The translations under genes and the position numbers were made by a program. DNA of 37,186 nt, from positions 1 through 37,186 of the IMG/VR virus record IMGVR_UViG_3300045973_000904. One strand, 5' to 3'. This document shows, one piece after another, positions 1 through 37,186 of the stretch. Numbering within the stretch: the stretch's first letter is position 1; the number at the start of each line of letters is the position of its first letter. This stretch comes from a virus. The notes beneath the pieces were generated by a model. The model had not been told where the DNA came from, did no database searches, and saw nothing but the letters and a program-made list of their open reading frames with translations.

Positions 1-135
1 GAAGCTGCACCTCGGGTGCCAGTGGCAGAAGCTGCACCTTGGTCGCCAGTGGCAGAAGCTGCACCTTGGTAGCCAGTGGCAGAAGCTGCACCTTGGTAGC
101 CAGTGGCAGAAGCTGCACCTTGGTAGCCAGTGGCA
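1..135 (-). repeat. 27-bp tandem repeat, five copies, coding for a nonapeptide repeat
   Basis: Units start at 1, 28, 55, 82 and 109. Copies 3, 4 and 5 are identical; copies 1 and 2 differ by one to a few bases. The unit is a multiple of three, so copy-number change keeps the minus-strand frame. The array may extend beyond the left edge. Confidence 0.95.
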
Positions 136-491
136 GAAGCGGGGGAAGTCGGATCAATGGGAGCGCACCGTGTGGTTGTGTACTCGATTGCCGCCTTCAC
201 CATGTCGGCGAAATTTATCTCAGCTTTTATCGTGATGGATTTACTGGCGATTTTTGAATCTTCGCCCTTTTTACTCACTTGGCCTGACTGTTCAACTTTT
301 GCAAATCGGCTACTCGCCGGAGGGTAGTAACTGAATACATCAAGTGGATATTCGCAAGCATGAAAGCCTGATTCGCAAGCCTGTACTTCGCCCTCGTGCT
401 CGTAAGTTTGGCCGATGGCGTACTGAAAATCTCGGCATTTGAGGTCTTTGTCGAAACCCTTGAAGCTTCGGGTAATTGAGGTTTCGGACAT
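1..491 (-). CDS. DUF7666-like protein with ASATGYQGA repeats, 3' end outside window
   Basis: The minus strand is open from ATG at 491 to the left edge, so only the N-terminal 163 codons are visible. The N-terminal part reads MSETSITRSFKGFDKDLKCR and continues with ACESGFHACEYPLDVFSYYP. This matches the style of the DUF7666 domain found in phage and prophage proteins of unknown function. From about residue 119 the protein becomes a perfect nonapeptide repeat (ASATGYQGA and variants with D or T in place of Y), encoded by the 27-bp tandem repeat at 1-135. The gene starts 2 bp after the stop of the upstream gene at 494 and is the last visible gene of the leftward operon. The family assignment is from memory of its motifs. 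No function is claimed. Confidence 0.8.
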   Translation of the reverse strand, partial: MSETSITRSFKGFDKDLKCRDFQYAIGQTYEHEGEVQACESGFHACEYPLDVFSYYPPASSRFAKVEQSGQVSKKGEDSKIASKSITIKAEINFADMVKAAIEYTTTRCAPIDPTSPASATGYQGAASATGYQGAASATGYQGAASATGDQGAASATGTRGAA

Positions 492-493
492 GA

Positions 494-949
494 TTACACC
501 GCCTCGATCGCTTGCAAGTCCGCATACACGGCGTCGAGCTTGGCCTGGTCGGTCACGCTGTCGAAGTCGTTTTCGTCGGCTAGCAGTGCGGACAACTTAG
601 CGATGCCGTGCTTTGTGTTGATCGCTTTGATCGACTCGCGATTTGTGGCGGCCAACTTCAACACCAGCTCACGCGCTGCGGCATAGGTCACGCCTTCCGC
701 AGGGGCAGGGGCCTTTTGTGTAGCAGCCTCCGGTGCAGCTTGGGACACCTGGGTGTCTTTGCCAGGCTGCGTACTGGTCTTTTTTGCTGCGGCCTCTGTC
801 TTGGCTGCGACGGTAGCGGTGGCTGCTACCACCTTGGTGCTTGCTGGCATCTTGTCGATGGCCTCGGCTTGGGCGTTGAGTTTCAGCCAGGCGGCTGTGA
901 GGGCTTCGAGGGCTGCGGTGTTTTGTTGCAGTGCGAGTTCTAGGGACAT
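494..949 (-). CDS. Hypothetical early phage protein, 151 aa
   Basis: I do not recognise a named family. The protein starts MSLELALQQNTAALEALTAA. It has a predicted helical N-terminus (about residues 1-35) and an Ala/Thr/Lys/Pro-rich linker (about 40-90). A compact C-terminal domain follows, containing the run TNRESIKAINTKHGIAKLSA. The start at 949 is preferred over an upstream GTG at 1003 because GGAG lies seven bases before the ATG and the extra 18 residues would be read through the end of the neighbouring small gene. It sits between a 45-residue membrane peptide gene and the DUF7666-like gene, with 13 and 2 bp gaps, so co-transcription is very likely. The architecture resembles small helper proteins beside phage single-strand binding or recombination genes, but nothing in the sequence proves that. 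Confidence 0.7.
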   Translation of the reverse strand: MSLELALQQNTAALEALTAAWLKLNAQAEAIDKMPASTKVVAATATVAAKTEAAAKKTSTQPGKDTQVSQAAPEAATQKAPAPAEGVTYAAARELVLKLAATNRESIKAINTKHGIAKLSALLADENDFDSVTDQAKLDAVYADLQAIEAV

Positions 950-962
950 GGTTTTCTCCAAG

Positions 963-1100
963 TTAAAAAAGGTAGGGACAGAAAAGGGAAGAGGCGGCCG
1001 CAACGAGAACGGCCAGGGTGATAAGCCAGCGCACGTGTTTGCGCTTGGTGGTTGTGACGTGCAGGGCGCACGCTTGATCTATGTTTGAGGTGGTACTCAT
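963..1100 (-). CDS. Small single-pass membrane protein, 45 aa
   Basis: Reads MSTTSNIDQACALHVTTTKR, then KHVRW and one hydrophobic helix (LITLAVLVAAASSLF), ending CPYLF. The ATG overlaps the stop of the upstream gene in an ATGA arrangement (1097-1100), so translational coupling is likely. The basic stretch before the helix suggests an N-in topology. No family is recognised. It is credible because of the coupling, the 13-bp gap to the next gene and the clear transmembrane segment, but it is short enough that expression is unproven. Confidence 0.55.
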   Translation of the reverse strand: MSTTSNIDQACALHVTTTKRKHVRWLITLAVLVAAASSLFCPYLF

Positions 1101-1552
1101 ACCAACTCCATGACTTCGTTGGCCAACTCAATGCGGAGCTCTAAGTCTTCGGGGGTGTCCACCTCGGGGTACTCTGAGAGAACCGCGTCGAACTTGAGAA
1201 GGCGAGTTAGGTAAGCGGGGGCTTCGATGCCGCCGTCTACGAGTAACTTGCAAAGGTCAAGGGCTGATTCAAGCTCGTGCACGTCGGTGAGATTGAATCG
1301 GTCAAGTAAGCCGAGGGCGGTGATCGTGGTTGCGACACTGTTGTTTGTGAGTGCCTCGCCCAAGTCGCTGAGTTCTGTAACTGTGATGCCCATATCGGCG
1401 ACTTGGCCAAGAATGTCCTCGCCGTCACCTGCGCGAAGTTCCTCGAAGCGTTTAAGCAATTCGATGGCGATCGGGTCAGTGACGCCCTCGATGCTGATAG
1501 CGTTCAGCAGGTGGTCGGTGTCCATGCTGGCCATGAGGTGAGGGGTTAGCAT
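1097..1552 (-). CDS. Hypothetical phage protein, acidic, 151 aa
   Basis: Starts MLTPHLMASMDTDHLLNAIS with a GGGGAG Shine-Dalgarno six bases before the ATG at 1552. Internal ATGs at residues 7 and 10 are possible but less well placed. The protein is acidic, leucine-rich and probably all-helical, with no cysteines except one near residue 100 and no motif I recognise. It overlaps the end of the upstream 44-aa gene by 7 bp and the start of the downstream membrane peptide gene by 4 bp, which marks it as part of a tightly packed early operon. Confidence 0.7.
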   Translation of the reverse strand: MLTPHLMASMDTDHLLNAISIEGVTDPIAIELLKRFEELRAGDGEDILGQVADMGITVTELSDLGEALTNNSVATTITALGLLDRFNLTDVHELESALDLCKLLVDGGIEAPAYLTRLLKFDAVLSEYPEVDTPEDLELRIELANEVMELV

Positions 1553-1680
1553 GTTGCGCTCCCCAATGCGGCCAACACCTGGATAATTGCGTGGCAGCTG
1601 TCGGTGGCTTCGATGTGGGCCTTGAAGCCACGGCCACGGACTAGGTACAAGTGGCCAGCGGTGATTGGTTTTGCGCTCAT
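1546..1680 (-). CDS. Small hypothetical phage protein, 44 aa
   Basis: Reads MSAKPITAGHLYLVRGRGFK and continues AHIEATDSCHAIIQVLAALG. The pattern (short beta hairpin LYLVRGRGFKAHIEA, then a D-x-CHA helix) recalls small orphan proteins in early regions of Burkholderia and Ralstonia phages, but the function is unknown. GGAG lies 8 bases upstream of the ATG. The stop codon overlaps the start of the next gene (ATGCTAA). Confidence 0.65.
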   Translation of the reverse strand: MSAKPITAGHLYLVRGRGFKAHIEATDSCHAIIQVLAALGSATC

Positions 1681-1693
1681 GGTGCTTACTCCT

Positions 1694-2041
1694 TTAGGCG
1701 ACTAAAAACATTCGGGGGGCGACGACTTTGCGCGCCTTTGTGCCTCCGTTGACAGGGCGTCCTGCGAGAAAGTCGCGACGTGCGGCTTTGGCTTGATTGA
1801 GCGAAGGGAAGGCCCCGAGGTAGACGGGTGACTGGCCAAGAGTTTTCGGATCGTGGGCGTAAACGCGGAAGGGGTTGTAGCGGGACTGGTTGAAATAGAT
1901 ACCGGTGCCGAAATCGGTGGCGTTGCTGCGACCCCGTGTGCGCGATATGGGTTTCGCTGTTTGCTTAGGGGGAGTGGTGAGCGCTTGCGCGACAACCAGT
2001 ACCTCGCGCAGCAGTTCGATTAGGCGTTTTGTGTTTTGCAT
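1694..2041 (-). CDS. AP2-like DNA-binding domain protein, 115 aa
   Basis: The core at about residues 46-92 (GIYFNQSRYNPFRVYAHDPK, then PVYLGAFPSLNQAKAARRDF) has the pattern of an AP2-like three-stranded sheet and helix: an aromatic first strand, an arginine-containing second strand, YLGxF, then an alanine-rich helix. The family is common in phage homing endonucleases and small phage DNA-binding proteins. A basic N-terminal linker (about 24-40) adds to a DNA-binding picture. No nuclease domain is present. It is the first gene of the leftward operon, directly after the AT-rich region 2042-2175, so it may regulate early transcription; that is inference. Confidence 0.6.
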   Translation of the reverse strand: MQNTKRLIELLREVLVVAQALTTPPKQTAKPISRTRGRSNATDFGTGIYFNQSRYNPFRVYAHDPKTLGQSPVYLGAFPSLNQAKAARRDFLAGRPVNGGTKARKVVAPRMFLVA

Positions 2042-2174
2042 TTGGGCTCTCTGTTGTTTCGTTTAAAGTTAGTTAAAGTAATTTACAACAGAAATACAAA
2101 TTTGCTTTAAACGTAATTAGTTGTATTTATTTATTAAAAGTATTTTTTAATAGCTAAAAGCTATTTATCAGGCG
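2042..2174 (-). promoter_or_regulatory. AT-rich control region of the leftward operon
   Basis: This 133-bp gene-free stretch is strikingly AT-rich compared with its surroundings. It holds a 9-bp inverted repeat with widely spaced arms (CGTTTAAAG at 2060-2068 and CTTTAAACG at 2105-2113) and a tight palindrome AATAGCT-AAA-AGCTATT at 2149-2165. Several overlapping minus-strand promoter-like hexamers occur (for example TTGTAT and TTAACT 17 bp apart), so the exact promoter cannot be chosen. The palindromes are candidate operators for the phage repressor or Cro, which is inference. Confidence 0.6.
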
Positions 2175-2200
2175 TAAAAATGCCCGCACGAAGCGGGCTT
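2175..2200 (-). terminator. Rho-independent terminator after the Rap1a/Tai-like gene
   Basis: On the minus strand, GCCCGC-TTCGT-GCGGGC (2182-2198) is followed by A and five T. It ends the two-gene secreted-protein cassette 20 bp after the last stop codon and separates it from the leftward operon. Confidence 0.85.
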
Positions 2201-2219
2201 GGGAAGGTGTAGAGGCTGT

Positions 2220-2657
2220 TTAGCTGCAGCTGAAGGTGTCCTTGAGCATGTCGCGCATGGCTTCTCTAAATGCCCGGTTGTTTTTCTCAGGGTGCCCTTC
2301 CATGTACTGCATGAAGTTCACTATCAATATCGCGCCTTCCGGCAGGCACAGGGCTTGTTTTCTTATTCTGGCAAGTCTTTCTTGCAGGTCTTTAAGGCCC
2401 CCGACAGTGTTACTGGCTTTTTCGTCGTAGATCATGGCGGTTGACGCTCCTTGCGCCACACCAGCTGTGTATCCTTCCGTAAAACCCCAAATCGCGAACG
2501 AACACATGCCTCCTCGGGGCCCTTTGGCGCCAGCTTGTGCAAGTAGACAGTCAAAATAAACATCGCCTGCGGTTGGGGTATCTGAACTTGCCGATGCGCA
2601 GGTGTGCATCACGAGGGCGGAGAACGCTATGACTAAAAAAGAGTGCTTTATCTTCAT
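2220..2657 (-). CDS. Secreted Rap1a/Tai-family immunity-like protein, 145 aa
   Basis: Residues 1-24 are a Sec signal peptide (MKIKHSFLVIAFSALVMHTC, cut near ASA). The mature part carries the Rap1a/Tai layout: a cysteine in the first helix (FDCLLAQ), MCSFAIWGFTEGY, then LCLPEGAILIVNFMQYMEGH and a terminal cysteine in TFSCS. Known Rap1a/Tai proteins are periplasmic and neutralise peptidoglycan-amidase effectors of type VI secretion. No cognate toxin is visible here, so a role in protecting the lysogen or its envelope is inference. It is 8 bp downstream of another secreted protein gene and is followed by a clear terminator. The pair has its own promoter, which is the layout of a prophage moron. 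Confidence 0.75.
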   Translation of the reverse strand: MKIKHSFLVIAFSALVMHTCASASSDTPTAGDVYFDCLLAQAGAKGPRGGMCSFAIWGFTEGYTAGVAQGASTAMIYDEKASNTVGGLKDLQERLARIRKQALCLPEGAILIVNFMQYMEGHPEKNNRAFREAMRDMLKDTFSCS

Positions 2658-2665
2658 ATTAGTCG

Positions 2666-2989
2666 TTACCTCTTGTTGCCGTTTAGGAGCCTTTTGTAAT
2701 CTGCGATAAGCTGCTCATTCCTTCTTAAAAGGTCGTTGTATTTATCTACTAAGGCGTCGTGTGCGGCGGTTGCATCATCCGCTTTACTCTTGCAGGTGAA
2801 GCCGCGGTAGTCGCAAGCAGATTGGTTAAAACATGAAGTGTAGTGATCGACTACTTTGTCACCTACACTGAGGCAAGCTGGTGTAGTCGCCCCGCCGCAG
2901 GAGAAGTTTTGTTGCGCGGAGGTCCCAAACGAAGTGCACAAGCAAAGTACGCAGATCAAGGCCGGTCGTAGCCTCATTCCCCCACGCAT
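2666..2989 (-). CDS. Secreted cysteine-rich hypothetical protein, 107 aa
   Basis: A signal peptide covers about residues 1-25 (MRLRPALICVLCLCTSFGTS, then AQQ). The mature part has five cysteines in the first half (SCGG, PACLS, TSCFN, SACDY, FTCKS), which suggests disulfides and a periplasmic or exported location. A charged helix that could form a coiled coil follows (about 70-107). No family is recognised. Two starts are possible: ATG at 2989 and ATG at 2977. The second has a GGGGG run but too close for a good ribosome site. It is the first gene of the cassette driven by the promoter at 3040-3068. Confidence 0.65.
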   Translation of the reverse strand: MRGGMRLRPALICVLCLCTSFGTSAQQNFSCGGATTPACLSVGDKVVDHYTSCFNQSACDYRGFTCKSKADDATAAHDALVDKYNDLLRRNEQLIADYKRLLNGNKR

Positions 2990-3039
2990 TTAGTCACGCT
3001 GTAAAAATTCATAGGGGGTAACGCCTTGGCGCAGTGCGT

Positions 3040-3068
3040 TTTATAATTTGTGTAGAGTTTGCTGGCAG
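3040..3068 (-). promoter_or_regulatory. Sigma70-like promoter for the secreted-protein cassette
   Basis: On the minus strand CTGCCA (3063-3068) and TATAAA (3040-3045) are separated by exactly 17 bp, matching four and five of six consensus bases. Transcription would start near 3033, giving a leader of about 45 bases before the ATG at 2989. The promoter lies between the repressor gene and the cassette, so the pair can be expressed in a lysogen independently of the repressor promoter. The rest of 2990-3115 shows nothing else. Confidence 0.6.
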
Positions 3069-3115
3069 CCATATTCAATCCCCAAGCCTTTTAAAAGCGT
3101 AGACGTTTCCATACA

Positions 3116-3577
3116 TTAGCCGTTTTGAACCAGCTTCTTGCGTTCATTTTTATATATATGGGAAGTCTCTCCCTCTTTCTCTCTGTGCCCTAGCAATTCC
3201 AAAATATCTTGTTTGGTAGTAGATCGGCGACTGACTACCAACATGCCTAGGAGTGCTGACAAATCCCTAAGTTGGAGTTCATCAAGCTTGGCACTGGCCG
3301 CCAGTAAAGAATCAAGGTCTTCGCTTGTGTTTGGGGTCTTCTTTGGGGCGGCCGTATGTTCCGAGTCTCCTTGCTCTGCTGTGCGCAGCAACTCCGAAGC
3401 GCTGACGCCCAAGACCTTCGCAAGCACTACCAGTCTCTCCATTTCAGGGGCGTGGGCTCCGGCTTCATAGCGCGATACGTTAGGTGTTCTAACCCCTATG
3501 GCATCTGCGACTTGTTGTTGCGTTAGCCCCTTAGCTATACGTAAATTTTTGATTGCCTGTCCGAGTTCTTTTTTCAT
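3116..3577 (-). CDS. XRE-family (CI-like) repressor without peptidase domain, 153 aa
   Basis: Residues 4-60 form an HTH_3 domain: LGQAIKNLRIAKGLTQQQVA, then DAIGVRTPNVSRYEAGAHAP. The C-terminal part (about 80-150) is helical and charged and lacks the Ser/Lys autocleavage domain of lambda CI, so induction would not be by simple self-cleavage. The start at 3577 has GGA seven bases upstream. It is divergent from the Cro-like gene at 3693 across a 115-bp region with palindromes. It therefore most likely represses the early promoter and maintains lysogeny. The contents of the operators and the inducing signal are inferred. Confidence 0.85.
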   Translation of the reverse strand: MKKELGQAIKNLRIAKGLTQQQVADAIGVRTPNVSRYEAGAHAPEMERLVVLAKVLGVSASELLRTAEQGDSEHTAAPKKTPNTSEDLDSLLAASAKLDELQLRDLSALLGMLVVSRRSTTKQDILELLGHREKEGETSHIYKNERKKLVQNG

Positions 3578-3692
3578 ATATTTCCAATGCTATGGGGTTG
3601 TTGCGTGGGACGCAATTTGGTTTGTACGACGTTTGCTTGTAAAATATTCTGTTTTAAGCAATAATCTTGAGATTAAATTTCTGTTGAGTGAT
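3578..3692. promoter_or_regulatory. Divergent repressor/Cro operator region with rightward promoter
   Basis: A perfect palindrome TTGCGT-GGG-ACGCAA lies at 3601-3615 and a second one, AATCT-TG-AGATT, at 3663-3674. A rightward sigma70-like promoter fits TTGGTT (3617-3622), a 17-bp spacer and TAAAAT (3640-3645), with a start near 3652 and a leader of about 40 bases before cro. The first palindrome touches the -35 box, as an operator should. The leftward repressor promoter is not clear. Confidence 0.55.
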
Positions 3693-3905
3693 ATGACCCC
3701 ACTAAAAACCATTCGTAACACCCGCTCGCTCTCCATCCATCTAGTTGCGGCGGCAGTGAGCACCACCGCTGGCAACTTGTCACGCATTGAAAACGGCAAG
3801 CAAAAAGCTTCACCTGAGCTGGCCGAGCGTTTGGCCAAGTACTTCGGGTACGCAGTCACTGAGATACAAATCCTGTACCCCGAGCGGTTCAAGGCTGCGG
3901 TGTGA
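3693..3905 (+). CDS. Cro-like HTH regulator, 70 aa
   Basis: Reads MTPLKTIRNTRSLSIHLVAA, then AVSTTAGNLSRIENGKQKAS, a compact HTH_3 fold whose recognition helix contains TTAGNLSRIENGK. ATG at 3693 is chosen over longer upstream openings because these run back through the operator and the repressor gene. It is divergent from the repressor and is the first gene of the rightward early operon. The primase-helicase begins one base after its stop. By position it would be the lytic partner of the repressor. Confidence 0.75.
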   Translation: MTPLKTIRNTRSLSIHLVAAAVSTTAGNLSRIENGKQKASPELAERLAKYFGYAVTEIQILYPERFKAAV

Positions 3906-3906
3906 G

Positions 3907-5904
3907 ATGGCCAAAGTACAACCGATGGCAGCACACCTACAAACGATCACCGCGCCCGCGCCGCTGCGCTCTTTGCCTGGCTGGTTGATATGGCGCTATG
4001 AGCACACGGCGGGCGAAGCGAAGCCCCGCAAAATTCCATACTACTCAACCGGCGCCCGTCGCTTCGGTGTTCAAGGTTCCCCCAAGGACCGAGCTGCGCT
4101 GGTGTCCTTCGACGTGGCCAAGCGCACGGCGGCGATGCGTGGTTTTGATGGTGTGGGGTTGGCGCTGCTTGACGACTTCGGCATCACGGCGTTGGACTTC
4201 GATGACTGTGTGGGCGCCGAGGGGCTTAACTCCCAGGTGGAAGCCATGCTGGCCGGTACCTACGCAGAGTTTTCACCAAGCGGTAAGGGCGTGCGCGCCT
4301 TCGTGGCTGGTGATTTAGGCAACCGCAAGTCGTTCGCCAACGCGACGCAGTTCGGCTTTGAGACATTCCACTCTAAGGGCTTCGTCACCTTCACCGGCAT
4401 CCCTCTCGAAATTACCGAAATGACGGGCAGCGAGAACGTGATCGCGCAACCTAGCGCGGCCGTCAAAGCCTTGCACGCTGCGCGTTTCAGCGCCAGCAAC
4501 ACTGAGTACAGCGCGGAGGCCGAGCCGATCATTGGCTTGACGGAGGACCAGCTGGCCACGTGTCTCGCAGCACTCAGTCCCGACATGCCGCACGACGAGT
4601 GGCTGCATGTTGGCATGGGCTTGCATCACGAAACCTGTGGCGATGGCTTCGAGTTGTGGGACACCTGGTCGAGTCAAGGCACTGGCTACCCAGGTCGCGA
4701 AGCACTCGAACACCGGTGGCTTTCGTTTGGTCAATCCGATGTGCGGCCGGTGACTGCTCGCAGCTTGGTGCGCAAAGCCGAAGCGGCTGGCGCTCCTATC
4801 TCAATCGACACCGCTGCGGCTTCGGAGTTCCACGTTATTCCTGAGCAACCCGCGCCACCTGGTGGCTATTTCAATATTCGATCCGCTGGCGACTTCGTTC
4901 AGTCTGTGCAGCCGATCACTTGGTTAATCAAAGGCTTTTTACCCAAAGCCACACTCGGAGTTCTTTATGGTGAATCAGGCTCAGGTAAATCGTTCCTTGC
5001 TTTTGATTTCTGCGCGGCACTTGGGCGTGGGCAAGATTGGAATGGCCTTCGTGGCCACCAGGCCCGAGTGCTCTACGTCGTCGCCGAGGGGGTTGGAGGT
5101 TTTAATAACCGCGTCCGAGCGTACTGTCATCAGGCGGGAATACCTGCGTCGGCTATTGGCATTGACATCATCAGCGACGTAACGCCGAACCTCTTAGACA
5201 GTGGCAGCGTCACCCGCTTAATCGCCGACATCAAGGCCGCCGGCCCCTATGACTTGATCGTGATGGACACCTTTGCACAAGTCACACCTGGCGCGAACGA
5301 GAACAGTGGCGAGGACATGGGCAAAGCCTTGGCCTACTGCCGCAAGATCAATCAATCAAGCGGGGCGATGGTGCTCCTAGTCCACCACACCGGCAAAGAT
5401 GCCAGCAAGGGCGCACGGGGCTGGTCCGGTACCAAGGGCGCGTCGGATGTGATGCTTGAGGTTTCACGCTTTGAAAATGAGCGTTGCGTCACCGTGGAGA
5501 AGATGAAAGACGGCCAGGGCGAGGGTAAATCTTTCGGCTTTAAGTTACACGATGTGGTGCTTGGCCGAGATGAAGACGGCGACGATATCACCAGTTGCAT
5601 CGTTGAATATGGGCAGACTTCGGACCGCAAACCGCGACGTGCCAACGTCAAATTGGGGGACAACGAGCACACGGTGCTTGGCGTATTGCATGACTTAGTT
5701 GGGCTGGATGCAGCGGGCCAAGTGCAGTACGAGGACCTGCTCACGGCGGTGAAATCGCAGATGCCTTATGACCCTGAAAAGCGCGATCAGCGGAGTGGAA
5801 GAGCGCTAAAAGCGATTCAAAGTCTCCAAAGTAAGGGACTGATCGCGGTGGGCGAATCTGAAAATGGCAGCTTTGTGCAAATCCTGCGCGAAGCGAGTGC
5901 GTAA
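3907..5904 (+). CDS. Phage primase-helicase (PriCT_2 plus RepA/AAA_25-type ATPase), 665 aa
   Basis: The N-terminal third resembles the prim-pol-like domain of phage and plasmid replication proteins (SLPGWLIWRYEH, PRKIPYYSTG, ALDFDDC near residue 98, EFSPSGKGVRAF). A PriCT_2-like segment follows at about 220-280 (DEWLHVGMGLHHETCGDGFE). The C-terminal half is a RecA-like hexameric helicase with Walker A GESGSGKS at about 354-361 and a Walker B-like strand DLIVMDTFAQ near 448. The last 90 residues look like a winged-helix tail. Start at 3907 is used because ATG follows the cro stop by one base; a second ATG six codons on is possible. The protein would prime and unwind at the iteron region that follows directly. 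Replication then depends on host polymerase, since none is encoded here. Confidence 0.85.
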   Translation: MAKVQPMAAHLQTITAPAPLRSLPGWLIWRYEHTAGEAKPRKIPYYSTGARRFGVQGSPKDRAALVSFDVAKRTAAMRGFDGVGLALLDDFGITALDFDDCVGAEGLNSQVEAMLAGTYAEFSPSGKGVRAFVAGDLGNRKSFANATQFGFETFHSKGFVTFTGIPLEITEMTGSENVIAQPSAAVKALHAARFSASNTEYSAEAEPIIGLTEDQLATCLAALSPDMPHDEWLHVGMGLHHETCGDGFELWDTWSSQGTGYPGREALEHRWLSFGQSDVRPVTARSLVRKAEAAGAPISIDTAAASEFHVIPEQPAPPGGYFNIRSAGDFVQSVQPITWLIKGFLPKATLGVLYGESGSGKSFLAFDFCAALGRGQDWNGLRGHQARVLYVVAEGVGGFNNRVRAYCHQAGIPASAIGIDIISDVTPNLLDSGSVTRLIADIKAAGPYDLIVMDTFAQVTPGANENSGEDMGKALAYCRKINQSSGAMVLLVHHTGKDASKGARGWSGTKGASDVMLEVSRFENERCVTVEKMKDGQGEGKSFGFKLHDVVLGRDEDGDDITSCIVEYGQTSDRKPRRANVKLGDNEHTVLGVLHDLVGLDAAGQVQYEDLLTAVKSQMPYDPEKRDQRSGRALKAIQSLQSKGLIAVGESENGSFVQILREASA

Positions 5905-5920
5905 TGCTTGCGCGTTTAAC

Positions 5921-6037
5921 TGCTACACGACGCTACACGACGCTAAACGTAGCGTTACGTAGCCGCATAGCAATACTGAAATGCTGCTACACGGCTACAC
6001 AACACCCCGTAGGGGTGTGTAGCTGTAGCAGCGTAGC
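5921..6037. other. Iteron cluster with large imperfect hairpin, candidate replication origin
   Basis: In the 211-bp gap after the primase-helicase, GCTACAC occurs at 5922, 5932, 5986 and 5994, and its complement GTGTAGC at 6017. Near copies occur at 5942 (GCTAAAC), 5949 and 5959 (GTAGC), 6024 (TGTAGC) and 6032 (CGTAGC). The segment 5983-6032 can fold into a long bulged stem: GCTGCTACA pairs with TGTAGCAGC, with GCTACAC and GTGTAGC and ACCCC/GGGGT inside. Such direct and inverted iterons beside a P4-alpha-like helicase gene are typical of origins. Recognition by the phage helicase is inference. An AT-richer stretch follows at 6040-6115. Confidence 0.6.
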
Positions 6038-6115
6038 AAGAGATTTAGATTATCCGAACACGTTGATTTTTACGGATGTGCAAATCTTGCGCGTTACCCT
6101 GGAAGATAAATAAAA

Positions 6116-6313
6116 ATGCGAAATTCTGCGCGTTCGATAAAGCTAAGGGGCAACGTAGGCCAGCGTCATCCGAAGGCGAAGTTGTCGGACCGCGAGGTGG
6201 AATTGCTGCGGCACTTGCGTGAGGCCGAGGGCTGGACGTATGGGCAGCTGGCCGAGAAGTTTGAAGAGTCCAAAGCCTACGTCGTGAGGTTGTGCAAATA
6301 CCGGTGTCGTTGA
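6116..6313 (+). CDS. Small HTH protein, 65 aa
   Basis: After a basic N-terminus (RSIKLRGNVGQRHPKAKLSD) the protein has a three-helix homeodomain-like HTH: REVELLRHLREAEGWTYGQL, then AEKFEESKAYVVRLCKYR. Small proteins of this kind often precede terminase genes in phages and may be transcription activators or DNA-packaging partners. It lies between the iteron region and terS. Its stop codon (6311-6313) is directly followed by the late-element GGGGTGTACAAG. An activator of the late elements is an attractive role but not shown. Confidence 0.65.
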   Translation: MRNSARSIKLRGNVGQRHPKAKLSDREVELLRHLREAEGWTYGQLAEKFEESKAYVVRLCKYRCR

Positions 6314-6354
6314 GGGGTGTACAAGGCGAAAAGCGCGGCGCATATCGTGCTTGT
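6314..6354 (+). promoter_or_regulatory. Late-type element, copy 1 (before terS)
   Basis: GGGGTGTACAAGGCG begins right after the TGA of the HTH gene. TGTACA is at 6318-6323, followed by a 17-base spacer and CATATCGTGC at 6341-6350. The TATCGT within it could serve as -10. The terS ATG is 14 bases after the start of CATAT, as in copy 2. Confidence 0.6.
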
Positions 6355-6936
6355 ATGAAATTGACACCTGAAAAGCTGACCGCGTTTTGCGCTGCACTTG
6401 CGGAGACTGCACAAGTCTCGAAGTCGTGCGCTGCGATTGGCATATCTCGACAATGCGCGTACAAGTGGCGCAAGGAAAACCTCGACTTTGCGCTGGCCTG
6501 GGATGAAGCGATGCAAATCGCAGTCAGTGGATTGGAAGACGAAGCGATCCGCAGAGCGCGCGACGGCGTTGACGATCCGGTGATCCACCAAGGGCAGTTC
6601 ACGCCACTCGTTGACTACGACGCGATCGACGAATTGACCGGCGAGAAGTACATCCCGCAACTGGCGCCGGTGCAACGAAACCCCGATGGCACTCCGAAGA
6701 TGGCCACGGTCAAGAAGTACAGCGACACGCTGTTGATCTTCACCCTCAAGGCCCACGCGCCAGCGAAATATCGAGACAACCAAAGCATCGAGCTCACCGG
6801 CAAAGACGGCGGCGCGGTGCAATTCAACGACACCGACAAAGCCGCCCGCATTGCTGCGATCATGGCCATCGCACAGCGCCGTGCCAACGCCGCAGCCGAG
6901 GCACCCGTGCCGGATGACAACTCCGATTTGGTGTGA
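6355..6936 (+). CDS. terS: Terminase small subunit, 193 aa
   Basis: An N-terminal HTH (about residues 15-40: ETAQVSKSCAAIGISRQCAY, then KWRKEN) is of the type that binds packaging sites in phage small terminases. A central region (DEAMQIAVSGLEDEAIRRAR) and a C-terminal part ending near the large subunit's start follow. ATG at 6355 is preferred; the longer reading from GTG at 6292 would overlap the preceding gene and the late-element. No Shine-Dalgarno is visible before 6355, so translation may be leaderless or start at an upstream TTG/GTG. The TGA overlaps the ATG of the large subunit (TGATG). Confidence 0.85.
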   Translation: MKLTPEKLTAFCAALAETAQVSKSCAAIGISRQCAYKWRKENLDFALAWDEAMQIAVSGLEDEAIRRARDGVDDPVIHQGQFTPLVDYDAIDELTGEKYIPQLAPVQRNPDGTPKMATVKKYSDTLLIFTLKAHAPAKYRDNQSIELTGKDGGAVQFNDTDKAARIAAIMAIAQRRANAAAEAPVPDDNSDLV

Positions 6937-8549
6937 TGCAAATCGCAGACGTTAAGAGCGCGCTGCATCACCTGACGATCGACGAACGTGCGGAGCTTGA
7001 CGCTCTGGTGGCCAGCGACACAACGATATGGCGCCCTCTACCTGGTCCGCAGTCACTTGCAGCTGAAAGCCTCGCAGACATCACCGGCTTCGGTGGCGCC
7101 GCTGGTGGGGGCAAGACCGATCTAGCGTGTGGCTTATCGCTGACAGAGCACCGCAAGGTGGCTATCTTTCGCGAGAACGGTACCGAGCTAACCGGTGTGA
7201 TTGACCGATTCACGCAACTCGTTCGGACGCGTGATGGGTATAACGGCCAGGACAAGATATGGCGAACTAAGCGCGGCGACGGTGTACCCGTGCAAATCGA
7301 ATTCGGTAGCTTTCCGAACCCAGGCGACGAAACCAAGTACCAAGGGCGTGACCACGATTTGCTTGTGTTCGACGAGGCGGCCAACATGCGTGAGAGTGCG
7401 GTCCGCTTTCTCATGGGCTGGTTGCGATCAACTGACCCCGCACAGTCACGATGCCGTGCGTTGCTCACGTTCAACCCGCCCACAACCGCAGAGGGCCGGT
7501 GGATCATCCAGTTCTTTGCACCCTGGCTAGACCGCAAGCACCCGAACCCCGCGAAGCCTGGCGAGTTGCGCTACTTCGCGACGATCAGCGAAAAGGACAT
7601 CGAGGTGCCCGATGGCCGCGTGTTCGTGCTGGACGGTGTCGAGCGCTGCTACGACTTCGATCCGTTGCTCTATGAGCCTACCGAGATCATCAAGCCGATG
7701 TCGCGCACCTTCATCCCGTCACGCGTATCGGATAACCCGTACCTCATGGGCACCAACTACGTTTCGGTGCTGCAAGGTTTGCCCGAGCCGCTTCGTTCAC
7801 AGATGCTTAAAGGCGACTTTATGGCCGGTGTGGAGGATGACCCTTGGCAACTCATTCCGACGGCTTGGGTGGAGGCTGCACAAGCGCGTTGGGTGGATTA
7901 CTACCCCAAGCCCTCGATGAACTCGATGGGCGTGGACGTTGCGCGTGGTGGCCGTGACAACACGATCATCGCAAGGCGTCACGGCATGTGGTTCGACAAG
8001 GCTCTCGTGTACCCAGGTGCGCAGACGCCGGACGGCCCAAGCGTTGCCGGTTTGGTGGTGGGCGCCTTGCGTGATGGGGCGCCTATCCACATCGACGTGA
8101 TTGGTGTAGGTGCCAGCCCCTACGACTACCTCAACACCAACGGCCAGCATGTCATTGGCGTGAACGTCAGCGAGAAGGCCACGGCCACGGACCGCAGCGG
8201 GCGCCTTCGGTTTCTCAACCAGCGATCGCAGTATTGGTGGCAAATGCGCGAAGCGCTTGATCCGTCCAACAACGAGGGGATCATGCTGCCGCCGGACCCG
8301 CGACTTCTTGCGGACTTGTGCGCACCGACGTGGTCCGTGACGGCCAGTCGGGTGGAGGTGGAAAGCCGCGAGGCGATTTACAAGCGCATAGGGCGATCAC
8401 CGGATTGGGCTTCGGCGTACATCCTTGCGTTGATCGACACCCCGCCGCTGGACCTGGTGCGACGGATGCAGCGCAGCGGATCGCACAACCCGTTCGCGGG
8501 TGTACAAGGCCGCACCCCGCACTCCTACGATCCCCTGGCGAATCTTTAA
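6936..8549 (+). CDS. terL: Terminase large subunit, 537 aa
   Basis: ATP-driven DNA packaging motor and nuclease. The Walker A is GFGGAAGGGKTD near residues 51-61 and Walker B is LLVFDEA near 144. A C-terminal RNase H-like nuclease begins at MGVDVARGGRDNT, where the aspartate is the first metal ligand. The length is normal for podophage large terminases. ATG at 6936 overlaps the terS stop, which implies coupling. Within its last codons (8498-8530) lies a weaker match to the late-element. Confidence 0.93.
   Translation: MQIADVKSALHHLTIDERAELDALVASDTTIWRPLPGPQSLAAESLADITGFGGAAGGGKTDLACGLSLTEHRKVAIFRENGTELTGVIDRFTQLVRTRDGYNGQDKIWRTKRGDGVPVQIEFGSFPNPGDETKYQGRDHDLLVFDEAANMRESAVRFLMGWLRSTDPAQSRCRALLTFNPPTTAEGRWIIQFFAPWLDRKHPNPAKPGELRYFATISEKDIEVPDGRVFVLDGVERCYDFDPLLYEPTEIIKPMSRTFIPSRVSDNPYLMGTNYVSVLQGLPEPLRSQMLKGDFMAGVEDDPWQLIPTAWVEAAQARWVDYYPKPSMNSMGVDVARGGRDNTIIARRHGMWFDKALVYPGAQTPDGPSVAGLVVGALRDGAPIHIDVIGVGASPYDYLNTNGQHVIGVNVSEKATATDRSGRLRFLNQRSQYWWQMREALDPSNNEGIMLPPDPRLLADLCAPTWSVTASRVEVESREAIYKRIGRSPDWASAYILALIDTPPLDLVRRMQRSGSHNPFAGVQGRTPHSYDPLANL
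8498..8530 (+). promoter_or_regulatory. Possible weak late-type element inside terL
   Basis: GGGTGTACAAGGC is present (TGTACA at 8501-8506), but 17 bases later the sequence is CCTACGATCC, only partly like CATAYNNTGC. It lies in coding sequence before the acetyltransferase gene, so it may be coincidence. Confidence 0.25.
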
Positions 8550-8559
8550 AGGGCGCCAC

Positions 8560-9000
8560 TTGCAACTCGTTAGCTACACCGCAGAGTTATCCGATCAGTT
8601 CCTCACATTGGGCAGAGCCATGCACAAGGAAAGCATTTTTCGTGACGACCCGTGGAGTGACGACAAGGTACGCAAGCTGTTCGAGCACCCCCAAGCGTTT
8701 GCCATGGGGGTGTTGTCTTCCGACGGTGAGCTGGTGGCGATCTTCTTGGGCTTTGTTGCTCCTCAGTTTTTTGGTGATGGCCTAGGAGCCAAAGATTTGG
8801 CTATGTATGTCAAACCTGAGCACCGCGGAGGTATGCACTTCGTGCGACTCGTTCGAGCCTTCGAGCGTTGGGCAAAGCTGCGAGGCGCACGCGTTTGCAC
8901 ATTGGGGCAGAGCACCGGCGTGGCGATGGACCGCACGCGTAAGTTATTTGAGAGGCTGGGGTATATCACCACCGGCTACTCCACTCGTAAAGGAATTTAA
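8560..9000 (+). CDS. GNAT-like N-acetyltransferase, 146 aa
   Basis: The protein shows the GNAT order. Residues near 20-30 (LGRAMHKESIFRDDPWSDDK) correspond to helix 1. ELVAIFLGFVAPQFFG gives strands 2-3, KDLAMYVKPEHRGGMHFVRL is strand 4 plus the acetyl-CoA P-loop region, and CTLGQSTGVAMDRTRKLFER followed by LGYITTGY forms the end of the fold. TTG at 8560 is suggested because AAAGGG lies just upstream and just after the terL stop. A GTG at 8500 inside terL is the alternative. Acetyltransferases sit in the head operon of many podophages; the substrate is unknown. Confidence 0.7.
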   Translation: MQLVSYTAELSDQFLTLGRAMHKESIFRDDPWSDDKVRKLFEHPQAFAMGVLSSDGELVAIFLGFVAPQFFGDGLGAKDLAMYVKPEHRGGMHFVRLVRAFERWAKLRGARVCTLGQSTGVAMDRTRKLFERLGYITTGYSTRKGI

Positions 9001-9001
9001 T

Positions 9002-9769
9002 ATGGGTTGCGGTGGTGGATTTATTGGTGACACTCTGGGCAGCATTGGCGACGCACTCGGGGGCGCAGTGCAGGGCGTGGGTGATGCTGTCAAAAGCGCG
9101 GGCGATGCCGTTGGCGATTTTGCGAGTACGCCATTAGGTAAAGCGGCGATCATCGCCGCGGCAGCCTACGCGACGGGGGGCACGTCTCTTGCAGCGGATG
9201 GAACCGCGATGACTGCCGAAGAGGCAGCAGCAGCGGCCGAAGCCGGTAGTGCTACCACTGCGGGGGCAACTACGGAGGGCATGACTGCCGCCGAAGCATC
9301 TGCCGCGGGGGCTGGCGAGGCGGGTGCAACGGAAGCAGGGGCGGCAGAGTTGTCGCATGTGGTCGACGGGGGAACTGCGGCAGCGGGCACAGCCGCCGAA
9401 AGCACCGTCGCGCCGGTGGAAGCCTCGACAGCAGCAGCCACGGCGGGCAATTCCCTTCTGACCGGCAGCTCCATCGCCGACATGGGTAAGTCTCTGCTAT
9501 CCGCTGCCAACGTATTGGGCGCCGTGAAGCTGGCCGGATCGTTACTCACCCCGCAAGCACCGATCAACCAAACGGCCACACCCACGTCTGCGCCCGAGCC
9601 GGTTCGCACCCAGGTGGCGCAGTCAAGCGGTAACGCGATGCAGGACCTCATGGTCGGCGCTGGCCAAGCTGGCGGCTCCGCAGGGGTAGCGCAAACGCTG
9701 CTCACCGGTGCGAATGGCGTGGACACCAAATCTTTATCGCTTGATAAGCGCACTCTGCTAGGTTCTTAA
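9002..9769 (+). CDS. Ala/Gly-rich virion-associated protein, 255 aa
   Basis: Starts MGCGGGFIGDTLGSIGDALG with ATG at 9002, one base after the preceding stop and eight bases after GGA. Residues 1-40 contain a repeated pattern (GDALGGAVQGVGDAV, GDAVGDFA), followed by a hydrophobic Ala-rich helix (GKAAIIAAAAYATGG). A very long Ala/Thr/Glu/Gly region follows to about 175 and then LLSAANVLGAVKLAGSLLTP. The small-residue composition resembles minor virion or ejection proteins encoded beside portals in related phages. No named family is recognised. The stop TAATG overlaps the portal start. Confidence 0.6.
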   Translation: MGCGGGFIGDTLGSIGDALGGAVQGVGDAVKSAGDAVGDFASTPLGKAAIIAAAAYATGGTSLAADGTAMTAEEAAAAAEAGSATTAGATTEGMTAAEASAAGAGEAGATEAGAAELSHVVDGGTAAAGTAAESTVAPVEASTAAATAGNSLLTGSSIADMGKSLLSAANVLGAVKLAGSLLTPQAPINQTATPTSAPEPVRTQVAQSSGNAMQDLMVGAGQAGGSAGVAQTLLTGANGVDTKSLSLDKRTLLGS

Positions 9770-11463
9770 TGGCTGAAATCACCAAGCGGCAACACATCCT
9801 TATCCGTTGGGGCCAACTCAAGACGGAGCGGGCAAGCTGGTGGAAGCACTGGTCGGAGATTACGCAGTTCATCACTCCACGCCAGGGCCGGTACTTCGTG
9901 CAAGACCGCAACAAGGGCGCACGACGCCACAACAACATTTACGACAGCACCGGATCGCGTGCGCTCAACACCCTGGCCGCTGGCCTCATGGGTGGACTGA
10001 CGAGCCCCGCGCGTCCTTGGTTTCGGTTGGCTACGGCTGACGCGTCGTTGAACAAACAGCCCGCCGTCAAGCAGTGGCTCAATGACTGCACCGAGCTCAT
10101 GCTCACGATCTTTCAGAAGTCGAACACCTACCGCGCGCTGCACAGTATCTACAAAGAGCTTGGTGCGTTTGGCACCGGCGCTGCGGTTATCTCTGCGGAC
10201 TTCGAGAACGTCATCCATATCCATCCGATCACGATCGGCGAGTACGCCGTGGCCACTAACTTCAAGGGGCGAGTGGACACGATCTATCGCGAGTTTGAGT
10301 TGACCGTTGGCCAGCTGGTGCGCGAGTTCGGCATTGAGAATTGTTCGACGAGCACCAAAAGCATGTACGAGCGCGGCACCTTGGACGCGTGGGTCACTGT
10401 GATCCATGCGATCGAGCCGCGACTAGACCGCGACGTAGGCAAAGCGGACACGCTCAACATGCCCTGGTCCGACACCTACATGGAAATCGGCGCCACCGGC
10501 GAACAGTTCTTGCGCGAAGGCGGCTTCGAGAAATTCCCCGCGCTCTGCCCACGGTGGGACGTGGAGGGCGGCGATATCTACGGCAACAGCCCAGGCCAAG
10601 AAGCACTCGGCGATATCAAGCAGCTGCAACACGAACAGCTGCGCAAGTCACAAGCGATTGACTACCAGGTCAACCCGCCACTGCAAGTGCCCACGAGCAT
10701 GAAGAACCGCGAGGTGGAGCGCTTACCTGGCGGCGTCACTTTCGTGGACACGGCTTCGTCGGGTAAGGCTATCCAAACCGCGTTCGATGTGCAGCTGAAT
10801 CTCCAAGAGCTACTTACGGACATTCAAGACGTGAGGGGCCGCATCAACAGCGCGTTTTTTGTGGACTTGTTCATGATGATCTCGCAAGACAACGCAGCCA
10901 CCACACGCATGACGGCCACCGAGGTGGCAGAGCGCCACGAAGAGAAGATGCTCATGCTGGGGCCAGTGCTAGAGCGCTTGCAGGACGAACTACTCGACCC
11001 GCTGATCGAAGTCACCTTTCACATGATGGACAAGGCGGGCATCCTGCCGCCACCACCACCCGAGTTGCAAGGCCAGCAGTTGAGCGTGGAGCTGGTTTCT
11101 ATGCTGGCCCAAGCGCAGCGCGCGGTGGCCACCAACGGCATTGATCGCTTCACCAACGGCTTGACGGCCATGGCGCAGATCAAGCCGGAAGTGCTGGACA
11201 AGTTCGACGCGGACCGATGGGCTGAAGAGTACGGGGACGCGTTGGGCATTAACCCCGATTTAGTGTTGCCCGAAGACCAGGTGCAACAGCTGCGTGCTCA
11301 ACGTGCGCAAGCGCAAGCACAAGCCGCGAAAGCGCAACAAATGAACGTCGCTTCGCAGACTGCCAAGAACCTGGGCGCTACGCCCACCGATGGCGGTAAC
11401 GCGGCCAGTTCAATCATGGATATGTTCTCGCAGGGCTTTGGCGCCGCAGGGGGCGGGCAATGA
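9769..11463 (+). CDS. T7-like portal (head-to-tail connector) protein, 564 aa
   Basis: Dodecameric ring at the packaging vertex. The beginning has the connector pattern: WGQLKTERASWWKHWSEITQ, then PRQGRYF and YDSTGSRALNTLAAGLMGGL, the conserved LAAGLMGGLTSPARPWFRL block near residues 65-90. The middle includes CPRWDVEGGDIYGNSPGQEA. The C-terminal part has TATEVAERHEEKMLMLGPVL, followed by a PP-rich loop and a Gln/Ala coiled tail. Length and motifs fit the phage head-to-tail connecting family. Its ATG overlaps the stop of the previous gene, and its stop overlaps the start of the HNH gene. Confidence 0.93.
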   Translation: MAEITKRQHILIRWGQLKTERASWWKHWSEITQFITPRQGRYFVQDRNKGARRHNNIYDSTGSRALNTLAAGLMGGLTSPARPWFRLATADASLNKQPAVKQWLNDCTELMLTIFQKSNTYRALHSIYKELGAFGTGAAVISADFENVIHIHPITIGEYAVATNFKGRVDTIYREFELTVGQLVREFGIENCSTSTKSMYERGTLDAWVTVIHAIEPRLDRDVGKADTLNMPWSDTYMEIGATGEQFLREGGFEKFPALCPRWDVEGGDIYGNSPGQEALGDIKQLQHEQLRKSQAIDYQVNPPLQVPTSMKNREVERLPGGVTFVDTASSGKAIQTAFDVQLNLQELLTDIQDVRGRINSAFFVDLFMMISQDNAATTRMTATEVAERHEEKMLMLGPVLERLQDELLDPLIEVTFHMMDKAGILPPPPPELQGQQLSVELVSMLAQAQRAVATNGIDRFTNGLTAMAQIKPEVLDKFDADRWAEEYGDALGINPDLVLPEDQVQQLRAQRAQAQAQAAKAQQMNVASQTAKNLGATPTDGGNAASSIMDMFSQGFGAAGGGQ

Positions 11464-12047
11464 AACATTGCACTGTATGCAAACAATTAAAAGAGGATGA
11501 CGCGTTTTACCGCCGTAAAGCAGGAGGGTTGTATTCCTCGTGCAAGAAGTGTGATATCGCAAGGCGTAGTGCTTGGACGTTGAACAACCCCGAGAGAGTG
11601 AGGGCGCAACAAAACACTTGGCGAGTAGCAAATCAGGATCACGTTACCCGTCGTCAAAAGACATCGCGCAAAGCGAACCCCGAAAAATCACGTGCACATG
11701 TTGCGAAGTGGCGGGCGGCGAACACAGACGCGGCCCGCGCTGCGGTATCAGTTTGGCGCAAAGCTAATAAAGCCTACGGCGTTGCTATGCAAAACGCACG
11801 CGAAGCTGCAAAGATAAAGGCAACGCCGAAGTGGGCTGACAAAGCCGCGATATCGGCGATGTATGCCGAAGCGCAAAGGACGGGGATGCAAGTCGATCAC
11901 GTCGTGCCTTTGAGGTCTAAGTGGGTGTGTGGTTTACATACACCTGCGAACCTCCAACTCTTGACCCCTCATGACAACGCCGTAAAAGGCAACCACCACT
12001 GGCCAGACATGCCAATCAAAGGACACACCCATGGTTTTCAACCCTAA
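11460..12047 (+). CDS. HNH endonuclease with zinc ribbon, 195 aa
   Basis: An N-terminal zinc ribbon is visible: CTVCKQLKEDDAFYRRKAGG with a second pair CKKC near residues 24-27. A middle region repeats an N-P-E-x-x-R-A ... W-R-x-A-N motif about four times (28-105), likely a helical DNA-binding stretch. The HNH core is at about 143-185: MQVDHVVPLRSKWVCGLHTP, then ANLQLLTPHDNAVKGNHH, with the catalytic-type DH and the N of ANLQ and final N/H residues present. It overlaps portal by 4 bp and the spike base gene by 17 bp. It is probably a free-standing homing endonuclease; a packaging role as in some HNH-terminase pairs is less likely because it is distant from terL. Confidence 0.85.
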   Translation: MKHCTVCKQLKEDDAFYRRKAGGLYSSCKKCDIARRSAWTLNNPERVRAQQNTWRVANQDHVTRRQKTSRKANPEKSRAHVAKWRAANTDAARAAVSVWRKANKAYGVAMQNAREAAKIKATPKWADKAAISAMYAEAQRTGMQVDHVVPLRSKWVCGLHTPANLQLLTPHDNAVKGNHHWPDMPIKGHTHGFQP

Positions 12048-12315
12048 ATATCCGTTTCTCGACACCACCAACGACTTCACGCCGATCAACGACTTGCGAG
12101 TCGTGGTGCCTAACGACTCCGCAGATTTGCCAAACGGGATCAGCCGCGCAGTTATCTTTACCGGTACCGGCAACATCAAGATCACGACTTCGTTGGGCAC
12201 CACGTTGACGCTGCCGATTTCCGCAAACTGGTTCGGCGTGACGTACCTGCGTATCGCACGGATTTGGGCAACCGGCACCACGATCTCCGCTGGCAATATC
12301 TTCGTGGGGTATTGA
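12031..12315 (+). CDS. Spike base protein-like (RCAP_Rcc01079-type), 94 aa
   Basis: Reads MVFNPKYPFLDTTNDFTPIN, then DLRVVVPNDSADLPNGISRA and VIFTGTGNIKITTSLGTTLT. The PNDSADLP-x-G-x-x-R-A-V-x-x-GxGN pattern and the closing RIxATGTTIxAGNIFVGY match small beta-sandwich virion proteins annotated as spike base or head spike proteins in phages and gene transfer agents. Assignment is by motif memory. The start overlaps the end of the HNH gene by 17 bp, suggesting the HNH gene was inserted just upstream. Confidence 0.6.
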   Translation: MVFNPKYPFLDTTNDFTPINDLRVVVPNDSADLPNGISRAVIFTGTGNIKITTSLGTTLTLPISANWFGVTYLRIARIWATGTTISAGNIFVGY

Positions 12316-12316
12316 C

Positions 12317-12631
12317 ATGATCGACATGAAGATGACCGCCGAAGAAGCGAAAGAGCAGAGCACCAGCTGCGATGTAGAGCGCAACCCGTACCCATACGGA
12401 TTACGCATCAACCTGGACGATGACGCCCTCAAGAAGCTAGGGATCACGACGCTGCCAGCCGTGGGCAGTAAGTTGAATTTCAGCGCCGTGGCAGAGGTGT
12501 GTAGCACCTCCGCTTACCAGGACAACGGAGGCGAAGCAGAGACTTCTATCTCGTTGCAAATCACCGGCATGGAAGTGACCTCCGCAGGTAAATCAAGCGA
12601 CGACGCTGCGACGCTTCTCTACCCCGATTGA
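12317..12631 (+). CDS. Capsid staple-like protein, 104 aa
   Basis: Opens MIDMKMTAEEAKEQSTSCDV and has NPYPYGLRINLDDDALKKLG and ITTLPAVGSKLNFSAVAEVC. The order MKMTxEEAKE, YPYGLxIxLDDxxLxKLG, LPxVG, and a final SLQITGMEV is the pattern of the small capsid staple family that clips neighbouring capsomers. It starts one base after the spike base stop. The late-element copy 2 follows directly after its TGA. Confidence 0.65.
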   Translation: MIDMKMTAEEAKEQSTSCDVERNPYPYGLRINLDDDALKKLGITTLPAVGSKLNFSAVAEVCSTSAYQDNGGEAETSISLQITGMEVTSAGKSSDDAATLLYPD

Positions 12632-12633
12632 TA

Positions 12634-12674
12634 GGGGTGTACAAGACGCGAGGCCCCACGCATACATTGGCCCC
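12634..12674 (+). promoter_or_regulatory. Late-type element, copy 2 (before Bbp19/scaffold/capsid)
   Basis: GGGGTGTACAAGACG begins three bases after the staple gene's TGA. TGTACA is at 12638-12643, followed by a 17-base spacer and CATACATTGG at 12661-12670. TACATT is the best -10 candidate. The next ATG is 14 bases after the start of CATAC, the same as in copy 1. Confidence 0.6.
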
Positions 12675-12977
12675 ATGAGTGATCCGCTTGATACCGAAAC
12701 GAATGACCAGCAACGCAAAGCGCGGGCAGAGATTGCCCACCACGCGAAGCTCAAAGACGTTGAAGATACCAAGTGGCTCATGAGTTCAAAACGGGGTCGG
12801 CGCGTCGTCAATCGCCTTTTGCAGCAAGCGGGTGTCTTTCGTTCATCGTTTCACACCAACGCCCTGCAAATGTCCTTTAACGAAGGCAACCGCAATATAG
12901 GCTTAATGCTGCTTGCGGACATAACCGAAAACTGCCCCGATCGTTATGCAGAAATGATTGAAGAGGCAACACAGTGA
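12675..12977 (+). CDS. Bbp19-like phage protein, 100 aa
   Basis: The core EDTKWLMSSKRGRRVVNRLL, then QQAGVFRSSFHTNALQMSFN and EGNRNIGLMLLADI is the signature of the small Bbp19-like family, first seen in Bordetella phage BPP-1 next to the scaffold and capsid genes. Its function is unknown. ATG at 12675 lacks a Shine-Dalgarno and sits very close to the late-element, so the message may be leaderless. The end overlaps the scaffold gene start (GTGA). Confidence 0.8.
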   Translation: MSDPLDTETNDQQRKARAEIAHHAKLKDVEDTKWLMSSKRGRRVVNRLLQQAGVFRSSFHTNALQMSFNEGNRNIGLMLLADITENCPDRYAEMIEEATQ

Positions 12978-13606
12978 CCACTGAAACTAGCGCACCTGTC
13001 GCGAACACACCAAGTACCGACACGTCCATCGCTTCACCTACACCTGTAGCAACGACACCCGCGCCCGCCGCAGATACACCAGTGGCTCCCGCCGCCGTTG
13101 TGCCCGCAGAGGCGCCACCAACAACCGAAGCACCTAAACCCGAAGCCCCAAAGGCACCGGAGAAATACGACTTCAAAACGCTCGAAGGCCAGGTCGATCA
13201 AGCGGTACTCACCAAGTTCGAGGGCCTAGCCCGTGAAATGGGGATGACGCAAGACCAAGCCACAAAGATGATGAGTCAACTCGCCCCCGAGGTTGCCGCT
13301 GCTCAAAAGGCCAGCATGGACACCGCAGTGGGCAAGTGGGTGGATGCCGCGAAAACGGACAAGGAATTCGGCGGCGACAAGCTGAACGAAAACCTCGCGA
13401 TCGCAAAGACGGCACTTGAGAAATTTGGCACGCCCGCGTTGTCCAAGTTACTCAATGACTCCGGCTTGGGCAACCACCCCGAAATCATCCGCGCCTTCGT
13501 TCGCGCAGGTAAGCAGATTACTCCTGGCAACTTTGTCTCTTCGGGTCAAGGCGCGTCACCAACTGCGAGCGCAGGCTCGAAGTTGTATCCATCAATGAAG
13601 AGTTGA
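12974..13606 (+). CDS. Capsid scaffolding protein, 210 aa
   Basis: GTG start at 12974 overlapping the upstream TGA. The N-terminal 60 residues are a Pro/Ala/Thr-rich disordered arm. Helices follow (about 65-160: FKTLEGQVDQAVLTKFEGLA, EMGMTQDQATKMMSQLAPEV, WVDAAKTDKEFGGDKLNENL). The C-terminal tail ends with basic SAGSKLYPSMKS. Such a disordered, helical, charged-tail protein directly before the major capsid gene is the expected scaffold. The motif WxxxxKxDxExGGxxxxENLxxAKxAL is common among phage scaffolds of this group. Confidence 0.8.
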   Translation: MTTETSAPVANTPSTDTSIASPTPVATTPAPAADTPVAPAAVVPAEAPPTTEAPKPEAPKAPEKYDFKTLEGQVDQAVLTKFEGLAREMGMTQDQATKMMSQLAPEVAAAQKASMDTAVGKWVDAAKTDKEFGGDKLNENLAIAKTALEKFGTPALSKLLNDSGLGNHPEIIRAFVRAGKQITPGNFVSSGQGASPTASAGSKLYPSMKS

Positions 13607-13612
13607 TTTTTT

Positions 13613-13632
13613 CGCCTCACCGCCGCGAGGCG
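13613..13632 (+). other. Hairpin between scaffold and major capsid genes
   Basis: CGCCTC (13613-13618) can pair with GAGGCG (13627-13632) across an 8-base loop. No T-run follows, so it is not a normal terminator. It could trim or stabilise the capsid message. The remaining bases to 13680 hold only the capsid ribosome site (GAAAGG). Confidence 0.35.
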
Positions 13633-13680
13633 TCGGGCACCCACAACGTTCTAACGCAGTGATGCGCTGAAAGGTATCAA

Positions 13681-14688
13681 ATGGCAGTTCTCTCCACTGG
13701 AGCTTTAACCCTGGCCGATTGGGCTAAACGACTCGATCCCGATGGCAAAGTGCCCGTTGTCGCTGAGTTGCTTTCTCAGTCAAACGAAGTTTTGGAAGAC
13801 GCAGTCTTCGCCGAAGGCAACTTAGCCACCGGCCACCGCGTCACGATTCGCACCGGCTTGCCCGCTGTGTACTGGCGTTCGTTGAACCAAGGTGTGCCTT
13901 CTAGCAAATCCACCACGGCGCAAGTCGATGAAGCGTGCGGTATGTTGGAAGCGTACAGCCGAGTCGATAAAGACTTGGCCGATTTGAACGGCAACACCAG
14001 CCAGTTCCGATTGTCCGAAGACAGCGCCTTCTTGGAAGCGATGAACCAGGCACAAGCGCAAACATTGTTCTATGGCAACCCTGCCACGGACGCCCGCCAA
14101 TATCTCGGTTTGGCTACACGCTACGGTGCTATCTCCGGCGCCAGCAACTCGCAAAACATTCTCAACGCTATCGGTACCGCTGGCGCTACGAATACCTCCA
14201 TTTGGTTGGTGGTTTGGGGTGACAACACCGTGTTCTGCCCGTTCCCTAAAGGTTCTAAGGCTGGTCTGAGTCACGAAGATAGTGGCCAGTTGACCGTGTA
14301 CGACGGCAACGGCAACCCTTACCAAGCGTTCCAAACCCACTACCAGTGGAAGAACGGCCTCGTGGTCAAGGATTGGCGTTATGTGGTTCGCATTGCGAAC
14401 ATCAGCGTGACCAACTTGGTAGCGAACTCTTCGCCCGCCGACTTGATCGCTTTGATGTCCCGCGCTTTGGACCGCATCCCTAACTTGGCAGCTGGTCGCG
14501 CAGCGTTCTACATGAACCGCACTGTGTATTCGTTCTTGCGCATCCAAGCCTTGAACAAATCCAACTATGCATTGAGCGTAGAGAAGGGCCTCAACCAATT
14601 CGGCACACCAGGTAACTGGTTGTCGTTCGAGGGTGTGCCACTGCGTCGTGTTGACCAGTTGTTGACCACTGAGACACAAATCAGCTAA
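13681..14688 (+). CDS. Major capsid protein (BPP-1 Bbp17-like), 335 aa
   Basis: The HK97-fold shell subunit. Motifs include LADWAKRLDPDGKVPVVAEL, NEVLEDAVFAEGNLATGHRV, TIRTGLPAVYWRSLNQGVPS, YSRVDKDLADLNGN and LEAMNQAQAQTLFYGN. This pattern characterises the capsid family of Bordetella BPP-1 and related podophages. The length of 335 and its position after the scaffold fit. AAAGG lies upstream of the ATG. No protease gene is visible, so scaffold release rather than cleavage is likely. Confidence 0.92.
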   Translation: MAVLSTGALTLADWAKRLDPDGKVPVVAELLSQSNEVLEDAVFAEGNLATGHRVTIRTGLPAVYWRSLNQGVPSSKSTTAQVDEACGMLEAYSRVDKDLADLNGNTSQFRLSEDSAFLEAMNQAQAQTLFYGNPATDARQYLGLATRYGAISGASNSQNILNAIGTAGATNTSIWLVVWGDNTVFCPFPKGSKAGLSHEDSGQLTVYDGNGNPYQAFQTHYQWKNGLVVKDWRYVVRIANISVTNLVANSSPADLIALMSRALDRIPNLAAGRAAFYMNRTVYSFLRIQALNKSNYALSVEKGLNQFGTPGNWLSFEGVPLRRVDQLLTTETQIS

Positions 14689-14695
14689 CACCCAA

Positions 14696-14878
14696 ATGGC
14701 GAACCCTACTGATAACACTTCAACACCTACGGGGGTGCCCGTGGGCGGTTCCGTGGTGTCGAGTGCGCAACAGCAGCAGTTCGTCGTTTGGTCGGCTCCC
14801 TGGCAAGCACAGCCTTCTGTGAAGCCTTGGGCCACCTACCTCGCGGCCATTCCGGCCAGTGGTCAATCCGTCCAATAA
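14696..14878 (+). CDS. Small hypothetical virion-region protein, 60 aa
   Basis: Reads MANPTDNTSTPTGVPVGGSV, then VSSAQQQQFVVWSAPWQAQP and ends GQSVQ. Thr/Pro/Gln-rich with three tryptophans. It lies 7 bp after the capsid stop and 11 bp before the cement gene. No ribosome site is convincing, but codon usage agrees with its neighbours. No family is recognised. Confidence 0.5.
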   Translation: MANPTDNTSTPTGVPVGGSVVSSAQQQQFVVWSAPWQAQPSVKPWATYLAAIPASGQSVQ

Positions 14879-14889
14879 GGAAGTTCAAA

Positions 14890-15378
14890 ATGATTATCGA
14901 TGCGCTCTTACAACTCTCCGGCAGCGTTGTCGGCAACACAGTCACCGGCCAAACCATCCCTGGCGGCGCGACAACGACCTCTACTAATGTCATCGACCTC
15001 GCCGGCGTAGGTACCGGTAACGGCGCTCGCGACATCGGGATGGGGGAAGACCTGTACGTAGAAATCGCTGTGACCCAAACGTTTTCGATCGGGGCAAGCG
15101 TCACGGTGGCGTTAGTCATGGCTGACGACGCGGCGATCACAACGAACGTTGTGCAGTTATCTGCCAAAGGTCCTATCCTTTCTAACACCTTGACGGCGGG
15201 ATCGCTGGTTACTCTGCGTCTCGAGCGGGCAGCGCCGTTGCCCCCCCATCGCTACCTCGCGTTGCAGTACACCGTCGTAAACGGCCTTTCCTCTGGCGCG
15301 GTGACGGCTTGCATCGTGCGTGATGTCCAAGATAAAGGCAACAACACGATCTTTAACTCTGGCTTCACTGTGGCCTAA
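14890..15378 (+). CDS. Bbp16-like capsid cement protein, 162 aa
   Basis: Starts MIIDALLQLSGSVVGNTVTG after an AGGAAG ribosome site. The family start MIIDALLxxS, followed by VIDLAGVGTGNGARDIGMGE and AAPLPPHRYLALQYTV, is that of Bbp16-like cement proteins. These trimers sit on the shell at threefold axes. The longer reading from 14788 overlaps the small gene before it and is rejected. Together with the staple gene it suggests a doubly reinforced capsid. Confidence 0.8.
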   Translation: MIIDALLQLSGSVVGNTVTGQTIPGGATTTSTNVIDLAGVGTGNGARDIGMGEDLYVEIAVTQTFSIGASVTVALVMADDAAITTNVVQLSAKGPILSNTLTAGSLVTLRLERAAPLPPHRYLALQYTVVNGLSSGAVTACIVRDVQDKGNNTIFNSGFTVA

Positions 15379-15382
15379 CCCC

Positions 15383-15406
15383 GTGGTCAGCCTTCGGGCT
15401 GGCCAC
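15383..15406 (+). other. Stable UUCG-loop hairpin after the cement gene
   Basis: GTGGTCAGCC (15383-15392), loop TTCG and GGCTGGCCAC (15397-15406) form a 10-bp stem with one G-T pair. It is followed by TTACTGG, not a T-run, so it is more likely a message-stabilising or attenuating element than a full terminator. Confidence 0.55.
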
Positions 15407-15424
15407 TTACTGGAAATTTAAAAG

Positions 15425-15775
15425 ATGACACAAGTACGCGCACTTACCCGAATCTTCGCCGAAGGCGTCTTGCACGATGCCGGTTCCGTGTTCGATTACC
15501 CCGACGCCCTAGCCAAGTTGCTCAAAGGCACCCCCGACGAAGGCATGGAGGTGGTCAGTAAAAAGAACACCGCCGCTTTCGATAAGGCCACCGCCGAGGC
15601 GCAAAAAGCACTCGAAGACAACGCTATCGCTTTGCAAGCGCATGCCGATGCACTGCAAGCCGAATTAACCGCCGAGCCTACGCGCGGCGATCTCGTTCAA
15701 AAAGTGCTTGATGCCCAAGCCGCAGCGGTAGACGCCGCGAAGGCCGCAGCCGCCAACGCTGAGTCGTTGGTTTAA
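15425..15775 (+). CDS. Hypothetical phage protein with helical C-terminus, 116 aa
   Basis: Starts MTQVRALTRIFAEGVLHDAG, an all-beta-looking start (VRALTRIFAEGVLHDAGSVFDYP) that recalls small virion-region proteins with this opening. A long Ala/Glu/Lys helix follows, probably a coiled coil (about 48-115). It stands alone between the UUCG hairpin and the terminator at 15795-15822. No family is recognised with confidence. Confidence 0.6.
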   Translation: MTQVRALTRIFAEGVLHDAGSVFDYPDALAKLLKGTPDEGMEVVSKKNTAAFDKATAEAQKALEDNAIALQAHADALQAELTAEPTRGDLVQKVLDAQAAAVDAAKAAAANAESLV

Positions 15776-15794
15776 CTCTTGCAGTTGACTTAAC

Positions 15795-15822
15795 AAGGGG
15801 GCCTCAGTGCCCCCTTCTTTTT
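15795..15822 (+). terminator. Rho-independent terminator between head and tail genes
   Basis: AAGGGGGC-CTCAGT-GCCCCCTT followed by CTTTTT. An 8-bp GC-rich stem and a U-tract make a strong plus-strand terminator. It separates the head block from the tail genes; the late-element is not repeated directly after it, so readthrough or antitermination must feed the tail genes. Confidence 0.88.
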
Positions 15823-15833
15823 AAAGGGTAGTC

Positions 15834-16472
15834 ATGGCCTCCGAAGTAGATATTTCCAATAACGCCCTCGGGTACCTGGGCGATAGCGCAAACGTGGTAT
15901 CGCTTAGTCCCCCGAGTGGCAGCGTCCAAGCGGTTCACTGCGCACGCTTTTACCCGCTGGCGCGTGACGAGTTATTGGAAATGCACCCCTGGGGTTTTGC
16001 CATGCGTCGAAGCCAGCCCGCGCTACTTACCGAAACCGCTCCGACGCCATGGATGTACACGTATGCCGTACCCGCTGGCGCGTTGAACCTTATGTCAATC
16101 ACCGATCCCGATGCGCTAGATGACTACAGCGTCGGCGTCAACAACGTGGGCAACTACACGCCCCAAAACTTTGTCACTGAATCGGACGCCACGGGCGCGC
16201 AAGTGATTTACACGAACCAACAAAACGCGATGCTGCGCTACAGCGTGCGCGTCACCGACACCACGCAGTTCAGTCCCTTGTTCACTGCGGGCTTGACGCG
16301 ACTCTTAGCGTCAAAGCTCGCGGGGCCGGTGCTCAAAGGCGCAGAGGGCAGGGCAGAAGCCAAGGCTCAACTCGCAACCTTCGCTCAGTGGTTCGCGCTG
16401 GCTACGTTGTCGGACGCCAACCAACAACGCACACGCCCTACGCAGCGCGTGGGTTGGATCGCGGCACGTTGA
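15834..16472 (+). CDS. T7 gp11-like tail tubular protein A (adaptor), 212 aa
   Basis: MASEVDISNNALGYLGDSAN with CARFYPLARDELLEMHPWGF and AMRRSQPAL is the typical opening of the gp11-like family, in which a helical ring joins the portal to the nozzle. The end contains LTRLLASKLAGPVLKGAEGR, then AEAKAQLATFAQWF. AAAGGG precedes the ATG at 15834. It is directly followed by the nozzle gene (1-bp gap). Confidence 0.88.
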   Translation: MASEVDISNNALGYLGDSANVVSLSPPSGSVQAVHCARFYPLARDELLEMHPWGFAMRRSQPALLTETAPTPWMYTYAVPAGALNLMSITDPDALDDYSVGVNNVGNYTPQNFVTESDATGAQVIYTNQQNAMLRYSVRVTDTTQFSPLFTAGLTRLLASKLAGPVLKGAEGRAEAKAQLATFAQWFALATLSDANQQRTRPTQRVGWIAAR

Positions 16473-16473
16473 T

Positions 16474-18774
16474 ATGGGTGAGAAATACGTAGACCGCAGC
16501 TTCTCCGGTGGTGAGATTTCGCCGGACATGCTTGGGCGCATTGATATTGCGCGATACCAAACCGGCCTAGCACTGTGCCGCAACGCTTTCGTGTTGCCGC
16601 ACGGCCCCGTCGAGAACCGACCAGGCACCGAGTTCGTTTCCGAAGTCAAGAACAGCGCGAACCCCGCGCGTTTGATCCCCTTCACGTTCAACTTCACGCA
16701 AACCATGGCGATCGAGGTGGGTGCGGGGTATTTCCGTTTTCACAGCCAAGCGGGCACCTTGATGTCCGCAGGCGTGCCCTACGAAGTGGCGAATGGCTAC
16801 TCCGCTGCGGACCTGTTTGATATCCACTACACGCAAAGCGCGGACGTGCTCACGCTGGTGCACCCCAACTACCCCGTGGCCGAGTTGCGACGCCTGGGCG
16901 CTCTATCGTGGACGCTCACGAATCCGAGTTTCGCAGTCCCCACGTATTGCCCCACAAGCGTGGCCGCCACTGTGACCAGCCCACACGCAACAACGTGGAA
17001 CCCGTTTCCCTGCCAATACTGCGTCACCACTGTGCAAGTCACCGACTTGCAAGAGTCTCTCGCGTCCAACGTGACCACTTCGATATCCAACGATTTGACC
17101 CTGGTAGGCAACGTCAACACGATCACCTGGACGCTGCCCTCGGGCGTCACGCCCGTGCGCTTCAACGTCTACAAGTACGTCAACGGGTTGTGGGGCTACA
17201 TCGGCCAAGCGGCTGCCACGGCCACGAGCTTCGTGGACAACAACATCACGCCTAACACCTCACAGACCCCGCCGATCACAGACAGTGGCTTCAACGATGC
17301 GGTGGGCAACTACCCTGGCGCCGTGACGTATTTTCAGCAGCGCCGATGCTTTGCGGGTAGCAACAACAAACCGCAGAACGTGTGGATGACGATGTCCGGC
17401 ACAGAGTCGAACATGACGTACACGCTGCCGGTCCAAGCTCAAAACCGAATCAGCTTCAAGATCGCCGCACGCGAAGCGTCGGGCATCCGTCACATCGTGC
17501 CGGTGGCCAACTTAGTGCTGCTCACCGCGTCAACCGAGTGGCGTGTGACCGCCACGGATGGCTATGCGGTGTGGGCTGGTAACTTGTCCGTGCAGCCGCA
17601 GAGCTACGTGGGTGCCAACAACGTCAACCCGATCGTGGTGGGTAACTCGATTTTGTTTAGTCAGTCCCGTGGTTGCCGCATCCGCGAGATGGTGTTCAGC
17701 TGGCAAACCCAAGCGTACCAAACCAACGACATCAGCGTGGCCGCTTCGCACCTGTTCGATTATCAAAACGTCGTTGATATGACGTTCAGCAAAGCCCCGT
17801 ATCAAATCTTGCACTGTGTATCTAGCAGTGGCCAGCTGGTCAGCATGACCTACGTACCGGAGCAGTCGGTGGCCGCGTGGCATCACCATGATTTCAGCGG
17901 CTTCGTCGAGTCCGTTTGTACGATCACCGAACAACCGGCGGGCACAGTGGCCAGCGAGGACATGCTCTACCTCATCGTCAACCGCGTGATCGGTGGCGTG
18001 ACGCGCCGCTACGTGGAGCGTTTGCACACACGTCGCTTTCAGCTGGCCAGTGATGCGTTCTTCGTGGACAGTGGCGCCGCCAACTTCTTGTCAGGCACCT
18101 ACGCGTGGCAGTCTTCGGCGATCAAGTGCAATATCCCCACGCACGGCTTGACGGCTGGCAACACCAAATACTTCACGTTCAGCAACACCGCGCTGTCCGG
18201 CACCTACACCGTGACCTCCGTAGCCGATGTGGACAACATCGTGTTGACGGCTGCCCACGCTGGCCAAGAAGCCGGTACCGTGGCCATGACGCTCACCTAC
18301 CAAGTCACCACCGTAACGGGCTTAACGTGGCTGGCGGGTATGACGGTCAACATCTTGGCCGATGGGGCACCAGTACCGCAGCAAGTGGTCAGCGCGGGCG
18401 GCGTCGTGACGTTGCCCTATCCGGCCACAAAGGTGATCGTCGGGCTGCCCATTACGTGCCAAGTCCAAACGCTACCCCTAGCGCTAGGCGTGGACACGGG
18501 CTACGGCGAAACCTTGCAAAAGAACGTCAACCAGGTGTTTATGCGTGTGTTCAAGACCGGCGGCATGTACGTCGGGCCGGACGTGAACAACTTGACGTAT
18601 GCGGCCACGCGGGCGAGTACGGACTTGCCGGGTTCGCAGCCCGCGCTAGTTACGGGCATGGTGTCGATCGCGATAGAACCCGATTGGAACTTCGACGGCT
18701 CTGTGTTCATCCAACAAACCGATCCGCTACCGATGACGCTCTGCTCAATCGCGACGGACACCAATGTCCGGTAG
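16474..18774 (+). CDS. T7 gp12-like tail tubular protein B (nozzle), 766 aa
   Basis: The N-terminus (DRSFSGGEISPDMLGRIDIA, RYQTGLALCRNAFVLPHGPV, ENRPGTEF) has the conserved start of the gp12-like nozzle family, whose hexamer closes the tail and binds the fibres. The middle has GAVTYFQQRRCFAGSNNKPQ and a beta-propeller-like body. A stretch at about 540-620 (IKCNIPTHGLTAGNTKYFTF) looks like an inserted beta-sandwich. The late-element copy 3 begins at its TAG stop. Confidence 0.92.
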   Translation: MGEKYVDRSFSGGEISPDMLGRIDIARYQTGLALCRNAFVLPHGPVENRPGTEFVSEVKNSANPARLIPFTFNFTQTMAIEVGAGYFRFHSQAGTLMSAGVPYEVANGYSAADLFDIHYTQSADVLTLVHPNYPVAELRRLGALSWTLTNPSFAVPTYCPTSVAATVTSPHATTWNPFPCQYCVTTVQVTDLQESLASNVTTSISNDLTLVGNVNTITWTLPSGVTPVRFNVYKYVNGLWGYIGQAAATATSFVDNNITPNTSQTPPITDSGFNDAVGNYPGAVTYFQQRRCFAGSNNKPQNVWMTMSGTESNMTYTLPVQAQNRISFKIAAREASGIRHIVPVANLVLLTASTEWRVTATDGYAVWAGNLSVQPQSYVGANNVNPIVVGNSILFSQSRGCRIREMVFSWQTQAYQTNDISVAASHLFDYQNVVDMTFSKAPYQILHCVSSSGQLVSMTYVPEQSVAAWHHHDFSGFVESVCTITEQPAGTVASEDMLYLIVNRVIGGVTRRYVERLHTRRFQLASDAFFVDSGAANFLSGTYAWQSSAIKCNIPTHGLTAGNTKYFTFSNTALSGTYTVTSVADVDNIVLTAAHAGQEAGTVAMTLTYQVTTVTGLTWLAGMTVNILADGAPVPQQVVSAGGVVTLPYPATKVIVGLPITCQVQTLPLALGVDTGYGETLQKNVNQVFMRVFKTGGMYVGPDVNNLTYAATRASTDLPGSQPALVTGMVSIAIEPDWNFDGSVFIQQTDPLPMTLCSIATDTNVR

Positions 18775-18812
18775 GTGTACAAGCCGCCGGTGATCGTGCA
18801 TATCCTGCTATC
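18774..18812 (+). promoter_or_regulatory. Late-type element, copy 3 (before ejection-protein genes)
   Basis: GGTGTACAAGCCG starts on the last base of the nozzle TAG. TGTACA is at 18776-18781, followed by a 17-base spacer and CATATCCTGC at 18799-18808. TATCCT is a possible -10, giving a start near 18813 and a short leader with AAAGGCAGG before the ATG at 18827. This is the only copy with a normal ribosome site downstream. Confidence 0.6.
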
Positions 18813-18826
18813 AACAAAGGCAGGAC

Positions 18827-19357
18827 ATGGCAGACACGGACTTTTTATCGTTACTCACCGGCGCCGGTTCGCTACTTAAAGCCTCCGGCACCGCGGCGGC
18901 TTCGGCGGCGCAGCGCACATCGTTGCAGTACCAGGCTTCGGTAGCGCGCACCAATGCGCTACTCGATCAAACCAAGGCCAGCCTCGCCGATCAAGACGGA
19001 CAAATCGCCGTCCAAAACCTTCAACTCAAGAACGGCCAGACGTTTGGCACGCAGCGCGCAAACCTCGCGGCCAACGGTACGGACCTTGGCCAAGGCTCCG
19101 CGAACGACATTCTGACGAGCACCAAGATCATGGGCCAGCGCGATGCGGACCAGTTGCAAACCAATGCAATGCGCACCGCTTGGGGCTACAAGGTCCAAGC
19201 CGTGAACGACACCAACAACGCCAACGCCCTCGATGCGGCAGCGTCCAGCATCAGCCCTGGCAAAGCCGCAGCCGCGTCGCTGCTTGGCAACGCGACGCAA
19301 GTATCAAGTGCGTGGAACACGTTTAGCAAAGCCACCGACGGCATCACGAACTGGTAA
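18827..19357 (+). CDS. Internal virion (T7 gp14-like) core protein, 176 aa
   Basis: Starts MADTDFLSLLTGAGSLLKAS. Long Ala/Gln-rich amphipathic helix pattern (AAQRTSLQYQASVARTNALL, GQTFGTQRANLAANGTDLGQ, GSANDILTSTKIMGQRDADQ) as in the small ejected core proteins. Their N-terminal hydrophobic stretch helps form the outer-membrane channel in T7. The motif QRANLAANGxDLGQGSANDILxST is typical of the family. It leads a three-gene ejection block. Confidence 0.75.
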   Translation: MADTDFLSLLTGAGSLLKASGTAAASAAQRTSLQYQASVARTNALLDQTKASLADQDGQIAVQNLQLKNGQTFGTQRANLAANGTDLGQGSANDILTSTKIMGQRDADQLQTNAMRTAWGYKVQAVNDTNNANALDAAASSISPGKAAAASLLGNATQVSSAWNTFSKATDGITNW

Positions 19358-19362
19358 AGATA

Positions 19363-21546
19363 ATGCCCACCGTCCCCACGTATGAAACCCAAGTAACCCC
19401 CCACGGACTGCCGGATGTACGCGTACAAGGCGTGGCGTCGTCCGTTGCCGAGGCCGCCCAAAGCAATGCGCGTATCACGCAGCAAGTCGGGCAGGACATG
19501 GTGAACTTCGGCACCGAAGGAGTCCGCGAAGCAGCACGCGAGCAGATGATGGCCAATCAGGTGCGAGTCGATTCAGCTTTGAACGATGTCCGAGCAGCGC
19601 AACAAAAACTCACCTACGACCCCGCCGATGGCTACTTGCAACACAAAGGTGCCGCAGCCGTGCAGCCGAGCGCAACGGGGCAGGGGTTGCAAGAGCAGTA
19701 TGGGGAGAAGTTGCAGTCCACGATCAGCAGCGCCTCGCAAGCCCTGGGCAACGATGCACAGCGTCAAGTGTTTGCAACACAAGCGCGACAGCTGGCCACT
19801 CAGTTCGACGGCCACATTCAAAGCCACGTACTGCAAGAGTACAAAGCCTTTGGGCTTGAGACACAGAAGGGCACGATCGAGTTAGCGGGCGACACCGCGA
19901 TGAAGAACTGGTCAAACCCCGATCTGATTGATTCGCAAATCGAAAGCGTCAAGGCCGCAGTGTGGAAGGCTGGCCAAATCAATGGCGACCCCGCTAATCT
20001 GGTGGAAGCCAAGACGTTGCAAACGGTCAGCAAAGTGCATTTCGGCGTTGTCGAGGCGGCACTCCAAAACAACAACCCCGAGTACGCGCAGAAGTACATC
20101 CAGCAGTACAAGGGCGACATGACGGCGGGCGACTTGCTCAAAGCCAGCGGTCAGATTCGCTCAGACATATCGGGCCGCGTGGCCACGAGTGCAGCGCAAA
20201 CCGCGATGATGAAGTACAACACCGCGTTCCAGCCCACCGCGTCGGACCGCATGCTTCAAATTACGCAGGGCGCCGAAAGCAAGGGGCAAGACTTCAAAGC
20301 TGACGGCACCACAGCGCTCGTGTCGTCAGCGGGCGCAAAGTACAAGATGCAGGTGATGCCGGACACGGCGAAAGACCCAGGCTTCGGGATCAAGCCCGCC
20401 GAGTCAGACACCCCTGCCGAGTACAACCGCGTGGGCACCGAGTTGCTTGGCGCCCTGGTTAAGAAGTACGCGGGCGACAGCGCTAAGACCTGGGCCGCCT
20501 ACAACGCGGGCGCCGGTAACGTGGACAAGGCTATCGCGGACGCCGGACCTAACGGCGACTGGATGGCCGCGTTGGCCAAGTACCAATCGAAGGCGAACCA
20601 CGACCAGACGGTCAACTATGTCAAAGGCAACGTCGCGCAGCTGCAAGGCGGTGGCGGCTCACCCGCGATCCCTTCGCTCCAAGACATCCACAACAATATC
20701 CGCGAACAGCTAGGCACGAACCCCGATCCCACGATCTTGGCGAAAGCCCTGGCCGAAGGGTCACGCCAGTATCACGACGCCGTTGCGGATCGCAAGACGC
20801 AAGGTGACAACGCCGTGATGCAAGCGCAGCAATTCCTCGCGCAAAACGGCGGCGACTACACAAGCCTGCCCCAAGCACTCCAAGCACAAGTCGTGGCGCT
20901 GGCGCCCGACAAGCTGGTGGACTTGCAGACATACGCCAAGAACATCGCGAATCCGCCCAAGGCCGACAACATGGGCGCGTACCACACTGCGATCGAGCAC
21001 CCCGACGAGTTGGCCAAGATGCCCGACGCTCAGTTCCACCAGTTCATGGCCACGAACTTTAGCGAGACAACGCAAAAGCAAATCGCCAAGCTGCGACAAG
21101 ACGCGCTCACTGGCAAGCTGGACGCCAGCGCGGGTGGACTGGACTCGAAGACTTTGGTGTCGGAGTTGAGTAACCGCCTCACGTCCTTGGGTATCGAGGC
21201 CAAGCCGACAGCCTCGGACACCAAAGGCAGGGAGCGCGTGGGCGCCATTCAAAAGTACCTCACCGATTCAATCTTTGCGCAACAGCAGCAGCTTGGTCGC
21301 AAGATGACGGCGCAAGAAATCACGCAACACGTTGATCAAAAGTTTCTCAAGGACTTCACCTTCCGCAACACGGTGTTGGGCGTTACTTTGCCCGGCACCT
21401 ACACCATACCTTACTTGAAGATGCAGCAAGGGGATATCCCGAGCGATCAAGTGGACCAAATCAAGCAAGCACTAGCCAAGCAAGGCAATGCGAGCCCTAC
21501 CCCCGATCAAATCATGCGCACCTATTGGGCGCGGAAAGCTAAGTAA
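19363..21546 (+). CDS. Internal virion protein with lytic transglycosylase domain, 727 aa
   Basis: Ejected with DNA to open the peptidoglycan. A long helical Gln/Ala-rich N-terminus (1-290) precedes a soluble lytic transglycosylase fold at about 295-420: MLQITQGAESKGQDFKADGT with the catalytic Glu in GAESKG near residue 304. SSAGAKYKMQVMPDTAKDPG and WAAYNAGAGNVDKAI follow, the usual GxxQxMPxTA and AYNAGxG motifs. The substitution K-Y-K-M-Q in place of GLMQ is minor. The rest is helical. The stop overlaps the next ATG (TAATG). Confidence 0.88.
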   Translation: MPTVPTYETQVTPHGLPDVRVQGVASSVAEAAQSNARITQQVGQDMVNFGTEGVREAAREQMMANQVRVDSALNDVRAAQQKLTYDPADGYLQHKGAAAVQPSATGQGLQEQYGEKLQSTISSASQALGNDAQRQVFATQARQLATQFDGHIQSHVLQEYKAFGLETQKGTIELAGDTAMKNWSNPDLIDSQIESVKAAVWKAGQINGDPANLVEAKTLQTVSKVHFGVVEAALQNNNPEYAQKYIQQYKGDMTAGDLLKASGQIRSDISGRVATSAAQTAMMKYNTAFQPTASDRMLQITQGAESKGQDFKADGTTALVSSAGAKYKMQVMPDTAKDPGFGIKPAESDTPAEYNRVGTELLGALVKKYAGDSAKTWAAYNAGAGNVDKAIADAGPNGDWMAALAKYQSKANHDQTVNYVKGNVAQLQGGGGSPAIPSLQDIHNNIREQLGTNPDPTILAKALAEGSRQYHDAVADRKTQGDNAVMQAQQFLAQNGGDYTSLPQALQAQVVALAPDKLVDLQTYAKNIANPPKADNMGAYHTAIEHPDELAKMPDAQFHQFMATNFSETTQKQIAKLRQDALTGKLDASAGGLDSKTLVSELSNRLTSLGIEAKPTASDTKGRERVGAIQKYLTDSIFAQQQQLGRKMTAQEITQHVDQKFLKDFTFRNTVLGVTLPGTYTIPYLKMQQGDIPSDQVDQIKQALAKQGNASPTPDQIMRTYWARKAK

Positions 21547-24500
21547 TGGCCGAGTCATTCAACGAATTCGACGACGCAGCCGCGTCCGTCGTTCAAGGCC
21601 AAGCAACGGCAATTCGCAACAACCTATACAACGCCGTGCCCCAAAACCCCGCCAACGTCGCAGAGCATGCGCGTATCGCGAAGGGCTTGGGCATCCCACT
21701 CGAATCGGTGCAGTCCGATGTGCCCACGGCAAAACAACAAGCGGCCATGCAGTCGTTCGACGCTGACAAAGTCGTAACGCAGTATCCGCACCTCGCACAG
21801 TTCTTGACTGACCCAACTAACGCAGCAAAGTCCCACAACGACCTTACGACTTTGGCGGCCACGGAGCAATCAGTCAAGAACTTGCCCAAATTGCGCCCCG
21901 CAGCAACGACCTCGCTAGAGGGCGAAGACACCGGTGTGGGCGCTTGGCTTGAAAGCAACGCGAAGTCGGTGGTGGACATGCCACTGGCCGCGGCGCAAGG
22001 ACTAGGCTACAGCTTTAACCGAGCGGGCAAAGCGGTCAGCCTCACGTTGGGCGCGTTCCCCGTCATGTACGACAAGGCCGCCAGCCTTATCACCGGCAAA
22101 GACACCTACGACGCACAGGACGCGTATTTCAAGCGCTTCGTGCAACCCCTGGACGATGACGCCAGCGCTTTCCAACTCTCACCAAACGCGACGTTTTTGG
22201 AGAAGCTGACGCACGGCGTCGGTGGCCTGGTGGGTGCGCTCTCACAAATCACACTCACCGGTGGCATGGCCGAAGCCCCCGCCGCGATAGACGCAGCCGC
22301 ACCCGCGCTGACGAAGGTGGCCGAAGCCGTGACACACGCCACGCGCACGATGGCGTTCCCCTCGATCACCGCTGCCGTGAACACCGGCAACGACGTGTAC
22401 GCACACACCGGCAGCTTGGCCGCCGCCGTGAAGGCAGCATCGACCGCATACGCCACGAACACAGCGATGGGGGTGCTACCCCTATCCCTTGAAGGTAGCG
22501 CCCTAACACGGGTGGCTACAGGCTTTCCAATCGGGGCGCTGACGGGTGAACTCAACCGCCAAGTGTCTAACGCAAGTTTGCCAGGGGGCATGCAACAACC
22601 GGCGGGAGTCGAAGAGGCGATCATCAACGGGCTGACGGGTTCGATGCTGGCGGGCACCATGGGTGTGAAACCCGCACCTCACGAAGTCGCATTGCGCGAC
22701 AACTACGAAGCCGCACAAAAGGCTACACAAGCCGAGCACGGCATGCAAGCCCTGCAAGCCCTGGGCGAACTGGCCGGTGCGTCCGAGTTGCGCAAGCATG
22801 ACGCGCCAGCGTTTCGTGACTTCGTGCGCCAAGTCACAGAAGACGGCCACTTGCCCGAGGTATGGGTGGACGGCGAGACATTGGCCCAAGCGTTTAAGCA
22901 GTCCGGCGTATCGCTGGAAGAGTTGAGCAAAACAATGCCAGGCGTCGCGGCGCAGCTGCATGAGACAAGCCAAACCGGCGGCGATGTGCGCATCCCCACC
23001 GAGGACTTTGCGACCAGTATCGCGGGCGGCCCCCTTGAGAAGGTGTTGCTGCCTCATTTGAAAATCGACCCCGACGGCATGACATTCGCGCAGGGGCAAG
23101 AGCACATGGCGCAGCAGGGCGCCGACATGCAAAAGCAAGCCAAGGGCTTGGTGGAGCAAACGGTGGCGGTAGACGCACGCGAGCAAGAGGTGAAGGCAAT
23201 CGTCGGTGATGTGCAAAGCCAACTCGAAGCCACTGGCCGCTATCCCACGGACGTGGCCAAGCAGTACGCAGCCATGCACGGCGCGTTTTACGACAACATG
23301 GCCGAGCGCATGGGCATCACCCCCGCCGATATGCGTGCGCGTATGCCTTTGCGGATTCGCGGAGAAGGTGCGGGGGGCTTTAGTCAAGGGGGCGAGGGTG
23401 TTGGACCTTTCGGTCCGGTATCGCATGATTTTCATCACGATGCGACGGGTGCTATTGCGCACTTGATGAACGAGAAAACAGGTGAGGCCGTTGAGGCCTT
23501 CGTTCACCCTGAGCTTGGCCCTATCGCCTTTGTGTACGGCAATGAGCAATTCGGCCTTCGTCACATCGAAGCAAAGCGTGGGGCCGAATTTTTGGAGCGC
23601 ATCCCTTCCATTTTGGAAAGTGGAAAAGTTGTTAAGGATGAAAACGGACTGCCGAGGGCCTACATCGTAGAAGAGGGCGATCCCGCGCATGTGGCGGTGA
23701 TTCGGCTAGATTGGGATGGAGAGCAAAAGACTTGGCTTGTTACTTCTTACCCTGATACCGTGGGGAAATTTGGGGAGCCGGTTGTCGCAGGAAGCATACC
23801 GAGAGGCGACACTTTGAGTGCTACGGGTAATCCAAGCACTACCAGCTTAGACAGTGTAACAAAGGCCTTGCAGGATTACAAGCAAGGGTTCGGCGATCGC
23901 GGCAGCTACAACCCCGCCACCGGTGAAATGGCCTTACTCAAAGACGCGGACTTATCCACGTTCTTGCATGAGTCCGGCCACTTTTTCCTTGAGTCTATCC
24001 ACGACTTGGCCAACTCCGAAGCGGCGCCACTGGCGATCAAATCGGACTTTGACACGTTGCTCAAATCTTTCGGTGTGGAGGGCACCACCGCAGAGGACCG
24101 CCTACTCAACTGGTCAAACCGCGATATCGAGGGCAAGCGCGAAGGCCACGAGAAATTTGCCGAGGACTTCGAGAATTACCTAATGACCGGCAAGGCGCCG
24201 GTGCCTGAGTTGCAAAGCATGTTCAGCCGCTTCCGCAGTTGGCTTATGTCGGTGTATCAGTCCATGCGTGGCGAAGTGTCGCCCGAAGTGCGCGGCGTGA
24301 TGGACCGAATGTTCGCCAGCGAACAAGCGATCAATGACGCGGAGAAGGTGCGCGCCTACGCCGTGCCTGATTTACCAGGTGATAACGGTGCCCTGGTTGA
24401 CGAGTACAAAGCCCTCGGCAAAGAAGCCACAGAGCAAGCGATCAGCGATATGCAAGCGCGCTCTATGCGAGATTTGAAGTGGGCCAGCAACGCTAAGAAC

Positions 24501-27500
24501 AAAGTCATCAAGGACTTGCAACGCGAAGCCGCAGGGCTACGCCGCGAAGCGCGTATCGACGCCACGCGTGAAGTGATGACGCAGCCCGTCTATCGCGCGT
24601 GGACTTTCCTAACAGCCAAGAATGGCGAGAAGGTAGTCGGCGAGAAGGTCAAGGGTCAAAACCGTGGCGTCAATTCCGAAGTGGATAACTTGTTCGAGGC
24701 AATTGCCAAACTCGGCGGGCTTGACCGTGCCGAGGTATCGAGCGCGTGGGGTATCGACGCCAAGGAAAAGATGGAGTCGGGCATTTTCGGCAAACCGGTG
24801 GTGCGCAAATCGGGCGGCAAGTCCATGCACCACATGGCCGAGTTACTGGCCGAAGAGGGGTACTTGATCCCCCACGAGCACACGCAACCCCACGAACAAC
24901 TCGAAGCGTTGTTTGACGATCAACGCCGTGGCACGAATCGGTATTCGATTCAGCGTGATATGCAGCAGGCCTACGGAGATAAACCTGCCCCCAATTTGCC
25001 GGAGTTGGGTTTTGGAAAACTCCGCACCGAAGACTTGCGTGCCATGTTTGGCGACAAGCCCGAGGCGTTATGGCGCAAGGTTTCCGAGCGCCGCATGACG
25101 AGCGACGTGGACGGTTTGCACCCTGACATCGTGGCCGAAATGTTTGGCATGCAATCTGGCCGCGACCTGGTGCAAGAGCTGGCCACGATTGAGCACCCTG
25201 GCACGGTTATCGAAGGGCGCACCGACCGGCTAATGCTTGAACGCCACGGCGACCTGGTTGATCCGGTGAGTGTGGAGCGCGCAGCCGAGGCGGCGATCCA
25301 CAACGAGGTGCGCGCCAAGATGATGGCCACGGGCCTCAAGATGTTCACCAAGTCGCCAATGTCGGCGATCGAGATCAACAAAGCCGCGAAGGCTGCGGCT
25401 GACACTGCGGTGGCGCAGAAGGTGGTGGGCGAGTTGCGCCCCGCGCAGTACAGCGCAGCCGAGACAAAAGCGAACAAAGCACTTTTGAAGCTGGCGCCTA
25501 AAGACCCAATGGGCGCGGCCAAAGCACAACGCGAGGCGCTTCTCAATAATCGGTTGTTCAAATCAGCCAGCGAAGCGGTGGCCGACGTGCGTACCGGATT
25601 GACTTACCTCAAGCGTTTGCAAAAGCCAAGCGTGCGCGGCAAGATCGACATCGACGTGCGCGATCAGATTGACGAATTGCTGGCGCGTTTCGACTTGCGT
25701 GCGAACCCAAGCGACGCGCCCACCCGTGCGCAGTTGAACCTTGAAAAGTGGATCGAAAGCCAAGCCGCCGCTGGTTACTCTCCAACGATCACGCCGGACA
25801 TGCTGGCGCAGGACTTTCGCAAACCTTATCGTGAGTTGACCGTGGAGCAATTTCGCGGGATGGTGGACACCGTGCGCTCGATGGAACACATGGGCAAAGA
25901 CCGCAACACGTTGTCAATCAACGGCGAAAAGCAAAGCCTTCACGACTTCGTGCGCAACCAACTCGTGCCCAAGTTGCAAGAGCGTGGCGAGCGGTTCACG
26001 GTGTACGAGGTTTACACCAAAGCCGAAGACCGAGGCTTGGGACACATGGCCCTCGCACTCGATCACGTTTCCAGCTGGATGCGGGGCCTTAACGCCCAGC
26101 TAAAGCCGCAAGAATACAAGCGCAACGACTACGACCGCCACGAGCTTCTAGGCCCCTTCGGTAAAGCGGTATTCGATCCGGTGATCGACGCTAACTACAA
26201 CAAGGTGCGGATGCTCAAGGGTTTGTCCGAAGACTTCCGCGTGAAGGCTGCGGAGCTAGGTTCGGAGTGGCAAGAGTCCTTGCTGGAAATGTTGCCCAAC
26301 ACCAGGTTGATAGATGCGATCGCAACCCGTGAAGCTGGCCAGCCGGTGTACATGAAACTGACGCGCGGCAAGATGGTTGGCTTGGCCGTCCACGTCGGCA
26401 ACGAATCCAACTTTGACAAGTTGACCAAGGGTTACGGCTGGCAACCCGAGGCGGTCTGGCAATACCTGCACGACAACATGACCGCAAAGGATTGGGAGGC
26501 GGTGCAACACGTTTGGGACTTGTACGAGAAGCACTGGCCGGACATGCAAGCGATGTACCGCCGTCTTGGCCAAACCACACCCGACAAGATCGAGCCCCGC
26601 GCGTTTCACACGCCCTTTGGCGAAATGCGTGGCGGCTACGCGGCGATCAAGTACGACCCTTTGCGATCACGCAAGGGTGAACGCGACGCAGCTGGTGCGG
26701 CGATCAACCCAGGTGAGGGGTTGTTTGGGCGAGATTACTTCTCACGCACTGCCACGACAAACGGCAGCATGAACAAACGGATCGACGGGTACACCGACGC
26801 GATTGATTTGAACTTTCACACGATCGAGCGCAGCATGCAAGAGTCAATCCACGACCTCGCATACCGTGAAGCGCTTATCAACGCTAACAAGATCATCGAG
26901 CACTCGGACTTTCGTAACGCGTTTTTCAAGGCCTACGGCCGCGAAGACTACGCAGCACTGCAAGATTGGATCGGGCGTATCGCGAACGCTGACAACTCGG
27001 ACCGTGCCGTGGGTGCGCTTGGCCGCTTTATGCAATACACCCGCACCGGCATGGTAATGACCGCGATCGCATTGCGCGCTACCACTGTGCTCAAACACGG
27101 CGGCAGCGCCGGTATCAAGACAATGGGTTACTTCGGTGGAGGCGGCGAGAAGTATCTCGCGCACCGGTTCGCCGCTATCGGTACTGACTACACGAATCAA
27201 ATCGCCATGGCAAAAGAGAAGTTCGGCGAAATCAATGCGCGGTTGTTGCAACAGGACCGCGACTACCGAGCCACGGCCAGCAGCTTGTTTGAGCCGGAGT
27301 CCTTGCAAAGCCAAGCGGAGCGCTTCGGGCATTCTGCCGTGGCCTGGGCTGACATGATGACGGCGGTACCAACAGCATGGGCTGCCTACGACCGCGCTAT
27401 CGCCGAGGGCGTGCCCAAAAACATGGGTGGTACCGGCGCCCCCATGACCGAGGCACAAGCCGTGGCCTACGCCAACAAGATCGTGCGCGAGGCCCACGGG

Positions 27501-28109
27501 TCAAACGTCGAGTCGGCCAGGTCGAACGTGATGACGGCGCCGAGTGAAGGCGTCAAGATGTTCACCACTTTGTACGGCTTCATGAATAACAGCTACGGGC
27601 AAATGGCCGACAGCGTCAACAAACTGCAAACGCCTGGCATTGCCAAGCCCGAAGTGCTGGCGCGCACCTTAATGGCGATCATCGTGCCCGCGTTGTGGGC
27701 TGAGTTGATTTCCGAGGGGCTGCCGCACAAATTGGACAGCGCCGGTGAGTGGGCTTTGTGGTCTGCGAAGGCGATCACTGGCGAAGTGGCGGGCATGGTG
27801 CCGGTGGTGCGTGATGCGTGGAGTATGGCCAAGGGTTTCAGCCATGCGGGCGTTGTAGGCGCAGAGTCTTGGATGTCCACGATGGTCAACGCTGGCCGCG
27901 ATGTGGTCCACCTGGCACAAGGCAAGGAAGTGAAAAAGCCGATTCAGGATATCTCTGACGCGGTGGGCATGGGCTTGCATATTCCTGGACTTGGCCAACT
28001 TGGTAAGTCCGCACAGTACATGGCCGACGTGAGCAACGGCAAACAGCACCCCGAAAACGCGGGGCAGTACATCAAGGGCGTACTGATTGGGCCACCTAAG
28101 AAAGAGTGA
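21546..28109 (+). CDS. Giant polyvalent ejected virion protein with nuclease-like and metallopeptidase-like motifs, 2187 aa
   Basis: Likely analogue of the largest T7 core protein. Residues 1-600 are mainly helical, with a hydrophobic Ala/Gly stretch at about 140-370. Residues 618-751 look like a phage Barnase-EndoU-ColicinE5/D-RelE-type (PBECR-like) nuclease: AVEAFVHPELGPIAFVYGNE, QFGLRHIEAKRG and KTWLVTSYP. Next comes SYNPATGEMALLKDADLSTF followed by LHESGHFFLE, an HExxH motif at 808-812, resembling the small metallopeptidase domain in polyvalent proteins. Long charged helices fill 950-1800. The C-terminus (from about 1830) has GRFMQYTRTGMVMTAIALRA and LYGFMNNSYGQMADSVNKL, like LPD38-type domains. 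The nuclease segment is richer in T and has a different codon style from its surroundings. Enzymatic activity is not shown. Confidence 0.8.
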   Translation: MAESFNEFDDAAASVVQGQATAIRNNLYNAVPQNPANVAEHARIAKGLGIPLESVQSDVPTAKQQAAMQSFDADKVVTQYPHLAQFLTDPTNAAKSHNDLTTLAATEQSVKNLPKLRPAATTSLEGEDTGVGAWLESNAKSVVDMPLAAAQGLGYSFNRAGKAVSLTLGAFPVMYDKAASLITGKDTYDAQDAYFKRFVQPLDDDASAFQLSPNATFLEKLTHGVGGLVGALSQITLTGGMAEAPAAIDAAAPALTKVAEAVTHATRTMAFPSITAAVNTGNDVYAHTGSLAAAVKAASTAYATNTAMGVLPLSLEGSALTRVATGFPIGALTGELNRQVSNASLPGGMQQPAGVEEAIINGLTGSMLAGTMGVKPAPHEVALRDNYEAAQKATQAEHGMQALQALGELAGASELRKHDAPAFRDFVRQVTEDGHLPEVWVDGETLAQAFKQSGVSLEELSKTMPGVAAQLHETSQTGGDVRIPTEDFATSIAGGPLEKVLLPHLKIDPDGMTFAQGQEHMAQQGADMQKQAKGLVEQTVAVDAREQEVKAIVGDVQSQLEATGRYPTDVAKQYAAMHGAFYDNMAERMGITPADMRARMPLRIRGEGAGGFSQGGEGVGPFGPVSHDFHHDATGAIAHLMNEKTGEAVEAFVHPELGPIAFVYGNEQFGLRHIEAKRGAEFLERIPSILESGKVVKDENGLPRAYIVEEGDPAHVAVIRLDWDGEQKTWLVTSYPDTVGKFGEPVVAGSIPRGDTLSATGNPSTTSLDSVTKALQDYKQGFGDRGSYNPATGEMALLKDADLSTFLHESGHFFLESIHDLANSEAAPLAIKSDFDTLLKSFGVEGTTAEDRLLNWSNRDIEGKREGHEKFAEDFENYLMTGKAPVPELQSMFSRFRSWLMSVYQSMRGEVSPEVRGVMDRMFASEQAINDAEKVRAYAVPDLPGDNGALVDEYKALGKEATEQAISDMQARSMRDLKWASNAKNKVIKDLQREAAGLRREARIDATREVMTQPVYRAWTFLTAKNGEKVVGEKVKGQNRGVNSEVDNLFEAIAKLGGLDRAEVSSAWGIDAKEKMESGIFGKPVVRKSGGKSMHHMAELLAEEGYLIPHEHTQPHEQLEALFDDQRRGTNRYSIQRDMQQAYGDKPAPNLPELGFGKLRTEDLRAMFGDKPEALWRKVSERRMTSDVDGLHPDIVAEMFGMQSGRDLVQELATIEHPGTVIEGRTDRLMLERHGDLVDPVSVERAAEAAIHNEVRAKMMATGLKMFTKSPMSAIEINKAAKAAADTAVAQKVVGELRPAQYSAAETKANKALLKLAPKDPMGAAKAQREALLNNRLFKSASEAVADVRTGLTYLKRLQKPSVRGKIDIDVRDQIDELLARFDLRANPSDAPTRAQLNLEKWIESQAAAGYSPTITPDMLAQDFRKPYRELTVEQFRGMVDTVRSMEHMGKDRNTLSINGEKQSLHDFVRNQLVPKLQERGERFTVYEVYTKAEDRGLGHMALALDHVSSWMRGLNAQLKPQEYKRNDYDRHELLGPFGKAVFDPVIDANYNKVRMLKGLSEDFRVKAAELGSEWQESLLEMLPNTRLIDAIATREAGQPVYMKLTRGKMVGLAVHVGNESNFDKLTKGYGWQPEAVWQYLHDNMTAKDWEAVQHVWDLYEKHWPDMQAMYRRLGQTTPDKIEPRAFHTPFGEMRGGYAAIKYDPLRSRKGERDAAGAAINPGEGLFGRDYFSRTATTNGSMNKRIDGYTDAIDLNFHTIERSMQESIHDLAYREALINANKIIEHSDFRNAFFKAYGREDYAALQDWIGRIANADNSDRAVGALGRFMQYTRTGMVMTAIALRATTVLKHGGSAGIKTMGYFGGGGEKYLAHRFAAIGTDYTNQIAMAKEKFGEINARLLQQDRDYRATASSLFEPESLQSQAERFGHSAVAWADMMTAVPTAWAAYDRAIAEGVPKNMGGTGAPMTEAQAVAYANKIVREAHGSNVESARSNVMTAPSEGVKMFTTLYGFMNNSYGQMADSVNKLQTPGIAKPEVLARTLMAIIVPALWAELISEGLPHKLDSAGEWALWSAKAITGEVAGMVPVVRDAWSMAKGFSHAGVVGAESWMSTMVNAGRDVVHLAQGKEVKKPIQDISDAVGMGLHIPGLGQLGKSAQYMADVSNGKQHPENAGQYIKGVLIGPPKKE

Positions 28110-28136
28110 GGGGTGTACAAGCGCAGCGGGGGGTGT
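28110..28136 (+). promoter_or_regulatory. Late-type element, copy 4, upstream half only
   Basis: GGGGTGTACAAGCGC begins directly after the TGA of the giant gene (TGTACA at 28114-28119), as in copies 1 to 3. Seventeen bases later the sequence is CGGACA, not CATAY; that place is occupied by the left arm of the hairpin at 28133-28169. Confidence 0.4.
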
Positions 28137-28169
28137 CGGACACTTTCTTTAACTTAGAAAGTCCGACAC
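28133..28169 (+). other. 14-bp hairpin abutting the tail-fibre start codon
   Basis: Left arm GTGTCGGAC-(AC)-TTTCT (28133-28148) pairs with AGAAAGTCCGACAC (28156-28169) through 14 base pairs with one two-base bulge and a 7-base loop TTAACTT. The right arm ends on the base before the fibre ATG at 28170 and contains the only purine-rich stretch (AGAAAG) that could be the ribosome site. The gap between the giant gene and the fibre is fully occupied by this hairpin and element copy 4. Confidence 0.85.
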
Positions 28170-29546
28170 ATGCTTGCCAGTTCGACGCGCACCGCAGGCC
28201 CTTATACGGGCACGGGATCACAAACCGCTTTCCCTTTTAACTTTAAGGTGTTTCAAGCGTCCGATTTGCTTGTGGTGCAAACGGATGCCTCGGGCGCCAA
28301 CACAACGCTGACGCTTACGTCGCAGTACACCGTCGCGCTAAATCCAAATCAAGACACCTTACCTGGCGGCACCGTCAACCTGATAACGGCCACGCCGTCG
28401 GGTTACACGCTTTCGCTTTTAAGCCAGCTACCCGCTCTGCAAAACTTGACGCTGGCCAACGCTGGAAACTTTTATCCGGCAGCCGTGGACAACGCGCTGG
28501 ACTACATCACTATCCTGATCCAGCAACTCGCGGAGCAGCTGGGTCGTGCGGTGAAGGTGAGCATTGGCAACCCTTTGACGCCAGATCAGTTTTCAACTAA
28601 CTTGATTGCTTCGGGCGTTACTGCTACAACCAAGGCAGCGGCGGCTAGCGCAAGTGCAACAGCTGCAGCAGGGAGTGCAGCGGCGGCGGCGGGCAGTGCA
28701 ACAGCGGCAGCAGGGAGCGCGGGTGCAGCTTCCGGTAATGCCTCGGCATCGGCAAGTAGCGCTTCGGGCGCAGCGGGTTCGGCAGCTTCCGCCTCAAGTA
28801 GCGCTTCGGGCGCAGCGGGTTCGGCAGCTTCGGCAACAGGTAGTGCAACCGCAGCGGCTGCAAGCGCAACAACAGCAACGACTCAAGCCGCTTCGGCAAC
28901 AGGTAGCGCGACAGCAGCGGCCGCAAGCGCCACAACTGCAACGACTCAAGCCGCTTCGGCAACAGGTAGCGCGACAGCAGCGGCCGCAAGCGCCACAACT
29001 GCAACGACTCAAGCCTCTTCGGCAACAGGTAGCGCGACAGCAGCGGCCACAAGTGCAACTTCGGCGGCTGCGAGTGCGGCAGCGGCAGCCGGTGTAGCAG
29101 CGGGGGCGGGGCATCTTGCTTTTGTCTACATCGGATCAGGTACGTCCGTCACCAACGGATCGATATCGAAAGCTAGTTATCAACAAACGAGCCGCGGAGC
29201 CGCGGAGAACAGCTATAACCCCTTTGGGCATTACGACGTAACAAATTCACGCTTCAAGCCAACAGCAGCGGGGTGGTACACCGTGAACGCGAGCATGCTA
29301 TGCCCCACTTCTGCGAGTGGGTACTTCCGATTGTATTTGTACAGAAACGGCGCACAGACCTCTGTATACGCCGACATGGCGGGTGCCGCGATGACTGGGG
29401 GCGGGGGGCAAAACGCTCTCCGAGTTAGCGCGCCTTTGTACTTTAACGGGACAACAGACTACGTTGAAGTTTTTTTTCAAAACTCGTCTGGCGCTACGGC
29501 ATCTCTGTATGCCGAAACTTTCAGTGCTACTTTCGCGGGGTCTTAA
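28170..29546 (+). CDS. Tail fibre: T7-type N-terminus, Ala/Ser repeat shaft, C1q-like tip, 458 aa
   Basis: Residues 1-150 (TRTAGPYTGTGSQTAFPFNF, ALDYITILIQQLAEQLGRAV) match the virion-attachment domain of phage fibres that dock on the T7-like tail. Residues 155-310 are an Ala/Ser/Thr repeat shaft with three full units and one partial unit of ASATGSATAAAASATTATTQ-A. The last 140 residues (HLAFVYIGSGTSVTNGSISK, RFKPTAAGWYTVNASML, YVEVFFQNSSGATASLYAE) are a C1q/TNF-like jelly roll, the likely receptor-binding tip. ATG at 28170 follows the hairpin directly. Host specificity is probably set by the tip. Confidence 0.85.
   Translation: MLASSTRTAGPYTGTGSQTAFPFNFKVFQASDLLVVQTDASGANTTLTLTSQYTVALNPNQDTLPGGTVNLITATPSGYTLSLLSQLPALQNLTLANAGNFYPAAVDNALDYITILIQQLAEQLGRAVKVSIGNPLTPDQFSTNLIASGVTATTKAAAASASATAAAGSAAAAAGSATAAAGSAGAASGNASASASSASGAAGSAASASSSASGAAGSAASATGSATAAAASATTATTQAASATGSATAAAASATTATTQAASATGSATAAAASATTATTQASSATGSATAAATSATSAAASAAAAAGVAAGAGHLAFVYIGSGTSVTNGSISKASYQQTSRGAAENSYNPFGHYDVTNSRFKPTAAGWYTVNASMLCPTSASGYFRLYLYRNGAQTSVYADMAGAAMTGGGGQNALRVSAPLYFNGTTDYVEVFFQNSSGATASLYAETFSATFAGS
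28827..29058 (+). repeat. 63-bp tandem repeats in the fibre shaft
   Basis: Units start at 28827, 28890, 28953 and 29016 (last one partial). Units 2 and 3 are identical; unit 1 differs at several third positions. Just upstream a shorter repeat (AGTAGCGCTTCGGGCGCAGC) occurs twice between about 28753 and 28826. Unit length is a multiple of three, so slippage would change shaft length in frame. Confidence 0.92.
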
Positions 29547-29548
29547 TC

Positions 29549-29986
29549 ATGCAAATCAAATTCGTCTTTTTCTTCTGTCCCTCGCTGGTGTTCTTCGTCG
29601 ATAGTTTCAGCGAGACATGGAAAGCGGGCGAAGCCCGTGGCCCTATCGTGCGCGTGCGTAACGCTTCGCAGGATGACACCGCCCTCGTGGAGCATGAGTT
29701 AGAGCATGTTCGCCAGTGGTACACCTGGGTGTTCGTTTCAGCGATCGCAGCTTGGGCCCTGTTCAACAACGCCGCGTATTGGCAATACGCACTCGCCCTC
29801 GGCGTTTCGCTTCATGGATTGCTTTATCGCTTTGTCCCTGCCTACCGCCAGTGGGCCGAAGTCGAGGCCTACAAAGTTCAAGCCGAAAACTGCGATACCC
29901 CCCTCGAAACCTTCGCGACGTTCATCGCCACGGATTACGACTTGTCGATAACCCCCGAGGCTGCGCTTCAACTTCTCAAAGACTGA
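29549..29986 (+). CDS. Membrane protein with HExxH motif, 145 aa
   Basis: N-terminal residues include KFVFFFCPSLVFFVDSFSET. A zincin-like motif VEHELEHVRQWY follows (H49-E50-x-x-H53). Then come hydrophobic helices (VFVSAIAAWALFNN; YWQYALALGVSLHGLLYRFV) and a possible third ligand in QWAEVEAYKVQ (E104 or E106). The order HExxH, membrane helix, glutamate and tyrosine is that of small phage metallopeptidase-like proteins seen near lysis or tail genes; the substrate is unknown. It lies 2 bp after the fibre and 3 bp before the holin, so it is expressed late. Confidence 0.65.
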   Translation: MQIKFVFFFCPSLVFFVDSFSETWKAGEARGPIVRVRNASQDDTALVEHELEHVRQWYTWVFVSAIAAWALFNNAAYWQYALALGVSLHGLLYRFVPAYRQWAEVEAYKVQAENCDTPLETFATFIATDYDLSITPEAALQLLKD

Positions 29987-29989
29987 GAC

Positions 29990-30241
29990 ATGGAAGATAT
30001 CAAAAGATCAAGTCTTAGCGCGGCGGTGCTCAGTGTCCCCGCCACGGCCAAGGCCGCGCCGCCGGTGCTAGTTACCGGCGCGATGCTGTTCGGCATACAA
30101 GTGAGTGATGCGGTCCAGTACATCACCCTGGTCTACACGTTGCTCTTGCTGGTTAGCAAAGCGGTGGCGGTGTATCACCAAATCGTTGCACTGCGATGTG
30201 CGACACGCGCGGATCGGGAGGCAGCAGATGCAAGTGCCTGA
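29990..30241 (+). CDS. Holin, 83 aa
   Basis: Small protein with two hydrophobic segments (about 20-37 PATAKAAPPVLVTGAMLFGI and 43-60 YITLVYTLLLLVSKAVAVYH) and a charged C-terminus (RADREAADASA). This is the usual class II holin plan. It sits directly before the endolysin and overlaps it by 14 bp. Assignment rests on topology and position. Confidence 0.75.
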   Translation: MEDIKRSSLSAAVLSVPATAKAAPPVLVTGAMLFGIQVSDAVQYITLVYTLLLLVSKAVAVYHQIVALRCATRADREAADASA

Positions 30242-30707
30242 GTCAGTTCGTCGCCCCCTGGTCTATCTCGTTCTCAGTGCTTCGGGTCTGGTGGCTATTG
30301 CCTTGAGCGAAGGCTACACCGCCGTGGCGGTGCCCCCTGTGAAGGGCGACGTGGCTACCTACGGGTTTGGGACCACGGCGGGGGTAAAGGCGGGCGACAC
30401 GATCACACCTCCCAAGGCCCTCGTCCGTGCCCTGGCCGATACGCAAACCTTCGAGGGGGCTTTGCGCAAGTGCGTGACGGCACCCCTCCACCAATACGAA
30501 TACGACGCTTATGTGAGCCTGGCCTACAACATTGGGCCGGTCAACTTTTGCGGATCCACGCTCGTGGCCAAGTTGAACGGCTTGGATTACGCCGGTGCAT
30601 GCGCTGAGATATTGCGGTGGGACCGGTTCAAAGGCAAACCTCTTGCGGGCTTGGCCACGCGCCGCCGTGCTGAGTACGCGCGGTGCAACGGGGGCGGTAG
30701 TGCTTGA
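30228..30707 (+). CDS. SAR endolysin, GH24 lysozyme, 159 aa
   Basis: ATG at 30228 is chosen because GGGAGG lies six bases upstream and the longer reading goes through the holin gene. Residues 8-27 (PLVYLVLSASGLVAIALSEG) form a weakly hydrophobic signal-arrest-release helix rich in Ala/Gly/Ser, followed at once by the catalytic Glu of SEGY. The family block VPPVKGDVATYGFGTTAGVK supplies the Asp/Thr region, and YDAYVSLAYNIGPVNFCGST and RWDRFKGKPLAGLATRRRAE are typical GH24 sequences. It would be held inactive in the membrane until the holin acts. Confidence 0.9.
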   Translation: MQVPESVRRPLVYLVLSASGLVAIALSEGYTAVAVPPVKGDVATYGFGTTAGVKAGDTITPPKALVRALADTQTFEGALRKCVTAPLHQYEYDAYVSLAYNIGPVNFCGSTLVAKLNGLDYAGACAEILRWDRFKGKPLAGLATRRRAEYARCNGGGSA

Positions 30708-31164
30708 GCGTGCTGTTGTTGGCCTTTTGCTCTGCGGCTTGGCCGTACTTGGGGCGCTCCACCTTGAGCGTGTGCAGGTCCAAAGAGGCTATGACCAGGG
30801 CGTCGCGGACACCTTGGCCAAGGTGCAGAAAGTGGCCGACGCCAAGCTGGCCGAGAACGTGGCCATCCAACACAAACAAACCGATATTCTTTTAGGGGCG
30901 CTCGATGCGGAAAAGCTACGAACTAAAAACCTTGTGGCCAGTGCTGGCGCTTTGCGCGTTGAGCGCGACCGGCTGCGCGACGCGGCCAACGAATACGCTG
31001 GTGGCAGTGGGTTGTCCGGCGCCGGTATCAATGCCACAGCCGTCAGAGCCGCAACCCTCGCGGACTTACTCGGACAGTGCGCGGAGCGATATTCAGAAGT
31101 GGCGCGGAGCGCTGACGCCCACGCAAGCGATTCGCTGACTTGTCACGCGGCGTGGCCGCAGTGA
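30700..31164 (+). CDS. i-spanin (Rz-like), 154 aa
   Basis: GTG at 30700, overlapping the endolysin end by 8 bp and preceded by GGGGG. A single N-terminal membrane anchor (RAVVGLLLCGLAVLGALHLE) is followed by a long periplasmic coiled coil (VADTLAKVQKVADAKLAENV to LRVERDRLRDAANEYAG), the plan of inner-membrane spanins. The C-terminus ends SLTCHAAWPQ. Upstream ATG at 30595 would lie within the endolysin gene and is less likely. The gene contains Rz1 in another frame. Confidence 0.85.
   Translation: MLERAVVGLLLCGLAVLGALHLERVQVQRGYDQGVADTLAKVQKVADAKLAENVAIQHKQTDILLGALDAEKLRTKNLVASAGALRVERDRLRDAANEYAGGSGLSGAGINATAVRAATLADLLGQCAERYSEVARSADAHASDSLTCHAAWPQ
30905..31138 (+). CDS. o-spanin (Rz1-like) lipoprotein nested in Rz, 77 aa
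   Basis: MRKSYELKTLWPVLALCALS then ATGCATRP: a signal peptide with lipobox A-T-G-C (Cys24). The mature part is short and proline-containing (CPAPVSMPQPSEPQPS). It lies completely inside the Rz gene in a different frame, as in lambda and many phages. Together Rz and Rz1 would fuse the inner and outer membranes in the last step of lysis. Confidence 0.88.
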   Translation: MRKSYELKTLWPVLALCALSATGCATRPTNTLVAVGCPAPVSMPQPSEPQPSRTYSDSARSDIQKWRGALTPTQAIR

Positions 31165-31165
31165 T

Positions 31166-31429
31166 CTAGCCCATTCCGTTGTATTCCAGTTCTCCGTAAA
31201 CCTCGCGGAGTTCGTCTAGTAGGTCGTAGCCCTGCCAAGTTATCAGGTAATCGTCGGTACGTCTGGAGAAATAATCTAAGTTTGTGGATAAAAAACCGCT
31301 ATTGAGCAGGAGTCGTATGTGGCCCATCCGTTCCTCAGATACCCCTTGCGGGTGCTCAGTGTCAAATATCTCTGACTCAGAAGCGATCAATTCAAGGGTT
31401 TCGTGAATGAGTTGTTTATTTCTTTGCAT
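31166..31429 (-). CDS. DUF2513-like protein, 87 aa
   Basis: The reading MQRNKQLIHETLELIASESE, with RMGHIRLLLNSGFLST and YLITWQGYDLLDELREVYGE, matches the small winged-helix-like DUF2513 plan (start MxRxxxLIxxxLxxIE, then HIxLLxxAGF, then LTWxGxxFLD). The family is common in prophages and mobile elements and its function is unknown. ATG at 31429 fits the family start. ATG at 31459 has a better ribosome site (GGGGA) and would add 10 residues. It converges on the lysis genes and lies next to the prophage end, so it is probably an accessory gene expressed in the lysogen. Confidence 0.65.
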   Translation of the reverse strand: MQRNKQLIHETLELIASESEIFDTEHPQGVSEERMGHIRLLLNSGFLSTNLDYFSRRTDDYLITWQGYDLLDELREVYGELEYNGMG

Positions 31430-31638
31430 GCGATGAGTTTGGGGCCGACGAGCCCGCATGCACGAAGTCCCCACTCAAAAAAGGGGAAATGACTACCGGA
31501 GTTTTTGATTCATCTGCATGTCTTACGCCGGAACCGAGGCTGTCACCGAGGTGCGTTAGACTCAATGCAATGAATGAGATTTACTTTCTGTCCACTGTCC
31601 CCAAAGTGTCCCCAAATCAGGGTCTACAGAGGAGAAGA
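31430..31638. other. Prophage end region without convincing gene
   Basis: About 209 bp between the DUF2513-like gene and tRNA-Leu. It holds two direct repeats TGTCCCCAAA at 31596-31605 and 31607-31616, 11 bp apart, which could be integrase arm-type sites. Nothing else is recognisable. A plus-strand opening from 31489 to 31683 is only a run through the antisense tRNA. Confidence 0.45.
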
Positions 31639-31723
<85 letters not shown>

Positions 31724-31745
31724 ATTTCAGGAAAGAGAGCATTGT

Positions 31746-33995
31746 ATCAAGAATTCCGTTCACACCAGTGGATTACTGGAAGAGTTTGTCGGCACCGTCT
31801 CGGGACACCGTGATGGACATGGGTTTGTGCAACGAGATGATGGATCGCCAGACATCTTTTTGCCACCGAACGAAATGCGCGCGGTGCTGCACCGTGACCG
31901 CGTCAAAGCACGTGTCGTTCGCTTAGACCGCAAAGGTCGTCCAGAGGGGCGCGTGGTTGAAATTTTGGAGCGTTCCAAGCAGCCCATCATTGGGCGTTTG
32001 CTGCAAGAAAGCGGTGTCTGGTTGGTTGCGCCGGAAGACAAGCGCTATGGCCAAGATGTGTTGATCAACAAAGGTGCAACGGCCAAAGCGATGGTCGGCC
32101 AAGTGGTCGTAGTTGAACTGACCGAGCCACCGAGCTTGTATGGCCAACCTGTGGGTCGCATCAAAGAAGTGTTGGGCGAGGTGGATGACCCCGGTATGGA
32201 AATCGAAATTGCCGTGCGCAAATATGGCGTGCCGCATGAGTTTTCAGACGCTTGTTTGGCGATGGCACGTGGCCTGCCCGACAAGGTGCGTCCGCAAGAC
32301 AAAAAAGACCGCGTAGATTTAACCGATGTGCCCCTGGTCACCATCGATGGTGAAGATGCGCGCGACTTTGACGATGCCGTGTATTGCGAGCCCACCAAAG
32401 TGGGTAAGGGCAAAGGCTGGCGCTTGTTGGTCGCGATTGCCGATGTGAGTAACTATGTGGAAACTGGCAGCGCGATTGACGTCGATGCCTACGACCGCGC
32501 GACCAGCGTGTACTTCCCTCGTCGTGTGATTCCCATGTTGCCCGAGAAGCTCTCGAATGGTTTGTGTTCACTGAACCCAGACGTCGAACGCTTGTGCATG
32601 GTGTGCGACATGATGATCAACGCATCCGGTGATGTGGAGGCGTATCAGTTTTATCCTGCAGTGATGTTCAGCCACGCGCGTTTCACGTACACCGAAGTGG
32701 CGGCGATTTTGTCGAACACACGCGGTCCAGAAGCGGCCAAGCGCAAAGACCGCATTGATGATTTGATCAACCTGCACGATGTGTATGGCGCCTTGCTCAA
32801 AGCCCGTCATGTGCGTGGCGCCGTCGACTTTGAAACCACCGAAACACAAATCGTGTGTGACGAAAGTGGCCGCATCGACAAAATAATTCCGCGTGTGCGC
32901 AACGATGCCCACAAGTTGATTGAAGAGGCCATGTTGGCTGCGAACGTGTGTAGCGCTGACTTCATCTTGCAAAGTAAGCACCCTGGCTTGTTCCGTGTGC
33001 ACGAAGGTCCATCAGCTATGAAGATTGATGTGCTGCGTGGCTACCTCAAAGCCACAGGTGTGGGTTTGACGGTGGGCGACAACCCCAAGCCTGCCGAATT
33101 TCAAGCCATTGCAGAGGCGACAAAAGAGCGCCCCGATGCACAGCAGATTCATTCGATGTTGTTGCGCTCCATGTCGCAAGCGGTGTACACGCCGGACAAC
33201 GACGGCCACTTTGGTTTGGCGTTTGAGGCTTACACCCACTTCACCAGCCCGATTCGTCGCTATCCCGACTTGTTGGTGCACCGCGTCATCAAAGCGATTT
33301 TGCTCAAGCGCAAATACACCTTGCCAGCTTTGCCCACCCCCGGCGAGGCGCACGCCAAGTTGGCGCGTCGTTTGGCCTCGCGCGTGCGTGAGCCAGAAAA
33401 TAAATTGGTTGTTAAAACCAAGCCGACGCCCGACCAACAAGCGTGGGAAGCCGCAGGCTTGCATTGCAGTGCCAATGAGCGACGCGCCGATGAAGCGAGC
33501 CGTGATGTGGAGGCTTGGCTCAAGTGCAAGTACATGCGCGAGCATTTGGGTGAAGAGTACGGCGGTGTCGTTACGTCTGCCACGGGCTTTGGTTTGTTCG
33601 TGACCTTGGATGCGATGTACGTCGAAGGCTTGGTGCACATCACCGAGCTGGGTGGCGAATACTTCCGCTTTGACGAAATGCGTCAAGAGTTGCGAGGCGA
33701 GCGCACTGGCATTCGCTATGGCATTGGCTCGCGCGTACGCATTCAGGTTAGCCGCGTGGACCTAGATGGGCGCAAGATTGATTTCCGATTGGTCCGAGAA
33801 GCCGATGAGTTGTTGCCACGCAATGGCAAAGAGGCATCCGGTTCGCCCATCCAGAACTTCAAGAGTGCGGTGAAAAAAGCGTTCACCAAAATTGGTGGCA
33901 AAGACGGACGCGGTGAACCTAAATCTGCTTCTGGCGCGCCGCGTAAATCGGGTGACAAAAAAACCGCAGCCAAGAGTCGTCGCTCTCGCAAGTGA
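31746..33995 (+). CDS. rnr: Ribonuclease R, start codon uncertain, about 749 aa
   Basis: Processive 3'-5' exoribonuclease for structured RNA. Two cold-shock-like domains come first (EEFVGTVSGHRDGHGFVQRD; GRLLQESGVWLVAPEDKRYG). The RNB catalytic domain carries the metal-binding run DGEDARDFDDAVYCE at about 32347-32391 and RVHEGPSAMKID and HFTSPIRRYPDLLVHRVIKA further on. A C-terminal S1 domain (GVVTSATGFGLFVTLDAMYV) and a basic tail rich in Lys/Arg/Ser end the protein. The usual N-terminal HTH of long RNase R forms is absent. In frame there is no ATG/GTG/TTG between the tRNA and the first domain; ATC at 31746 with a purine-rich GGAAAGAGAG upstream is my best start, and ATG at 31638 through the antisense tRNA is the alternative. 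Confidence 0.85.
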   Translation: MKNSVHTSGLLEEFVGTVSGHRDGHGFVQRDDGSPDIFLPPNEMRAVLHRDRVKARVVRLDRKGRPEGRVVEILERSKQPIIGRLLQESGVWLVAPEDKRYGQDVLINKGATAKAMVGQVVVVELTEPPSLYGQPVGRIKEVLGEVDDPGMEIEIAVRKYGVPHEFSDACLAMARGLPDKVRPQDKKDRVDLTDVPLVTIDGEDARDFDDAVYCEPTKVGKGKGWRLLVAIADVSNYVETGSAIDVDAYDRATSVYFPRRVIPMLPEKLSNGLCSLNPDVERLCMVCDMMINASGDVEAYQFYPAVMFSHARFTYTEVAAILSNTRGPEAAKRKDRIDDLINLHDVYGALLKARHVRGAVDFETTETQIVCDESGRIDKIIPRVRNDAHKLIEEAMLAANVCSADFILQSKHPGLFRVHEGPSAMKIDVLRGYLKATGVGLTVGDNPKPAEFQAIAEATKERPDAQQIHSMLLRSMSQAVYTPDNDGHFGLAFEAYTHFTSPIRRYPDLLVHRVIKAILLKRKYTLPALPTPGEAHAKLARRLASRVREPENKLVVKTKPTPDQQAWEAAGLHCSANERRADEASRDVEAWLKCKYMREHLGEEYGGVVTSATGFGLFVTLDAMYVEGLVHITELGGEYFRFDEMRQELRGERTGIRYGIGSRVRIQVSRVDLDGRKIDFRLVREADELLPRNGKEASGSPIQNFKSAVKKAFTKIGGKDGRGEPKSASGAPRKSGDKKTAAKSRRSRK

Positions 33996-33999
33996 GTTA

Positions 34000-34020
34000 C
34001 TGCTAAAGCAGTTTTGCTTT
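34000..34020. terminator. Short bidirectional terminator between rnr and nnr
   Basis: CTGCT-AA-AGCAG followed by TTTT (34000-34015) reads as a small terminator on the plus strand. The overlapping AAAGCA/TGCTTT (34005-34020) can serve the minus strand. It fills the 23-bp gap between two convergent genes. Confidence 0.5.
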
Positions 34021-35512
34021 AACGCACCGATGCAGCAAGTGACGCTGCATCGAGTGCAGGCCCCGCGCTAGGCCAAGCATCGGCCACATGGCCGTGCGCG
34101 AACACGGCTTGGCAGGCAGCTTCAAATACATCCTCATGGCGCGCGATGTATGCGCCCATCAAGCCCGCCAACACATCCCCTGTGCCTGCGGTGGCCAGCA
34201 AAGCATTGCCTGAGCCATTGATGACGGCGGTGTGGTGTGGGCTGGCAATGAGGCTGCCCGAGCCTTTCAGCACCACCACGCATTGAAACGTATCGGCCAA
34301 TTGCTGCGCGGCATGCAAACGGTTTTGCTGCACGTCTTTGACGGTGCAGTTAAGCAGTCGTGCGGCTTCCAATGGGTGCGGCGTGAGCAAGGTAGGCTTT
34401 TGGCGTGTGCTGCGTTTTTTCAGCAAGGTTTGCAGCGACGTGTCGCGTGCAATGGCATTCAGCGCATCAGCATCCAGCACCAATTTCTGTGAAGATGACA
34501 GCACGTTGTGCAACAAGGCATGCATGCCATCGCCCCCGCCGCAGCCGCACACCACAGTGGATGTTTTGAGGTCCAACTCCACAGGCTTTCGCACCATCAA
34601 TGCAGGATGTGCAGCGGTGACCGCGTGGCGTGCGGCTTCGTCCATCAAGCCCAGTAGCACGCGACCAGCACCGCCATGCAACGCAGCTAAGCCTGCCAGC
34701 ATCGCAGCGCCAGACATGCCGTGTGCGCCACCCAAGACGGACACATCTCCAAAGCTGCCTTTGTGGCTGTTGTGTGGTCGGTCGGTCTGAGCTGCAGCGT
34801 GTTGTTGCAGCCAGGCTGCTGGTGTTGTCGAGGGCGCCACGCCTAAGTCGTTGAACCACACTTGGCCTGCGGCATCTTGGCCGTCGGCGGTGAACAAGCC
34901 AGGCTTTAGGGTGAGCAGACTCAAGGTATGGTGATGGGCTCGAGTGTGGGCGGGTGCGCGATGTGGCTGGGTCGTGGTGCTTAAAAATTCGCCTGTGTCT
35001 GCCAATAAGCCGGTGGGAATGTCTACGCATAACACTGGCTTTTTGCTGGCGTGAATGGCGCTTAGCCATTGCGCCATCAAACCTGCAGGTGCGCGTTGGG
35101 TACCAATGCCGAGGAGGGCGTCGATGGCGAGGTCAAACTGTTGGGGTGGTTGTTCTGCAAAGGTCACGCCTGCGGCTTTGGCGCGATGCCAGGCTTGGCA
35201 GGCATCTGTGGGGGCTTTGGTTTCGTTGCCCAGCCACGTGACGATGGGTCGTTTGCCCCAGGCTTGCAAATGAACGGCAGCTTCTAGTCCATCGCCGCCG
35301 TTGTTGCCGGGCCCGCAGGCAATCCATACGATGCGCGCATGCGGTGCAATGGCCATGGCCAATTGCGCGGTGGCTAGGCCAGCGCGTTGCATCAAGGTGT
35401 TGCCCGGAAGTGCGGCTTGTGCTTGAAGCTCTAAGGCTTGGGTCTGCGCAACGCTGTGCATTGGCCATCGGGCTTGGCTGCTCAGCTGTTGCGTCAGGCC
35501 TGGTGTGTTCAT
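34019..35512 (-). CDS. nnr: Bifunctional NAD(P)H-hydrate epimerase / ADP-dependent dehydratase, 497 aa
   Basis: Repairs hydrated NADH and NADPH. The N-terminal YjeF_N epimerase domain (about 15-225) contains GPGNNGGDGLEAAVHLQAWG at 67-86 and IDALLGIGTQRAPAG. The C-terminal ribokinase-like dehydratase domain (about 245-497) contains GSFGDVSVLGGAHGMSGAAM, LTPHPLEAARLL and the GTGDVLAG signature at 443-450. The fused order and length are those of E. coli Nnr. The start overlaps the dadA stop by 4 bp (ATGA), so both genes form an operon. It is host chromosomal and converges on rnr. Confidence 0.93.
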   Translation of the reverse strand: MNTPGLTQQLSSQARWPMHSVAQTQALELQAQAALPGNTLMQRAGLATAQLAMAIAPHARIVWIACGPGNNGGDGLEAAVHLQAWGKRPIVTWLGNETKAPTDACQAWHRAKAAGVTFAEQPPQQFDLAIDALLGIGTQRAPAGLMAQWLSAIHASKKPVLCVDIPTGLLADTGEFLSTTTQPHRAPAHTRAHHHTLSLLTLKPGLFTADGQDAAGQVWFNDLGVAPSTTPAAWLQQHAAAQTDRPHNSHKGSFGDVSVLGGAHGMSGAAMLAGLAALHGGAGRVLLGLMDEAARHAVTAAHPALMVRKPVELDLKTSTVVCGCGGGDGMHALLHNVLSSSQKLVLDADALNAIARDTSLQTLLKKRSTRQKPTLLTPHPLEAARLLNCTVKDVQQNRLHAAQQLADTFQCVVVLKGSGSLIASPHHTAVINGSGNALLATAGTGDVLAGLMGAYIARHEDVFEAACQAVFAHGHVADAWPSAGPALDAASLAASVR

Positions 35513-36765
35513 CGCTGAAGATGCAAGCGTTCAAGGCCCAAGCCTTGCAAATCGATGTCTGGGCTTTTGCCGTTGATGCTGTCAGCCACCACACGCGCGC
35601 TGCCGCAGGCCAAAGTCCAACCACTGGCGCCGTGGCCTAAGTTGAGCCACACGCCAGACACGCCACTGGCACCCACGAGGGGTGGTCCATCGGGCAGCAT
35701 GGGGCGCGAGCCTTTCCACACTTGCACGTTGTCTTGCGTGCGAGCAGCGCCCGGGAACCAGTTGTCGAGCACGCGGTACAGCGTTTTGATGCTGGCAGGG
35801 TCGTGTCGCTTGGCGTTGCCGCCAATTTCAGAGCCGCCCGATACACGCACGCGTTGGCCTAATCGGCTGATGGCTACTTTGTACTGTTCATCGATGACGC
35901 CACTGCGTGGGGCATCCAAGGGTTCGCGCACGGCTGCACTGATGGCATAGCCATGTACCGCTGCCAAAGGAATGCGCAGCCCCAAGGGGCGTACAAGCTG
36001 TGCGCTGGCCAAGCCCGCACACACCACCACGGCATCAAACTTTTCGCCCATGTCTTGTACAGAAGTTCGAATGGTTTTTGGTTGCGCGTTAGAGAGAGGG
36101 AGCACGCCCGTGTTGAAGTGAAATTTCACACCCAAGGTCTCAGCTTCGCTTTTGAGCAGCAGCGTGAATTGGCGGCAATTGCTCACTTCATCTTCGGGGA
36201 AGTGAATGGCTTGGGCTAGCGCAGTCTCGGGGTTCAGTGCGGGCTCAATGCCGCGGGCTTCTTCGGCGCTCAATGTTTTGAAGCTCAGGCCTGCATCACG
36301 CATGACTTGCAAACCGGCTTGCATCAGCTGTATTTCACGCTCCGTGCGCAGCAGCACCATGAAGCCTTGGCTGCGTTCGTGCTCCAAGTTCAAGGTGTCA
36401 GACAGGGTGTGCATGCGGTGATTGCTGTATTCGGCCAAGCGCAGCATGCTGGCTCGGTTGCGCGCAAACGTCGTGGGGTTGCATGCCTTGCGCATTTGCC
36501 AAAGCCAGCGCCAATCGGCCAAGCTGGGGCTAGAAATGCGTAAAGGGGTGTCGCGCTGCCATAGGTGGGTGAGTACGTGTTTGAACATACCGGGGCGTGC
36601 CCAGGGGGCGGCGTAGCCTGCCGAGGCAACGCCCGTGTTGGCAAAGCTGCATTCTTCGGCGGCGGCGCCGTTGCGCTCAAACACGCTCACTTGGTGGCCA
36701 AGGGTGGCCAGTTCGTAGGCGGTGGTGATGCCAATCACGCCTGCGCCAATCACGGCAACCTTCAT
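35509..36765 (-). CDS. dadA: D-amino acid dehydrogenase, small subunit type, 418 aa
   Basis: FAD-dependent enzyme that oxidises D-amino acids to keto acids at the inner membrane. The N-terminal Rossmann motif VIGAGVIGITTAYELATLGH at about 5-24 and the acidic VFERNGAAAEECSFANTGV are typical of DadA. FPEDEVSNCRQFTLLL and GRSRPMLPDGPPLVG-like sequence (GSRPMLPDGPPLVGASG) with LNLGHGASGWTLACGSARVV close the FAD site. AAGGA lies seven bases before the ATG. Length is normal. The classic partner alr is not visible. Confidence 0.92.
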   Translation of the reverse strand: MKVAVIGAGVIGITTAYELATLGHQVSVFERNGAAAEECSFANTGVASAGYAAPWARPGMFKHVLTHLWQRDTPLRISSPSLADWRWLWQMRKACNPTTFARNRASMLRLAEYSNHRMHTLSDTLNLEHERSQGFMVLLRTEREIQLMQAGLQVMRDAGLSFKTLSAEEARGIEPALNPETALAQAIHFPEDEVSNCRQFTLLLKSEAETLGVKFHFNTGVLPLSNAQPKTIRTSVQDMGEKFDAVVVCAGLASAQLVRPLGLRIPLAAVHGYAISAAVREPLDAPRSGVIDEQYKVAISRLGQRVRVSGGSEIGGNAKRHDPASIKTLYRVLDNWFPGAARTQDNVQVWKGSRPMLPDGPPLVGASGVSGVWLNLGHGASGWTLACGSARVVADSINGKSPDIDLQGLGLERLHLQR

Positions 36766-36821
36766 GGTTGAATCCTTGTTGAAGGCGGCTGGCTGGGGGT
36801 AAGGGGCATGTCTGTGTGTGC

Positions 36822-36827
36822 TAGAAT
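36822..36827 (+). promoter_or_regulatory. Extended -10 promoter of rpsB
   Basis: TGCTAGAAT (TAGAAT at 36822-36827) is an extended -10 box; the -35 is weak. Transcription would begin near 36834, leaving a leader of about 147 bases before rpsB. Confidence 0.6.
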
Positions 36828-36839
36828 CATTGGGTTTTT

Positions 36840-36951
36840 CCGAGGTTGAGGCTTTGTCTCAAGTTCGGACAAACATCACTCGCAAACCAGTCCAATCAAG
36901 GTGTTGCCAAAGGTTTTTCAAGAATGAAAACTGGCGGTGATGATGGACTGG
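36840..36951 (+). promoter_or_regulatory. Structured rpsB leader, candidate S2 autoregulatory RNA
   Basis: A first hairpin pairs CCGAGGTTGAG (36840-36850) with CTCAAGTTCGG (36858-36868), with one mismatch and one G-U. A second, long-range stem pairs CCAGTCCA (36887-36894) with TGGACTGG (36944-36951) around 49 bases and ends 18 bases before the GGAG ribosome site. S2 is known to autoregulate through its leader in other bacteria; that this leader does so is inference. Confidence 0.5.
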
Positions 36952-36980
36952 ATTTTAGACCCAACCTTTGGAGTATCTCT

Positions 36981-37186
36981 ATGTCAGTCACTATGCGCGA
37001 TATGCTGGAAGCCGGCGTCCACTTTGGTCACCAAACTCGCTTCTGGAACCCCAAGATGGCCCCGTTCATCTTCGGTCACCGCAACAAAATTCACATCATC
37101 AACTTGGAAAAATCGTTGCCGATGTTCCAAGACGCTGTCAAGTTCGTCAAGCAGTTGTCTGCGAACCGTGGCACCGTGTTGATGAT
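36981..37186 (+). CDS. rpsB: 30S ribosomal protein S2, 5' part only
   Basis: [20 protein letters not shown], then [20 protein letters not shown] and NLEKSLPMF is the well-known N-terminus of S2. ATG at 36981 has GGAG nine bases upstream. The gene continues past the right edge. Confidence 0.96.

Follow-up and report, generated by a model that had tools for sequence, protein, structure and literature searches.

A predicted late promoter of BPP-1-like podoviruses with lineage-specific boxes and a candidate helix-turn-helix activator encoded beside terS

The RinA/Ltr late regulators of Gram-positive phages are proteins of ~130 amino acids that are encoded upstream of the small terminase gene (terS), drive a promoter before the packaging genes, and activate the packaging/structure block (PMC13123087). 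We analyzed a 37,186-nucleotide stretch of DNA (the window), an IMG/VR virus record that holds a BPP-1-like podoviral prophage together with an adjoining tRNA-Leu gene and bacterial genes. This prophage encodes a 65-amino-acid helix-turn-helix (HTH) protein, HTH65. Like the RinA/Ltr genes, that of HTH65 lies immediately before terS and the late genes, as found with an HMM in 46 of the 54 loci with enough upstream sequence. However, HTH65 is shorter, has no Pfam or PHROG match to RinA/ArpU/Ltr, and is predicted to serve about five dispersed promoters that carry one box.

In T4 MotA sigma appropriation, an activator box centered near -30 replaces the -35 element, the host -10 is kept, and AsiA is needed. 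The layout described here is alike in that a box lies where the -35 would be (approximately -39 to -30 by position) and a -10 is retained, but the box is centered near -34.5, and neither PHROGs nor Pfam returned a MotA match for HTH65, a three-helix HTH. Mu C and P2 Ogr illustrate how one phage activator serves several late promoters through a shared site, in their case dyads upstream of -35. The plan of one activator and many promoters is the same, whereas the folds differ and here one asymmetric box covers the -35 region. In lambda PRM, which yields the leaderless cI mRNA, the -10 hexamer lies six nucleotides before the ATG, transcription starts at the AUG, and the activator touches polymerase near -35; a similar arrangement is predicted here, but for structural (late) operons and without an upstream dimer operator. 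A search of the openly accessible literature found no prior report of BPP-1 late promoters or Bbp27 (the BPP-1 ortholog of HTH65), or of a Rauchvirus or epsilon15 equivalent. The predicted system would work like RinA/Ltr with a T4 MotA-like promoter layout, but by sequence it is a member of neither family.

The record begins with 5.2 copies of a 27-bp unit in an array (1-140), and a small protein of the lysogenic region (2220-2657) has a subthreshold match to Rap1a immunity proteins. At the other side, a tRNA-Leu (CAG) gene (31639-31723) marks the boundary between phage and bacterial genes and is the likely attachment site; it is followed by bacterial RNase R, YjeF, and DAO genes. Between the portal gene and the genes that follow it lies an Endonuclease VII/HNH-like gene (11460-12047), for which tblastn found no match at that place in the first relatives examined. 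The ejection region includes a 2187-amino-acid protein (21546-28109) with an LPD22 and a PBECR1 (Barnase/EndoU/ColicinE5/D/RelE-like nuclease) domain.

A preliminary description of the window had pointed to three spaced repeats of the form TGTACA-N17-CATA. These are present far above chance, since shuffled sequences contained 0.03 on average and none reached 3. Alignment of all GTGTACA occurrences redefined the unit as a 10-bp box, GGTGTACAAG, and a -10-like NANNNT hexamer separated from it by exactly 17 bp; positions 2 (A) and 6 (T) of the hexamer are constant in all five copies (Table 1). The second half, initially given as CATAY, is instead a TANNNT hexamer two bases downstream, and the CA preceding it varies in relatives; the sites at 8501 and 28114, initially called weak and a half-copy, respectively, are both full copies of the redefined unit. 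Each copy is placed at the first gene of a late block (terS, the end of the large terminase gene terL, bbp19, the ejection genes, and the tail fiber gene). The late strand carries all five, and the early and lysogenic parts of the window have none, as first described. Their placement at the stop codon of the preceding gene holds for the boxes at 6316, 12636, 18774, and 28112, which begin just past that stop or overlap it, but not for the box at 8499, which is inside the 3' end of terL. No ordinary sigma-70 site (TTGACA-like -35 and 16- to 18-bp spacer) was matched at the boxes within 5800-20000, and an ordinary sigma-70 promoter was thus ruled out.

Table 1. Candidate activator gene and predicted promoter features in the window
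Feature	Position	Strand	Basis or prediction
Gene of HTH65 (65 aa), candidate late activator, ortholog of BPP-1 Bbp27	6116..6313	+	recognition helix at approximately residues 53-60
Activator box GGTGTACAAG before terS	6316..6325	+	window count, alignment, 110-locus scan
-10-like hexamer TATCGT	6343..6348	+	predicted +1 at ~6355, the A of the terS ATG (leaderless)
Activator box GGTGTACAAG, 3' end of terL, before GNAT gene	8499..8508	+	alignment, locus scan
-10-like hexamer TACGAT	8526..8531	+	predicted +1 at ~8538
Activator box GGTGTACAAG before bbp19/scaffold/capsid	12636..12645	+	window count, locus scan
-10-like hexamer TACATT	12663..12668	+	predicted +1 at 12675, the A of the bbp19 ATG; leaderless, no Shine-Dalgarno
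Activator box GGTGTACAAG before internal virion/ejection genes	18774..18783	+	window count, locus scan
-10-like hexamer TATCCT	18801..18806	+	predicted +1 at ~18813; 14-nt leader to ATG at 18827
Activator box GGTGTACAAG before tail fiber gene	28112..28121	+	alignment, locus scan
-10-like hexamer GACACT	28139..28144	+	predicted +1 at ~28151; 19-nt leader to ATG at 28170
Inverted repeat over -10, start site, and RBS of tail fiber gene	28131..28169	+	predicted RBS hiding, limited to read-through RNA

In ~110 BPP-1-like loci (viral contigs, prophages, and isolates), the architecture of box, 17 bp, and -10 recurs at the same five gene junctions. The spaced motif is kept at orthologous junctions of relatives even though the flanks have diverged. 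Close relatives retain the box itself although the DNA around it has diverged; more distant ones, including BPP-1, share the junctions and the 17-bp spacing but have another box. More than 20 box versions occur among the loci, uniform inside one phage and different between phages, e.g., GGTGCGCATG in the Caulobacter phages SR18 and Jess A. The GTGTAC core had been taken as palindromic; the boxes of relatives are asymmetric (e.g., GGTGCCCGTA), which rules out a palindromic operator. The scan of the ~110 loci returned 177 nonredundant sites at the five orthologous junctions, with TANNNT at exactly 17 bp in 111/159 agreeing sites, counts that are partly circular because the scan matrix started from known boxes and from a -10 placed at offset 17. 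Unbiased checks were provided by free-spacing word searches and by boxes defined from shared words without the -10. The former, run genome by genome without prior knowledge, recovered the box in many of them, each time at the same distance from TANNNT. The latter, taken from words shared between junctions, had TANNNT at offset 17 in 107 cases, and no other offset between 5 and 39 had more than 5. Shared 9-mers between anchor windows are not evidence on their own, since shifted control windows share them as well (55/87); only the spacing peak is. The proposal that hexamers 19 bases from TGTACA are -10 boxes of late promoters is thus backed by a fixed 17-bp spacing to TANNNT at five positions in relatives, and we regard the element as almost certainly the late promoter of BPP-1-like podoviruses. 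Neither the box nor an HTH65 match was found in the more distant relative epsilon15. Another divergent relative, G155 (L070/L071), has a repeated GGTGCATGAG at late junctions (4489, 7691, 13838, and 22828 of the joined stretch) with another spacing, and HTH65 was not detected in it; a different activator may serve there.

The 65-amino-acid HTH protein had already been named as a candidate regulator, which its gene position next to terS in relatives and the co-variation of its recognition helix with the box reinforce. Across the 54 loci, HTH65 and the box are both present in 43 and both absent in 4; a box without a detected HTH gene (4 loci) or the reverse (3 loci) includes some truncated or false calls. 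Orthologs span 60 to 80 amino acids, and the distance from the HTH65 end to the portal start is 2.6 to 4.2 kb in relatives. An AlphaFold2 model of HTH65, whose input left out six rows taken from annotated phage/plasmid records, has a three-helix HTH with a pLDDT of ~95 over the domain. Pfam and PHROGs returned weak generic HTH matches and no named family above the cutoff; one relative's ortholog matched phrog_836 (late transcriptional activator) at an E value of 0.015. HTH65 also resembles the C-terminal HTH of HNH homing endonucleases (phrog_6156, phrog_20467, and a KU310944 protein), and Bbp27 has so far been annotated only as "endonuclease", but the window protein lacks an HNH domain and keeps a conserved place before terS. 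A fold search gave generic HTH matches only (E > 0.2), among them DeoR and sigma region 4, from which HTH65 may or may not derive.

Helix and box change together. Across 39 distinct helix/box pairs, partial Mantel tests, which do not fully remove phylogeny, related box distance to recognition-helix distance when portal distance was controlled for (r = 0.28, p = 0.0002) and when the remainder of HTH65 was controlled for as well (r = 0.23, p = 0.003). The top-ranked column pair joins box position 6 to helix column +8 (residue 58 in the window protein), G going with Asp and C with Lys; the third-ranked joins box position 4 to helix +7 (residue 57), A going with Gln/Lys. Some non-helix columns of HTH65 correlate with the box as well. 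Tip pairs that are phylogenetically independent link box-4 A to Gln in 4/6 and box-6 G to Asp in 5/8. Close relatives also record natural switches. The portals of BPP-1 and the Bordetella bronchiseptica pA prophage are 92% identical, yet the box at the terL end, bbp19, and fiber gene is GGTGCCCGTG in the former and GGTGCCTATA in the latter; at terS, it becomes GGTGCCTATG. The flanks of the switched boxes are largely alike, and the recognition helix changes from AIAKICRYERR to TVRNICRGLQR. In a second pair (L077 and L080; portals 89% identical), the boxes changed in concert and the helix changed too. Spacing, shared junctions, the HTH gene beside terS, and helix/box co-variation therefore lend good computational support to the earlier suggestion that a phage activator acts instead of a -35 element, and HTH65 is probably the cognate activator.

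The promoters could be real and their boxes bound by a regulator of the host or by some other early phage protein, HTH65 being a neighboring packaging or DNA-binding protein. A gene beside terS might well have a role in packaging, and box distance is correlated with portal distance too. However, a fixed host factor would not account for boxes that vary between phages and agree within each, the co-variation survives control for the portal and for the rest of HTH65, and in both close pairs a switch of the boxes was accompanied by one of the helix; we hold this reading to be improbable. Small HTH proteins are often repressors, and a box covering the -35 region would also fit HTH65 as a repressor, with host sigma-70 driving the late promoters in its absence. 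Such repression is very unlikely, since no TTGACA-like -35 element was matched at the promoters within 5800-20000 and only A2 and T6 of their -10 are conserved, a pattern of activator-dependent promoters. Moreover, the HTH65 gene comes after the early primase/helicase gene and immediately before the late block, a place typical of late activators.

The repeats might finally be coding or mosaic relics, given that GGT GTA CAA reads GVQ in 5/5 window copies (GVQ...AY/SD in one frame) and that one copy lies in the terL C terminus. Relatives hold the position and spacing with boxes for other residues, mostly outside coding sequence, and the terL-internal box of the L077/L080 pair switches alongside the other boxes even within coding sequence (GVRD to SARD). 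A coding relic was thus ruled out, and the probability that we leave to this reading is negligible.

Our preferred explanation, which we consider highly probable as a whole, combines late promoters, HTH65 at the box in place of the -35, lineage-specific boxes, and leaderless bbp19/terS mRNA. We infer binding, activation, host sigma use, and start sites from features read in the sequences (motif, spacing, positions, protein presence, co-variation, and missing Shine-Dalgarno). Host RNA polymerase with its main sigma factor would recognize the TANNNT -10 hexamer, and the 10-bp box at approximately -39 to -30 would take the place of the -35 element. Box-bound HTH65 would recruit polymerase to the terS/terL, GNAT/portal, Bbp19/scaffold/capsid, ejection protein, and tail fiber blocks. 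Whether HTH65 directly replaces the sigma -35 contacts is, in our estimate, evenly balanced. Each phage lineage would have its own box, with a recognition helix that evolves along with it, so that all late promoters of a phage would switch specificity together.

With +1 assumed 7 nucleotides after the -10 hexamer, the predicted start falls 0 to 2 nucleotides from the bbp19 ATG in 44/50 phages, none of these 44 with a Shine-Dalgarno sequence, and at or equally near the terS ATG in 14/18, 3 of them with one. Ejection and fiber genes are leadered with a Shine-Dalgarno in 20/21 and 14/16 cases, respectively. Since predicted starts lie on or within 2 nucleotides of the ATG and Shine-Dalgarno sequences are almost absent, transcripts of bbp19, and usually of terS, are predicted to be leaderless, which for bbp19 mRNA we consider probable; ejection and fiber transcripts would have short leaders with a Shine-Dalgarno. 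In T4 gene e, a hairpin silences read-through RNA. The inverted repeat at the window's fiber promoter may act likewise, as the predicted probability of an unpaired fiber RBS is 0.64 in promoter-initiated RNA and 0.14 in read-through RNA. Similar RBS-hiding hairpins at fiber/ejection promoters are strong in the window and four other loci (G003, G006, G059, and L006), similar in BPP-1, and missing in others, and we treat them as a secondary feature. The fiber gene itself contains 63-bp tandem repeats (28827-29059) and is Ala/Ser/Thr rich there. Taken further, and only tentatively, a stand-alone HTH of the homing-endonuclease type may substitute for the -35-binding domain of sigma, giving each lineage a private promoter code set by few residues, with lead late transcripts leaderless or structured so that only promoter-started RNA would be well translated.

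Bordetella phage BPP-1 is the model phage of diversity-generating retroelements, and the element suggests how BPP-1 and its relatives may switch on their late genes; Bbp27 gains a proposed function as a candidate late activator. The late operons offer a direct test case for leaderless translation in phages. A small protein and a 10-bp asymmetric box that occur as dozens of natural helix/box pairs and have recently switched in concert in two cases make a compact test system for the evolution of promoter specificity, and the pairs are a source of orthogonal promoter/activator combinations. This putative phage-specific "key and lock" of activator and box for virus assembly genes would be readable straight from genomes.

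Follow-up and report, generated by a model that had tools for sequence, protein, structure and literature searches.

The window analysed here (the whole stretch of 37,186 nucleotides, IMG/VR record IMGVR_UViG_3300045973_000904, positions 1 to 37,186) raises the question of how a nuclease-like segment and an HExxH motif, placed side by side in one phage protein of 2187 residues, are related to each other and to the rest of the chain. The initial annotation treated the two as equal partners against the host. Comparison with homologs shows that there is a single main swap slot, which the nuclease occupies here and other domains occupy elsewhere, and that HExxH, together with a glutamate-bearing helix, belongs to the invariant scaffold.

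Genomic context and family assignment

The gene is, as initially read, one open frame on the plus strand with an ATG start (21546-28109), and the core protein and transglycosylase genes named as its predecessors are found directly upstream as a gp14-like gene and an SLT gene; with a tail fibre/spike gene downstream, the protein is thus encoded among virion genes (Table 1). The head genes of the window are of the epsilon15/BPP-1 type (GP7 major capsid protein, head-tail connector), and the phage is a BPP-1-like, short-tailed podovirus of the BPP-1/epsilon15 type. Judging from gene order and orthology, the protein is likely ejected with the DNA; virion proteomics naming it was not found in the literature examined. 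An Endonuclease VII/HNH-like gene (11460-12047) immediately follows the head-tail connector gene and lies ahead of the major capsid gene. The right edge of the window (31639-36765) carries a tRNA-Leu (CAG) gene on the minus strand and genes for RNase R, a bifunctional NAD(P)H-hydrate dehydratase/repair protein and an FAD oxidoreductase; it is probably bacterial host DNA, with the phage sitting at the tRNA-Leu gene, and owing to these host-like genes the window probably represents an integrated copy. A search for a second att copy near the tRNA-Leu end gave no repeat of at least 12 bases within the window.

Table 1. Features of the carrier gene and its upstream neighbours (window coordinates; residues refer to the 2187-aa protein).
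Feature	Residues	Position	Strand	Basis
gp14-like internal virion protein gene, upstream		18827..19357	+	Pfam T7_gp14 E 4e-5 (just under cut-off); PHROG 418 E 2e-23
SLT transglycosylase gene, directly upstream		19363..21546	+	Pfam SLT E 1.6e-10
Whole gene, scaffold protein, BPP-1 Bbp10 ortholog	2187 aa	21546..28109	+	ORF, ATG start; tblastn; PHROG 9880
LPD22 domain	31-113	21636..21884	+	Pfam E 2.2e-14, above cut-off
Scaffold block immediately ahead of the slot, ends ...RMPLRI	545-604	23178..23357	+	found in 141 homologs
Cargo slot	605-784	23358..23897	+	junction length variation; unrelated contents
N-side Phi-x-Q	F612-S613-Q614	23379..23387	+	104/115 N flanks
PBECR1 nuclease-like core	651-738	23496..23759	+	Pfam; model and fold matches; alignment
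C-side Phi-x-Q, five residues before Arg785-Gly786	Y778-K779-Q780	23877..23885	+	114/116 C flanks
Zincin-like peptidase region (predicted)	785-930	23898..24335	+	HExxH 152/152; model; fold matches
HESGH; predicted zinc ligands H808 and H812, predicted catalytic E809	808-812	23967..23981	+	invariant 82/82
Second helix HEKFAEDFE; E869/E876 invariant, candidate third zinc ligand	868-876	24147..24173	+	82/82 each
Second, milder variable junction	1017-1157	24594-25016	+	2-255 aa over 140 homologs, SD 65
C-terminal conserved scaffold	1158-2187	25017..28106	+	alignment; block spacing constant

Concerning the family, tblastn identifies as orthologs Bbp10 of Bordetella phage BPP-1 and large proteins of Caulobacter, Pseudomonas, Acinetobacter, Cobetia, Vibrio and Xanthomonas phages, and a profile search places PHROG 9880 over residues 771-2187 of the 2187-aa protein (E 3e-287). 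Among near homologs the aligned C-terminal scaffold is 59-83% identical. Bbp10 (AAR97676.1; Rauchvirus) is alike in gene order, in LPD22, in having PBECR1 in the same slot, in HExxH and in the short motif Phi-x-Q (defined as [FLYIMV]xQ) on both sides of the slot, with an identity to the window protein of only about 26-38%. Differing annotations hide this single family, since the orthologs L237, L240, L241, L242, L244 and L246 and the BPP-1 records bear labels such as lysis, crystallin beta/gamma motif and coil containing protein. Limnohabitans phage DC33 (L007, PQ492659.1) is filed as Inoviridae, yet has 39 kb and a podovirus-type ejection protein with ART cargo, the filing being probably a taxonomy error.

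The protein belongs to the phage-type polyvalent proteins described by Iyer et al. 2017 (PMC5512222), i.e. multidomain proteins encoded beside virion genes and bearing PBECR1, MPTase and LPD domains, for which injection and MPTase processing were proposed. It shares their multidomain make-up and virion-gene neighbourhood, combining LPD22 and PBECR1, both above the Pfam cut-off, with a conserved HExxH region in one large protein. The single fixed slot and the bracketing motif of the window family are not described in the examined passages of that paper, and BPP-1 is not mentioned in it. The paper also describes mosaic proteins of Helicobacter prophages (jhp1044), a set of orthologs that differ in their PBECR and other domains; in the jhp1044 type several domains are duplicated or rearranged, whereas in the present family the scaffold of the ejection protein is fixed and contains one bracketed slot. 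Residues 700-1000 of Bbp10 were also used as a seed for the CLCA_X zincin-like family (Lenart et al. 2013, PMC3650047), covering the same HExxH region as that of the window protein; the published consensus is HExxHxxxD, whereas the window protein reads HESGHFFLE, the last residue being mostly Glu in its family, and no cargo slot is described for CLCA_X. Searches of the PDB gave no credible sequence-level relative. An LPD38-like C-terminus, proposed initially, is not borne out by the Pfam scan, which gives no LPD38 at E<=0.1; the LPD domain detected is the N-terminal LPD22.

One main slot with exchangeable contents

The positions of conserved blocks were compared across a set of 165 non-redundant proteins, drawn from viral contigs, from genomes and from phage records. 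The junction between residues 608 and 779 varies in length from 9 to 1919 aa (SD 356, n=141 homologs), and apart from it and the milder junction at 1016-1157 the block junctions show an SD of about 20 or less. The boundary between the nuclease and HExxH parts is sharp, residues 605-784 being exchangeable and the conserved scaffold running from 785 on. Typing of the slot contents by Pfam (85 slot clusters of at least 100 aa) gives ART-PolyVal (29) and PBECR5 (10) as the commonest, further contents being GNATs, LPD3, LPD23, PBECR3, PBECR1, DUF6782 metallopeptidase, LPD37, RadC, MuF_C, zeta toxin, GGDEF and others. A further 22 homologs have a nearly empty slot.

Exchange is evident between close relatives. 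The nearest scaffold relative of the window protein, 80% identical, holds PBECR5 in the slot instead of PBECR1; L048, L049 and L061 each match L059 at 98% identity across the C-terminal scaffold blocks 9-12 but carry unrelated cargos, and L096 and L100, 94% identical, differ by a clean insertion. In the swapped pairs homology stops at the N motif and restarts on the C side, i.e. the sharp breakpoints lie at Phi-x-Q. In one homolog (L002) an extra helical-looking insertion of ~160 aa (residues about 579-734) is found outside the main slot, at scaffold position about 546.

The nuclease-like domain in the slot

The segment initially described as PBECR-like (618-751) is confirmed by Pfam, which places PBECR1 at residues 651-738 with 29.9 bits against a cut-off of 27.6 (E 8e-7) in the whole protein and with 35.1 bits (E 2e-8) in the slot alone. 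An AlphaFold2 model of residues 606-784, built from 45 sequences, reaches pLDDT 86-97 over most of its core, drops to 59-75 in the last strands and is low in the C-terminal linker; it displays a helix followed by four strands. Its best match is CdiA-CT 7m5f (Foldseek probability 0.96, E 0.013; VIA Z 5.7, rmsd 4.1, 92 aligned), further matches being BrnT (Z 5.4) and HigB2 and RelE (Z 3.6-4.4), with Z 3.4-5.7 over the top matches, and RelE/BECR-fold toxins occupy most of the top 16 structural-match rows. Since Z below 8 is modest, it is the coherence of this match list that supports a BECR/RelE-like nuclease fold for the modelled domain, in agreement with the Barnase/EndoU/RelE fold considered at the outset.

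In the alignment, one helix column is His in most PBECR1 relatives, including Bbp10, whereas the window copy has R678 there, with H673 five residues before; according to Iyer et al. (PMC5512222), one PBECR family has Arg at the same helix position. T733 in the late strand is kept, within a Ser/Thr column that is at least 90% conserved. With R678 at the place of the usual His, RNase activity and its target are to be taken as putative. The PBECR1 domain of L195 (ORF residues 1994-2153) likewise has Arg where His is usual in the helix, resembles the window copy in an RRGAE stretch, and possibly forms with the window copy an Arg-type PBECR1 subgroup. A search for the PBECR1 core on plasmids gave no match.

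The conserved HExxH region

The HExxH noted initially at 808-812 is there as HESGH, and the motif is present in 152/152 homologs with a complete segment, which shows that it is not due to chance (about 0.1 HExxH would be expected in 2187 aa, by our estimate). H808, E809, H812, E869 and E876, which would make up the metal-ligand set and catalytic residue, show no variation in 82 diverse rows. As PBECR1-only rows misalign in a joint alignment, the slot and the HExxH region were modelled separately. In the model of residues 765-1030 (pLDDT 82.6) a hairpin is seen together with the HExxH helix and a further helix on which E869 and E876 lie; ahead of the HExxH helix this fragment has only two strands, against the three-stranded sheet of a zincin-like MPTase.

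In VIA alignments of this model the zincin metalloproteinase domain of anthrax lethal factor recurs, most rows showing Z 4.2-5.1 over 90-113 residues at 17-21% identity; anthrax lethal factor is also the template that Iyer et al. gave for the N4-type MPTase (PMC5512222). Foldseek returned no zincin among its matches. A zincin fold around residue 808, as suspected initially, is therefore upheld by the low-Z VIA matches (4-5) and the invariant Glu helix and not by Foldseek, i.e. supported, not strong. Pfam on 83 HExxH regions gave only weak scattered matches; Tox-MPTase4, for example, was hit in 6 members at a best E of 0.0015. We predict, with moderate confidence, that region 785-930 is a zincin-like peptidase. 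An extra HExxH lies N-terminal of the scaffold one in L009, L017, L020, L042, L053, L062 and L071; as DUF6782 metallopeptidase is among the slot contents, such an additional peptidase may be one of the cargos.

A short motif brackets the slot

Phi-x-Q is found in 104/115 N flanks and 114/116 C flanks of distinct slots, whereas stretches picked at random from these proteins contain it in 23-27%. On the C side its usual place is 2 or 5 residues ahead of RG, and the spacing of the motif varies. It was first noticed on the discovery data, and a hold-out check came later, on members of the family that the discovery set did not include and that are <90% identical to any protein in it: among these the motif occurs in 10/15 N and 14/15 C flanks, the N side being weaker in distant members, and HExxH is present in every complete case. 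Empty slots keep it in 19 of 22 cases, usually as a single copy, which suggests that the moved unit is cargo plus one motif. At the BLAST-defined junctions of tandem cargos, which are not fully independent of each other, it occurs in 71/94 versus 36%.

PBECR1 copies in other protein families carry Phi-x-Q at chance level (7/31 on each side); the motif hence belongs to the scaffold. At the DNA level the motif is diverse, with 69 and 88 versions, and in 0/103 genes are the N and C copies identical, which points to a constraint on the protein and not to a DNA site. Two origins are ruled out by these same counts, namely Phi-x-Q as a property of the nuclease module and a target-site duplication as the source of the paired motif.

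Proposed processing of the carrier and alternative explanations

We propose a virion-carried cargo carrier in which the zincin beside the slot processes the protein at or near Phi-x-Q, a reading to which we give about an even chance. Its stricter form, in which the zincin recognises Phi-x-Q and excises any effector between two copies, so that the scaffold is a self-processing carrier, is offered more tentatively. The homolog comparison shows the architecture, the exchange of cargo, the sharp breakpoints at the motif and the invariance of the metal-ligand set; delivery, proteolysis and cargo activity are what we infer for the 2187-aa protein. The fixed scaffold consists of the LPD22 N-terminus, the predicted zincin-like peptidase (about 785-930) and the long C-terminal part, and phages of the BPP-1-like group swap effector domains at 605-784, the window phage having a PBECR1 RNase-like domain there. 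The scaffold would be packaged and then ejected with the DNA; the zincin would cut at or near Phi-x-Q, separating the N-terminal part, the cargo and the C-terminal part, and the freed cargo would act on its own in the host. One cut would split the scaffold and two would also free the cargo, and this would account for the retention, in empty-slot members, of the peptidase motif and in most cases of a single Phi-x-Q. Among polyvalent proteins, processing by an MPTase has published precedent, e.g. P1 DdrB (PMC5512222). In some copies the Q is followed by Pro, which is unusual for a scissile bond after Q and counts against processing, as do the weaker N-side motif of distant members and the moderate support for the zincin fold.

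The main rival explanation is that Phi-x-Q is an inherited, conserved recombination linker without cleavage: the carrier would be ejected whole, its cargo would act in cis, and the zincin would have another job, such as virion maturation or periplasm passage. Breakpoints that coincide with conserved flanks are indeed what homologous recombination would give; empty-slot members keep HExxH, which hence is not needed only for freeing cargo; and the N4 virion RNA polymerase has an MPTase, yet is packaged unprocessed (PMC5512222). The persistence of the Phi-x-Q amino acids across so many DNA versions, with N and C copies never identical, argues against a mere linker, and the varying spacing and the copies between tandem cargos exceed what passive inheritance predicts; we consider cleavage-free inheritance less likely than processing.

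Phi-x-Q could also be structural, the slot being a loop within the zincin fold whose ends the motif anchors, flanked by a helix and first strand on the N-terminal side and by the hairpin and HExxH helix on the C-terminal side. In line with such a layout, empty-slot homologs run directly from PLKV into GAYHPE...HESGH, a strand may be missing from the HExxH-region model given its two-stranded hairpin, and some covariation exists between 574-604 and 802-810. Inter-segment pairs, however, make up 14/50 of the top couplings versus 43% expected, i.e. there is no overall enrichment, and Phi-x-Q between tandem cargos stands away from the fold, so that an anchoring role appears improbable.

That nuclease and peptidase both act on the host as effectors at the time of infection, and together disable translation or competing elements, agrees with the presence of the PBECR1 fold and HExxH and with the ability of MPTases to be effectors (PMC5512222), but is very improbable, since the peptidase is invariant with any cargo or none and cargos differ on 98%-identical scaffolds, unlike arms-race effectors, and since R678 replaces the usual PBECR1 helix His and LPD38 is absent. 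The initial view of two co-equal anti-host effectors thus gives way to an exchangeable nuclease and a peptidase retained whatever the cargo, for which a processing or scaffold role fits better than an anti-host one.

Implications for BPP-1-like phages

Polyvalent proteins, PBECR, MPTase and domain mosaicism are already known, and polyvalent proteins with suspected self-processing were proposed in 2017 (PMC5512222); a defined cut site for such self-processing was not found in the literature examined. Neither a defined slot in the Bbp10-type family nor its bracketing by Phi-x-Q was found in the literature examined, mostly non-subscription; this is no proof of novelty. With one main slot, a two-sided candidate site, natural pairs with empty or swapped slots and an invariant peptidase motif that can be mutated, the idea of self-processing becomes directly testable.

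The contents of the slot form a natural catalogue of effectors that may reach the host before a phage expresses any gene of its own. If the proposed processing is true, the ejection proteins of BPP-1-like phages would resemble polyproteins that are cut at a standard site, and a cargo swap would adjust the opening attack on the host.
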